This document shows, piece after piece, positions 1-46,664 of a stretch of 46,664 bases of DNA. Position 1 is the stretch's first letter. Each line of letters begins with the position of its first letter. This stretch comes from Thermoanaerobaculia bacterium. Lineage in GTDB: Bacteria; Acidobacteriota; Thermoanaerobaculia; Thermoanaerobaculales; Sulfomarinibacteraceae. Position numbers and translations under genes: made by a program. The DNA lies in NCBI GenBank assembly GCA_027067575.1, contig JAMOVQ010000068.1, positions 1 through 46,664 of the forward strand, in the 5' to 3' direction. The notes under the pieces are model-generated. The model saw only the letters and a list, made by a program, of their open reading frames with translations. It was not told the origin of the DNA and ran no database searches.

Positions 1-2
1 AC

Positions 3-752
3 GCCACGAAACACGAGATGGAGATGCTGCGCCGGGCACACGCCACCTGGCCGAAGATCCCCGCGGAGATCCGGGCTCACCGGGACCGGTACCTCTCCCT
101 CGTCCGGGCACTGTACGACTCGGAGATCGCCTGGTGTGACAGCTGGATCGGGAAGCTCCTCGACGACTTCCCGGAGCTCGACCGGTTCTGGATCGTCTTC
201 GCGGCGGATCATGGCGAGGAGCTCGCTGACCACGGCAACGTCGGCCACGGACGGACGCTGTTCGACGAGACGCTGCGCGTCCCGCTGTTCGTCAGGCCCC
301 CCGGCGGCGGCAACGGGTCGCGGATCGCGGAGCCGGTCAGCGCCGTGGACATCCCCCGGACGATCCTCGCCATCGCCGGCATCGACGCCGGAGCCCAGTG
401 GCAGGGGCACGTCCTCCCCGGTCTGCCCCTCCCGGGAAGCGGCCCACGGGACGAACCCGTGCTCGCCCAGCTCTCCCGCTTCCCCGACGTCCCGAACTAC
501 GCCGCGATCGTGGACGGCCGCTGGAAGCTCATTCACACCCTCCAGACGGACGCCCTGGCGCTGTACGACCTCGAGGCGGATCCCGCCGAGCACCACGATC
601 TGGCGGCGCAGCAGCCCGGGCGGGCACGGGATCTCGATCGCCTCCTGACGTCCATGGTCCGCGCGCTCCCGGATCCCCCGCGGGATCCCGTGACGCTGGC
701 GATCTCGAAGCGGCGGGAGGAGCAGCTCCGCAGCCTCGGCTACCTCCGGTGA
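3..752 (+). CDS. Sulfatase / alkaline-phosphatase-superfamily hydrolase, C-terminal half (5' end outside window)
   Basis: The reading frame is open from the first bases of the window, so the gene starts upstream; the first Met inside is at 18. The visible part carries the second half of the sulfatase fold: the metal-site segment FAADHGEELADHG followed by GHGRTLFDETLRVPL, then a WKLIHT strand and the C-terminal LYDLEADPAEHHDLA motif. All three are typical of arylsulfatase-like enzymes that hydrolyse sulfate or phosphate esters. The N-terminal nucleophile (Cys/Ser-x-Pro-x-Arg) lies outside the window, so catalytic competence and substrate cannot be judged. The next gene starts 4 bp after the stop, suggesting an operon with two large GT-C-like membrane proteins. 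A role in modifying a surface glycan or a lipid head group fits the neighbours but is inferred. Confidence 0.85.
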   Translation, partial: ATKHEMEMLRRAHATWPKIPAEIRAHRDRYLSLVRALYDSEIAWCDSWIGKLLDDFPELDRFWIVFAADHGEELADHGNVGHGRTLFDETLRVPLFVRPPGGGNGSRIAEPVSAVDIPRTILAIAGIDAGAQWQGHVLPGLPLPGSGPRDEPVLAQLSRFPDVPNYAAIVDGRWKLIHTLQTDALALYDLEADPAEHHDLAAQQPGRARDLDRLLTSMVRALPDPPRDPVTLAISKRREEQLRSLGYLR

Positions 753-756
753 GCCC

Positions 757-2808
757 ATGACCGAACGGACCCGGAACGCACTGCTCGCCCTGGCCCTGGC
801 CCTCCTGGCCGTCGGACCGTACCTCCCCTCGCTGCGCGGAAGCCTCGTCTGGGACGACCGGAAGCTGATCGAGCAGGAGACCCGCTTCTTCTCCCCGCAC
901 TTTCTCCGGGAGGTCTGGACCAACGACTTCTTCTCCGATGTCGAGGACTCGTTCCGGTACGGGTACTACCGGCCCCTCGTCAGCATCGGGTACTTCCTGA
1001 CCTGGCGGGCGTACGGCACCGATCCCAGGCCGTACCACGTCACCAACGTTCTTCTCCACCTCGCCGTCGTCCTGCTGCTCTTCCTGATCGCGGTCCGGGT
1101 CCTGGGTCTCGAACCGGGATGGGGGTTCCTCGCGGCGGCCCTGTTCGCCGTACACCCCGTTCACGTGGAGAGCGTCGCCTGGATCGCCGGGAGGACGGAC
1201 GTCCAGTGTGCGCTGTTCCTCGGACTCTCGGTCCTCGCGGCCGGCGAGGGCCTGCGCCGCTGTCCGGCGTGGCCGTGGTGGCTGGCCGCCGCGGCGGCTC
1301 AGGTGGCGGCCATGCTGTCGAAGGAGATGGCCGTGGTCTGGCCCATCGCCGCCGCCGTTCCCGCCCTCGCCGCACCGGTGCGGGAGGACCGGCGACGCTG
1401 GCGTCCTCTCGCCCTGGCGGTCGGGGCCGCCACCGCCGCGGTGCTCGCAGGCCGGTTCCTGGCGGCCGTCTCCCCTCCGGCGAGGCAGTGGAGCCGGGAT
1501 GAGCTCCTGCACGTCCCGGTGGCGGCCCTCGCCGGCCTCGGGATCGATATCGAACGGATCCTGTGGCCGTCGCACCCGGCGCCGTACATCCAGAACCCCC
1601 TCGGTGCCGGCCTCTTCCGGATCACACCCCTGCTCGGGATGCTGTTCCTCGGCGGGCTGCTCGCAGGCATCCTCCGCTGGAGAGGCCGGAGGCCGCAGGA
1701 GGCGGCCGTCGCCACGTTCCTGGCCGCCTCGCTCGTTCCGCTCCTCAACGTGCTCCGCATCGCCGCACCGGAGGACATGGGGCTCCCCGTGGCGGACCGG
1801 TTCCTCTACATCCCGAGCGCCGCGGCGTCTCTCCTCCTGGTGATGGTCCTTGCCCGCTCCCGAGCGCCGGTCCGCACCATCGCCGTGGCGCTCCTCGTGG
1901 TGGCGCTCCCGTTGCTCGCCGCCCGCACGGTGGCGTTCCAGCGCGTGTGGCAGGACGAACCGACGCTCTTCCGGTCCATGGTCTCGCGGGCGCCCGCGGC
2001 GGTGCTGCCCCACCAGCTCCTCGGGAGCCGGCTGGCCGAGGATGGCCGGTGGGACGAGGCGGAACGGGAGCTGGAGACGGCGTTGGAGCTCGCGCGCCGC
2101 GAACGGCTGCGCCCGGCCGAGACCGTGGCGCCACGAAACGACCTGGCGGGCGTCCTGACCGCAACGGGGAAGGCCGGCCACGCCCGAAGGATCCTCCAGG
2201 AGATCGTCAGAGAGGGCCATGGCCGCGCGGGCGTGCTGTACAACCTGGCCGTGACGGACCTGGCGCTCGGGGACCGCGGGGCGGCACGGAACGCACTGGA
2301 CGCCTGCCTGCAGAAGGATCCATGGCACCGCAAGGCGCTGCTTGCGGCGGCCCGTCTCGCCCTCTCCGAGGACCGTGTGGACGAGGCCGAACGCCTCGCC
2401 CGGCGGCTCGAGGACCGGTACGGCGCCACCCCGACCACCTGCCTGGTCCACGCCATCGCGGCGGGGAGGCGGGGCGACGAGGAGGGTGCCGGGCGGTGGC
2501 TCGCCCGTGCGCTCGAGCTCGGCCCCGACGACCGCGATGTACTCCGCACCGCGGCGGGCTGGAGAATCTCGCGGCACGAGTGGAAGGCCGCCCTGGACCT
2601 CCTCATCCGGATGCTCCGGCTCGATCCCGAGGACCGGTGGGCCGCGATCCAGGTCCGCCGGATCGCCCGGGAGACCGGTGATCCCCTCGCCGTGGCGAAG
2701 GTTGTCCTCCCCGCGCTCGGCCGGACGGTCCCGGCGGCCCGCAGTGGGGCGGAAGCTGCCCTCCAGTCGCTCGCGGACGGCGGGCATCCGGAGGTTCCGG
2801 ACCGGTGA
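757..2808 (+). CDS. TMTC-like GT-C membrane protein with C-terminal TPR repeats
   Basis: A 683-residue polytopic membrane protein. The first third begins with a TM helix (about residues 7-24), then a luminal-loop acidic pair in VWDDRKLI (D33, D34), the position where GT-C glycosyltransferases keep their catalytic acidic residue. YYRPLVSIGYFLTWR and a HVTNVLLHLAVVLLLF helix follow, a pattern shared with TMTC/PMT-type (family 39-like) proteins. About ten hydrophobic segments extend to roughly residue 400. The remainder (about 415-675) is helical and TPR-like, for example WDEAERELETALELARR. A lipid-linked sugar transferase acting on proteins at the membrane is the likely role. It starts 4 bp after the sulfatase stop, and its own stop overlaps the GTG start of the next gene. 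Substrate is unknown. Confidence 0.75.
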   Translation: MTERTRNALLALALALLAVGPYLPSLRGSLVWDDRKLIEQETRFFSPHFLREVWTNDFFSDVEDSFRYGYYRPLVSIGYFLTWRAYGTDPRPYHVTNVLLHLAVVLLLFLIAVRVLGLEPGWGFLAAALFAVHPVHVESVAWIAGRTDVQCALFLGLSVLAAGEGLRRCPAWPWWLAAAAAQVAAMLSKEMAVVWPIAAAVPALAAPVREDRRRWRPLALAVGAATAAVLAGRFLAAVSPPARQWSRDELLHVPVAALAGLGIDIERILWPSHPAPYIQNPLGAGLFRITPLLGMLFLGGLLAGILRWRGRRPQEAAVATFLAASLVPLLNVLRIAAPEDMGLPVADRFLYIPSAAASLLLVMVLARSRAPVRTIAVALLVVALPLLAARTVAFQRVWQDEPTLFRSMVSRAPAAVLPHQLLGSRLAEDGRWDEAERELETALELARRERLRPAETVAPRNDLAGVLTATGKAGHARRILQEIVREGHGRAGVLYNLAVTDLALGDRGAARNALDACLQKDPWHRKALLAAARLALSEDRVDEAERLARRLEDRYGATPTTCLVHAIAAGRRGDEEGAGRWLARALELGPDDRDVLRTAAGWRISRHEWKAALDLLIRMLRLDPEDRWAAIQVRRIARETGDPLAVAKVVLPALGRTVPAARSGAEAALQSLADGGHPEVPDR

Positions 2809-4562
2809 GACCGCGATCGGTGGATCCGCTCCTCGCGGCGGCGGGCGCGGCGGGCGCGGCGGGTCTCGCCGCCCTCGCCCTGGCCTGGGGCGAACGGACG
2901 GGCCGCTGGCTCCCCCTCTTCGGGCACGGACTCGACCCCGCCGGAAGGCCCTGGATCCAGCGGTTCGGCCCGGGCGAGCCGGCCCTGTTCGCGGTGCAGC
3001 TCCTGCTGCTCCCCGCCGTGATCCTGGCGGCCTCCGCCCTGGTTCGGTGGGCGCCGCTCGCCGCCCTGGACCGGTCGCTCGGCTCCCGTCCGGGCCGGTG
3101 GCGGCTCGCGGCCGCGCTGACCGCGGCACTCGTGGCGACCTGCTGGAGCGTGCTGGTCTTCCACGGGACGCCGATCACCGACGACGAGGACGTCTACCTG
3201 TTCCAGGCCCGGATCTTCGCCTCCGGGCACGGAGCGCTGCCCAGCCCGGAACCGCGGACGGCGTTCGATGCGATCTTCGTCGTCAACGACGGCCGGTGGT
3301 TCGGACAGTACCCGCCGGGGCACCCCCTCGCCCTGGTCCCCGGCGTTCTCGCAGGCGCCCCGCGGGCGATCCCGCCGCTCCTGTTGGCCCTTGCGGTCTG
3401 GTGGCTCTCGGGAGCCGTCTCGCAGCTCATGGGACCGAGGGAGGCCGTCATCGCGGCGTGGATCGCCGCGGCCTCGCCGTTCCTGACGGCGATGGCGGGC
3501 ACCCAGCTCTCCCAGACCACGTCACTCGCAGCCCTGGCCCTCGGCCTCCATCTCGGGCTGAACGCTACGAGAACCGGACGGAGCCTGCCGGCTCTCGGTG
3601 CCGGTCTCGCCATGGGGTTCGCCGTGCTGGTCCGGCCCGCCTCGGCCGTACTCGTCGGCGGCCCCCTCGCTCTGGCGTTCCTTCCCGGCATCCTCCGGAC
3701 CGGACGGCGCAGGGCCGCTGGAGCGTTCCTCGCAGGCGGCCTCGTGATGGGCCTCGCCGGGCTTCTGTTCAACAGGGCGATGACCGGCTCGCCCTGGGTC
3801 TCCCCGTACATGGCGTACTGGCTGCCGCGCGAGGGGCTCCGCTCCCCGTTCGGCTTCGGCGATTTTCCCTGGGGGCTCCACCACACCGTGACCACCGGGA
3901 TCGGGAACCTCTGGCGCAACGCCGTGCGGCTCGACGGCTGGCTCACCGGATGGCCCCTGGCCGTTCCGGCGGCGCTGGCCGCCCTCCCCGTCGTACTCCG
4001 GCGACGCGGCGGCCCGGGTATCGTGACGGCCGCGGTCCTCTCCCCTCTCGTCTACGTGGCGTACTTCTGGCCCGGCATCCCGGACGTGGGACCGATCCTC
4101 CTCGCCGAGACGGCCCTCGGCTGGCTCCCCCTCCTCGCCCTCGTCCTCGCGGGTGGAGAAACACCGGCCGCACGGCGCCTCCGGCTCGGCTGGCTCCTGG
4201 CCGGAACGGTGCTCGCGTGGACCCTCTGGGTTCCCGTTCCGGCCAGGGCCCTCCAGCGGGAAGCGTGGGAGGCCGGCCGCCTCGAACGCGCCGTCCGGCG
4301 GGCGGTGGACGGACGGCGGGCCGTGGTGTTCACCCCGCTGATGCCCCGCGGAACCGACGCCGGCAGCTGGCGTCTCGGGCGGCCCCTCCCCCACCCGGAC
4401 CTGTCCGACACCCACCTCTTTCTCCTCACACCGCCCACACCATCCCGGGCCGCCGATCTGGCCGCCCGCCACTTCCCGGACCGGATCCCCCTCCTCGCAC
4501 GGTGGGTCCCCGGTCACGGCTTCCTCTTCCGTCGCCTCGACAAGACCGACACCCCCCGCTGA
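2805..4562 (+). CDS. GT-C family glycosyltransferase-like integral membrane protein
   Basis: A 585-residue hydrophobic protein starting at GTG within the TGA of the previous gene (GTGA overlap), so translation is probably coupled. After two N-terminal TM helices comes TPITDDEDVYLFQARIF, with acidic residues D126, D127, E128 and D129 at the position of the GT-C first-loop catalytic motif. It is followed by WFGQYPPGHPLALV, a tract commonly seen in family-39-like dolichyl/undecaprenyl-phosphate-mannosyltransferase-type proteins. At least ten TM segments follow. The C-terminal about 100 residues look soluble. I infer transfer of a sugar from a lipid carrier on the outer face of the inner membrane, in the same pathway as the upstream TMTC-like protein and the sulfatase. 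No specific substrate can be named. Confidence 0.7.
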   Translation: MRPRSVDPLLAAAGAAGAAGLAALALAWGERTGRWLPLFGHGLDPAGRPWIQRFGPGEPALFAVQLLLLPAVILAASALVRWAPLAALDRSLGSRPGRWRLAAALTAALVATCWSVLVFHGTPITDDEDVYLFQARIFASGHGALPSPEPRTAFDAIFVVNDGRWFGQYPPGHPLALVPGVLAGAPRAIPPLLLALAVWWLSGAVSQLMGPREAVIAAWIAAASPFLTAMAGTQLSQTTSLAALALGLHLGLNATRTGRSLPALGAGLAMGFAVLVRPASAVLVGGPLALAFLPGILRTGRRRAAGAFLAGGLVMGLAGLLFNRAMTGSPWVSPYMAYWLPREGLRSPFGFGDFPWGLHHTVTTGIGNLWRNAVRLDGWLTGWPLAVPAALAALPVVLRRRGGPGIVTAAVLSPLVYVAYFWPGIPDVGPILLAETALGWLPLLALVLAGGETPAARRLRLGWLLAGTVLAWTLWVPVPARALQREAWEAGRLERAVRRAVDGRRAVVFTPLMPRGTDAGSWRLGRPLPHPDLSDTHLFLLTPPTPSRAADLAARHFPDRIPLLARWVPGHGFLFRRLDKTDTPR

Positions 4563-4577
4563 CGACGGAGCACCGCA

Positions 4578-4605
4578 GGAGTAGGGGACAGTGTTTTTTC
4601 TAAGG
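4578..4605 (+). repeat. Short intergenic direct repeat, copy 1 (GGAGTAGGGGACAGTGTTT)
   Basis: This stretch just after the GT-C gene matches 4675-4700 in the same orientation, 97 bp apart: GGAGTAGGGGACAGTGTTT here and GGAGTAGGGAACAGCGTTT there, both followed by TCTNA. The GGGGACAGT core recurs at several other intergenic sites in the window. Function unknown. Confidence 0.55.
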
Positions 4606-4674
4606 CGTACATAACACACCCGATGCGATGAGGGAATCAGAGCGCGTATCGTCCATGATGTCTGGAGAAGATCC

Positions 4675-4700
4675 GGAGTAGGGAACAGCGTTTCTCATAG
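4675..4700 (+). repeat. Short intergenic direct repeat, copy 2
   Basis: Second copy of the motif at 4578, with two transitions in the first 19 bases. It lies 14 bp before the REP-like element at 4714, so several small repeats are packed together in this gap between the glycosyltransferase and the toxin-antitoxin genes. Nothing coding was recognised in 4563-4948. Confidence 0.55.
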
Positions 4701-4713
4701 AATCCGTCCCCCT

Positions 4714-4808
4714 TGTCATCGCGAGGAGGAGACGAAGTCCCCGACACGGCGATCCCTCCCAGCGCGGCCCCCCCCCCGCCCGCCGTTCGCGGTCACTCGC
4801 GGAGGGGG
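4714..4808 (+). repeat. REP-like intergenic element A1
   Basis: Begins TGTCATCGCGAGG and has GGCGATCCCTC about 35 bases later, the same ends as element A2 (5608) and inverted element A3 (17974). Similarity to A2 continues for about 50 more bases: a C-rich run, then TCGCGGTCAYTC, and CATCCG shortly after. A homopolymer of ten C lies at about 4768-4777. The core can form an imperfect hairpin, but A1 is less symmetric than A3. Confidence 0.6.
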
Positions 4809-4942
4809 GCCCATCCGTCTCTTCCGTCGGCCTGCCCTCGACCGGCCAATCAGGTTCCGGCACCACTGCCCCCTATCCCGGTCGCACGGGAGCCCGGCCG
4901 CCTCCAGGACGGACGTTTCGTCAGACGGAGGGATTTTTCGAC

Positions 4943-4964
4943 GACGTCTTGACGTCATGACGTC
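4943..4964 (+). promoter_or_regulatory. Putative operator of the toxin-antitoxin pair: three GACGTC hexamers with 8-bp phase
   Basis: GACGTC occurs at 4943-4948, 4951-4956 and 4959-4964, spaced exactly 8 bp start to start. The last two form a perfect 14-bp palindrome, GACGTCATGACGTC. The array overlaps the -35 box and spacer of the promoter just upstream of the ribbon-helix-helix gene. Ribbon-helix-helix antitoxins are known to bind tandem short palindromes and repress their own operon, so autorepression here is a well-supported inference. Confidence 0.7.
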
Positions 4965-4977
4965 GAAACGTTATGAT
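4949..4977 (+). promoter_or_regulatory. Sigma70-type promoter of the toxin-antitoxin operon, predicting a leaderless mRNA
   Basis: TTGACG (4949-4954) and TATGAT (4972-4977) are separated by 17 bp, the best promoter match in the window. A start site about 7 bases past the -10 box falls on the A of the ATG at 4984, so the transcript would have no 5' leader. No Shine-Dalgarno sequence precedes that ATG, in agreement. Confidence 0.7.
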
Positions 4978-4983
4978 CTTTGC

Positions 4984-5217
4984 ATGGGCACCGCGACCAA
5001 ACGCACCACCGTGTACTTCGACCCCGGCCTCCACCGGGCCCTCCGGTTGAAGGCTGCCGAGACCGACCGCAGCTTGTCGGAGCTCGTCAACGAGGCCGTG
5101 CGGCTTTCACTCGCGGAGGACGCAGAGGACCTGGCGGCGTTCGAGGAGCGATCTGCCGAACCCGATCTCCTTTTCGAGGAAGTACTGAAGGACCTCCAGC
5201 GGCGTGGGAAGATATAG
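4984..5217 (+). CDS. Ribbon-helix-helix antitoxin (CopG/RelB-like)
   Basis: A 77-residue protein. The N-terminal segment KRTTVYFDPGLHRALRLKA is a ribbon-helix-helix DNA-binding beta strand and first helix, followed by SLSELVNEAVRLSLAED (second helix). The acidic C-terminal part (FEERSAEPDLLFEEVLKDL) is the expected toxin-binding tail. I chose the ATG at 4984 because it lies 6 bases after a strong -10 box. An earlier in-frame ATG at 4957 sits inside the promoter and operator and is unlikely to be transcribed. The stop overlaps the toxin gene by 14 bp. The pair is a Type II toxin-antitoxin module, and the operator at 4943 suggests autorepression. Confidence 0.85.
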   Translation: MGTATKRTTVYFDPGLHRALRLKAAETDRSLSELVNEAVRLSLAEDAEDLAAFEERSAEPDLLFEEVLKDLQRRGKI

Positions 5218-5473
5218 GGTTCTCATCAAGCCGTCTGCGGTCAAGGAGATCGAGGCGATCGGCCGGAAGAAGGACCGCCAGCGGATCGTCGGGCGGATCA
5301 AACGCCTCGCGGACGACCCCAGACCCGCGGATTGCCAGAAACTCTCGGGACGCGACCTGTACCGTGTCCGTCAGGGCAACTTCCGGATCGTCTATTCGAT
5401 CGAAGATGACAGGCTCATCGCGATCGTCGTCAAGGTCGGTCACCGGAGGGACGTGTATCGCTCCAGGTCCTGA
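5204..5473 (+). CDS. relE: RelE/ParE-family toxin
   Basis: An 89-residue basic protein with a GTG start inside the antitoxin gene (14-bp overlap). It has the RelE fold signature in order: KPSAVKEIEAI near the N-terminus, RIKRLADDPRP, LSGRDLYRVRQGNFRIVY (the central strand pair), and IVVKVGHRRDVY at the C-terminus. The Arg and Tyr residues in RVRQGNFRIVY and HRRDVY are the usual RNA-contacting positions of RelE, a ribosome-dependent mRNA interferase. RelE and ParE subgroups share this fold, but the retained Arg/Tyr set favours RelE. It is neutralised by the preceding ribbon-helix-helix protein. Confidence 0.88.
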   Translation: MGRYRVLIKPSAVKEIEAIGRKKDRQRIVGRIKRLADDPRPADCQKLSGRDLYRVRQGNFRIVYSIEDDRLIAIVVKVGHRRDVYRSRS

Positions 5474-5607
5474 TGGCGGCGGTCCATGCCATCACCCGCC
5501 GTGCCGCCCACAACGCACCGCTCCAGTCGCAGTGCCAGCCGCCACTCCCGTCCCAGCACCCTTCCACGTCCTCCTCTGCATCCCCACCCGTGCATCGCCC
5601 CCCGCCC

Positions 5608-5715
5608 TGTCATCGCGAGGCCAACGCCGCAGGCGCACGCCGAAGCGATCCCTCACAGGTTGAACACCCCCCGCCCGCGGCTCGCGGTCATTCAGCGACC
5701 GACGCCTCTCATCCG
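5608..5715 (+). repeat. REP-like intergenic element A2, extending into the end of the next gene
   Basis: The core TGTCATCGCGAGG ... GAAGCGATCCCTCA (5608-5654) matches A1 and A3. The downstream flank with CGCGGTCATTC and CATCCG matches the flank of A1. The flank reaches past 5692 and therefore contributes the stop codon and last residues of the minus-strand gene 5692-6732. The remaining intergenic bases 5474-5607 show no gene. Confidence 0.6.
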
Positions 5716-6732
5716 TGGCGTCCCGGAGAACGGGACGAGGTTCCCCGAGTGTTCCGGCTCGGGACCGCCGCCGAGGTCGAGGAAGGAAAGGATGTCCCGC
5801 AGCCGCACACCGGAGATCAGAGCGAGGACGCCCTGACACCTCCGCCAGACCGGGAGGTTCAGGTTCTCGATCACATCGAGGAACTCGAGCTCCTGAAGCA
5901 CCGCCGAGGGCCGGGGGACCTCACCGCCGAGGAACCGGAGAACCAGTGGATCCCCGATCGGCGCGATCGCCTCGAATCGTGCCGTGATCTCCTCCCTGTG
6001 GTGCTCCGGCTGCTTCCATCTCTCGAGCATTTCCCGCGGAAACCGTGCGACGCGCCGGCACAGCTCGGGGCTCGGCCTCTCCTCCCGAACGGATCGCGTC
6101 CGCGAGGTCTCGCCGCCCGCCCTCTGGTCGTCCGCCTCTGCCGGTTCCACCGAGCTTCGCGCCGCGACCTCCTCCGTGCGCCTCGTCTCCTCGCACTGCG
6201 CGACGTAGGTCTCCCACTTCATCACCACGTCGAGGCTCGCCGACGTCATGGCGAACTCCGGAACGCCACAGGTCTCCCGCGTCAGCGGCACCGCCCTCGC
6301 CCACAGGCGCTTCAGCCACTCGGACACCCTCGACTCCAGGCCGAACGAGGGCCGGAAGTCGAGGTTCAGAGCGGGCGGGGCGGGGTCCTGGCACCACAGG
6401 TTCCCCGTCGGCCCCACCGTGAGGAGCGCCCTTCCATCCCTCACCCCCCGCCAGAGAACGTTCTGAACGCGGTCCGCCGCCCCCACCGGAAGAAGCCGGA
6501 CCTCGAGCCCCGGCCTCTCGATCCGGCCGAGGCCCTCGAGGAGCCTCCGAAGGATCTCCGCCCTCGTCGGGCACCCAGGGTAGACCGCCAGCACGACCCG
6601 ATGCCGGCACCGGTTGCACGACGCGATCTCGAGGAGGAACCCGGCACCCACGTCGTCCAGGTCCCGCACCAGCGCAAGGCTCTCCACGGCCTCCTCCATG
6701 CCGAGAAGAACCTCCCGCCACCCCCCCGCCAT
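5692..6732 (-). CDS. Hypothetical protein, 346 residues; possible N-terminal frameshift
   Basis: Not recognised. The protein is soluble, with a CNRCRHRVVLAVYPGCPTRAE segment near residue 35-55 (three Cys), then RLLPVGAADRVQNVLWRGV and ALLTVGPTGNLW, faintly recalling the C-terminal part of phospholipase-D-like folds. It has no clear catalytic motif. The middle is charged (about residues 180-230) and the C-terminus is helical. I place the start at the ATG at 6730-6732 because GGAGG (plus-strand 6742-6746) precedes it at 9 bases; GTG 6819 is an alternative. A second open frame (5921-6829) overlaps, and its first about 36 codons read plausibly (MVAGVEEVAMGFQGGDGGEQ). It meets this frame in a run of seven G (plus-strand C 6721-6727), so a one-base error or real frameshift there may hide the true start. 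Confidence 0.55.
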   Translation of the reverse strand: MAGGWREVLLGMEEAVESLALVRDLDDVGAGFLLEIASCNRCRHRVVLAVYPGCPTRAEILRRLLEGLGRIERPGLEVRLLPVGAADRVQNVLWRGVRDGRALLTVGPTGNLWCQDPAPPALNLDFRPSFGLESRVSEWLKRLWARAVPLTRETCGVPEFAMTSASLDVVMKWETYVAQCEETRRTEEVAARSSVEPAEADDQRAGGETSRTRSVREERPSPELCRRVARFPREMLERWKQPEHHREEITARFEAIAPIGDPLVLRFLGGEVPRPSAVLQELEFLDVIENLNLPVWRRCQGVLALISGVRLRDILSFLDLGGGPEPEHSGNLVPFSGTPRMRGVGR

Positions 6733-7275
6733 CCACCCGTTCCTCCCAGATCGGCTCGGGAGGCCACAACTGCTCGCCGCCATCACCGCCCTGGAACCCC
6801 ATCGCCACCTCCTCCACACCGGCCACCATGAACGCCCACGGGAGAGGACCCGCCGCGAAGCTGTCGTGTGGTTTGACGTTTGGGAGTGTCAGCGGACGGC
6901 GTAGGGTGAGGGTGTAGGGGACATCCAGATTCCCGCACTGAGAGAGCCTGGGTCCTCCAACGCTTCACGCTGTCTGGTATATCCGTCCTATCTCGTTCCC
7001 TCCGGCTGGGCTGGCAGGGCCTGCGGACTTGTGGAAAGCTGGCCCCCGACCACCCTACCTCCACCTTCCCTCAGCCTCCGCACGCACAACGACGAGCCTC
7101 TCGTCACCAGCCCCAATGTCTTATTGGTGGCCCAGCCCCACAGGGGAGGAGGATAGTTCCACGGTACGCGCATCGTGGCGTGGTGGGTCGGGAGACGTTA
7201 AGCGCCGGGGTTCATGGTCTTCATCGGTTTTCTCCCCTCGGCCACTCCATCCCTTCTGGCCGGAGTTTCCGATAC
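6733..7275. other. Intergenic stretch, no gene recognised
   Basis: This 540-bp gap separates the hypothetical gene 5692-6732 from the end of the defence operon. It contains one GGGGACAT variant of the recurring intergenic motif (about 6923) and a minus-strand open frame of 61 codons (6988-7173) without a convincing start signal or family. From about 7000 rightward the sequence becomes less G+C-rich, so the left edge of the acquired island probably lies here. I see no tRNA, att repeat or integrase. Confidence 0.5.
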
Positions 7276-8937
7276 CTACTCTATTATCGCGACGGATAGC
7301 TCTTCGGCGAGCTTCCTCATCTTCTCGTTCAGCCGTTCTCTTGCGGACTCCTGTGCGTCGTAGGGTTTGACCGATCGGCCCACATGGGCTCTGACGTCTG
7401 CCTGGTAACGATTCAGCAGCTCCCCAAGGCTCACAGAGCCGTGGCCGACCTGACGGCGGGCGGTGAGCAGTTTGCTGAAGAGACCCTGTCGAACGAAATT
7501 GCCGGTAGCCTCGACTTCACCGACCCAGAGAAGGTGAGCATCCTCCACCGACAAGCCGATATTCGGCTTTTCGATAGCGGTGTTGAGGAGGGTTTCCAAG
7601 CCAGGGCTTGCGAAGGACATGTCGAGCACTACGAATACGGGGACTACCCGGGTAACGGTACTCGCGAGCTTAGGATCATGTCGGAACAACCGCTCGACGG
7701 CTCGCATGAGCTGGTTGTCCTTGATGATCTTCGCATCCATTGATTTTCGGATTTGCAATTCATCACCTGCCCACTTCACAGTGTCCTCCATGATGTTGGC
7801 TTTCGCCTCCATCGCTACGAGCACACCGTCTTCCATCCAGAAGAAATCTGGTAGGCCCTTTCCCTCATCGTCACCACGCCGAACATTCCCCGCAGCGAGC
7901 CGTTTGAAAAAGTCAGCGAGGTATTGTTCAAAAATCCCACCAAACGCCCGGATGAGAGCGGTACCGCCTCCGCCTTCCCTCACGGCCAGCCAGAACAGCC
8001 CATTCGTGGCCGCCATGAGGACCAGCGCGGGGTCGAAACACCATACCTTCGCCTTGTCGAGCCGGATGAAAGGCCGACGGAGAAACGGAAGGATACTGAC
8101 ATCATCAACCCCACGGGTCGACAATGCCTCTCGAATTTCCGCCCAGGTGCCTGAGTAAAGGCCAATAACCCGCTCCATTGCAGCTTCACCCGGATGATTC
8201 GCGGACAAGGCCGAAAAATTGACCACCCCTCGTGACCAGTGTGGCTTTGGGATGGCACCTGTTTCCCGGACCTCCGGATCGAGCGCGGCAAGAAAATGAT
8301 GGTACAGCGTAAAGAGGAAGACCAGCACCTCCATAAACCGAACGCCAAACCTTGCTGTGAGCCGGGATTCTAGTTCCTGGTATGCAGCTGGCAATCGCTC
8401 AGCGAATAGTTCGAATGTCCTCGGCAAATGAGAAAAGGCATCCGGTCGCTGTGCCATGGAAAACGCCCTTAACACTTCAGCGATCCCCATTCTCTCCAGG
8501 GCGCTCGCTCTTGAGTACGACACGAGATCGTTGACCATCAGTTGTGCCCTGACCAACCGGTCCATGTCCTCGTACGTCGCCTCTCCAGGAGGGGGCGCTG
8601 GGTTCGCCACCATATGAGCAGCCACAAGGTTCGCCATCCTGTGCGGATCCGTAAGCGTCCATGACTTTTCCCGGTAGGCCCTCCGATGTTTGAGCAACTC
8701 CAGTATTCTGCCGCTCAACGCATTGGAAGAGTAGTTGGAGAGAAACCAATGCTGAAATCTCAGGAAGGCCTCGATTCCGGGATGCAGCGCGTCGCCATAG
8801 GTCAATCGGTGGCAGTAGTTGGAGGCGTATTTCTGCAACGATTCCAAACTCACGCCAGCAAGGAGTTTGTGGCATTCGTCCCAGCTTGCCTCTTGTCTGA
8901 AGAGATCCCTGTGGCTAAGTATGGCGAAGGTTTCCAT
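7276..8937 (-). CDS. Uncharacterised protein with PD-(D/E)xK nuclease-like signature at the end of the Type I RM operon
   Basis: A 553-residue soluble protein of no family I recognise. Residues 1-300 are helical. The C-terminal half holds FEQYLADFFKR (E337), then GLPDFFWMEDGVLVAMEAK, giving D364, E377 and K379 in the order and spacing of the PD-(D/E)xK restriction-nuclease core: acidic residue in a helix, then a D-containing strand, then a strand with ExK. A helix with basic residues follows (KSMDAKIIKDNQLMR). The start lies 22 bp downstream of the hsdR stop in the same direction, so it is the last gene of the hsdMS-immA-PIN-hsdR operon. A DNA- or RNA-cleaving defence effector is the natural inference, but only the short motif supports it. 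Base composition matches the island, not the chromosome. Confidence 0.7.
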   Translation of the reverse strand: METFAILSHRDLFRQEASWDECHKLLAGVSLESLQKYASNYCHRLTYGDALHPGIEAFLRFQHWFLSNYSSNALSGRILELLKHRRAYREKSWTLTDPHRMANLVAAHMVANPAPPPGEATYEDMDRLVRAQLMVNDLVSYSRASALERMGIAEVLRAFSMAQRPDAFSHLPRTFELFAERLPAAYQELESRLTARFGVRFMEVLVFLFTLYHHFLAALDPEVRETGAIPKPHWSRGVVNFSALSANHPGEAAMERVIGLYSGTWAEIREALSTRGVDDVSILPFLRRPFIRLDKAKVWCFDPALVLMAATNGLFWLAVREGGGGTALIRAFGGIFEQYLADFFKRLAAGNVRRGDDEGKGLPDFFWMEDGVLVAMEAKANIMEDTVKWAGDELQIRKSMDAKIIKDNQLMRAVERLFRHDPKLASTVTRVVPVFVVLDMSFASPGLETLLNTAIEKPNIGLSVEDAHLLWVGEVEATGNFVRQGLFSKLLTARRQVGHGSVSLGELLNRYQADVRAHVGRSVKPYDAQESARERLNEKMRKLAEELSVAIIE

Positions 8938-8959
8938 GCCTCTTCGGCGTTTCCCTAGG

Positions 8960-11900
8960 TCATTCCAGAACCTCGATGAACTCGGCGATGACGTGGAGCT
9001 GGTCTTCGGGGTTGCCGGTAAGGGTGATGGGGTCGTAGTCGGGATTGAGGGGGTGGAGGGTGATCTCTTGGTGGCGGAAGGAGCCGTCAGGGGTGGCGGT
9101 CTTCTCGCTGGTGTAGCGTTTGACGGTGTAGCGCTGGTTGGTCTCGGGGTCGGTGGTGTCGCGGAGCTGGACGAGGACGATCTTGCCCTGGCGAGTGCCT
9201 TGGACGGGGGCGCGGAAGAGGCACCAGGAGCCGTCGGGGATCCTGGGTTCCATGGAATGGCCGACGACTTTGGCGACGAACATGCCGGGGCGGAGGTGGT
9301 GGGTGGTGTCGATCTGGACCCAGGACCAGTCGCCGTCCTCGATGGTCTGGGGGTCGCCGAAGGCGCCGGCAGCGGCTTCGAGGGGGACGAGGGGGAGACA
9401 CTTTGTGTACCGATCCTCCGGGGCCGGATTCTCCACGAGGCGAAGGACAGATGGATGTGTTTCGCCCTCCTGGCTCCGCAACCGCCGATACGCTTCGGAT
9501 GCCATCCAGGCGCTGACGACCAGCTGGAACGCCTGATCGTTCATGTATCGTACGAAGATCTCCTCGTTCTGGTCCATCCGCTCCACGAAGAGCCTTTCCA
9601 ACAAGTTCTTGAATACCAGTTCGAACTTGTCTTCTGGGTTCACGGCCGCGGCCTGTCGAAGGCCATCATCACCTACTGCCGCTTCTACGATCTGGTCGAA
9701 GAAGAGCTGGTCGGCCTGACTGAAGTCCGTGCCGAAACGTTCGTTGACGACATCAATGAGTTGCGAGAGTGGCACTTCCTCTTCATGGCTGGATCCCGAG
9801 CCAACCTCGGTTGGACCGTCCAACGGCCGTGCCTTACCCTCCTGGAGAGAGATCGAGCCCTCACTGATTTTCTGGAGACGGTAATACTCGAGTCGCACCT
9901 CATCGTCGAATTGGTAGGCCGGCCCGATCGAACGCCGTGGCAGTTTCGCCGCGAGGTGACGCAGAAAAACATAGAGGCGCTCCAAGTCCGAGTCCTGGTA
10001 AGGAATGACCTGACTGAGAAAGCTGTAGAGGTTTCGAAACGCCTGCACCTTACCGCGCCAGAGCTCGGCCTCGGCCTCTTCCTCATTCTGCAGGGCTATG
10101 AACCGCGAAACCGCGGGGTCGAGTGCTGCGTTCATCGTTTGGTGGTCGCGTACACTCTGACGCTGCTTCGGCTCGAAGTACACCGCACAAAAGCGCTCCA
10201 CCTCTTCATCGAGGTAGATCCCGGACGCGTCCAGCTCGGCCTTGATCGCATACATCCGGGCGGGGTCCACTTCCTGCCCCATCTCCACGCCCTCGTAGTA
10301 CCCCTTGAACGCGTCGTGAATCTCCTCGCGGTCGTTCACGAAATCGAGAACGAAGGTATCCTCCTTGAGCGGGTGCGTGCGGTTCAGACGCGAGAGCGTT
10401 TGGACCGCCTGGAGACCGGCGAGTCGCTTGTCCACATACATGGTGTGCAGAAGAGGCTGGTCGAAACCTGTCTGGTATTTCTCGGCGACGAGCAAAACCT
10501 GGTACTCTTGAGTTGCAAATTTTTCGGGAAGCTCCTTTTCGCGGATCCCGCAGTTCATCTGCTGCTCGGTGTACTCGATATTCGGCAGCTTGTCGTCCCG
10601 CACCGTTCCGGAAAATGCAACCAGCGTCTTGATCGGGTAGCCCTTCGCCTGGATGTAACGGTCAAAGCTCTGTTTGTACCGAACGGCCTCCAGCCGCGAA
10701 CCGGTCACGACCATCGCCTTGGCACGCCCGCCGATCTTGTGCCGCGTGAAGGCCTGGAAGTGCTCGATCATCACTTCGGTCTTCTGGGCGATGTTGTGCG
10801 GATGTAGCCGCATGAACCGTGCGAGTGCACGCGCCGCTTTCTTGCGCTTGACGTTCGGGTCGTCTTCGCGTGCCTTGAGAAGCCTGTAATAGGTTGCATA
10901 GGTCGTGTAATTCTTCAGCACGTCGAGGATGAAGCCCTCCTCGATGGCCTGGCGCATCGTGTAGCGATGCACCGGCTCGCCATTCCGGCCGAATACGGCC
11001 AGGGTCTTGTGCTTGGGCGTCGCCGTGAAGGCAAAGAAGCTCAGGTTCGCCTGCCGACCCCGTTTCGCCATGCTCCGGAACAGCTCTTCAAGGTCCGGGC
11101 GGCCCTCCTCGGCCGCACGCCTTTGGGCCTCTTTTCGAAATTCTTCGCCGCCGAGAACCTCCTTGAGATCAGTTGCCGTCTCACCACCCTGCGAGCTGTG
11201 CGCTTCGTCGATGATCACCGCACAACGCCGCGTGGGGAGCACACCGTTGCCGGGCTCGCCGCGCTCTTCAGCCATCTTGAGAAGCTGCCGGGAAACGAAC
11301 GGGAACTTCTGCAGCGTGGTGATGATGATCGGGACGGCGTTTTCCAGGGCCTCCGCGAGCTGCCTCGAGCTTTCCTCGATCTTCTGGACCACGCCCCGCT
11401 TGTGCTCGAATTGGTAGATCGTGTCTTGGAGTTGCTGGTCGAGCACGATCCGGTCGGTCACGACGATCACGCTGTCGAAGACGCGTTCGTTGGAAGTATC
11501 GTGCAACGATGCCAGACGGTGCGCGAGCCATCCGATCGTGTTGCTTTTGCCGCTGCCCGCTGAATGCTCAACCAAATAGTTGTGCCCGATGCCCTCGGTG
11601 CGGGCGGCGTTCACCAGCCAACGTACCGCATCGAGCTGGTGATATCGGGGGAAGATCATCGTCTCGACCTTGACCTTCCGGCCATGGTCGTCGCGCTTTT
11701 CCTCGATCTGCAGGTGAACGAAGCGCGCGAGCAGATCGAGCAGGCTGTCACGCTCGAGCACTTCCTCCCACAGGTAGGCCGTGCGGTAGCTGCGGCCGGC
11801 CGGATCCGGGGGGTTACCCGCGCCACCGTCGCAACCCTTGTCGAACGGCAGAAAGTGGGTCGCGCTCCCGGCGAGGCGTGTGGTCATGCGCACGCACTCG

Positions 11901-12484
11901 GTGTCAAGGGCAAAGTGCACGAGCGTGCGGCGTTTGAACTCGAAGATCGGCTCACGAGGGTCGCGGTCCCGCCGGTACTGGCGAATCGCGTCCGCGACGG
12001 TCTGACCAGTCAGCGGGTTCTTGAGTTCCATCGTGGCCACAGGGACGCCGTTGAGGCTCAACGTGACGTCCAGGGACTTCTCCGATCGCGGGGAATAATG
12101 AAGCTGCCGCGTGATGCCGACGCGGTTCGCCGCGTAGCGGACCTCGAGCTCTGGATTGAGCTCGTGGGCCGCCTTGAAGAAGGCCACCCTCAGCGTGCGC
12201 CCGTAACACTTGAAACCGTGACGCAACGTCGCGAGCGAGCCGTGGACGTCCATCCACTTGCACAGGTCGGTCAGTACCTGCTCTCCCGTACGATCCCCGT
12301 GCAGCGCTTCGAGCTTCGACCACTCCTTCGGCTGGGTTTCACGGATGAACTCGATGACCATCTCGGGGAAGATGGCACGCTCGCGGTCGAAGCCCTCGCC
12401 GGGAACCGACACGTAACCGTTGGCGAGCAGGTGTGTCTCGATGACCGTCTCGAAGGCGGCTTCAGAATGGCGATCCGAGGTCAT
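8960..12484 (-). CDS. hsdR: Type I restriction enzyme R subunit (HsdR) with C-terminal S24/LexA-like peptidase domain
   Basis: 1174 residues from the ATG at 12484, which overlaps the stop of the PIN gene by 4 bp (ATGA); an in-frame TTG at 12499 is less likely. Domains in order: N-terminal nuclease (DVTLSLNGVPVATMELKN, PD-(D/E)xK type), then a superfamily 2 motor with SAGSGKS (P-loop), VIIDEAHSSQ, FFAFTATPKHK, EKYQTGFDQPLLHTMYVDK and QTLSRLNR. The R subunit translocates DNA and cuts it when assembled with HsdM and HsdS. Unusually, the last about 170 residues form a signal-peptidase-like S24 domain: LEAAAGAFG (possible Ala1039-Gly1040 self-cleavage site), GHSMEPRIPDG (Ser1077) and YTVKRY (Lys1122). 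The Ser-Lys dyad and upstream Ala-Gly match LexA/UmuD in order and approximate spacing. Confidence 0.93.
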   Translation of the reverse strand: MTSDRHSEAAFETVIETHLLANGYVSVPGEGFDRERAIFPEMVIEFIRETQPKEWSKLEALHGDRTGEQVLTDLCKWMDVHGSLATLRHGFKCYGRTLRVAFFKAAHELNPELEVRYAANRVGITRQLHYSPRSEKSLDVTLSLNGVPVATMELKNPLTGQTVADAIRQYRRDRDPREPIFEFKRRTLVHFALDTECVRMTTRLAGSATHFLPFDKGCDGGAGNPPDPAGRSYRTAYLWEEVLERDSLLDLLARFVHLQIEEKRDDHGRKVKVETMIFPRYHQLDAVRWLVNAARTEGIGHNYLVEHSAGSGKSNTIGWLAHRLASLHDTSNERVFDSVIVVTDRIVLDQQLQDTIYQFEHKRGVVQKIEESSRQLAEALENAVPIIITTLQKFPFVSRQLLKMAEERGEPGNGVLPTRRCAVIIDEAHSSQGGETATDLKEVLGGEEFRKEAQRRAAEEGRPDLEELFRSMAKRGRQANLSFFAFTATPKHKTLAVFGRNGEPVHRYTMRQAIEEGFILDVLKNYTTYATYYRLLKAREDDPNVKRKKAARALARFMRLHPHNIAQKTEVMIEHFQAFTRHKIGGRAKAMVVTGSRLEAVRYKQSFDRYIQAKGYPIKTLVAFSGTVRDDKLPNIEYTEQQMNCGIREKELPEKFATQEYQVLLVAEKYQTGFDQPLLHTMYVDKRLAGLQAVQTLSRLNRTHPLKEDTFVLDFVNDREEIHDAFKGYYEGVEMGQEVDPARMYAIKAELDASGIYLDEEVERFCAVYFEPKQRQSVRDHQTMNAALDPAVSRFIALQNEEEAEAELWRGKVQAFRNLYSFLSQVIPYQDSDLERLYVFLRHLAAKLPRRSIGPAYQFDDEVRLEYYRLQKISEGSISLQEGKARPLDGPTEVGSGSSHEEEVPLSQLIDVVNERFGTDFSQADQLFFDQIVEAAVGDDGLRQAAAVNPEDKFELVFKNLLERLFVERMDQNEEIFVRYMNDQAFQLVVSAWMASEAYRRLRSQEGETHPSVLRLVENPAPEDRYTKCLPLVPLEAAAGAFGDPQTIEDGDWSWVQIDTTHHLRPGMFVAKVVGHSMEPRIPDGSWCLFRAPVQGTRQGKIVLVQLRDTTDPETNQRYTVKRYTSEKTATPDGSFRHQEITLHPLNPDYDPITLTGNPEDQLHVIAEFIEVLE

Positions 12485-13005
12485 GCTCCGTGTTTCCAAT
12501 TGAACTGGATTCCAAGGTGCCTCAGCATCGAGTATGTGTTCTCGTACGCCACTCCGAATTGATTACAGACATCGGGTAGTTTGATTTCTCTCTTGGAGTC
12601 TGGAGCTGCCTGTTCATTTGTGACAACAGTCATCCCATGAACCCGTGCGTAGGCAACGAGCCAGCCGTCTGCACCTGTTGCGAACTTCGCCTTCGCATAA
12701 TCAAAATATCCCGGGTGACGCTGAATCCACAACATGATGTCCCCGTAGACGTTGGTCACTGTCTCCGTATCCACTTCGAGAAAAAAGGTCTTTGGCAACG
12801 TATCCCTGACCCAGACAACAAGGTCTTCGGTCTTGCGGCCAGCGAGCAACTCCCCACGGACCCTATCCACGCTGTACACGCACCCGCGCTTGTGGTGATG
12901 AATCAGGCTTGCCCAGAATCCCGGGCAAATATCGAATGCATAATAGAGGTTCTTTGCAGCAATGAAGACGTCCGCATCCACCAGATAAGTCGTTTCACCA
13001 CTCAC
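12481..13005 (-). CDS. DUF4411-type PIN-domain protein, probable toxin
   Basis: A 174-residue protein with GTG start overlapping the stop of the upstream protease gene (GTGA). The PIN-fold acidic residues are in place: LVDADVFI (D10, D12), VRGELLAG (E52) and FATGADGWLVAYA (D113), with VVTNEQ after. PIN proteins are metal-dependent ribonucleases, often toxins. The N-terminal YLVDADVFIAAKNLYY is what I recall of the DUF4411 group, commonly encoded next to an XRE/ImmA-type gene as here. Together they look like a toxin-antitoxin-like or regulated-effector pair placed between hsdS and hsdR. Whether it cleaves RNA in response to phage or to failed modification is not shown by the sequence. Confidence 0.8.
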   Translation of the reverse strand: MSGETTYLVDADVFIAAKNLYYAFDICPGFWASLIHHHKRGCVYSVDRVRGELLAGRKTEDLVVWVRDTLPKTFFLEVDTETVTNVYGDIMLWIQRHPGYFDYAKAKFATGADGWLVAYARVHGMTVVTNEQAAPDSKREIKLPDVCNQFGVAYENTYSMLRHLGIQFNWKHGA

Positions 13006-14159
13006 GGCAAGTTGAATCCCAGGCGCCGGCCATACTCCTGAAAGGCGCCGCCGCGTAGTCCCGTCAGGTCATACGCTTCCTTGAACCCCAAGCGGCCCTC
13101 CAGGGCGGCGCGCATGACATGGATCGCGAAGAGCTCGCCGACTCGCGTGTTCTGGTTCTTGTAGAAATCACCGCCACCTTTGCCTTTCATACGAACCCGT
13201 TCGTGCTTGGTGTAGACATCGTAGAACTCGAAGAAAGCCTCTCGGTCTACCAAACGTAGGTCCATAGCTCGACGGCCGGCTACGATCGGGCTGACCTTGA
13301 ACATCCGAGCTATCACCTCGAATGGCTTGGACGAGTGGCATACCTCGCCCCAACGTGCTCTCAATTCCCGTTCTGGAATCAGGAACTCGGCCGCCGCCCG
13401 GTCACAGAAACTCTCCACATCCCCTCCCGCGGGAGTAAGAAACTCAAACCCAGAGAGTCCTTCGCCCTTTTGACCGAGCCAGATGTGGGCGAGTTCGTGG
13501 GCTAGCGTAAACATCTGGGCGGATTTCGCATCAGCACCATTGACAAAGATCAGTGGTGCGTAGGAGTCACATAGGGCGAACCCTCGAAACTCCCGCACAT
13601 CGAGTTTTCTGTGCGTGTTGTTCCCGACAACCCCGTTGATGACGGCCATGACGCCAAGATTCTCAATTGTCCGGCGCAGCTCACTCACGGCCTCCTGCCA
13701 GGTGCGGACCTTGGCTGCCCATCCTTCCTCAAATCCCACAGCTCGCCGCATCTCCTGACCAACTGCGTCGGGATTATCTTTCAACCCTGCACTGCCAACG
13801 AAGTCGAAAGGCCCGGCCCCAAACTCGAGCCGTTCCTCCCGCAACCATGCCTGGCGCTGTTGCATGGCGTAGATCGTATCGAGAAGGTCGGGGCTGGGGC
13901 GGTCACGGTACTCTGGCGCGACGGTGCGAAAATCTGGAATCGGCACATCTTCGGTAGGCGGCTCAGGAAGGAAGAGATACCCTATCGGTGTATTTGTAGC
14001 TTTCGCGAAATCTTCCAGCTGTTTGAGGGTCGGCGAGAGTTCCCCGCTGAGCCAGCTCGGCAGTTTCGGTAGCTTCTTGCGAAGCAGCTCCGGCGTTGTG
14101 GCGCTACGATCCAGCGCCCACAGAAGGAGCTTGGGTCGAACGGATACACGGGTTGTCAT
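13002..14159 (-). CDS. XRE-like N-terminus with ImmA/IrrE metallo-endopeptidase
   Basis: A 385-residue protein. Residues 1-65 form a helical DNA-binding-like region (ELSPTLKQLEDFAKATNTPIGYLFLPEPP, the XRE-like tail typical of this group). Residues about 190-300 are the ImmA/IrrE zinc protease: MFTLAHELAHIWLG gives H221, E222 and H225, and FCDRAAAEFLIP supplies the third ligand region. ImmA cleaves a phage or ICE repressor and IrrE acts in the DNA-damage response, so this protein may sense damage and cleave a repressor or partner. It overlaps the PIN gene by 4 bp and starts inside the stop of the truncated ATPase remnant (ATGA), with GGAGG upstream (plus-strand 14165-14170 region). The neighbouring PIN protein is its most likely partner. 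Confidence 0.85.
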   Translation of the reverse strand: MTTRVSVRPKLLLWALDRSATTPELLRKKLPKLPSWLSGELSPTLKQLEDFAKATNTPIGYLFLPEPPTEDVPIPDFRTVAPEYRDRPSPDLLDTIYAMQQRQAWLREERLEFGAGPFDFVGSAGLKDNPDAVGQEMRRAVGFEEGWAAKVRTWQEAVSELRRTIENLGVMAVINGVVGNNTHRKLDVREFRGFALCDSYAPLIFVNGADAKSAQMFTLAHELAHIWLGQKGEGLSGFEFLTPAGGDVESFCDRAAAEFLIPERELRARWGEVCHSSKPFEVIARMFKVSPIVAGRRAMDLRLVDREAFFEFYDVYTKHERVRMKGKGGGDFYKNQNTRVGELFAIHVMRAALEGRLGFKEAYDLTGLRGGAFQEYGRRLGFNLP

Positions 14160-14287
14160 GGTGCCCTCCGCCCAATGGCGATACTAACACCGTTGACGCC
14201 GACAGTGAGGTTGAGACCCGGCCGGAAGTGGAAGTCGGCTGCTGAGATGGCGTGCAGGTTGGCAACCTTGAGCCCGGTAACGATCAT
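14156..14287 (-). pseudogene. Truncated start of an AAA/SMC-like ATPase gene, cut inside the P-loop
   Basis: A 43-codon frame whose ATG overlaps the hsdS stop (ATGATC) and whose TGA overlaps the ATG of the ImmA gene. Residues 1-34 read MIVTGLKVANLHAI, then DFHFRPGLNLTVGVNGV. This is the beta1-beta2 and P-loop start of RecF/SMC/OLD-type AAA ATPases (consensus ...GLNLLVGxNGxGKS). After GVNGV, where GKS/T should follow, the sequence switches to SIAIGRRAP and stops. The tail GGGCGGAGGGCACC looks like the original ribosome-binding region of the ImmA gene. The simplest reading is an internal deletion that removed nearly all of an ATPase gene once placed between hsdS and the protease. A short functional peptide cannot be excluded. 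Confidence 0.72.
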
Positions 14288-15546
14288 GCCGTCCCCTCCA
14301 CGTCGATTTGTCCGGTCACGGCCGCGGCGATGAGGGCCTCGCGGCGTTCCTTGAGGAGGGCGATAGTGCGCTCTGCAGCTGACGTTACCGCATCGATCTT
14401 AGCCGCCTCGGAGATTACCCGTTCGACGATAGCACGCTGTTCATCAAGCGGCGGCACGGGAAGCCATACGTCAAAAAAGGCTTCGGGATACAGGCGTAGC
14501 CGCGATGACCATACGCCCTTTGAGAAGCGGGTAACTTCTTGGGCGAAAACCGGCAGCCGCACTAGGGCATCCACGAAATTGGGCTCAAGTCGCCCCAACG
14601 GCTCATACACGTTGTACGCGGGGCTCACGATGCCGCTCAATGGTGCGACCCCCATCGCTCCCATCCACGCCCACAACGTATTGATGACGAGGTCACCCTT
14701 CAGACAGATCTTGTAACCCTCCTTCGTTTCCGCCTCGAACATATGAACGTCCTTCTCTGACCTGGGAGTCACACCAGTGATGTGGGAAACCGTAAGAAGT
14801 TCTTCCTCGCCGGTATCGGAACGTTCGTCGCGCTCTCGAAAAAGCCAGCGGGCACGTTCGGTCTCCCAATGCGCCGGAATCTTCCCGAGCCACGGGATGC
14901 CGGAGTCGCGGAGGGGGACGTTGGGGTCGAGGCCGCGGGTGACGGCGCGGGTGATGAGCGCCCGGCGCTTCTCTGCCAGCAGCTCGAGCAGCCGCATTTT
15001 CACCGCGATCAACGCATCGATCCGGGCCGTTTCCCGGTCAAGGTAGTCGGCGATGGCGCGTTGCTGGGGGAGGGGAGGGACGGGTACGACGTAATCACGA
15101 ACAAAGTTCTCCGGTACCCGCTGTTGGCCCGCCGCTCCCGTCATCCATGCCTCGCCGAGTCGCCGAAACCGTGGATCGACCGTCACGTAATAGAGAAACC
15201 TACCGTCAAGATCAGGGCCTGGCGTCAGGACGTAAAGCTCGGTTGTACCAAACCCGATTCCGTTCGGTACACCTCGTATCAGAGCGCCTTTTCCGTTCTC
15301 AAAACAGGGCGTTATCTTCGCAATCACAACGTCGCCCTCAAAGAACATCGAGTAACCCGTCCGGACGTCCTCGATGGGCCGAGTCCTCGACAGATCGAGC
15401 TGTCCCTGCTCCCCGATAGCTTCCATCGGTAGGAACAACACTTCAGAAGAGCCCGAGAGCAGATCCCCTTCCTCCGAAGAGCGTGCCCTCGAAGTCAGAA
15501 ACCGGAGCCGCTTCTTCGGCCATTGCGCGGTTCGGAGCAGGCTCAC
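14284..15546 (-). CDS. hsdS: Type I restriction-modification specificity subunit (HsdS)
   Basis: A 420-residue protein with GTG start overlapping the hsdM stop. It has the usual two-fold layout: target recognition domain 1 (about residues 1-145), a conserved helical region with PLPQQRAIADYLDRETARID and LLELLAEKRRALITRAV, target recognition domain 2 (about 220-365) introduced by IPWLGKIPAHWE, and a second conserved region with PPLDEQRAIVERVISEA and LLKERREALIAAAV. HsdS sets the bipartite DNA target for both methylation and cleavage. No truncation or internal repeat recombination is visible. The stop overlaps the truncated ATPase remnant by 4 bp. Confidence 0.93.
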   Translation of the reverse strand: MSLLRTAQWPKKRLRFLTSRARSSEEGDLLSGSSEVLFLPMEAIGEQGQLDLSRTRPIEDVRTGYSMFFEGDVVIAKITPCFENGKGALIRGVPNGIGFGTTELYVLTPGPDLDGRFLYYVTVDPRFRRLGEAWMTGAAGQQRVPENFVRDYVVPVPPLPQQRAIADYLDRETARIDALIAVKMRLLELLAEKRRALITRAVTRGLDPNVPLRDSGIPWLGKIPAHWETERARWLFRERDERSDTGEEELLTVSHITGVTPRSEKDVHMFEAETKEGYKICLKGDLVINTLWAWMGAMGVAPLSGIVSPAYNVYEPLGRLEPNFVDALVRLPVFAQEVTRFSKGVWSSRLRLYPEAFFDVWLPVPPLDEQRAIVERVISEAAKIDAVTSAAERTIALLKERREALIAAAVTGQIDVEGTA

Positions 15547-17537
15547 TCCGTCACCTCCCGCAGCAATCGCAAGATTTCCTCCTCCGCCTTCTTCAGGTCG
15601 GCGTCGATCTCCTCCAGCGGCCGCGGCGGCGTGTACGTGTAGAAGTGGCGGTTGAAGTTGACCTCGTAGCCGATCCTGTCCTTGCTCCGGTCCATCCAGG
15701 CATCGGGCACGTGGGGGAGAACCTCGCGCTCGAAGTAGGCTTTGATGTCGTCGGTGAGCGGTACGTTCTCGAAGTCGCGCAACCTGGGGTCTGGCTCGAA
15801 GCCGTCGCTCCGTCCTGCCTTTCTCACCGGTTCGGCCTTGGGATCGGTCCGTGTGAAAACGTCACGGAAGCGCTTCTGCTCGGTCTTCTTCCACTTCGAC
15901 TTGCGTTCATGCAGCAGATCCTGGATGCGCTCCCACACGGCGTTCCAGTCATACTGCGGATCGCGGCCGAGCACCTCGTCGATGGCCTGGATATCGTCGA
16001 GTAGGTACGGGTAGGCGTCGAGGAAGCGGGCTTTGTCTTCTGTGCTCATCTGGTAGCGGAGCCGCAGGGGCCGTTCGACGGTGACGCGGGTGTAGCCGAA
16101 ATCGGCGTTGTCAAAGATCTTGGAGCGCTCGCCGTCCTCGAAGCGGCCGTAGAGCTGGACGATCTCGGCGATCTGCGCCGCGGTGATATGACGGCGCTTG
16201 TCGCCCAGGCTCCGCTTACTCTCCTCGCTGCCGCCGGGGGCCCACAGATCGCGCGCGTCGAGGAGCTGGATCTTGCCCTTGCGGCGCTTCTCCTTGCGGT
16301 TGGTGACGATCCAGATGTAGGTGCCGATGCCGGTGTTGTAAAACATCTGTTCCGGCAGAGCGATGATCGCTTCGAGCCAATCGTTCTCGATGATCCACCG
16401 GCGGATGTTGCTCTCGCCCGACCCGGCACCGCCGGTGAAGAGCGGCGACCCGGAGAAAACGATCGCAAGACGAGAACCGTGCTTGCGCTCGGCTGGCCGC
16501 ACCGGCTCGAACTTGGAGATCATGTGCTGTAGAAAGAGCAGGGATCCGTCGTTCACACGTGGCAGGCCGGCGCCGAAGCGGCCGGCAAAGCCGAGTTTCT
16601 CGTGTTCCCGTTGAATTTCGTTCTTCTGTTTCTTCCAATCCACACCGAAAGGCGGGTTGGTCAGGAAGTAATCGAAGGTCTCTCCTTCGAACTGATCTTC
16701 CGTGAAGCTATCGCCAAAGCGGATGTTGTCTCCACCACCGTTGTGATCGACCTGTTTGATCAACATGTCCGAGGCTGCCGTGGCGAAGGCCCGCTTGTTG
16801 TAATCCTGACCGTATACGAAGAGCCGTGCGGCCGGGTGATGCTCGCGTAGGTAGTTCTGGGCCTCGGCCAGCATGCCACCGGTGCCGCAGGCCGGGTCAA
16901 GGAGCTTGCGCACCGTACCGGGCGTGGCGAGCAACTCATCGTCGTTCATGAACAGGATGCTGACCATCAACCGGATGACCTCGCGTGGTGTGAAGTGATC
17001 CCCTGCGGTCTCATTCGCCAGCTCGTTGAAACGGCGGATGAGGTTCTCGAAGATCAGTCCCATCTGCTCGTTTGGCACCCGGTCGGGGTGCAGGTCCACG
17101 TCGCAGAACTTCGAGACGACGAGATACAGGATGTTCGCCTCCTGCATCTTCTCGATTTCAGTCTCGAACTCGAAGTACTCGAAGATGCGCCGGACGTTGG
17201 CCGAGAAGCCCTCGATGTAGCTGACGAGGTGCTGGGCGATGTGGTCCGGATCGCCCTTCAGCTTCTCGAAATCGAGAGGCGAGTGGTTGTGAAAGCGTTG
17301 GCCCGCCGCACGATTCAGCTTGGCGTCCAGCGCCTCACCCTTGAGCTTCCCGTGCCAACGCTCGTGCTCCGCCAACACCTTGGCCTTGCTGGGCGCCAGC
17401 ACACAATCGAACCGACGAAGAACGGTCATGGGCAACATCACGCGCTCGTACTGCGGCGGCCGGTACGGCCCGCGCAGCAGGTCGGCGATCTGCCAGATCA
17501 GGTTCGAGAAGTAGTTATGGTCAGGCATGGCATGCAT
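15543..17537 (-). CDS. hsdM: Type I restriction-modification DNA methyltransferase subunit (HsdM)
   Basis: A 664-residue N6-adenine methyltransferase. The N-terminal helical domain (residues 1-170, YFSNLIWQIADLLRG) is followed by HFTPREVIRLM, the SAM-binding motif LLDPACGTGGML (DPACGTGG at 214-221) and the catalytic NPPFG (294-298). The C-terminal about 180 residues (from the region RRHITAAQIAEIVQLYG) form an extension beyond the usual 500-residue HsdM, as in the longer HsdM subclass. The first codon may be ATG 17537 or ATG 17528 (MPDHNYF); both lie inside the 3' end of the upstream remnant reading frame. It is the first intact gene of the defence operon and overlaps hsdS by 4 bp. Confidence 0.94.
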   Translation of the reverse strand: MHAMPDHNYFSNLIWQIADLLRGPYRPPQYERVMLPMTVLRRFDCVLAPSKAKVLAEHERWHGKLKGEALDAKLNRAAGQRFHNHSPLDFEKLKGDPDHIAQHLVSYIEGFSANVRRIFEYFEFETEIEKMQEANILYLVVSKFCDVDLHPDRVPNEQMGLIFENLIRRFNELANETAGDHFTPREVIRLMVSILFMNDDELLATPGTVRKLLDPACGTGGMLAEAQNYLREHHPAARLFVYGQDYNKRAFATAASDMLIKQVDHNGGGDNIRFGDSFTEDQFEGETFDYFLTNPPFGVDWKKQKNEIQREHEKLGFAGRFGAGLPRVNDGSLLFLQHMISKFEPVRPAERKHGSRLAIVFSGSPLFTGGAGSGESNIRRWIIENDWLEAIIALPEQMFYNTGIGTYIWIVTNRKEKRRKGKIQLLDARDLWAPGGSEESKRSLGDKRRHITAAQIAEIVQLYGRFEDGERSKIFDNADFGYTRVTVERPLRLRYQMSTEDKARFLDAYPYLLDDIQAIDEVLGRDPQYDWNAVWERIQDLLHERKSKWKKTEQKRFRDVFTRTDPKAEPVRKAGRSDGFEPDPRLRDFENVPLTDDIKAYFEREVLPHVPDAWMDRSKDRIGYEVNFNRHFYTYTPPRPLEEIDADLKKAEEEILRLLREVTE

Positions 17538-17664
17538 CCAGAAACACTCTTGATGGTAGTGGAGTCATGAGCTGAGACCTCCTGGATGCGGATTGTAATC
17601 CCGTCCAGCCGGAGTGGCTGTTGTCCACGATGAAGAGATGCTTGCCAGCCGATTCCAGAGTCAT
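17521..17664 (-). pseudogene. Possible truncated start of a PLD-domain helicase gene, preceding hsdM
   Basis: A 47-codon frame starting at the ATG 17662-17664, with a GGAG-type ribosome-binding site just upstream (complement of about 17667-17675). Residues 9-23 read HLFIVDNSHSGWTGL, which resembles the beginning of large PLD-like helicase proteins as I remember them (LFIVDNSDxxWxxLxYLxEW). These proteins are often found in defence islands. After GLQ the similarity stops and the frame runs SASRRSQLMTPLPSRV to a TGA that overlaps the hsdM start. I read it as the surviving 5' end of a deleted gene, now acting as a leader frame for hsdM. The family match rests on about 15 residues and memory, so confidence is moderate. 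Confidence 0.45.
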
Positions 17665-18451
17665 CGCCTCTCCCCCACTCTAGCGACGCCGTTCCGACGG
17701 AACCAGCACCTCGGGATCCGGAGGTTCATGGTGACTGGGACTCTCCAGCACATCCTGATGGAAGCCTAGCACAGGAACGTACCTGGGAAGATCAGACCGG
17801 GACGCCGTCCCTGGTCGGGGGGAATCAGCGCGATAAAGACCCCGGCCTGAAGTTTCAGCACACGCCCCCAGCCGGGGCGATACGCCCCCAAACGGGCTCA
17901 TCGACGGCCGGGGAGTGTCCCCCGGGATGGCCGCTGCGGGGGTCCGGGAGGAGCCCGAGGCACATCAACCTGCGAGGGATTGCTTCGTCACTCGCCTTCG
18001 GCGAGTTCCTCGCAATGACAGGGTGAGGGGATGACGCATGGGGGGGCATGACGACCGTGCGGAGCGCGGGGAGACGGCGGCCGGTTCGGCCGGCGGGGAC
18101 AGTGTCCGCCGGACAGGCGGATGGGGAGTGTCCCCTCTTCCTGCAAGTCAGCCCGCGATCTTCCCGCTTGCGTTCTGCCCCGCACGTCTTCGGACCTCTC
18201 GCCGAGGAGAGTCATCCCTCGGCAGAGCGGCATCGCGGTCTGGTGGGTTCCGTTCGCCCGAGCGTTTCCCCTTTGGAGACCACGGATGAAATGCTTGCAG
18301 AGGAGCGGAGGCCGTGGCGTTGCTCGCGCGACGGCCATGCCCGGTGGACCCTTGCCTCCCGGTTGGTTTCGTGCAACGATTCGCGGGCACGAGCGAGACA
18401 CGGCCGCCGGTGCGGCGGCACCGATCCAGACTCTCCCAAAGGGGGTTCGAC
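17665..18451. other. Intergenic region at the right edge of the defence island
   Basis: No gene recognised over 787 bp. A weak -10-like GCTAGAGT box on the minus strand (TAGAGT, complement of 17677-17682) could serve the hsdM operon. Two GCCCCCA repeats flank GCCGGGGCGATAC at about 17870-17890. GGGGAGTGTCCCC occurs at about 17913 and 18124, and GGGGACAGTGTCC at about 18097. The inverted REP-like element A3 lies at 17974-18021. The rise back to very high G+C marks the right boundary of the acquired region. Open frames here lack starts and family similarity. Confidence 0.5.
17974..18021 (-). repeat. REP-like element A3 (inverted relative to A1 and A2)
   Basis: Read on the minus strand it begins TGTCATTGCGAGG and ends GAAGCAATCCCTC, the same ends as A1 and A2, and is followed by CAGGTTGA as in A2. 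It has the best hairpin of the three: ACTCGCC (17990-17996), loop TTC, GGCGAGT (18000-18006), plus an outer ATTGC/GCAAT pair. Such dispersed palindromes resemble bacterial REP elements mobilised by TnpA-REP transposases; none is encoded in the window. Confidence 0.7.
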
Positions 18452-20035
18452 ATGGCGCGAGAGGTACTTCTGGGCGACGAGGCGGTGGGCCTCGGCGCCG
18501 TCCATGCGGGCTTGAGCGGCGTCTACGGCTATCCGGGGACGCCCTCCACCGAGATCTTCGAGTTCGTCGAGGGGATCGCGAAGCGGCGCGGCGACATCCA
18601 GGCGACGTGGAGCCCCAACGAGAAGGTCGCCTACGAGGAGGCGCTCGGCATGAGCTGGGCGGGCAAGCGCACGCTGGTCACCATGAAGCACGTGGGGCTC
18701 AACGTGGCGGCGGACGCGTTCATGAACTCGGCCATCACGGGCACCAACGGCGCCCTGGTGCTGGCCGTGGCGGACGATCCCGGGATGCACTCGTCCCAGA
18801 ACGAGCAGGACAGCCGGTACTTCGCGAAGTTCGCGCTGATCCCGTGCTTCGAGCCGCGCAACCAGCAGGAGTGCTACGACATGACCCGGGACGCGATGGA
18901 CCTCTCCGAGGAGCTGGGCGTGCCGGTGATGCTCCGGCTGGTCACCCGGATCGCCCACAGCCGGGCGGCGGTGGAGACGACGGATGCGCCGCGGGAGCAG
19001 AACCCGCTCAGGCCCTCCAAGGACATCCGCAAGTGGACGCTGCTGCCCTCCAACGCGCGGGTGCAGTACCGCTCGCTGACGGAGAAGCAGCCGGCCATCG
19101 CCGATCGCGCCGAGTCGAGCCCCTACAACGTGCTCGAGCTGCGCGGCAGGCGCGGTGTGATCGCCTGCGGCATCACGATGAACTACGTCCTGGAGAACCT
19201 GCCCGAAGACCACGACCTCTCGATCCTGGCCATCGGCCAGTACCCGGTCCCGCTCGGGCTCGTCCGCAAGCTCGCCGACCACGTGGACGAGATCCTCGTG
19301 GTGGAGGACGGGTACCCGTTCGTCGAGGAGGCGGTCCGGGGTCCGTTCGGCCTGCCCGGCGTCACGGTGAAGGGCCGGATGACCGGCGAGCTGCCCCGGA
19401 CGGGCGAGCTCAACCCGGACCTGGTGCGGAAGGCGTTGGGCCTGCCCGATCCGCCCCACGCCGAGGTGGAGCTGCCGTCCCTCGCGGGCCGGCCGCCGAC
19501 GCTCTGCCCGGGCTGCCCCCACACCGACACCTACCGGGCGATGAACGAGGCCCTGGAGAAGTACGACCGCCCGCAGGTGTTCTCGGACATCGGCTGTTAC
19601 ACTCTCGGCGCGCTGCCGCCGCTGGAGGCGATCCACAGCTGCGTGGACATGGGCGCCTCCATCGGGATGGCCGTGGGTGCCGCCCACGCCGGGTACCGGC
19701 CCGCGGTCTCGGTGATCGGTGACTCGACCTTCGCCCACAGCGGGATCACCGGGCTGCTCTCGGCGGTCAACGGCAACGTGCCGGTGACGGTGGTCATCCT
19801 GGACAACGACACCGTGGCCATGACGGGCACCCAGGAGTCCCAGGCCACGGCGGAGCGGCTCGACCGGATCGTGCTGGGGCTCGGGATCGACCCGGAGCAC
19901 TTCCGGATCATCAACCCGGTGCCGAAGGAGCACGAGACCAACGTCCGGGTGTTCGCCGAGGAGCTGGCGCACGAGGGGCCGAGCGTCATCGTGGCCCGCC
20001 GCCCGTGCATCGAGAAGATCAAGCGGCACAAGTAG
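18452..20035 (+). CDS. iorA: Indolepyruvate:ferredoxin oxidoreductase alpha subunit lacking the C-terminal ferredoxin domain
   Basis: 527 residues from ATG 18452 with GGGGG upstream. It oxidatively decarboxylates aryl-pyruvates to aryl-acetyl-CoA using thiamine diphosphate, passing electrons to ferredoxin. Visible features: GVYGYPGTPSTEIFEFV (N-terminal pyrimidine-binding half), ATWSPNEKVAYEEALGMSWAG, then the thiamine half with LCPGCPHTDTYRAM, SDIGCYTLG, and the GDSTFAHSG ... LDNDTVAMTGTQ metal-diphosphate site. Typical IorA proteins run to 600-plus residues and end in two 4Fe-4S clusters. This one ends at RRPCIEKIKRHK, so that domain is absent. The stop codon is immediately followed by a good GGAGG for iorB, so a frameshift is unlikely. 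A separate ferredoxin must accept the electrons. First gene of an operon with iorB and an NDP-forming acyl-CoA synthetase. Confidence 0.93.
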   Translation: MAREVLLGDEAVGLGAVHAGLSGVYGYPGTPSTEIFEFVEGIAKRRGDIQATWSPNEKVAYEEALGMSWAGKRTLVTMKHVGLNVAADAFMNSAITGTNGALVLAVADDPGMHSSQNEQDSRYFAKFALIPCFEPRNQQECYDMTRDAMDLSEELGVPVMLRLVTRIAHSRAAVETTDAPREQNPLRPSKDIRKWTLLPSNARVQYRSLTEKQPAIADRAESSPYNVLELRGRRGVIACGITMNYVLENLPEDHDLSILAIGQYPVPLGLVRKLADHVDEILVVEDGYPFVEEAVRGPFGLPGVTVKGRMTGELPRTGELNPDLVRKALGLPDPPHAEVELPSLAGRPPTLCPGCPHTDTYRAMNEALEKYDRPQVFSDIGCYTLGALPPLEAIHSCVDMGASIGMAVGAAHAGYRPAVSVIGDSTFAHSGITGLLSAVNGNVPVTVVILDNDTVAMTGTQESQATAERLDRIVLGLGIDPEHFRIINPVPKEHETNVRVFAEELAHEGPSVIVARRPCIEKIKRHK

Positions 20036-20045
20036 GAGGAAGGCC

Positions 20046-20816
20046 ATGGAGAAGAACCTCGTTCTCGCGGGCGTGGGCGGCCAGGGGATCCTGTCCATCG
20101 CCTTCGTCATCGACAACGCCGCCCTGGAGGCCGGCTTCCACTTCAAGCAGGCGGAGGTCCACGGCATGTCCCAGCGGGGCGGCGCCGTGCAGTCCAACCT
20201 GCGGTACGCGGACCACCCGATCCACTCGGACCTGATCCCCGTGGGGAAGGTGGACATGGTGCTGTCGGTGGAGCCGCTGGAGGCGCTGCGGTACGCCGGG
20301 AGCCTCTCCCCCGAGGGGTGGATCGTGTCCAGCGTGACCCCGTACGTCAACATCCCGGACTACCCGCCCATGGAGGAGGTCCTGGCCAGCCTGACGGCGT
20401 TCCCTCACACGGTCCTCGTGGACACGGGCGCCGTGGCGAAGGCCGCGGGCAACCTCCGGGCGCAGAACATGGTGGCCGTGGGCGCCGCCGCGCCGCTGCT
20501 GGACTTCACCGACGAGCAGCTCCTGAAGTACGTGCGGAAGCTGTTCGCCCGGAAGGGCGAGAAGATCGTCGCCGTCAACGAGCGGGCGTACCGGTTCGGC
20601 AAGGCGGCGGGGCTGTTCTACCGCGGCCTGATCGAGGCGGGGCTGCCCGCGCGGGACGCGCTGACGGTGTCGTCCCGGATGGACCCGGCCACGGTGGAGC
20701 CGGAGCGCGCCGCCGACTGGGCGAGGCTGGCCTCGGACGCCGCGGCGCTCGAGGCCATCGCGGGCCAGGATGGGCTGCTGGACTGCCGCGAGGCCGCCGT
20801 CCCCGCCGCAGGCTGA
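20046..20816 (+). CDS. iorB: Indolepyruvate:ferredoxin oxidoreductase beta subunit
   Basis: A 256-residue member of the pyruvate-ferredoxin-oxidoreductase gamma family. MEKNLVLAGVGGQGILSIA is the signature start, followed by AEVHGMSQRGGAVQSNLRY and the PVGKVDMVLSVEPLEALR segment. It forms the CoA-facing partner of IorA. The gene begins 10 bp after iorA with GGAGGA spaced correctly. The C-terminal about 60 residues (from SSRMDPATVEPERAADWAR) exceed the minimal domain and are alpha-helical. No iron-sulfur motif is present, so neither subunit here supplies the missing ferredoxin clusters. Confidence 0.93.
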   Translation: MEKNLVLAGVGGQGILSIAFVIDNAALEAGFHFKQAEVHGMSQRGGAVQSNLRYADHPIHSDLIPVGKVDMVLSVEPLEALRYAGSLSPEGWIVSSVTPYVNIPDYPPMEEVLASLTAFPHTVLVDTGAVAKAAGNLRAQNMVAVGAAAPLLDFTDEQLLKYVRKLFARKGEKIVAVNERAYRFGKAAGLFYRGLIEAGLPARDALTVSSRMDPATVEPERAADWARLASDAAALEAIAGQDGLLDCREAAVPAAG

Positions 20817-20876
20817 GGCGGCGTCCTCCGCACGACGATCACCCGCCGGCCCCGGTGGCCGGCGGTGGGAGGTGAC

Positions 20877-23246
20877 ATGGTCGAGACCGCCGCGATCCGT
20901 GAGATCCTGGAGCGCGCCGCCGCCGACGGGCGGTGGAGCCTCTTCGAGCACGAGTGCTACGACCTGCTGGCCGCCACGGGCGCCGAGGCCGCGCCCCGCT
21001 ACCGGCTGATCCCGCCGGAGGACCGGCCCGGGCCGGCCGACTTGGCCGCCATCCCCGGCGAGAAGGTCGTGCTCAAGGTGGTCTCGCCCGACATCACCCA
21101 CAAGACCGAGGCCCGGGGCGTCCGGATCGTGGCGAAGGAGATCGGCGCGGTGGAGGCCGCGTTCGAGCTGATGCTGCGCGAGGTGCCCGAGGCGTACGCG
21201 GCGTACCTGGAGGGCCACCCGGGGCACCGCCCCGAGGCGCTCGAGGGGCTGGCGGGCACGGCGCTGGAGGCCAGGCTGCGGGAGCGGCTCCGCGGGATCC
21301 TGCTGTGCGAGTTCCGGCAGGCCGACGCCCAGGGGTTCGCCACGGAGCTGTTCGTGGGGATCCGCAACACGGCGGAGTTCGGGCCGATCATCTCGGCGGG
21401 GCTCGGCGGGGTGGAGATGGAGATTCTCGCGCGCTCGACGAAGCCGGGCGCCGCCGTGGCCATCTCCCCCACGGGGCTCGTGGACGGGAGGGAGTTCTTC
21501 GAGCTGTTCCGGCGGACGCTGTCGTACGAGCGGCTCTCCGGCGCCATGCGCGGCAGCCGCCGGCTCGTCACCGACGAGACGCTGATCGAGTGCTTCCAGG
21601 CGTTCATCGACACGGCCAACGCGTTCTCCACCGTGACGCCGGACGCGCCGTTCCACATCCAGGAGCTGGAGGTCAACCCGTTCCTCGTGTCGGGCGGCCA
21701 CATCGCGCCGGTGGACGGCGTCTGCTCGTTCTCCGGACCGGCGGCGGTCCGTCCGCCCCGGCCCGTGGCCAAGATCGCCAACCTGCTCGAGCCGCGGTCC
21801 GCGGCGGTGATCGGCGTGTCGGCGAAGGGGATGAACATGGGCCGGATCATCCTCAACAACATCGTCCGGGCCGGGTTCGACCGGGACGCCGTGTGGGCGA
21901 TCCGCCCCGACACGGAGTCGATCGACGGGATCCCGTGCGTGGGCTCCATCGCCGAGCTGCCGGTCAAGGTGGACCTGCTCGTGGTGGCCGTGGGCGCGGC
22001 CCAGGTCCCGGCGGTGCTCGACGAGCTGCTCGACCACGACCGGGCCAACGCGGTGATCCTGATCCCCGGCGGCCTGGGCGAGAAGGAGGGCAGCCAGGAG
22101 CTGGCCCGCCGGCTCAAGGCGCGGATCGAGGAGGCCCACACCCGGGGCGACGGCGGACCGGTGTTCATCGGCGGCAACTCCCTCGGCGTGATCTCCCACC
22201 CGGGCCGGTACGACACCATGTTCATCCCGGAGATCAAGCTGCCCAAGTCGCGGGGCGACCACGACCGGAACGTCTGCTTCCTCTCCCAGTCCGGCGCGTA
22301 CATCATCGCCAACCTCAGCCGGATGCCGTGGCTCGATCCGGCGTTCGCCCTCTCCATCGGGAACCAGATCGACCTGACCGCCGGCGACCTGCTCGGGTTC
22401 ATCAAGGACGACCCGCGGATCGACGTGTTCGCGGTCTACATGGAGGGGTTCCAGGCCGGGGACGGGCTGGCGTTCGCCCGGGCGGTCCGGGAGGCCGTGG
22501 CTGCGGGCAAGGACGTGGTGTTCTACAAGGCGGGCCGGACCTCGGCGGGGCGCTCCGCCACGGCCGGACACACGGCCAGCGTCGCCGGGGACTACGCCGT
22601 CTGCGAGGCGGCGCTGACCGAGGCCGGGGCGTTCGTGGCGTCGAGCTTCGACGAGTTCTCCGACCTGCTCCGGCTGTGCACCCGCCTCCGCGGCAAGACC
22701 GTGCGGGGCAACCGGCTCGCGGCGCTGTCCAACGCGGGGTTCGAGGCCGTGGGGATGGCCGACGCCATCGAGGGCGACGGGTTCCGGCTCGAGCTGGCGT
22801 CGTACTCTCCCGCCACGCGGGAGCGGCTGCAGGCGCTGCTGGCCGAGCACAGGCTGGACGGGCTCGTGGACGTCAAGAACCCGTTCGACATCACGCCCAT
22901 GGCGAACGACGCCGCGTACGCCGACCTGGTCGGGGCGCTGCTGGGCGACGATGCCGTGGACCTGGCCGTGGTGGGGATCGTCCCGCTGACGCCGGCGCTC
23001 GAGACGCTGCCGCCCTCGGACCGGTGGCCCGAGTCCGTGGAGCACGAGGAGTCCGTGGCGCGGCGGCTCCCGGCCGTGGCCGCGGGGTCCGACAAGCCCG
23101 TCGTGGTCGTGGTGGACTCCGGCGAGCTCTACGACCCGCTGGCGGAGACGCTGGAGGCCGGCGGGCTCCCCGTCTTCCGCGCCGCCGACCGCGCCGTCCG
23201 CGCGCTCCGAACCTGGAGCCGAACCCGTCTCACCCGCCGTCCCTGA
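20877..23246 (+). CDS. NDP-forming acyl-CoA synthetase, fused beta-alpha order
   Basis: 789 residues from ATG 20877, chosen for GGGAGG at good spacing over an in-frame GTG at 20865. It converts an acyl-CoA, ADP and phosphate to the acid, CoA and ATP. The N-terminal about 290 residues are an ATP-grasp domain (LKVVSPDITHKTEARGVRIV; LEVNPFLV). Then come a CoA-binding Rossmann domain (AVIGVSAKGMNMGRIILNN) and a succinyl-CoA-ligase-like region. KAGRTSAGRSATAGHTASVAG carries His565, the phosphorylated histidine (compare SHTGS in archaeal enzymes). The order ATP-grasp then CoA-binding is the reverse of the common alpha-beta fusion. Downstream of iorAB it would harvest energy from aryl-acetyl-CoA, as in fermentation of aromatic amino acids in Pyrococcus-like archaea. 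Confidence 0.9.
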   Translation: MVETAAIREILERAAADGRWSLFEHECYDLLAATGAEAAPRYRLIPPEDRPGPADLAAIPGEKVVLKVVSPDITHKTEARGVRIVAKEIGAVEAAFELMLREVPEAYAAYLEGHPGHRPEALEGLAGTALEARLRERLRGILLCEFRQADAQGFATELFVGIRNTAEFGPIISAGLGGVEMEILARSTKPGAAVAISPTGLVDGREFFELFRRTLSYERLSGAMRGSRRLVTDETLIECFQAFIDTANAFSTVTPDAPFHIQELEVNPFLVSGGHIAPVDGVCSFSGPAAVRPPRPVAKIANLLEPRSAAVIGVSAKGMNMGRIILNNIVRAGFDRDAVWAIRPDTESIDGIPCVGSIAELPVKVDLLVVAVGAAQVPAVLDELLDHDRANAVILIPGGLGEKEGSQELARRLKARIEEAHTRGDGGPVFIGGNSLGVISHPGRYDTMFIPEIKLPKSRGDHDRNVCFLSQSGAYIIANLSRMPWLDPAFALSIGNQIDLTAGDLLGFIKDDPRIDVFAVYMEGFQAGDGLAFARAVREAVAAGKDVVFYKAGRTSAGRSATAGHTASVAGDYAVCEAALTEAGAFVASSFDEFSDLLRLCTRLRGKTVRGNRLAALSNAGFEAVGMADAIEGDGFRLELASYSPATRERLQALLAEHRLDGLVDVKNPFDITPMANDAAYADLVGALLGDDAVDLAVVGIVPLTPALETLPPSDRWPESVEHEESVARRLPAVAAGSDKPVVVVVDSGELYDPLAETLEAGGLPVFRAADRAVRALRTWSRTRLTRRP

Positions 23247-23370
23247 GCCGGAGGGTAAACCGCCGGCCGGAACGAGTGTTCGAGCCGCGGGTGACCGGGG
23301 CGAAACGGGAACGGCGCCGCCACATGAACCGGTTCGAGTGCGTGGACCGAGTCCACAACCGGCCGGGGAT

Positions 23371-23406
23371 GATGGGGGCGGCGCCCGCAGAAGACGCCGC
23401 CCCATC
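23371..23406. terminator. Bidirectional hairpin between converging genes
   Basis: GATGGGGGCGGCG (23371-23383) pairs with CGCCGCCCCATC (23395-23406), 12 bp with one bulged G and an 11-base loop. It sits between the convergent acyl-CoA synthetase and thioredoxin-lipoprotein genes, immediately after the latter's stop. No long T run follows, so termination strength is uncertain. Confidence 0.55.
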
Positions 23407-23409
23407 CCC

Positions 23410-25101
23410 TCACCGTTTCGTGTAGAGGCCGTCGAGGATGGCGATCAGCTGCTCGCCCCGGGTTACCGGCTCGGTGGCCACGATGGTGCCGTCCGGTCCG
23501 ATTAGCACCGGCGTCGGGATCCCCACCACCTCGAACGACTCCACCACCGGGTTCTTGAACCCCTTTTCCATGAACGCGTGTCTCCACGGCATCGGCCACT
23601 TCTTCCGGAACTTCGCGATGTCGTCCGGCGAACGGTCCAGCGAGAGACTGAGGATCTGGAACCCCTTGTCGTGGTACTTCTTCCACGCCTCGTGCAGGTG
23701 CGGCATCTCCCCGACGCAGGGACTGCACCATGTCGCCCAGAAATCGATCAGCGTGTAGTGCCCCGCGAGATCCTTCGACGTGAACGTGGAACCGTCGAGG
23801 AGCGTCACCGTGAACTCGGGGACAGGGCTGCCGGTGCGGATCTTCGTGTCGGGATCGAGGGAAGCCAACTGGTACTTCCACTCCCGGGAGTCCCCGACCC
23901 GTTCCTTGAGCATGGCGAACCGCTCGCGCCACGTGGCCTCGTCACCGCTCGCCTGCGCGATGAGCGTCAGGCCCATGAGAGCCTCAGTCCGCACCGCCTC
24001 GACCGGAGACTCGGTGAGGAACCGCTCGAGAACTCCTTCCCCCTCTTCTTCATCCATCATCGTTCGCAGGAGCTGCAGCGCGGGGATCGCGTACCCCCAT
24101 GCGGGCGAGGACGGAGGAACGGCCTTCAGCAGCCCACGAGCCTTCTCGGGGTCGCGCCCTTCAGGCCTCTGAAGGGGCAAAGCAACGGTCGCAAGCAGCG
24201 CGACCTTCTGCGCGAGAGTCTCGGGATGCGGTCCGGCGATCGCCTCGAGCTGCTCCAGCCACGGCTTCCAGTCGTAGCGGAACGGTTCACCGGAACTGGC
24301 CACCTCGTGGGCCTTCCACGCTGCGTAGGCGGTCTTCTGCACAGCAGCCTGGAGCCTCTGAACCCGGAACAAGTCCGTCAGGTCGGAATGGCCCTCGTCC
24401 CACCGGACCTGCGCCACCTCACCCTCCGGGATCGGCGGGAGCTTCGATGGATCGAACACGATGTGGACCGCCCCGTCCTTCACTGCCACCACGGACCGGA
24501 AATCGCCGCCCCCGTCGTACTCGTACGAATCGTTCTGCGTTCCGTTGACGGAGTGACCGTTGGTCGAAATACCCAGGAGCTGGTAGGCGAGCCGGTCGCC
24601 CTCGATCCCTTCGCGGTCCCACGACCAAGTGCCGTCGTCCTGCCGGGTCATCGTCTCGGCGCTCGAGAACGAGAAGCCGTTGAAGTCACCGATGATTCGA
24701 ACCTCCTCGAACGTCTCCGGCCGGGGGTTCGGAGTCAGCGTGACCGTCACCGTGGCCGGGCCCGAACCGGAGGCAAGACAGACGGGAACCACGAGCTCCT
24801 CGTGATCGGGCGCCGCCAGGCGCAGCTGAAGGGCGGTGTCCGCCGGAACGGCAACCTCGAACGCGCCACCTGCACCCACCGCCAGTTCCTCGGGGTGCGA
24901 GCCGCCCGGCTCCTCCAGCACCACATGGGCCACGGCGGGCGCCTCGCCTGTCGAGAGCAGCACGATCCCCGAGAGTGGCACCATCTCGGGATCATCCTCC
25001 TTCACGCCCCGCCCGGAACACCCTGACACCACCACGGCAAGCGCGGTAAACACGACGAGGGCAGCAATCCGCCCCGAACCTCCCAGCCAGTCGGTCCTCA
25101 T
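23410..25101 (-). CDS. TlpA-like thioredoxin-fold lipoprotein
   Basis: 563 residues from the ATG at 25099-25101, preceded by GGAGGTGA. The N-terminus is a lipoprotein signal: a hydrophobic stretch ending VVSGC, then an anionic KEDDPE stretch. Next comes a small beta domain like those of carboxypeptidase-regulatory folds (GIVLLSTGEAP ... VVLEEPGG). A glycogen-binding-like segment (IIGDFNGFSF ... GTWSWDREG) and a long helical middle follow. The last about 140 residues are a thioredoxin domain with FWATWCSPCVGEMPHLHEAW and the cis-Pro VVGIPTPVLIG. The WCSPC motif indicates a thiol-disulfide reductase in the periplasm or on the outer surface. The partner is unknown. It converges on the acyl-CoA synthetase gene and shares a hairpin with it. 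Confidence 0.85.
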   Translation of the reverse strand: MRTDWLGGSGRIAALVVFTALAVVVSGCSGRGVKEDDPEMVPLSGIVLLSTGEAPAVAHVVLEEPGGSHPEELAVGAGGAFEVAVPADTALQLRLAAPDHEELVVPVCLASGSGPATVTVTLTPNPRPETFEEVRIIGDFNGFSFSSAETMTRQDDGTWSWDREGIEGDRLAYQLLGISTNGHSVNGTQNDSYEYDGGGDFRSVVAVKDGAVHIVFDPSKLPPIPEGEVAQVRWDEGHSDLTDLFRVQRLQAAVQKTAYAAWKAHEVASSGEPFRYDWKPWLEQLEAIAGPHPETLAQKVALLATVALPLQRPEGRDPEKARGLLKAVPPSSPAWGYAIPALQLLRTMMDEEEGEGVLERFLTESPVEAVRTEALMGLTLIAQASGDEATWRERFAMLKERVGDSREWKYQLASLDPDTKIRTGSPVPEFTVTLLDGSTFTSKDLAGHYTLIDFWATWCSPCVGEMPHLHEAWKKYHDKGFQILSLSLDRSPDDIAKFRKKWPMPWRHAFMEKGFKNPVVESFEVVGIPTPVLIGPDGTIVATEPVTRGEQLIAILDGLYTKR

Positions 25102-25180
25102 GATGGTCACCTCCGCAGCGATTCTACTGGACCCTCCCGCCCCACACGATTCCACCCCGGAAGAGCGGACGGCAGCCCGC

Positions 25181-25460
25181 CACGATCGAGACTGTCCCCT
25201 CAACCAGCCTTCTCCCTCGCCCAATACGAGACGCCCCCACCTGGTACCCCACGCACCCGCCCTCCCAGGGACGAGCGAAGCGACGTCCCGGTTGGCGCTC
25301 CAGAGAACCAGCGACCTTCACGATCGAGACTGTCCCCACAACGAAACCCTCGGCCATCCAGCAATCGAGCGCCCCACGAGGAACGGGCCGGCGTGGGGGT
25401 AGGGGCGGTCCGGCGACGGAGGAGAGGGCAAGCCCCGGGACGGCCGCCGGGACGCCGAAC
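25181..25460 (+). repeat. 138-bp tandem intergenic repeat, locus B1, with G-rich tail
   Basis: CACGATCGAGACTGTCCCC occurs at 25181 and again at 25319, exactly 138 bp later. Between them GGGACG, a 10-base loop and CGTCCC form a small hairpin (25268-25289). After the second copy comes CGGCCATCCAGCAATCGAGC, then a G-rich tail with GAACGGGCCGGCG and GGGGCGGTCCGG. The same order and the same 138-bp period occur at 35499-35775. No coding sense was found; the whole gap 25102-25935 is otherwise empty apart from a weak promoter. Confidence 0.75.
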
Positions 25461-25875
25461 GGTGCGGGGAGACCGGCGAACGGTCGTTGCCGAGGGGGTC
25501 GCAGGCCCGTCAGGGCCGGAGAGGGCGGGTGGACGGCCTACGACCGTCCGGTCTCCCAAACCGTCACCGACGCCGAAGGCGGCGAGTAGTACGGTGTATC
25601 CGGGGAGCCGTCCCGGGGGGCAGCCCGAACCGGAGGAGCCGGGGCGCCCCCGCCTCCACGGCCCCGGGGAGCGAAGCGACCCGGGGAAGCCGCGAAGCGG
25701 CACCCGGCCGCTGGTTCACCCCACGGCCGGGACGTGAACCTCCGCGTGAGCGATCACCATGGCGCCCGCCCAGGCGTTGGGGACTCCTCCACGTCGGTAT
25801 ACCTTTGGGGATGGATGGGCTCCGCGGTTCCCTCGCCACGGACCGGCACCGCAGCGGCCTCCGAGATGCCCGTCA

Positions 25876-25904
25876 TTGACCGTGCCAGGGCGGTATGTTA
25901 GCGT
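25876..25904 (+). promoter_or_regulatory. Weak candidate promoter of the MglA-like gene
   Basis: TTGACC (25876-25881) and TAGCGT (25899-25904) with a 17-bp spacer, 31 bases before the ATG at 25936. The -35 is good and the -10 matches only three positions. GGAG at 25928-25931 provides the ribosome-binding site. Confidence 0.35.
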
Positions 25905-25935
25905 GATCTCTGGTAGTGATGGGGGTCGGAGTCGA

Positions 25936-27426
25936 ATGGTTTTCTTCAACTGGGCCACGATGCAGATGGCGGCCAAGATCGTCTATTACGGTCCTGGTCT
26001 GTGCGGCAAGACCACGAATCTGAGCTTCATCTACGCCAAGACCTCGCCCGGTTCCCGCGGTGAGATGGTCTCCCTGGAGACCGAATCCGACCGGACCCTC
26101 TTCTTTGACCTCCTCCCCATCGAGGTCGGCACCATCGGCGGTTTCAAGACGCGCCTCCAGCTGTACACCGTGCCGGGCCAGGTGTTTTACAACACGACCC
26201 GGAAGCTCGTGCTCAAGGGCGTCGACGGTGTCGTCTTCGTCGCCGACTCCCAGCGCCCGATGCGCGAGGCGAACATCGAGAGCTTCAACAACCTCCGCGA
26301 GAACCTCAAGGAGCTCGGCCTCGACCTGGACGACCTCCCGCTGGTTCTTCAATACAACAAGCGTGATCTCCAGAATATCCTGACCATCGACGAGCTCAAC
26401 GCGGATCTCAACCCCGACGGGGAAATCCCGTTCTTCGAGGCCTCCGCGATTCAGGGGAACGGCGTCTTCGAGACGCTCAAGGAGATCACGAAGCTGACGT
26501 TGAAGAAGCTGCGCAAGCGGATGGCGAGCTCGCAAGAGGAGTCGCGGGCCGGCGGTCCGTCCATCGGCCCGAAGGTTCAGTCTCCGCGTCCGGCGGTTCC
26601 GCCGCCGGTCCAGCGCCCGGCGGGGCCGGCGCCTGCTGCCGGCGCGGTTTCGGCCGCAGCTCTCGCCCGCGCCGCAGAGGAGGGCGTCGGCGGACCGGAG
26701 GAACGGGAAGAGGCGATCGCCGAGCCGGCCGCCGCTCCGGAGCCCGTTGCCGCATCGCCGGAGCCGCCGACCCTGAAGATGCAGCGGCCGGAACCGGACG
26801 GTGGAACTGGAACGCCGGCCGACGAGACGCCCGCAGAAAATCCGGAGGAGATCGAGGAGATCGCCGAGGCCGACGAGATCGAGGAGATCACCGAGGTCGA
26901 GGACGAGGCGGAAGGACCGGCCGGGGAGGAACACGCAGAGGAACCGGCTGCGGCCACCGCTCTGGAGGAGGCCGCCGAAGAGAGTCCGGAGGAAGGTTCC
27001 GGCGAGGAGCCGGTGGTCGAGTTCGCTACCGAGGAGGCGCCCATCGAGGAGGTGACCCCCCCTCCGGTCAAGCGAGTCCATGTGGACAGTCAGATGGACA
27101 TATTGGCCGAGCTCGAGAACCTCCGGAAGCAGGCCACGAGCGGCCAGGGTTTCTCCACACGGGACCGGTCGGCGGCCGACGTCGACCTGGACAGCCTCCT
27201 CGGTCAGAGTCTCAATGACAAGAAAGAAGTCCGCCGGAAGCTGGCGAAGCAGCTGAACTCTGACATCTTCCAGCGGATGCGCGCCCTCCAGCTCGCGATC
27301 CGGATCCAGGACGAGCACGGGGACACCATCACGACCCTCGACCCTGTCTCCTTCTCCGTCGGGGATGCCAGCTCGCTCAGGACCGTTCTCCTGTCCTTCA
27401 CACTGGACCTGGAGAACCTCAAGTAG
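25936..27426 (+). CDS. MglA/Ras-like small GTPase with a 300-residue acidic C-terminal extension
   Basis: 496 residues from ATG 25936, with GGAG upstream. Residues 1-195 are an MglA-type GTPase: P-loop GPGLCGKTT (19-27), LQLYTVPGQVFYNTTR for switch II, and LQYNKRDL for base recognition. Ala replaces no P-loop residue, so GTP binding should be intact. MglA in myxobacteria sets cell polarity and motility. Usual MglA proteins end near residue 195, but this one continues with a Pro/Ala- then Glu-rich low-complexity linker (about 200-370) with repeated EEIxExxEI blocks. A folded C-terminal segment follows (MDILAELENLRK ... LLGQSLNDKKEVRRKLAKQL ... DPVSFSVGDASSLRTVLLSF). The tail's function is unknown. 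No MglB gene is adjacent. The gene converges with a kinase gene 21 bp away. Confidence 0.9.
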   Translation: MVFFNWATMQMAAKIVYYGPGLCGKTTNLSFIYAKTSPGSRGEMVSLETESDRTLFFDLLPIEVGTIGGFKTRLQLYTVPGQVFYNTTRKLVLKGVDGVVFVADSQRPMREANIESFNNLRENLKELGLDLDDLPLVLQYNKRDLQNILTIDELNADLNPDGEIPFFEASAIQGNGVFETLKEITKLTLKKLRKRMASSQEESRAGGPSIGPKVQSPRPAVPPPVQRPAGPAPAAGAVSAAALARAAEEGVGGPEEREEAIAEPAAAPEPVAASPEPPTLKMQRPEPDGGTGTPADETPAENPEEIEEIAEADEIEEITEVEDEAEGPAGEEHAEEPAAATALEEAAEESPEEGSGEEPVVEFATEEAPIEEVTPPPVKRVHVDSQMDILAELENLRKQATSGQGFSTRDRSAADVDLDSLLGQSLNDKKEVRRKLAKQLNSDIFQRMRALQLAIRIQDEHGDTITTLDPVSFSVGDASSLRTVLLSFTLDLENLK

Positions 27427-27447
27427 CGTCCGGACGATCGGCCGTCC

Positions 27448-30069
27448 TCACCACCGACTTGGATCGAGACCCTCGTACAGGAGGAGCTCTCCCGTGTCCT
27501 GCCGCACGTTGAGCACGAGCCGGCCGCTCCCGGGATCAGCGGAGAACGGAATGAACTCCTGGTAGGCGAAGACGGGCCCGCCCAGATCGACCGGCCCGAC
27601 TTTGTTCCAGCGCCACGTCCCGGCCAGACACCGCCACAGTTCCAGTCCCTCCCCCGACCTCCGGATCTGCCACAGCACCGTCCCGGTTGGGCTCCACGCC
27701 ACCTGGCTGGGAACGGATCCGACCTTCCTGCCCCCCGTACCATCCGGATGCACGACCCACACCCCTTGATCCGGATCGCTTGCCTCCGTCCAGACGACGT
27801 ACACAATCCACTCGCCGCCGGGGCTCCACCTCGGGTAGTCACCCCGGGCGATCCGGACAGGTTTCCCGCCCCCCACGAGACCGGTCCACACGCCCAGCGG
27901 CGATCCCGCCGCCCAGGTGAGCCGTGTCCCATCGGGCGACCAGCTCGGAAGCTCTGCCGCCTCGACTCCCGTGGCCACGGTCAATGGCGGTCCCCCTGCA
28001 AGGTCCGCGACACGAAGCTCGAACCGCCCATCGTCACGGTGCGCGAGGTAGGCCACCCGCCGGCCGGACGGGTCCAGAACCGGCGAAGTTCCGTGCTCCC
28101 CCTGAGGCAGAACCCGGTCCTCCTGACCCTCCCATCCCCTCCGGTAGACCGTCGCACCGCCAACGTCCTCCCGACCGAAGACGAACGTGCCGTCCCTGCC
28201 CATGGTGCCCCACAACACTCCGGGCCGGCCACAGAGGAGGCACTCCCGCTCTCCCGTGACAGGATCGACCGCCACCACCTCCCAGCGCCGCCGCTGTACG
28301 ACCATCGCGAGCCGTGTCCCGTCAGGAGAGACCGCGGGGTCCGCGAGCCCGTCGATCGCCGGCATCACCCCATCCACGCGCTCCTTCCTGATCCGCACCA
28401 GCCTCCTGTCGAGGACCGCGAGGACGGCACGCCCGCCCGGGGCCCAGCCGTACCCGTGAAGTCGGGCCCCGGGACCAAGCCACCGTTCCAGGGCTCCGGA
28501 CCCGTCGAGAACCCAGATGCCGCCCCGGATATCCACCGCCCCGCCGAGCACCGCGAGTCGCCCCCCGGAAGCGAGTCTGGCGTCCCACCATCCCGATCCA
28601 TCCCCCGGCTCGAGCAGCGGCCGCTCGCTGCCCGCCCGGACGTCGTGAACCACCAGTGCCGGCAGTCCGTCCCTGTACCGGGCCAGAACCAGTTCACCAC
28701 CGGAGAGCCACGCCGCCCGTGCCGCCGCTGGCACGGTCAGCACGGGCGGCCCTCCCACTGCGGGAAGAACCTCCACCCGTTCCGACGATCCACCGACGAC
28801 GGATACCACGATCCTCTCGCCATCGGGTGAGAAGCGGGGCCACGAGAAGACCTCACCCGAAGCGCCGGTCGCGATCCGCCGCCACACTCCCCGTTTCAGG
28901 TCCACGACGAGCAGCTCGCTGTGACCACCCGCCATGTGGTTGACCGCGATCTCCGAGCCGTCCGGATGCCACGATGGCTGACGAAGCGCCCCCGGCATCT
29001 CCAGGATCCGTAAGGCCTGCCACACTCCCGGGTCCGGACGTCTCGCCTCCCGTCCCCTAAGACCGAGAACGCCCCCCAGGAGCAACGAAGCCGCCGCGAC
29101 TCCAGTCACGAGGCCCGCCGTCCGGCGGTGAGCCCTGCGGCGGGCCAGGCTGACCGCCTCCGGCAGGGGCTGCGTCCGCTCTGGACCTCCTCCAAGCTCC
29201 CGAGACGGGGTGCCGGACCGTACGGCCAGCGTGAGATCCCTCGCCAGCGCGTCACCGTCGGCGTACCGCCTCGCCGGGTCGCGCTCCAAACACCGCTCCA
29301 CCACGGCCACCAGCGTCTCCGGCAGGGACGGCAGGACCTCCCCCAGCGGCCGCCGGTCCCCATTTACCACGGCGGCCAGCACGGCGACCGGCGTCGGACC
29401 GGTGAACACCCGCTCGCCTGTCAGCATCTCGAACGTCACCGTCCCGAGGGCGAAGACATCCGAGGCCGGCGTCAGCGCCTCACCCAGCGCCTGCTCGGGG
29501 GACATGTACGGGCAGGAACCCAGCACCATCCCCGGTGTCGTCAGCGTCGTCTGGGCGCCTTCCCCCTCCCCGAACAACCTGGCCAGTCCGAAGTCCAGCA
29601 CCTTGACGTGGTCTCCGGCCATCACCATGACGTTGGACGGCTTGAGGTCCCGGTGGATCACACCCAGCCGATGAGCCGCTCCGAGCGCCCGAGCGATCTG
29701 GAGTGCGATCCGAACCGCCCGCGTTGGCGGCAAGCTCCCGTCCCGAAGGACCTCGAACAGCGAGCGTCCCTCGAGCAGCTCCATGACGAGAAACGGAAGC
29801 GCCTGCCCAGTTCCAGGGTCCCCGGAGCCGACATCGAAGATCGTGACGACGTTGGGGTGGAGGATCGAGGCCGTGACCCGAGCCTCCCTTTCGAACCGGC
29901 GGCGAGCGTCACTGTCGGAGATCAGGTGCTCCGGAAGGACCTTGACCGCAACTTCCCGGTTCAACCGCTCGTCCCGGGCGCGCCAAACCGTGCCCATTCC
30001 CCCACGGGCGATCAACGCGAGCAGGCGGTAACGTCCGAGAAGGGCCCCGGGGCGCAGACTGTCCAGCAT
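27448..30069 (-). CDS. Membrane Ser/Thr protein kinase with TolB-like beta-propeller
   Basis: 873 residues. The N-terminal Hanks-type kinase (about 13-280) shows RGGMGTVWRARD (glycine loop), REVAVKVL (Lys43), GVIHRDLKPSNVMV (catalytic Asp), VLDFGLARL (metal-binding Asp) and MSPEQALGE. A single TM helix lies near residues 316-336 (TGVAAASLLLGGVLGL). The outer part has at least six PD40/WD40-like blades (for example FSWPRFSPDGERIVV, ELPSWSPDGTRLTW, YPRWSPGGEWIVYV). This layout suggests a sensor propeller outside the cell signalling to a cytoplasmic kinase. The ATG lies 9 bases after a TATGAT box on the minus strand (complement of 30079-30084), giving an almost leaderless message. It is divergent from dacB. 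Confidence 0.93.
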   Translation of the reverse strand: MLDSLRPGALLGRYRLLALIARGGMGTVWRARDERLNREVAVKVLPEHLISDSDARRRFEREARVTASILHPNVVTIFDVGSGDPGTGQALPFLVMELLEGRSLFEVLRDGSLPPTRAVRIALQIARALGAAHRLGVIHRDLKPSNVMVMAGDHVKVLDFGLARLFGEGEGAQTTLTTPGMVLGSCPYMSPEQALGEALTPASDVFALGTVTFEMLTGERVFTGPTPVAVLAAVVNGDRRPLGEVLPSLPETLVAVVERCLERDPARRYADGDALARDLTLAVRSGTPSRELGGGPERTQPLPEAVSLARRRAHRRTAGLVTGVAAASLLLGGVLGLRGREARRPDPGVWQALRILEMPGALRQPSWHPDGSEIAVNHMAGGHSELLVVDLKRGVWRRIATGASGEVFSWPRFSPDGERIVVSVVGGSSERVEVLPAVGGPPVLTVPAAARAAWLSGGELVLARYRDGLPALVVHDVRAGSERPLLEPGDGSGWWDARLASGGRLAVLGGAVDIRGGIWVLDGSGALERWLGPGARLHGYGWAPGGRAVLAVLDRRLVRIRKERVDGVMPAIDGLADPAVSPDGTRLAMVVQRRRWEVVAVDPVTGERECLLCGRPGVLWGTMGRDGTFVFGREDVGGATVYRRGWEGQEDRVLPQGEHGTSPVLDPSGRRVAYLAHRDDGRFELRVADLAGGPPLTVATGVEAAELPSWSPDGTRLTWAAGSPLGVWTGLVGGGKPVRIARGDYPRWSPGGEWIVYVVWTEASDPDQGVWVVHPDGTGGRKVGSVPSQVAWSPTGTVLWQIRRSGEGLELWRCLAGTWRWNKVGPVDLGGPVFAYQEFIPFSADPGSGRLVLNVRQDTGELLLYEGLDPSRW

Positions 30070-30128
30070 GACCCATCAATCATACTCGTCCCACAGCCAC
30101 CGGGACTCGCACTGGTACCATCGGCACC

Positions 30129-31427
30129 ATGAGGTACGGTGTTCTCGCCCTGGCGATCCTGTCCGGTGCCGTTCACCCTGTCTCGGCGAACGACACCGCC
30201 CGGCTGCTGTGGTCCGTCCGGACAACCGGAGGGACCGTCGTCTCGGAACAGGACGCCGGAACGCCGTGCAACCCCGCCTCCGTGCTCAAGCTCGGCACGG
30301 CGCTCCTCGCGCTGGACCGGCTGGGGCCGGACCACCGGTACACCACCGCCTTCGCCGCAACGGGCACGATCGACACCGCCCATGGCGTCCTCCACGGCGA
30401 CCTGGTCGTTCTCGGCGGCGCGGATCCCGACTTCCAGCTCGAGAACGCCTGGCTCGTGGCCGGGGCACTCGGCGAGGCCGGGGTCCGGACCGTCACCGGC
30501 AACCTCGTGGTCGCAGGACGGTTTTGGATGGGGTGGGACCACGGCTTTGCCGGGACGGCAGGCATGACCGGGGAGGCGATCCGCCTGCGCGCCGGGCGCC
30601 GCCTGCTGAGGGCCTGGGACCCCTCACGGTGGACGGCCTCGATCCGGAAGGGGTGGACGGAGTGGTCCGGCCGAAGGCCCGGCACCGTCGGCCCACCACC
30701 GTCCGTCATCGTCCGGGGCCGCGTCCGCACCGGCACGGCAGCCGGGCGCACCGTGGTGGTCCACCGGTCGAACCCGCTCCTCACGATCCTTCGCCGTTTT
30801 CTTACCTACTCGAACAACGACATCGTCCGAATCGCCGTGCCGCTCGGCGGACCCGGGGAGCTCGAACGGTTCCTCGCCCGGAGGCTTGAGGCGCAACCGG
30901 GCACGATCACCGTGGCCTCCGCCTCCGGGGAGGGCGTCAACCGGATGACGCCCCGGCTCGGTGTTCGCCTGCTCGATACCCTCCGGGGCTGGCTCGGGGG
31001 ATACGGTCTCTCCCTCCGCGACCTGCTGCCGGTCCCCGGATGCGTCCCCGGACCGCTCCCCCGCATGTTCCCGCACTTCGCCCATCCCCCGCTGGCCGGG
31101 ACGCTCGCGTGCAAGACCGGTACCCTGGATGCGACCGATGGAGGTGTCGCGGTTCTCGCCGGGACCGTCGAGACCCGCGACGCCGGGACGATCCTGTTCT
31201 TCGTCGCCGCTCCCCGGGCCGGCAGCGACCTTCGCCGATGGCGCCACGTGGAACAGCGCTGGCTCGAGGACCTCATCGGAACACTCGGCGGAGCGGTCGC
31301 CCACCCTTGCCCGCCCCCGTTCCCCTACTCCGACGAGAACGCCTTGGCCGAACGCGTGGACCTGCCCCGGGCCGAACGGCCCGCGGGTTTGACAGTGGGT
31401 GCGCCCGGTGCGACGATCGTCCCATGA
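30129..31427 (+). CDS. dacB: D-alanyl-D-alanine carboxypeptidase / endopeptidase, S13 family (PBP4-like)
   Basis: 432 residues, with a signal peptide (MRYGVLALAILSGAVHPVSA). The penicillin-binding triads are all present: NPASVLKL (S51xxK54), TYSNNDIVR (SxN) and ACKTGTLDATDGG (KTG). The enzyme trims or cleaves peptidoglycan side chains in the periplasm. GDLVVLGGADPDF belongs to the domain inserted between SxxK and SxN in this family. The C-terminal about 40 residues are not conserved. The start has no Shine-Dalgarno, and a TACCAT box at 30116-30121 ends 7 bases before the ATG, another possible leaderless case. The stop overlaps the next gene by 4 bp. Confidence 0.88.
   Translation: MRYGVLALAILSGAVHPVSANDTARLLWSVRTTGGTVVSEQDAGTPCNPASVLKLGTALLALDRLGPDHRYTTAFAATGTIDTAHGVLHGDLVVLGGADPDFQLENAWLVAGALGEAGVRTVTGNLVVAGRFWMGWDHGFAGTAGMTGEAIRLRAGRRLLRAWDPSRWTASIRKGWTEWSGRRPGTVGPPPSVIVRGRVRTGTAAGRTVVVHRSNPLLTILRRFLTYSNNDIVRIAVPLGGPGELERFLARRLEAQPGTITVASASGEGVNRMTPRLGVRLLDTLRGWLGGYGLSLRDLLPVPGCVPGPLPRMFPHFAHPPLAGTLACKTGTLDATDGGVAVLAGTVETRDAGTILFFVAAPRAGSDLRRWRHVEQRWLEDLIGTLGGAVAHPCPPPFPYSDENALAERVDLPRAERPAGLTVGAPGATIVP
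31389..31417 (+). promoter_or_regulatory. Internal promoter inside the end of dacB
   Basis: TTGACA (31389-31394), 17-bp spacer, GACGAT (31412-31417). The -35 is consensus; the -10 keeps the critical A2, A5 and T6. The predicted start falls on the ATG at 31424, so the amidohydrolase could also be made from a leaderless transcript independent of dacB. Confidence 0.45.
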
Positions 31428-32779
31428 GCGGCGAGACAACCGTGCTCGACATCGTGATCCATTCCGGTACCGTCATGCCGATGACGGATCGCGGGGAGTC
31501 CTTCGAGGGGATCGTGGGGATCCGCGACGGACGGATTGTCCTCGTCGAGCCGGGCTGCGAAGATCCCATCCCATCCCGGGAGACCATCGACGCCTCCGGT
31601 TGCATCGTCCTGCCCGGGTTCGTGCAGGCTCACGTCCACGTCGTCCAGTCGTTGCTGCGCCACCAGGCCGACGACATGGCGCTGCTCGACTGGCTCCGGC
31701 TGCGGACCTGGCCGTACGAGGCGTCCCTCGACGGGGACGGCGTCCAGGCGGCCGCCGAGCTGGGCATCGCCGAGCTGCTCACGGGCGGAACCACCACCGT
31801 GCTGGACTTCGGCACGACCCACGACCATGACCGGGTTTTCGAGGCGGCCGAGGCGCTCGGCATCCGGATGATCTCCGGCAAGACCCACATGGACATGGGC
31901 GAGGGCGTGTCCCCCGGCCTGCTCGAGGATACGGAGCGGTCTCTCGCCGACGCGGAGGCACTGGGCAAGCGGTGGCACGGCGCCGCCGGCGGCCGGCTCC
32001 GGTACGCCGTGGCGCCCCGTTTCGCCCTCTCCTGCACCCGCCGGCTGCTCGAGGGGTGCGCGGAGCTCGCCCGCCGGCACGGCTGGCTGCTCCAGAGCCA
32101 CGCCTCGGAGAACCGTGACGAGGTCGCCGCGGTCCGGGAAGCGACCGGGATGGGGAACATCGACTACCTCGACGCCGTGGGGCTGACCGGCGAGGAGGTG
32201 GTGCTCGCCCACGGCATCCACCTCTCCCCGGAGGAGACCGGCAGGCTGGCCGCCACCGGGACGCGCATCTGCCACTGCCCGGGGGCCAACCTCAAGCTGG
32301 CCTCCGGAATCGCGGACGTTCCGGCACTCATGGCCGCCGGGGTCCCCGTGGCGCTCGGGGCCGACGGAGCGCCGTGCAACAACCGTCTGTCGATCTTCCA
32401 GGAAATGGCGCTGGCGGCCACGCTCCACACCCTTCGCCACGGCCCCGAGGCGATGGACGCCTGGACCGTGCTCGACCTCGCCACGCGGGCCGGGGCGAGG
32501 GCGCTGCACCTCGACGGCGTGACCGGAACGCTCGAACCTGGTCTCCGGGCCGACATCGTGGTGATCGATGGCTCCGGCTGGTCACTGCTCCCGGCCGGCG
32601 ATCCGGCAGCACGCGTCGTCTACGGGGCCACGGCCGCCGATGTCCGGGACGTGGTGGTGGACGGGCGGGTCGTCGTCCGGGAGCGGCGCCTGCGGACGAA
32701 GGCGCCGGAGACGATCCGCGATCACGCCGTTGAGGCGTGGCGGGCCGTCCGGGCCCGGATGGAGGAGGTGATCCCATGA
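31424..32779 (+). CDS. Amidohydrolase, MtaD/SsnA-like deaminase
   Basis: 451 residues, ATG overlapping the dacB stop. Metal-dependent hydrolase fold: GFVQAHVHVVQSLLRH gives the HxH pair (H70, H72), then LLQSHASENRDEV, VLAHGIHLSPEE and VALGADGAPCNN (late metal-binding Asp). The composite domain flanking the barrel is at both ends (IVIHSGTVMPM; DIVVIDG). This pattern fits 5-methylthioadenosine/S-adenosylhomocysteine deaminases and related guanine or triazine deaminases. The typical NAHTH is replaced by QAHVH, so the exact substrate is not fixed. Its stop overlaps the next gene (ATGA). Confidence 0.85.
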   Translation: MSGETTVLDIVIHSGTVMPMTDRGESFEGIVGIRDGRIVLVEPGCEDPIPSRETIDASGCIVLPGFVQAHVHVVQSLLRHQADDMALLDWLRLRTWPYEASLDGDGVQAAAELGIAELLTGGTTTVLDFGTTHDHDRVFEAAEALGIRMISGKTHMDMGEGVSPGLLEDTERSLADAEALGKRWHGAAGGRLRYAVAPRFALSCTRRLLEGCAELARRHGWLLQSHASENRDEVAAVREATGMGNIDYLDAVGLTGEEVVLAHGIHLSPEETGRLAATGTRICHCPGANLKLASGIADVPALMAAGVPVALGADGAPCNNRLSIFQEMALAATLHTLRHGPEAMDAWTVLDLATRAGARALHLDGVTGTLEPGLRADIVVIDGSGWSLLPAGDPAARVVYGATAADVRDVVVDGRVVVRERRLRTKAPETIRDHAVEAWRAVRARMEEVIP

Positions 32780-33642
32780 GCTGGCCATTCTCGCGCCCGA
32801 AGTTCGAGAACCTCGACCACTACCTCGCGCGCAAGGAGTACGACAAGGCGCTCAAGGCCGTGGCCGAGGAGCTCAAGCGGAACCCGTCGCAGTTCAACCT
32901 TCTCCTGCGCCAGGCGGAGATCCTCGGCCTGGCGGGAAACCGCGAGGAGGCGATCCGCATCTACCGGTCCCTGGCCGAACGGTACGCCCGCGACGGTTTC
33001 TACGCCAAGGCGATCGCACTGTACAAGAAGATCCTCAAGCTCGACCCGGACCGCGAGGAGATCCACCAGGAGCTGACCCGCGTCATCGAGGAGGACCGGG
33101 CCGCAAACCGTCCCTTGGAAGAACGGCTCAGGAGTCTGGCCGAGTACGAGACGCCGGCTGGTGGAAAGGACGAGGCCGAAGACGATCCCCTGGCCATTGA
33201 ACGGATCAAGGAGCTCGAGGCATCGGCCCTGTTCGCCGCCTTCTCGGGCGACGCGCTCAGGGAGATCCTGACATCCACGGCGCTCCGTTCGTTCCGCGAG
33301 GGGGATATCATCGTCACCGAGGGCGAGCCGGGATCTTCCCTGTTCCTGATCGTCTCTGGCCACGTCAAGGTGTTCACCCGGGACGAGCACGGCGGCCACA
33401 TCCCGCTGGCCGAGCTCGGCCCCGGCGACTTCTTCGGAGAGGTCTCCCTGCTGACGGGCCGCCCCCGAACGGCAACCATCACGGCGAAAGAACCGGTCAT
33501 CGCGATCGAGCTGGCCAAGGAGTCCATCGACCGGATCGCCGAAACCCACCCCGAGGTCCGGACGATTCTCGAGGAGTTCTACGAGAAGCGGGCCCGGGAG
33601 ACGGTGGAGGCGGTGATCCGGAAGCTCCGGGGGGGCGAGTGA
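32776..33642 (+). CDS. TPR and cyclic-nucleotide-binding domain protein
   Basis: 288 residues from ATG 32776, preceded by GGAGGAGG and overlapping the previous stop. Residues 9-105 contain TPR-like helices (LDHYLARKEYDKALKAVAEEL; EEAIRIYRSLAERYARDG). Residues about 150-275 form a Crp-type cNMP fold: FREGDIIVTEGEPGSSLFLIV, then LGPGDFFGEVSLLTGRPRTATI, the phosphate-binding cassette with the conserved FGE and R. There is no DNA-binding helix-turn-helix, so it is not a transcription regulator. It may be a nucleotide-responsive scaffold. The stop overlaps the GTG of def. Confidence 0.85.
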   Translation: MSWPFSRPKFENLDHYLARKEYDKALKAVAEELKRNPSQFNLLLRQAEILGLAGNREEAIRIYRSLAERYARDGFYAKAIALYKKILKLDPDREEIHQELTRVIEEDRAANRPLEERLRSLAEYETPAGGKDEAEDDPLAIERIKELEASALFAAFSGDALREILTSTALRSFREGDIIVTEGEPGSSLFLIVSGHVKVFTRDEHGGHIPLAELGPGDFFGEVSLLTGRPRTATITAKEPVIAIELAKESIDRIAETHPEVRTILEEFYEKRARETVEAVIRKLRGGE

Positions 33643-34166
33643 GCCGTCAGGCTCGCGACCGGATCGTCCTCTTTCCCGATCCGGTGCTCTCCCGCCCGGC
33701 GGACCCCATCCTCGGCTCGGGCACCCCGTTGGAGCCCCTCGTCGCCAGGCTGTGGCGGGCATGCAGAGACCACGACGGAGCCGGCCTTGCAGCACCCCAG
33801 ATCGGGGTCCCACTCCGGGTCGCCGTGGTCGATGCCGAGGCTGTCGGATTCTCCGGCCGGGAGATCGTCCTGATCGATCCCGAGATCGTCGAGACGGGGC
33901 CTCCGGTCCCCGGCGAGGAAGGATGTCTTTCCTTCCCCGGCCTCTTCGCCACGGTCCGGCGTCCCGAGAAGGCAACGATCGTGACCCGGACGGCCGAAGG
34001 GAGACGCCGCACCCTGGAGCTGGAGGGGCTTCCGGCCCGCGCCGTCCTCCACGAGATCGACCACCTCGACGGTACCCTCATGCCCGACCGCATGGGGCCG
34101 CTCCGGCGCCGGTTCTTCCTCGCCCGGCATTCCTTGCGGAACGGCCGAACCCGCCCGCGAGCCTGA
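33639..34166 (+). CDS. def: Peptide deformylase
   Basis: 175 residues, GTG start overlapping the previous TGA. All three deformylase motifs are present: DGAGLAAPQIG (residues 46-56), EEGCLSFPG (metal ligand C96) and HEIDHLDG (ligands H138 and H142, catalytic E139). The enzyme removes the formyl group from nascent proteins. It has no adjacent fmt gene, the common arrangement; here it ends a four-gene block with dacB, the amidohydrolase and the cNMP protein. Converges with dnaJ, 18 bp apart. Confidence 0.94.
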   Translation: MSRQARDRIVLFPDPVLSRPADPILGSGTPLEPLVARLWRACRDHDGAGLAAPQIGVPLRVAVVDAEAVGFSGREIVLIDPEIVETGPPVPGEEGCLSFPGLFATVRRPEKATIVTRTAEGRRRTLELEGLPARAVLHEIDHLDGTLMPDRMGPLRRRFFLARHSLRNGRTRPRA

Positions 34167-34184
34167 TCCTCCAGGACGGCGGTC

Positions 34185-35210
34185 TCACAGCCCTCGGGGA
34201 AGCCCGGCCCTGGGATCCTCCGTGTAGAGATCCGCGACCCTGCGTGCCACGTCGCGGCCTGCTGGTGAGATCACCGTTGGCACGACGATCTGGACCGTGT
34301 AGAGGTGATCGCCGTAGGCCCGGGTCTTCGGGTTGCGAACGCCCTTGCCACGGAGACGGAACGTCTTCCCCGACTGAGTTCCCGGCGGGACCTTCGTCCG
34401 GACCGGACCGTGGATCGTTCCGACCTCGATCTCGGCACCGAGGTACGCCTCGGTGAAGGTGATCGGCACCGTGGTCCGGATCGTGTCGCCCTCCCTCTTG
34501 AAGAAGGGATGGGGCCGAACCTTGACCCGGACGTAGAGGTCGCCCGGGGTTCCGCCGTTCACCCCGGGGGCACCCTTCCCGGCAACGCGGACCTTGCCTC
34601 CGTCACGAACCCCTTCGGGAATCCGGACCTTGAGCCGTTCCGTCGAGATCACGACGCCCGCACCGTGGCACGCAGGGCACACTTTACCCCCCACGTTTCC
34701 GGACCCGCCACAGGCCGAGCAGACGACCTGCCGTTGCAACGGGATGGACACCGTGGTCCCACGGACCGCCTCCTCGAAGCTGATCTCTACCTGGAGCTCG
34801 TGGTCCTGCCCACGCTGTGGCCGGGGTCTCCGCCGGCGTGCCCGTGCAGCTCCGCCGAAGAACTGCTCGAAGATCTCCGACATGTCCCCGAAGCCGCCAA
34901 AGCCGGCGTCGTGGAACTCGACCCGAACGTCCTGTTGTGGACCGGACCACCCCGTCCGCCCGGCCGCCCCCCCGGCAGGCATACCTTCCTCGTCCGGCAC
35001 GAACCCGTAGGTGTCGTATTGCTTGCGTTTCTCCTCGTCCGAGAGGACCCGGTACGCCTCCTGGATCTCCTTGAACCGGGCCTCCGCATCTGGGTTGCCC
35101 GGGTTGACGTCGGGATGGTACTTCCGGGCAAGCTTCCGGTACGCCTTCTTGATCTCCGCAGCAGTCGCCTTCCGGTCGATTCCCAGTACCTTGTAGTAAT
35201 CCTTCGCCAC
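34185..35210 (-). CDS. dnaJ: DnaJ-family co-chaperone with a half zinc-finger region
   Basis: 341 residues, GTG start with GGGAGG upstream. The J domain at residues 1-68 has YHPDVNP (H32-P33-D34), then a short G/F-rich linker ([18 protein letters not shown]) and the substrate-binding C-terminal domains. Classical DnaJ has four CxxCxGxG repeats; here there are two, CSACGGSG (C164, C167) and CPACHGAG (C178, C181), enough for one zinc site. This is intermediate between DnaJ and the zinc-less CbpA type. It stimulates DnaK. It is alone, with no dnaK or grpE next to it, and has its own promoter at 35229-35257. Confidence 0.92.
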
Positions 35211-35228
35211 GTCGTCCTCCCGCGCACA

Positions 35229-35257
35229 AATATGAGCAAGTTCTTATAAAATTTCAA
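35229..35257 (-). promoter_or_regulatory. Promoter of dnaJ
   Basis: On the minus strand TTGAAA (complement of 35252-35257), 17-bp spacer, CATATT (complement of 35229-35234), in a short A+T-rich island just before the Shine-Dalgarno. TTGAAA also fits heat-shock sigma32-type -35 boxes, but the -10 is not CCCCAT-like. No CIRCE or HAIR operator was seen. Confidence 0.55.
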
Positions 35258-35319
35258 CCCCCCTCTACCAACCGGACGGATCCCCTTCCACAGCACCGGT
35301 TGAAAGACTCCCCACTCGA

Positions 35320-35790
35320 ACCTCCCCCAAGGACGAGCGGAGCGATGTTCCGATTGGCACCGCAATGAACCCCGCCCCCTCGATCGTCCGCCCTCCCCAG
35401 CCGCAACGGCCTCACCCCACCTGGCACCCCACATCCCCACCCCACCCAGGGACGAGCGAAGCGACGTCCCGGCTGGCGCCTCGGAGAACCAGGCCCTTCA
35501 CGATCGGGACTGTCCCCACAGCCACTACCTCCCCTGGCCCCAAACCACGCACCCCGACCTGGTGCCCCACTCACCCATCCACCCAGGGACAAGCGCAGCG
35601 ATGTTCCGGCTGGCGCTCCAGAGAACCCGAGCCCTTCACGATCGGGACTGTCCCCATGCCGGAGCCCTCCGCCATCCAGCGATCGAGCGCCTACGAAGAA
35701 CGGGCCGGCGGGGGGGGGCGGGGGCGGTCCGGGGACGGAGGCGAGGGCAATCCCCGGGCCGGCCGCCGGTTCGCCCCACGGCATGGCTTG
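35320..35790 (+). repeat. 138-bp tandem intergenic repeat, locus B2, with G-rich tail
   Basis: CACGATCGGGACTGTCCCCA occurs at 35499 and 35637, 138 bp apart as at locus B1. A diverged, shorter unit precedes them (GACGAGCGGAGCGATGTTCC at 35332, about 119 bp before the next). Each unit has the GGGACG...CGTCCC-type hairpin, with base changes on both sides in the third copy. The final unit runs into CCATCCAGCGATCGAGCG and the G-rich tail shared with B1. Fills the gap between dnaJ and the divergent pentapeptide gene. Confidence 0.78.
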
Positions 35791-35817
35791 ACCAGCGGAG
35801 GGCCCGGGGCGGATACT
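35788..35817 (+). promoter_or_regulatory. Candidate promoter of the pentapeptide-repeat gene
   Basis: TTGACC (35788-35793), 18-bp spacer, GATACT (35812-35817), 17 bases before the ATG at 35835. GGAGG at 35826-35830 is the ribosome-binding site. The promoter begins at the end of the B2 repeat tail. Confidence 0.45.
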
Positions 35818-35834
35818 GGCCGCTCGGAGGAACC

Positions 35835-36992
35835 ATGGCGGAACTGACACGGAAGGAACTCGTGCTCGCGCTGATCGGTGCGTCTCCGGGGCGCGTCCGC
35901 CTTGCCGGCCTCGATCTTTCGGGACTCGATCTTTCGGGACTCGACCTGTCGGGCGTCACCTTGCGGGGCGCCAACCTGGAGGGATGCCGTCTCCACCACA
36001 CCGACCTGTCGGGCGCCGATCTCGGCCGGGCCCGCCTTAGGCGAGCCGACCTGACCGGGGCGAACCTCCGCAAGGCATTCTTGCACCGGACCGATCTCTC
36101 TGGAGCGATCCTCTCGCAGGCCGTGCTCGGTGGGGCCCGCATGGAGGCGGCTGATCTGACGGGGGCCGACCTTCGTGGTGTCCTGCTCGAGGACGTCACA
36201 CTCGTCTCGCCCGTCCTGCGGGAAGCCGATCTCCGGGGCGTGGATCTGACCCGTCTCGAGCTCTCGGGCGCTGATCTGACGGGCGCCCGGCTCGCGGGGT
36301 GCGACCTGCGCGGAATCGGCCTTTCGCGAGCCAGACTCCGCGGCGCCGACCTCTCCGGGATCGACGCGCGGGGCTGGGAGGAGCCAACCGAGATCACCGA
36401 CGCCGACCTGACCGGGGCGAACCTCAGCGGGGCGAACCTCGAGGGCGCGTCACTCGTCGCCTCGGATCTCAGCGGAGCGACCCTCGACGGCGCACGGCTC
36501 GCCGGGACGGACCTCCACGCAGCCCGGTTGCCCGGGGCCTCCCTCGTCGGGGTACGCGGCCACACGGAGGGCTCGGACGTTCCACCACCCCCTGACGGCG
36601 TGGAACGGGAGGAGGGCGACTGGCCGCCCCCCCCGTCGTTCTCCCTCGCCGATCTCAGCGAGGCGGACCTCCGGGACGCCGAGCTCCCGGGCGTCGACCT
36701 TGGCGGTGCGCGGCTTGGCCGGGCCGACCTCTCCGGGGCCCGGATGCCCCGCGCCTACCTCGTTCAGGCGGACCTCCGGGGTGCGCGCATCGTCGAGACC
36801 GATCTCTCCGACGCCGACCTCGGGCTCTCGTTGCTGGATGGGGCCGACCTCTCCGGTGCGAACCTCGTCGGGGCGAGACTCTCGGGAGCGAGCCTTGGCG
36901 GTGCAACCCTCGACGGCGTCCTGGCGGACGATCCCGACCTGATGATCGCCATGGACGAGGAGCGCCCGGACAACGGTGGCCCGGTCTCCTGA
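35835..36992 (+). CDS. Pentapeptide-repeat protein, two beta-helix blocks
   Basis: 385 residues from ATG 35835 with GGAGG. After an N-terminal helix (LTRKELVLALIGASPGRV) come about 40 A(D/N)LxG-type pentapeptides (for example LSGADLGRARLRRADLTGANL), which fold into a right-handed quadrilateral beta helix. A Pro/Glu-rich break around residues 243-272 (PPPPDGVE, WPPPPS) divides the helix into a long first and a shorter second block. The C-terminal tail is acidic (DEERPDNG). Some such proteins mimic DNA and protect gyrase, but most have no known role. No signal peptide was seen, so it is cytoplasmic. Confidence 0.93.
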   Translation: MAELTRKELVLALIGASPGRVRLAGLDLSGLDLSGLDLSGVTLRGANLEGCRLHHTDLSGADLGRARLRRADLTGANLRKAFLHRTDLSGAILSQAVLGGARMEAADLTGADLRGVLLEDVTLVSPVLREADLRGVDLTRLELSGADLTGARLAGCDLRGIGLSRARLRGADLSGIDARGWEEPTEITDADLTGANLSGANLEGASLVASDLSGATLDGARLAGTDLHAARLPGASLVGVRGHTEGSDVPPPPDGVEREEGDWPPPPSFSLADLSEADLRDAELPGVDLGGARLGRADLSGARMPRAYLVQADLRGARIVETDLSDADLGLSLLDGADLSGANLVGARLSGASLGGATLDGVLADDPDLMIAMDEERPDNGGPVS

Positions 36993-37097
36993 CTCCTCTC
37001 CCCCGCCGGTGACCGCTCTCCCGTCCGCTGGACCGGCGCGGCTACAATGGTTCTCGATGCGCCGAGACGTACCTGCAGGAGACGGAGCGTGACGATC

Positions 37098-39593
37098 ATG
37101 GCTTCACGGAAGCGATGGATGATCCCGGCGGGGATCGGCACGCTGATCCTTGCGGCGGTCAACCTTCCGCTGCTGGCCCGGTACGTACCTGCGCTCCGGG
37201 AATCCGCCGAGTGGATCACGAGGACACCAAACCCTGTCTGGCTCGCCGTAGGAAACGGTGTGGCGATCGTTCTCCTCCTGCTCGGCATCGTCAGGATGGT
37301 CACCGGAGACTCGAAGGCTTCGGCCCTCGCCCGTTCCCTCGCACGCCACGGCGACCCCGCAGGGGCTGGTGACATCCTGCTTGCAGCGGGCAAGCCGAAG
37401 GCGGCGATCCGCTACTACACGAGGGCCCGGGCATGGGAACAGGCCGGCCGCGCCGCAGTCCAGGCGGGCCGGCTCGACCAGGCTGCGGAGCTGTTCCGCA
37501 GGGCAGGCGGTTCACGGATCGAGGAGGCGGCACGGCTCTACCGCCGGCTTGGCCGCCACGACGATTCGAGGGCCTGTGACGCCGAGTACGCCCGCTGGCT
37601 GGCCTCCCGGAACCGGATGACGGACGCCATCGAGGCATGGCTGCGCGCCGGGGAACCGGTCAAGGCTGCGAAGTCCGCACGGCTCGCCCTGGACGAAGGC
37701 CGCCTCAAGCCGAACCTCCGGTCGTTCGACGCCGCACGCAAGGCGGCCGAGCAGACCCGCGACACCACCCTGATGGCGGAGTTGCTGGAGCTCCAGGAGG
37801 ACTGGGCCCGTGCCGCGATCACGTGGCGGGAGGCCGGTGATCACGAGCGTGCAGCGCGCTGTTTCCGCCTTGCTGGAAGGCTCGAGGACGCGGCCGACGA
37901 GGAGGAGGCCGCCGGCCGTCCCACCGAGGCCACCAGGCTCCGGATCAACCTGCTCCACAGGCTTCGCCAGAAGCTGGCGCCAGGGGTGACTGGGGACGGG
38001 GAAAGGTCCGAATGGCAGGAGGCGGTCCGGCAGAAGATCCGTGCGCTCGAGGCGAGGATCATTCCGGCGCTGGAGGAGTTGGGGCAACAGGAGAGTCTGA
38101 TCACCGAGCTGACGGCAGCCGGACGCCTTGAGGAGGTGATCGAGCGACTGGTGGCCTCCGGCGATACCCGGCGGGCGGCTGAGGTGGCCTCGGAGATGGG
38201 CCGCCCGGGCCTTGCGGCCGAGCTCCACGAGAAGTCCGGCCGCTGGGGGGAGGCCAGCGACCTGTGGGAGCTCGCCGGTGATCTTGGGAAAGCCGCCAGG
38301 GCTGCCGAGTTCGCCGGTGAGGATGAACGGGCTCTCGCGCTCTACCGGACGGCGGGTGACATCTCGGGCCAGGCCCGCTGCATGGCGCGATCGGGCCGGC
38401 TCCAGGATGCCCTCGCCGTCCTCCACCGCGCCGAACGGTGGGAGGAGGCGGTACGGCTGTTGAAGGAGTTCCCGGGCCCGATCCCCGACATTCCGGACAT
38501 CGTGCAGGACCTCGCGGAGATCCTCCGCGGGAAGGGCAAGCGGAAGGAGGCGATCGCCGTCCTCCAGCGCGCCGTGGTCGGCGTCGCTCTGACGCCCGAG
38601 CGGCTGGCGCCTCCCGTGCTGCTCGCCCGTCTGCTCCACGAGGAAGGCGAGGCGCAGGCCGCGCTGGAACAGCTCGACCGTGTGCTCGATTTCGACTACA
38701 GCTACCAGCCCGCCCACATGCTCCGGCAGAAGATCCTCGCCGAGGTCCCGGAGTACCGCCGGGCCATGACGGAACGCAGCCGGGCCGGGCAGCGGGCCGC
38801 CGAGTCCGGAAGCGCGGAGACGCGGTACGAAATCCTCGAGGAGGTCGGACGCGGGGGGATGGGTGTCGTATACCGGGCGCGAGACAGCCGGCTCGAGCGG
38901 GATGTGGCGATCAAGGTTCTCCGGACGACACGGCAGGAGGAGATCGTCCGGCTCGAACGGGAAGCCAAGGCGGCGGCGACGCTCAACCATCCCGGCATCG
39001 TGACGGTGTACGACTTCGAGCAGGGGTTCGGAGGCTACTTCATCGTGATGGAGTTCGCCGACGGCGACCCGCTGGACCACCTCCTCCGGTCGGACGTCCA
39101 GCGGATCCGGGACAACCTGCTCGACCTGATGATCCAGGCGGCCGATGCCGTCGCGTTCGCCCATAGCCACAACGTCATCCACCGCGACCTCAAGCCAGGC
39201 AACCTGATGCTGACCCGGGACAGCCGTGTCAAGATCCTGGACTTCGGGATCGCCGCACGGCTCGACCTGCAGACGGGACGGCAGGAACAGGTCTGTGGAA
39301 CACCCTACTACATGGCCCCGGAGCAGATCCGCGGGGAGCCACCCACCCCGGCAACGGACGTCTACTCCCTCGGGGCGACCTTCTTCCACCTCGCGGCGGG
39401 CCGGCCGCCGTTCGTCAAGGGGAACATCATCCAAGGTCATCTGTCGGAGCCGGCTCCCGACCCCATGACCTTGAACCCCGACCTCCCTCTCCCCCTCGCC
39501 CGGATCATCCTCCGGTGTCTGGAGAAGGACCCTGCGGCCCGGTTCGCATCCGGGGCTGAGCTCCGGAACACGCTCCTCCAGGTCCGGGGCTGA
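37098..39593 (+). CDS. Membrane-anchored TPR protein with C-terminal Ser/Thr kinase
   Basis: 831 residues from ATG 37098 (an ATG at 37047 is less likely, being inside a -10-like box). Two TM helices (about 9-28 and 47-66) are followed by 500 residues of TPR-like helical repeats with many Trp/Ala pairs (EQAGRAAVQAGRLDQAAELF, WGEASDLWELAGDLGKAARA). The Hanks-type kinase is at 576-831: GRGGMGVVYRARD, RDVAIKVL, NVIHRDLKPGNLML, ILDFGIAARL and MAPEQIRGE. Kinases of this class are normally N-terminal, so this order is reversed, with the kinase at the far C-terminus and on the cytoplasmic side of the TPR arm. Substrate unknown. Confidence 0.92.
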   Translation: MASRKRWMIPAGIGTLILAAVNLPLLARYVPALRESAEWITRTPNPVWLAVGNGVAIVLLLLGIVRMVTGDSKASALARSLARHGDPAGAGDILLAAGKPKAAIRYYTRARAWEQAGRAAVQAGRLDQAAELFRRAGGSRIEEAARLYRRLGRHDDSRACDAEYARWLASRNRMTDAIEAWLRAGEPVKAAKSARLALDEGRLKPNLRSFDAARKAAEQTRDTTLMAELLELQEDWARAAITWREAGDHERAARCFRLAGRLEDAADEEEAAGRPTEATRLRINLLHRLRQKLAPGVTGDGERSEWQEAVRQKIRALEARIIPALEELGQQESLITELTAAGRLEEVIERLVASGDTRRAAEVASEMGRPGLAAELHEKSGRWGEASDLWELAGDLGKAARAAEFAGEDERALALYRTAGDISGQARCMARSGRLQDALAVLHRAERWEEAVRLLKEFPGPIPDIPDIVQDLAEILRGKGKRKEAIAVLQRAVVGVALTPERLAPPVLLARLLHEEGEAQAALEQLDRVLDFDYSYQPAHMLRQKILAEVPEYRRAMTERSRAGQRAAESGSAETRYEILEEVGRGGMGVVYRARDSRLERDVAIKVLRTTRQEEIVRLEREAKAAATLNHPGIVTVYDFEQGFGGYFIVMEFADGDPLDHLLRSDVQRIRDNLLDLMIQAADAVAFAHSHNVIHRDLKPGNLMLTRDSRVKILDFGIAARLDLQTGRQEQVCGTPYYMAPEQIRGEPPTPATDVYSLGATFFHLAAGRPPFVKGNIIQGHLSEPAPDPMTLNPDLPLPLARIILRCLEKDPAARFASGAELRNTLLQVRG

Positions 39594-39651
39594 CCGGAGC
39601 TGCTATCATCCCGCCCGTGGAACGTGAGGGGAAGGGAGCTCCACCGAGGCA

Positions 39652-40170
39652 ATGGATCTGAAGACGCTCTGGACGCGGCCGGAATCACGGTTCCTGATCC
39701 TCTTCCTGGCACTCCTGGGAGCGGGGTTCACACTGGTGGCGCTCAAGCCGGTCAACGACGCGTTCGTCGTGCCGTACACGGCGTTCATCGCCCGCGTCTC
39801 GGGACACGTTCTCGCCCTGTTCGGGGAGCAGATCACAGTTCATGGCTGCCAGCTGACCTCGCCACGGTTCGCCGTGACGATCTACAACGGGTGCAACGGG
39901 CTGATCACGAGCCTGATCTTCATCGCAGGGGTGCTCGCCTTCCCCGCCCGGCCCCTGGCCAAGGTGCTCGGGGCGATCGGGGGCCTGGTGACGATCCAGC
40001 TGATCAACCTGGTCCGGATCGTCTCCCTCTTCTACATCGGCGTCTTCCTCCCGAAGTATTTCAACCAGTCGCACATCTTCGTGTGGCAGTCGATCGTGAT
40101 CCTCTCGGGCGTCGCCCTGTGGATCGCGTGGGCCCACCGGTATGCCGAGCCGAGAACGCGCCGCTCGTGA
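39652..40170 (+). CDS. xrtH: Exosortase H
   Basis: 172 residues, about five TM helices, short as expected for the XrtH subgroup. The exosortase catalytic set is present: VTIYNGCNGLITSLIF (Cys81), LINLVRIVSLFYIG (Arg122) and NQSHIFVWQSIVI (His141). Exosortases are membrane transpeptidase-like enzymes that recognise a C-terminal tripartite signal and process surface proteins; XrtH is known to pair with IPTLxxWG-type tails. A secreted protein with such a tail is encoded at 44216-45103. The next gene, overlapping by 29 bp, is the exosortase-H-associated membrane protein. A TATCAT box at 39604-39609 may be its promoter. Confidence 0.9.
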   Translation: MDLKTLWTRPESRFLILFLALLGAGFTLVALKPVNDAFVVPYTAFIARVSGHVLALFGEQITVHGCQLTSPRFAVTIYNGCNGLITSLIFIAGVLAFPARPLAKVLGAIGGLVTIQLINLVRIVSLFYIGVFLPKYFNQSHIFVWQSIVILSGVALWIAWAHRYAEPRTRRS

Positions 40171-40774
40171 TCCCCTGAGGAGCTTCCTCCTCAGACTGCC
40201 TCTGGGGCTGCTCGCGGGCATGTTGCTGTGGCTCGTGCTCCTCAGACCCGTCCTCGACGTGGCGACGGCGAAACTGGCCGAGACGTTGATCCGCGCGTTC
40301 GAGTACCCGCGGGTCACGCGCCTCGTGGTGAAGGACCACACGGCCGAGATCCGTCGGGCCGATTTCCGGTCGACGAGCAGGATCCCCACGGTGCCGCTGA
40401 CCGAAATCCACTTCAACACCATCGTGCTCCTCGCCCTCTACCTCGCCCTTCCCCACCCGTTCCGGCGCCGGAACCTCGAACGTCTCTTCATGGCGTGGCT
40501 GACGCTCTTCATCTTCCAGTCGCTCAACCTGCTGTTCCACGTCAAGACGCTGTACGCCCTTGGCCTGGGCGAGTGGAGCCGTGTCCACTACTCGGACTTT
40601 TCGCGGAACCTGTGGGGGTTCTTGCAATACTTCTCGGACCTTCCCGGACGGTTCAGCTTCCCGTTCCTGTTCTGGCTCGCCTCCGACTGGGAACGGGTGT
40701 CGGCGTTGCTGATCCACCGGGAGCTGCCGGAGGCGAGTCGCGAGCCCCGGAAGACCCGAAGGAAGAAGCGGTGA
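40142..40774 (+). CDS. Exosortase-H-associated membrane protein
   Basis: 210 residues with at least three TM helices (about 13-37, 95-108 and 117-135). Between the first two is a soluble loop with RLVVKDHTAEIRRADF and TEIHFNTIVLLALYLAL. The C-terminal half includes HYSDFSRNLWGFLQYFSDLPGRF. A protein of this form regularly follows xrtH, and the 29-bp overlap with xrtH supports translational coupling. I know no biochemical role. It may help substrate delivery or sorting. The C-terminus is very basic (REPRKTRRKKR). Confidence 0.78.
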   Translation: MPSRERAARDPLRSFLLRLPLGLLAGMLLWLVLLRPVLDVATAKLAETLIRAFEYPRVTRLVVKDHTAEIRRADFRSTSRIPTVPLTEIHFNTIVLLALYLALPHPFRRRNLERLFMAWLTLFIFQSLNLLFHVKTLYALGLGEWSRVHYSDFSRNLWGFLQYFSDLPGRFSFPFLFWLASDWERVSALLIHRELPEASREPRKTRRKKR

Positions 40775-40784
40775 CCGGCCGCTC

Positions 40785-41456
40785 ATGGAGGGCCCCGTGG
40801 GGATCGTGACGCTCGTCATTGTCGTGGCCGGGTGGCTCTTCTCGCTCTGCCTCCATGAGTACGCTCACGCCCGCGTGGCGTACGCGGGCGGCGATCACAC
40901 CGTCCGCGAGAAGGGGTACCTGTCGTTCAACCCGCTCCGGTACGCGGATCCGGTGTACTCCATCGTCATGCCGATGATCTTTCTTCTGCTCGGAGGCATC
41001 GGCCTGCCCGGCGGCGCTGTCTACATCGAGACGTGGCGTCTCCGGAGCCCGCTGTGGCGGACGGCCGTCTCCCTCGCCGGCCCCGCCGCGAACCTGGTGA
41101 CGATCCCAATCCTTGCCGTGACGATACGCATGCTGCCGCCCACGCTCGGCTGCCTCCGGCCCGGCCTCGCCTTCCTCGCCTGGCTCGAGGTGATGGCCGT
41201 GCTGTTCAACCTGCTTCCGGTTCCTCCCCTCGACGGGTACGGTGCCATACGGCCCCACCTCCCCCGCGCCCTCGCCACCCGGCTCGACCGCACGGGACGG
41301 TGGGCGATCTGGGGTCTCTTCGCCCTGCTCTGGTTCGTCGATCCCGTGAACGTCCTGTTCTGGAGGGCCGTCTCGGCCCTGGCGGGAGCGCTGGGCGTCC
41401 CCGCCGGCCTCGCCGCCGATGGGTACCACCTGCTGATGTCGGTGATCCGGCCCTGA
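40785..41456 (+). CDS. Site-2-type membrane metalloprotease (M50 family)
   Basis: 223 residues, five or six TM helices. The zinc site is LCLHEYAHARVAY (H24, E25, H28) in the first helix, and NLLPVPPLDGYGAI supplies the third ligand Asp near residue 154. SLAGPAANLV in between is also typical of this short Rip-like group. These proteases cut substrates inside the membrane. The gene begins 10 bp after the exosortase-associated gene and may belong to the same operon, but a shared function is only suggested by position. No PDZ domain is present. Confidence 0.88.
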   Translation: MEGPVGIVTLVIVVAGWLFSLCLHEYAHARVAYAGGDHTVREKGYLSFNPLRYADPVYSIVMPMIFLLLGGIGLPGGAVYIETWRLRSPLWRTAVSLAGPAANLVTIPILAVTIRMLPPTLGCLRPGLAFLAWLEVMAVLFNLLPVPPLDGYGAIRPHLPRALATRLDRTGRWAIWGLFALLWFVDPVNVLFWRAVSALAGALGVPAGLAADGYHLLMSVIRP

Positions 41457-41492
41457 CCGGCTCCGCCGGACGGGGGTTCTTCAAGGCGATCC

Positions 41493-42296
41493 CTACCGCC
41501 GGCACGCCTCCGCCAGTGTGGTGACGAACGCCTGGACTGCGTCCGGCAGGTCCGGCGACTCACCGAGCCGGGCCACCCGTTCCACGATGGCGGACCCCAC
41601 CACGACGCCGTCTGCGACGCGCGCCACCGTCTCGACCTGCCCCGGCGTCGAGATCCCGAACCCCACCGCGACCGGGAGGCTCGAGAGCTTCCGGACCGCC
41701 CGGATGGTCGGCTCCAGCTCACGGTCGAGAGCGGACCGTGCGCCCGTCACACCGGTCCGGGAGACCAGGTAGAGGAATCCGCGGCCGGCCTTCGCGGCAG
41801 CACGGACCCGCTCCTTCGTCGAGGTGGGCGCCACGAGCATGACCGGATCGAGGCCGGCGTTCAGGAGCGGCCGCCTGAACCGCCCGGACTCCTCCGAGGG
41901 GACGTCGGTAAACAATACGCCGTCCACGCCAGCCGCCGCCGCATCCGCCGCGAACCGGTCGATGCCCTGGCGCAGGACCGGATTGGCGTAAGTGAACAGG
42001 ACGATGGGGATCGTCTCCCCGAGCCGGCGGATCTCCCGGACGGCCTCGAGGACACCGGCCAGGGTGGTCCCCGAGGCCAGCGCCCGCTCCGCGGCCGCCT
42101 GATTCGTCGGACCGTCGGCGATGGGATCGGTGAACGGCACACCGAGCTCCAGGACGTCCGCACCACCCCGCCGGAGGGCACGGGCGAGCTCCACGGTCCG
42201 GTCGAGGTCGGGGTCGCCCGCGGTGACGTAGGTGACCAGCGCGGCCCGGCGGGCCTTGCGCGCGGCGGTGAACGTCTCCTTGAGCCGGCTGCTCAC
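41493..42296 (-). CDS. trpA: Tryptophan synthase alpha chain
   Basis: 267 residues, GTG start overlapping the trpB stop (GTGA). It cleaves indole-3-glycerol phosphate to indole and glyceraldehyde-3-phosphate in the TrpAB complex. Motifs: [34 protein letters not shown] (catalytic Glu is E49-like in LELGVPF; the Asp60-equivalent in DPIADGP), [24 protein letters not shown] and [13 protein letters not shown] (phosphate loop). Full length, with no anomaly. Confidence 0.95.
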
Positions 42297-43489
42297 GACG
42301 GCCTCCCCTCGATCCTGCGGACCTCGTCGAGGTCCTTGTCCCCCCGCCCGGAGAGGTTGATGACGATGTGGGCCTTCAGCGGCATGGCAGGCGCAACCTT
42401 GATGGCGTACGCCACGGCGTGGGCGCTCTCGAGCGCCGGCAGGATCCCCTCCGTCTCCGCCAGCACGTGGAACGCACCGAGCGCGTCGCGGTCGTCCACC
42501 TGCGTGTAGGTCACGCGTCCCGAATCCCTCCATGCCGCGTGCTCCGGACCGACCGCCGGGTAGTCGAGGCCCGCCGAGATCGAATGCGTCGGCAGGATGC
42601 CCCCGTCGCGATCCTGGAGCACCCAGGTACGGGTGCCGTGGAGAACACCGGGTGAGCCATCGCCACCGAACCGTGCAGCGTGCTCGCCCGGCGCCCTCCC
42701 CCGTCCTCCGGCCTCCACGCCGACGAGGCGGACCCGTTCGTGGGGGACGAACGCCGAGAAGATCCCTGCGGCGTTGGATCCCCCGCCAATGCAGGCCACC
42801 ACGAGATCGGGGAGCCTGTGGGTCGCCTTGCGGAACTGTGCAAACGTCTCCCGGCCGATCACCGACTGGAAGTCCCGGACCATCATCGGGTACGGGTGCG
42901 GCCCGAGGACCGAGCCCAGCACGTAGTCGGTCGTCCGGACGTTGGTCACCCAGTCGCGGAGCGCCTCGTTGATGGCGTCCTTCAACGTCCGGGAGCCCGA
43001 GGCCACCGGGGCCACCTCCGCTCCCAGCAGCCGCATCCGGTACACGTTCAGCGCCTGCCGGCGCATGTCCTCCTCGCCCATGTAGACCCGGCACTCGAGC
43101 CCGAGGAGCGCGGCGGCCGTGGCCACGGCGACGCCGTGCTGGCCTGCGCCGGTCTCGGCGATGACGCGGGACTTGCCCATCTCGCGGGCGAGCAGCGCCT
43201 GGCCGAGGGCGTTGTTGAGCTTGTGGGCGCCCGTGTGACAGAGGTCCTCCCGCTTGAGCCAGATCTGGGCCCCGCCCAGCTCGGCCCCGAGCCGCCGCGC
43301 CCGGTAGAGCGGCGTCGGCCGGCCGACGTACGTCTCGAGGAGCTCGTTCAGCCGTTGCTGGAACACTCGGTCGCGCTGGGCGCGCCGGTACGCCTTCCGG
43401 AGCTCCTCCAGCGGCTGCATGAGGGTCTCGGGAACCCAGCTGCCGCCCCACTCGCCGAAGTATCCCCTCTCGTCCGGTCCGAGCCGCAT
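42293..43489 (-). CDS. trpB: Tryptophan synthase beta chain
   Basis: 398 residues. It condenses indole with serine using pyridoxal phosphate. Motifs: [16 protein letters not shown] at the start, [31 protein letters not shown] (Schiff-base Lys in AHK), [13 protein letters not shown] (catalytic-site loop) and [14 protein letters not shown] (phosphate site). This is the TrpB1 type that pairs with TrpA, in line with the overlap. The start is 19 bp downstream of the trpF stop. Confidence 0.96.
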
Positions 43490-43508
43490 CGTTCCTCCAG
43501 TCGAGCCC

Positions 43509-44123
43509 TCATTGTAGCCGGTCGAGGGCGGCCCCCCGCGCCGCCGCGACGAACGCCCGGACCTTTCCGGGATCCTTCCGTCCGGGCTCCGACTCGACGC
43601 CGGAGGAAACGTCCACGAGGAACGGCCGGGCCGTGCGGACCGCTTCGGCTACGTTCTCCGGATGGAGCCCGCCCGCGAGGCCGAAGAGAAGCCCCGCCGG
43701 ACGGCCATCCAGCAGCGTCCAATCGAACCGCCGCCCCGTCCCTCCCCCGGAATCGAGCAACGGAAGGCACCCGGCCGCCACGAGCCGGGCCAACCCGTCC
43801 CATGCCACCACGCCCTCAACCCGGATCGCCCGCAGCGTGCCCGGACCGGCCCGGAGCGCCCAGGAGACCGGCTCCGTGCCGTGGAGCTGGACGAGATCGA
43901 GGCCGAGCCTGCGCCGGACCGACTCGACCTCCCCGAGCGCCGCTCCACGGAACACGCCGACCTTGAGCGCTCCCCGGATCTCCCGGATCCATCCGGCGTC
44001 TCCGGGATCCACGTACCGGGGCGTCCCCGGGACGAACACGAACCCGAGGAGGTCCGCACCGGCCTCCACCGCCGTCCGGGCATCACCGGAGCTCGTCAAT
44101 CCGCAGATCTTGACCCGCACCAT
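43509..44123 (-). CDS. trpF: Phosphoribosylanthranilate isomerase
   Basis: 204 residues. It performs the Amadori rearrangement preceding indole-glycerol-phosphate synthesis. [15 protein letters not shown] carries the catalytic Cys7, [16 protein letters not shown] the phosphate loop and [21 protein letters not shown] the catalytic Asp and C-terminal phosphate site. Gene order trpF-trpB-trpA is common. The other trp genes are not in the window. [14 protein letters not shown] replaces the usual SPR(Y)xxxxxA helix, unremarkable. Confidence 0.95.
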
Positions 44124-44182
44124 TGGAGGCTACCGCGGAGGCCCCAGACGCGCAACGGTGGGCGATCGTTCCCCATGTGCGC

Positions 44183-44188
44183 TAGAAT
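44183..44188 (+). promoter_or_regulatory. -10-like TAGAAT box of the sorting-signal protein gene
   Basis: Part of GCTAGAAT (44181-44188), one of four GCTANNAT boxes upstream of plus-strand genes in the window (also 37041, 39602 and 45133). No matching -35 box is seen. It lies 27 bases before the chosen ATG, with AAGGAGG between. Confidence 0.4.
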
Positions 44189-44215
44189 CGAGACGTGAAG
44201 CTGAAGGAGGACCCC

Positions 44216-45103
44216 ATGACCGATCGCACAGCAGTGGCGGCTTTCGTGATCGTGGCAGGCATCGCGGCGGCGGGCCTCGCCCAGACGACGGTGGTCGTCA
44301 CCCCCGCCTCGCCCCACGGGTGGGCGCCCGCCAACGTGCGTCAGGACGCCTGGGTCGAGATCAACGATGTCCGGCCACGCAACGGCAACGGGTCCCTCGA
44401 GTTCGGCTTCGTCACCGTCACGCCAGGGCAGGACAAGGCGGACTACCAGCTCGTCTGGGACCCAACCGACCACCCCACGTGGACCCTCGGAAGCCTCGAC
44501 ACGCTGTCGTTCGAGTACATCCGGGACGCCACGTCCACCACCGCCCCGCACTTTGCCCCCGTTCTCAGGCTCTACTTCTACGAGGATGCTGGCACACCGG
44601 CGGACACGACCGATGACACCGTCGGCGTCCTGATCTGGGAGGAGGCATACCAGGCGGGGTTTAGCGGCACGATCCCGACCGATCAGTGGATCTCCCGCGA
44701 CGTGGTGGATTCCGGGCGTTTCTGGATGTACGTCATCTCGGGTCCCGGCGGGACCGGCGTGGTCCAGAACTACGGACTGACCCTCGCCGACTGGGAGGCC
44801 AACACGGACCCCTCCACCGGCCAGCCGCCGGTCGGACAGCCCGGCGACCCCACACCGCCGGCCCTCGGGTCCGATACCTGGATCGTCGGCGTCAACACGG
44901 GTGTCGGATCCGGCTGGGGCGACACGTTCTCCGGCGCCGTGGACACCGTGACCATCGGGTTCGGTGGCGAGGCCACTCGGTACGACTTCGAGCCCGCACC
45001 GGCCGCGGAACCGGGGATTCCGGCCCTCAACGGAACGGGGATGGTCCTGCTGACCCTCACCCTGCTCCTGACCGGAGTCCTCGTCCTCCGCAGGAGCTGC
45101 TGA
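44216..45103 (+). CDS. Secreted protein with exosortase-H-type C-terminal sorting signal
   Basis: 295 residues from ATG 44216, preceded by AAGGAGG (a GTG at 44195 is upstream and less likely). A signal peptide (about 1-22, ending AAAGLAQ) leads into a beta-rich region with VVVTPASPHGWAPANV, which looks extracellular. The tail has the tripartite sorting form: IPALNGTGM (268-276), a hydrophobic helix VLLTLTLLLTGVLVL, then RRSC. This matches IPTLxxWG-type XrtH substrates in layout, with ALNGTG replacing TLxxWG. The enzyme is encoded 4 kb upstream. I do not recognise the main domain. It is divergent from trpF. Confidence 0.8.
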   Translation: MTDRTAVAAFVIVAGIAAAGLAQTTVVVTPASPHGWAPANVRQDAWVEINDVRPRNGNGSLEFGFVTVTPGQDKADYQLVWDPTDHPTWTLGSLDTLSFEYIRDATSTTAPHFAPVLRLYFYEDAGTPADTTDDTVGVLIWEEAYQAGFSGTIPTDQWISRDVVDSGRFWMYVISGPGGTGVVQNYGLTLADWEANTDPSTGQPPVGQPGDPTPPALGSDTWIVGVNTGVGSGWGDTFSGAVDTVTIGFGGEATRYDFEPAPAAEPGIPALNGTGMVLLTLTLLLTGVLVLRRSC

Positions 45104-45158
45104 GAGCCGCGTCCGCCGTCCCGAGGCGCTCGGCTACCATGCCGGGCGGGAGGGTCCC

Positions 45159-46664
45159 ATGCGCGACGTGATGCGGCCGATGGCCGTGGAGCAGTGGCTC
45201 GAGTGGCTCCGGGTTGAGGAACGAAAGGGAACGTTCTTCGGGATCGACAGGGGGCTGGTCTTCGAACCGTCCCCAGACGATCCGTTCCGCCTGCGGCGTC
45301 ACGGCGCGGTGCTGGAGACGCCGGTCGGCGTCGCGGCGGGGCCGCACACACAGCTCGCGGGGAACATCGCCGCGGCGTGGCTGACCGGGGCCCGGTTCAT
45401 CGAGCTCAAGACGGTCCAGATCCTCGACAGCCTCGAGATCCCCAGGCCGTGCATCGCCATGCCCGACGAGGGGTACAACTGCGAGTGGTCCCAGGAACTC
45501 CCCCTCGACGTCTCCTTCGGCGAGTACCTGACGGCCTGGCTGCTGATCCGCATCCTCCAGATGCGCCTCCGGGGCGAGCCCCCCGAGGAGCCGGGGTTCC
45601 TGTTCAACGCCAGCGTCGGGTACGACCTCGCCGGGGTGACGTCGGCCCCGGTCCAGCGGTTCCTGGACCGGATGGAGGACCCCCGCCGGGACGCCGCCCG
45701 GCTCTGGGAACGGGCCCGGCGGGTCGATCCCGCCGTGGACGAGATCGAGCCGCCCCGGCGGCTCGCCGCCAGCGTCACCCTCTCGACGATGCACGGGTGC
45801 CCGCCCGAGGAGATCGAGCGGATCGCGACGCACCTGATCGCGGACCGCGGCCTGGACACCGCCGTCAAACTCAACCCGACCCTGCTCGGCCCCGGGCGCG
45901 TCCGGGAGATCCTCACCCACCGGCTGGGGTTCCCGGTGACCGTGCCGGACGCGGCGTTCGAGCACGACCTCCGCTGGGACGAGGCCCTCGACCTCATCCG
46001 GTCGCTCTCCCGTGCCGCCGGCCGCGCCGGGGTCGCCTTCTCCGTCAAGCTGACCAACACGCTCGAGGTGGAGAACCCCTCGGCCGGCCTCCCCGAACCG
46101 ACGCTCTACCTCTCCGGCCGGGCGCTCCACCCCGTGGCCGTCGCCCTGGCGGCAGCTCTGCAGGAGGCGTTCGACGGTGCCCTGGACATCTCGTTCTCCG
46201 GCGGGGCGGACGCATGGAACGTCCCCGATCTCGTGGCGGCGGGCCTTTCTCCAGTGACCGTTTGCTCCGACCTGCTCCGTCCCGGCGGGTACGGCCGCCT
46301 GGGCCAGTACCTCGAGGCGCTGGAGGCCCGGATGGCCTCGGCCGGCGCCCGGGAGATCGACGCCTTCGTCCGGCGGACGGCCGGTGTGGACGACGGCGTC
46401 CCCGTGGAGGCGGCGGCCCTCCAGAACCTCCTCTCGCTGGCCGGACGGGTTCTCGACGACCCGCGCTACCGGAAGGCGGCGGGACCGGCACGCACGATCA
46501 AGGGATCGCGGCCGCTGGGACCGTTCGACTGCGTCCACGCGCCGTGCGTCGAGTCGTGCGCCACGGAGCAGGAGATCCCGGCGTACATCGGCCGGATCGC
46601 CGCGGACGACCCCGGCGGCGCCCTGGGGATCATCCTCCGGACCAACCCGCTCCCCGCCGTGACG
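45159..46664 (+). CDS. ygfK: YgfK-like putative selenate-reductase-type oxidoreductase, N-terminal part
   Basis: Runs off the window after 502 codons, so only the first half is seen (E. coli YgfK is about 1030 residues). ATG 45159 follows GGGAGGG. MRDVMRPMAVEQWLEW, GTFFGIDRG, ETPVGVAAGPHTQLAGNI and AAWLTGARFIELKTVQIL match the start of YgfK closely, a dihydroorotate-dehydrogenase-like flavin barrel. STMHGCPPEEIERIA and ISFSGGADAWNVPDLVAAG continue the barrel. FDCVHAPCVESCATEQEIPAY (Cys at about 458, 462 and 466) is the iron-sulfur motif of glutamate-synthase small-subunit-like proteins. In enterobacteria ygfK sits with xanthine/purine and selenium genes. Whether that holds here lies beyond the window. 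Confidence 0.92.
   Translation, partial: MRDVMRPMAVEQWLEWLRVEERKGTFFGIDRGLVFEPSPDDPFRLRRHGAVLETPVGVAAGPHTQLAGNIAAAWLTGARFIELKTVQILDSLEIPRPCIAMPDEGYNCEWSQELPLDVSFGEYLTAWLLIRILQMRLRGEPPEEPGFLFNASVGYDLAGVTSAPVQRFLDRMEDPRRDAARLWERARRVDPAVDEIEPPRRLAASVTLSTMHGCPPEEIERIATHLIADRGLDTAVKLNPTLLGPGRVREILTHRLGFPVTVPDAAFEHDLRWDEALDLIRSLSRAAGRAGVAFSVKLTNTLEVENPSAGLPEPTLYLSGRALHPVAVALAAALQEAFDGALDISFSGGADAWNVPDLVAAGLSPVTVCSDLLRPGGYGRLGQYLEALEARMASAGAREIDAFVRRTAGVDDGVPVEAAALQNLLSLAGRVLDDPRYRKAAGPARTIKGSRPLGPFDCVHAPCVESCATEQEIPAYIGRIAADDPGGALGIILRTNPLPAVT

What the first reader, a model, noticed from the sequence alone, without database searches (positions are those of the whole stretch)
18452..23246. Indolepyruvate oxidoreductase without its ferredoxin domain, next to an acyl-CoA synthetase with swapped domain order
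IorA stops where two 4Fe-4S clusters normally follow, and the stop is clean with a proper ribosome-binding site for iorB. The synthetase has ATP-grasp first, then CoA-binding, the reverse of the usual fusion. The three-gene operon would make ATP from aromatic 2-oxoacids, a route best known in archaea, and needs a separate electron acceptor.
Basis: partly seen in the sequence, partly recalled or inferred. Interest (0 to 1): 0.5.

Follow-up and report, generated by a model that had tools for sequence, protein, structure and literature searches.

The report
Single-cluster indolepyruvate oxidoreductase with CoA synthetase
An acidobacterium carries a slimmed-down enzyme that probably turns amino-acid-derived 2-oxoacids into CoA esters and a partner enzyme that probably turns those into ATP; the slimming is shared by a whole branch of relatives in many phyla, and in some of them one enzyme's small subunit is fused to the partner.

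Summary
IorA (18452-20035) ends cleanly before the dicluster ferredoxin domain, iorB (20046-20816) has its own ribosome-binding site, and an NDP-forming acyl-CoA synthetase (ACD, 20877-23246) follows. No ferredoxin motif lies anywhere in the window. It is not a local truncation: all 80 nearest loci from other genomes lack the domain, and sampled Fd-less IorAs form one branch (SH-aLRT 100) apart from Fd-bearing ones. IorA keeps all four cysteines matching the proximal [4Fe-4S] ligands of the Sulfolobus single-cluster enzymes, so it should pass electrons straight to an external acceptor. The 'swapped' synthetase is not unprecedented: Nitrosopumilus 3-hydroxypropionyl-CoA synthetase (9y43) is co-linear with it. 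The ACD lies beside iorB in 37 of 80 loci and is fused to it in 20, mostly Planctomycetota; I found no report of that fusion in the searches made. Likely role: oxidative decarboxylation of aryl (or other) 2-oxoacids, then ATP from the acyl-CoA. Substrate and direction are unproven. This genome shows no prephenate dehydratase, so the reverse, arylacetate-to-amino-acid direction stays open. Verdict: a real, widespread variant of a known kind.

The parts
18452..20035 (+). iorA-like gene, 527 aa: POR_N (TPP) + TPP_enzyme_C, no C-terminal ferredoxin domain
   Evidence: 71-80% identical in the 13 same-family genomes with full-length hits
19505..19516 (+). codons C352-P-G-C355, CxGC motif, predicted proximal [4Fe-4S] ligands
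   Evidence: 95 of 96 aligned rows, the other a fragment; aligned to Sulfolobus OFOR beta CPGC
19595..19597 (+). codon C382 (IGC), predicted proximal cluster ligand
20006..20008 (+). codon C519 (ARRPC), predicted proximal cluster ligand, 8 residues before the end of IorA
20034..20043 (+). AGGAGGAAGG, Shine-Dalgarno-like sequence for iorB, overlapping the IorA stop
20046..20816 (+). iorB-like gene, 256 aa (POR domain), with a ~68-aa C-terminal extension beyond the family model
   Evidence: NF005324 258.3 bits over cut-off 222; extension in 27 of 59 separate IorBs
20877..23246 (+). NDP-forming acyl-CoA synthetase, beta-alpha order (ATP-grasp_5, CoA_binding_2, Succ_CoA_lig), 789 aa
   Evidence: model pLDDT 84.8, best PDB match 9y43_B TM 0.76/0.84
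21099..21101 (+). codon H75 (HKT), predicted phosphate-relay histidine of the ATP-grasp part
   Evidence: invariant in 13 aligned ACDs; aligned to HKT of 9y43
22569..22571 (+). codon H565 (GHTAS), predicted swinging-loop phosphohistidine
   Evidence: invariant in 13 aligned ACDs; loop 555-571 is a low-confidence stretch of the model

Best explanation
A two-subunit, single-cluster, indolepyruvate-oxidoreductase-like enzyme coupled to an NDP-forming acyl-CoA synthetase. IorA binds TPP, decarboxylates a 2-oxoacid (aryl-pyruvates are the best guess) and makes the acyl-CoA with IorB; electrons leave through the proximal [4Fe-4S] cluster directly to a soluble ferredoxin-type acceptor, which docks where the built-in ferredoxin domain sits in other IORs. 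The neighbouring ACD then takes the acyl-CoA with ADP and phosphate, by way of two phosphohistidines, to the free acid plus ATP. Shown by sequence: domain make-up, kept cluster ligands and catalytic histidines, gene linkage, fusion in relatives, one branch of Fd-less IorA. Inferred: aromatic substrate, ferredoxin as acceptor, oxidative direction, docking.
For: Domains. Four cluster cysteines kept in 95 of 96 IorA rows, the remaining row being a fragment, and aligned to the CxGC...GC...C of Sulfolobus OFOR beta 5b48_B. OFORs with one cluster and no internal Fd domain are known to reduce external ferredoxin (PMC5020499 passages). ACD beside iorB in 37 and fused to it in 20 of 80 loci; it still co-occurs in two same-family genomes where it lies on another contig (G009, G013). 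IorA and ACD distance matrices agree (r 0.86, 0 of 1000 permutations as high, 52 rows; species history not removed). The own genome encodes a PFOR and a 2-oxoacid:acceptor oxidoreductase alpha, both over their cut-offs, and a 69-aa dicluster ferredoxin-like ORF. One Prevotellaceae locus has an aminotransferase and a PaaK-like phenylacetate-CoA ligase directly after iorAB.
Against: TIGR03336 score is under its cut-off, so the IOR name is not warranted by the model. No substrate evidence for this lineage. PaaK-type ligases spend ATP (recalled), so the Prevotellaceae neighbourhood fits the reverse direction as well. Genomes with the short IorA tend to lack prephenate dehydratase (13 of 17 against 26 of 84 without any IorA in the phylum sample), which fits amino-acid scavengers but also fits biosynthesis by reversal. 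14 of 80 loci with at least 3.5 kb downstream show no ACD nearby.
Confidence: 0.58

Rival explanations
1. The same proteins run in reverse: ACD spends ATP to activate arylacetates and IorAB reductively carboxylates them to aryl-pyruvates for Phe/Tyr synthesis.
For: No prephenate dehydratase (PF00800) and no TyrA (PF02153) match in the own genome, rated 100% complete, while all 14 control genomes match both; chorismate synthase is present and trpB/trpF lie in the window. Association of short IorA with missing PF00800 in the phylum sample (Fisher p 0.0007, kinship not corrected). PaaK-like ligase and aminotransferase after iorAB in L098. Reductive carboxylation of arylacetates in methanogens and rumen bacteria is recalled, not read.
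Against: Of 17 same-family genomes with the short IorA, 5 also have prephenate dehydratase, so the unit is kept where it is not needed for that. Fd-bearing IorA also goes with missing PF00800 (21 of 33), so the link may only mark amino-acid scavengers. Simple auxotrophy explains the gap equally well.
Confidence: 0.2
2. The enzyme prefers non-aromatic 2-oxoacids (branched-chain, pyruvate or others) and the IOR name is inherited from homology only.
For: TIGR03336 below cut-off; OFOR sequence motifs do not predict aromatic specificity and VOR-like enzymes can be aromatic-active (PMC13290082 passages).
Against: Nearest model by far is IOR alpha (524 bits; best model not named for indolepyruvate 56 bits), and iorB passes an IOR-beta equivalog cut-off; a PFOR and a 2-oxoacid oxidoreductase are already encoded elsewhere in the genome.
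Confidence: 0.17
3. The ferredoxin domain exists as a separate dedicated subunit coded elsewhere that binds stably to IorA.
For: A 69-aa dicluster ferredoxin-like ORF on contig C91; such domains are separate delta subunits in PorD/KorD-type enzymes (recalled).
Against: Within 4 kb of iorA, frames with two CxxCxxCxxxC motifs or with one motif in under 150 aa turned up in 3 of 80 loci: two are 18-aa frames, the third (L074) a 276-aa frame 3.6 kb upstream on the other strand. Longer frames with one motif were not counted, and odd ferredoxins would be missed.
Confidence: 0.04
4. Artefact: frameshift, assembly error or decaying gene that cut the domain off.
For: None beyond the missing domain.
Against: Same end in 80 of 80 loci from other assemblies; one branch with support 100; strong codon bias, GC3 0.95-0.98.
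Confidence: 0.01

Closest known systems
Indolepyruvate:ferredoxin oxidoreductase IorAB (TIGR03336 / TIGR03334, Pyrococcus type)
   Same: Two-subunit plan: alpha with POR_N and TPP domains, beta with the POR domain; proximal cluster ligands.
   Different: No C-terminal dicluster ferredoxin domain; alpha scores under the curated cut-off; forms a separate branch.
Single-cluster OFORs (Sulfolobus StOFOR, Halobacterium, Aeropyrum, Hydrogenobacter KorAB; PMC5020499)
   Same: Only the proximal [4Fe-4S] cluster; external ferredoxin docks directly (here by analogy).
   Different: Those split the domains as III-I-II / VI; here they are I-II-VI / III. PMC5020499 says the Fd-less (ab)2 type was then seen only in aerobes of extreme habitats; the present branch includes Prevotellaceae and Cloacimonas titles, anaerobes as I recall.
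3-hydroxypropionyl-CoA synthetase (ADP-forming), Nitrosopumilus, PDB 9y43
   Same: Co-linear beta-alpha ACD; TM 0.76/0.84; HKT histidine aligned.
   Different: 24% identity; a carbon-fixation enzyme for 3-hydroxypropionate; the window protein has about 32 extra residues in the ATP-grasp part.
Pyrococcus furiosus peptide fermentation: IOR + NDP-dependent ACS (PMC3942289, passages read)
   Same: 2-oxoacid to acyl-CoA to acid + ATP logic.
   Different: There the ACS are heterotetramers of separate subunits (abstract); here the synthetase is one chain next to iorB, and fused to it in relatives.

Membership tests
Indolepyruvate:ferredoxin oxidoreductase (IOR) | alpha subunit with pyrimidine and pyrophosphate TPP domains | tested here: met
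   PF01855 and PF02775 over cut-off; VIA-align rows: PFORs over 494-504 residues, Z about 30, other OFOR alpha chains over 1-335
Indolepyruvate:ferredoxin oxidoreductase (IOR) | C-terminal 2[4Fe-4S] ferredoxin domain on alpha | tested here: not met
   profile matched only to 537 of 595; no motif in the window
Indolepyruvate:ferredoxin oxidoreductase (IOR) | alpha over the TIGR03336 equivalog cut-off | tested here: not met
   524.2 against 650.9 bits; partly because the model includes the missing domain
Indolepyruvate:ferredoxin oxidoreductase (IOR) | beta subunit of the IorB family | tested here: met
   NF005324 258.3 over 222 bits
Indolepyruvate:ferredoxin oxidoreductase (IOR) | oxidation of aryl-pyruvates with CoA and ferredoxin | not testable with these tools
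   needs an enzyme assay
Single-cluster OFOR (Sulfolobus type) | four ligands of the proximal cluster, no internal Fd domain | tested here: met
Single-cluster OFOR (Sulfolobus type) | subunits composed as domains III-I-II and VI | tested here: not met
   POR (domain III) is the separate small subunit, TPP_enzyme_C is on the large one
NDP-forming acyl-CoA synthetase (ACD) | ATP-grasp, CoA-binding and ligase domains | tested here: met
   PF13549, PF13380, PF13607 over cut-off; 9y43 match over 794 columns
NDP-forming acyl-CoA synthetase (ACD) | two relay histidines | tested here: met
   H75 and H565 invariant in 13 of 13, equivalents invariant in 11 of 11 aligned fused forms
NDP-forming acyl-CoA synthetase (ACD) | ADP-forming activity and substrate | not testable with these tools
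   needs an enzyme assay; no named equivalog passes its cut-off

The most novel reading that the evidence does not exclude
The unit is one physical machine: a single-cluster IOR whose IorB hands the acyl-CoA straight to the ACD (covalently joined in Planctomycetota and a few others), so that a 2-oxoacid is converted to acid + ATP without free CoA ester; being reversible, it lets bacteria without prephenate dehydratase build Phe/Tyr from scavenged arylacetates for one ATP. It would also mean that the single-cluster OFOR plan arose a second time, in a different domain arrangement and partly in anaerobes.
Probability: 0.15. Interest if true: 0.65.

Novelty: new variant of a known kind. Interest (0 to 1): 0.4.

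Why it matters
It brings substrate-level ATP formation from 2-oxoacids, best described in hyperthermophilic archaea, into many bacterial phyla with a compact gene set. The iorB-ACD fusion is strong genomic evidence that the two steps are coupled and gives a testable object for channelling. The simplified electron path makes ferredoxin docking on a one-cluster enzyme measurable, and the missing prephenate dehydratase makes the direction of the pathway a clean question.

Tried and rejected
Ferredoxin domain in another frame or next door: rejected. Local truncation: rejected. Unique domain order: rejected by 9y43 and by NF045492/NF045494 co-linearity. Strict use for Phe biosynthesis: not supported, because 5 of 17 same-family genomes with the short IorA keep PF00800. 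Papers: ten searches gave, in their listings, no paper recognisably on the Fd-less IorA branch or the iorB-ACD fusion; only that open-access library was searched. Papers seen as passages only: PMC11494057, PMC3942289, PMC5020499, PMC13290082, PMC8542988, PMC6474303; the rest as listings. Foldseek on the IorA model (pLDDT 81.5, pTM 0.66) put two OFORs first and then many other TPP enzymes; VIA-align put OFORs on top, but the C-terminal part (about 336-527) is barely tested there and 337-402 is partly low-confidence. Neighbour genes of loci lacking the ACD gave no common theme: 20 proteins picked by hand out of 487 neighbour ORFs, whose automatic gene calls were often on the wrong strand in GC-rich loci.

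Caveats on counts: the 80 loci are the best 80 of 268, so they lean to the Fd-less branch. L099 (archaeal title) and L102 (Fimbriimonadaceae title) are 90% identical over 13.5 kb, so at least one is mis-binned and spread to archaea is not shown by L099. In one search loci L001-L016 were left out as duplicates or not IorA. In one search, 126 rows were thinned to 63 and one fragment was dropped; the root is a midpoint, so loss versus gain of the domain is not decided. In one search genomes were classed by hand from the profile coordinates: 17 short (two of them, G063 and G073, also have another copy), 9 of one divergent genus (8 with PF00800) kept apart, 33 Fd-bearing, 6 unclear.
Full report
What is there. 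Three genes on the + strand: iorA 18452-20035 (527 aa), iorB 20046-20816 (256 aa) and a synthetase 20877-23246 (789 aa). The IorA stop TAG overlaps AGGAGGAAGG, whose AGGAGG core lies 6 bases before the iorB ATG; the synthetase ATG follows GGAGGTGAC. Upstream, on the other strand, is a type I restriction-modification locus; downstream, on the other strand, a thioredoxin-domain protein, so the unit stands alone. Its GC3 (0.95-0.98) is the highest in the window. The genome is a 3.08-Mb assembly in 191 contigs, rated 100% complete. Its nearest named relatives by this gene are Acidobacteriota, among them Thermoanaerobaculia.

IorA. Pfam finds POR_N and TPP_enzyme_C. TIGR03336 matches 2-537 of 595 at 524.2 bits, under the cut-off of 650.9. 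Fd-bearing IorA exists in the same order: 12 of 12 loci L020-L031 have the CxxCxxCxxxC motif and 601-614 aa, and so do the 30 loci fetched as best TIGR03336 hits in the phylum (30 of 30, 575-612 aa). In the window no frame has the motif. In 80 of 80 loci from other genomes, the best 80 of 268, IorA ends without it. In a tree of 62 rows, built on the window IorA's columns only, the 41 Fd-less rows and the 21 Fd-bearing rows fall on two sides of one branch, SH-aLRT 100.

The cluster that remains. Among 96 aligned IorA rows, C352, C355, C382 and C519 are cysteine in 95, the remaining row being a fragment. A profile of 20 IorAs (18 Fd-less, 2 Fd-bearing) aligns these four to cysteines of the Sulfolobus OFOR beta chain 5b48_B, whose CxGC loop is described as a proximal-cluster ligand in PMC5020499 (passages). 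That paper also describes OFORs that have just this cluster, lack the internal ferredoxin domain and use an external ferredoxin. Domain grouping differs from Sulfolobus (I-II-VI / III here, III-I-II / VI there), so it works like that type and is not a member of it.

The synthetase. ATP-grasp_5, CoA_binding_2 and Succ_CoA_lig in that order. Both relay histidines (H75 in HKT, H565 in GHTAS) are invariant in 13 of 13 aligned relatives. The AlphaFold model (pLDDT 84.8, pTM 0.86) has its best PDB match in 9y43, Nitrosopumilus 3-hydroxypropionyl-CoA synthetase, over 794 alignment columns, TM 0.76/0.84. The beta-alpha order is therefore solved already. PMC11494057 (passages) calls shuffling of subdomains a definitive characteristic of the superfamily. 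No named equivalog passes its cut-off, so the substrate is open.

Linkage and fusion. Of 80 loci, 37 have a separate ACD on the same strand, 20 have iorB and ACD in one open frame, 1 has it on the other strand, 14 have none with at least 3.5 kb of downstream sequence, and 8 end too soon. By record title 16 of the 20 fused loci are Planctomycetota; the others bear deltaproteobacterial, methanogen, Fimbriimonadaceae and cyanobacterial titles, and the methanogen and Fimbriimonadaceae loci are 90% identical over 13.5 kb, so at least one is mis-binned. Eleven of the 20 fused proteins were aligned; both histidines are invariant. A separate IorB with a C-terminal extension like that of the window occurs in 27 of 59 cases; blastp matches of the window's IorB to the fused proteins end at its residues 192 to 252, so the extension resembles part of the linker in several of them. 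In the window's own family (20 genomes) 15 have both IorA and the ACD, 2 have IorA only (completeness 79 and 65), 3 have neither, none has the ACD only. In G009 and G013 the two lie on different contigs yet both are kept. Distances among IorAs and among ACDs agree (r 0.86, 52 rows), with species history not removed.

Electron acceptor. PF13237 finds 20 places in the own genome. Among ten stretches fetched are a PFOR (TIGR02176, 1631 bits over 911), a 2-oxoacid:acceptor oxidoreductase alpha (TIGR03710, 611 over 483), a NuoF-like protein with a C-terminal dicluster ferredoxin domain, and a 69-aa dicluster ferredoxin-like ORF. COX1 is present. A soluble ferredoxin pool is thus plausible; which protein serves IorA is not known.

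Direction and substrate. No prephenate dehydratase match in the own genome and no TyrA match, while all 14 controls match both; chorismate synthase is present and trpB/trpF are in this window. In the phylum sample of 149, PF00800 is missing in 13 of 17 short-IorA genomes, 21 of 33 Fd-bearing ones, 1 of 9 of a divergent genus, 4 of 6 unclear ones, and 26 of 84 without IorA. This fits amino-acid scavengers that burn aromatic amino acids, and also synthesis of them from arylacetates. Within the family, 5 of 17 genomes with the short IorA do have PF00800, so the unit is not merely a substitute. One Prevotellaceae locus (L098) has an aminotransferase and a PaaK-like ligase (TIGR02155 538.7 bits, cut-off 646.3) right after iorAB, the only direct hint at an aryl substrate, and one that could point either way.

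Judgement. Real, conserved and widespread; ordinary in chemistry, less ordinary in architecture. I rate it a new variant of a known kind. The fusion and the one-cluster IOR branch are the parts worth following; ten searches of the open-access library did not show them described.

Noticed in passing
42299-44123 (-): trpB (TIGR00263 592 bits, over cut-off) and trpF next to each other, so part of Trp synthesis is present although prephenate dehydratase and TyrA give no match in this genome.
   Followed up: partly
8966-17537 (-): Type I restriction-modification locus (HsdR with an S24-like end, HsdS, HsdM) with a DUF4411 gene and an IrrE-type M78 gene wedged in; lower GC3 than its surroundings, looks mobile.
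   Followed up: partly
7282-8937 (-): Weak GapS1-like antiphage hit (28 bits, cut-off 320) beside the restriction locus.
   Followed up: no
45159-46664 (+): First part of a YgfK-like putative selenate reductase subunit (456.7 bits over half the model), cut by the window end.
   Followed up: no
20816-20877: GC-rich inverted repeat (CCGCCGGCC...GGCCGGCGG) between iorB and the synthetase, without a T run; might tune expression of the third gene.
   Followed up: no
L053, L054, L065, L071, L078, L080, L086, L088, L090-L092, L094, L096, L099-L102, L104, L106, L109: iorB fused in frame to the ACD (about 1000 aa).
   Followed up: partly
G038 C242 and G041 C157: In another family of the class, an ACD about 40% identical lies within 2 kb of a TPP-domain hit of what looks like a different 2-oxoacid oxidoreductase, so the pairing may have arisen more than once.
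   Followed up: no
L099 and L102: Loci with a methanogen and a Fimbriimonadaceae title are 90% identical over 13.5 kb: a binning error in at least one.
   Followed up: yes
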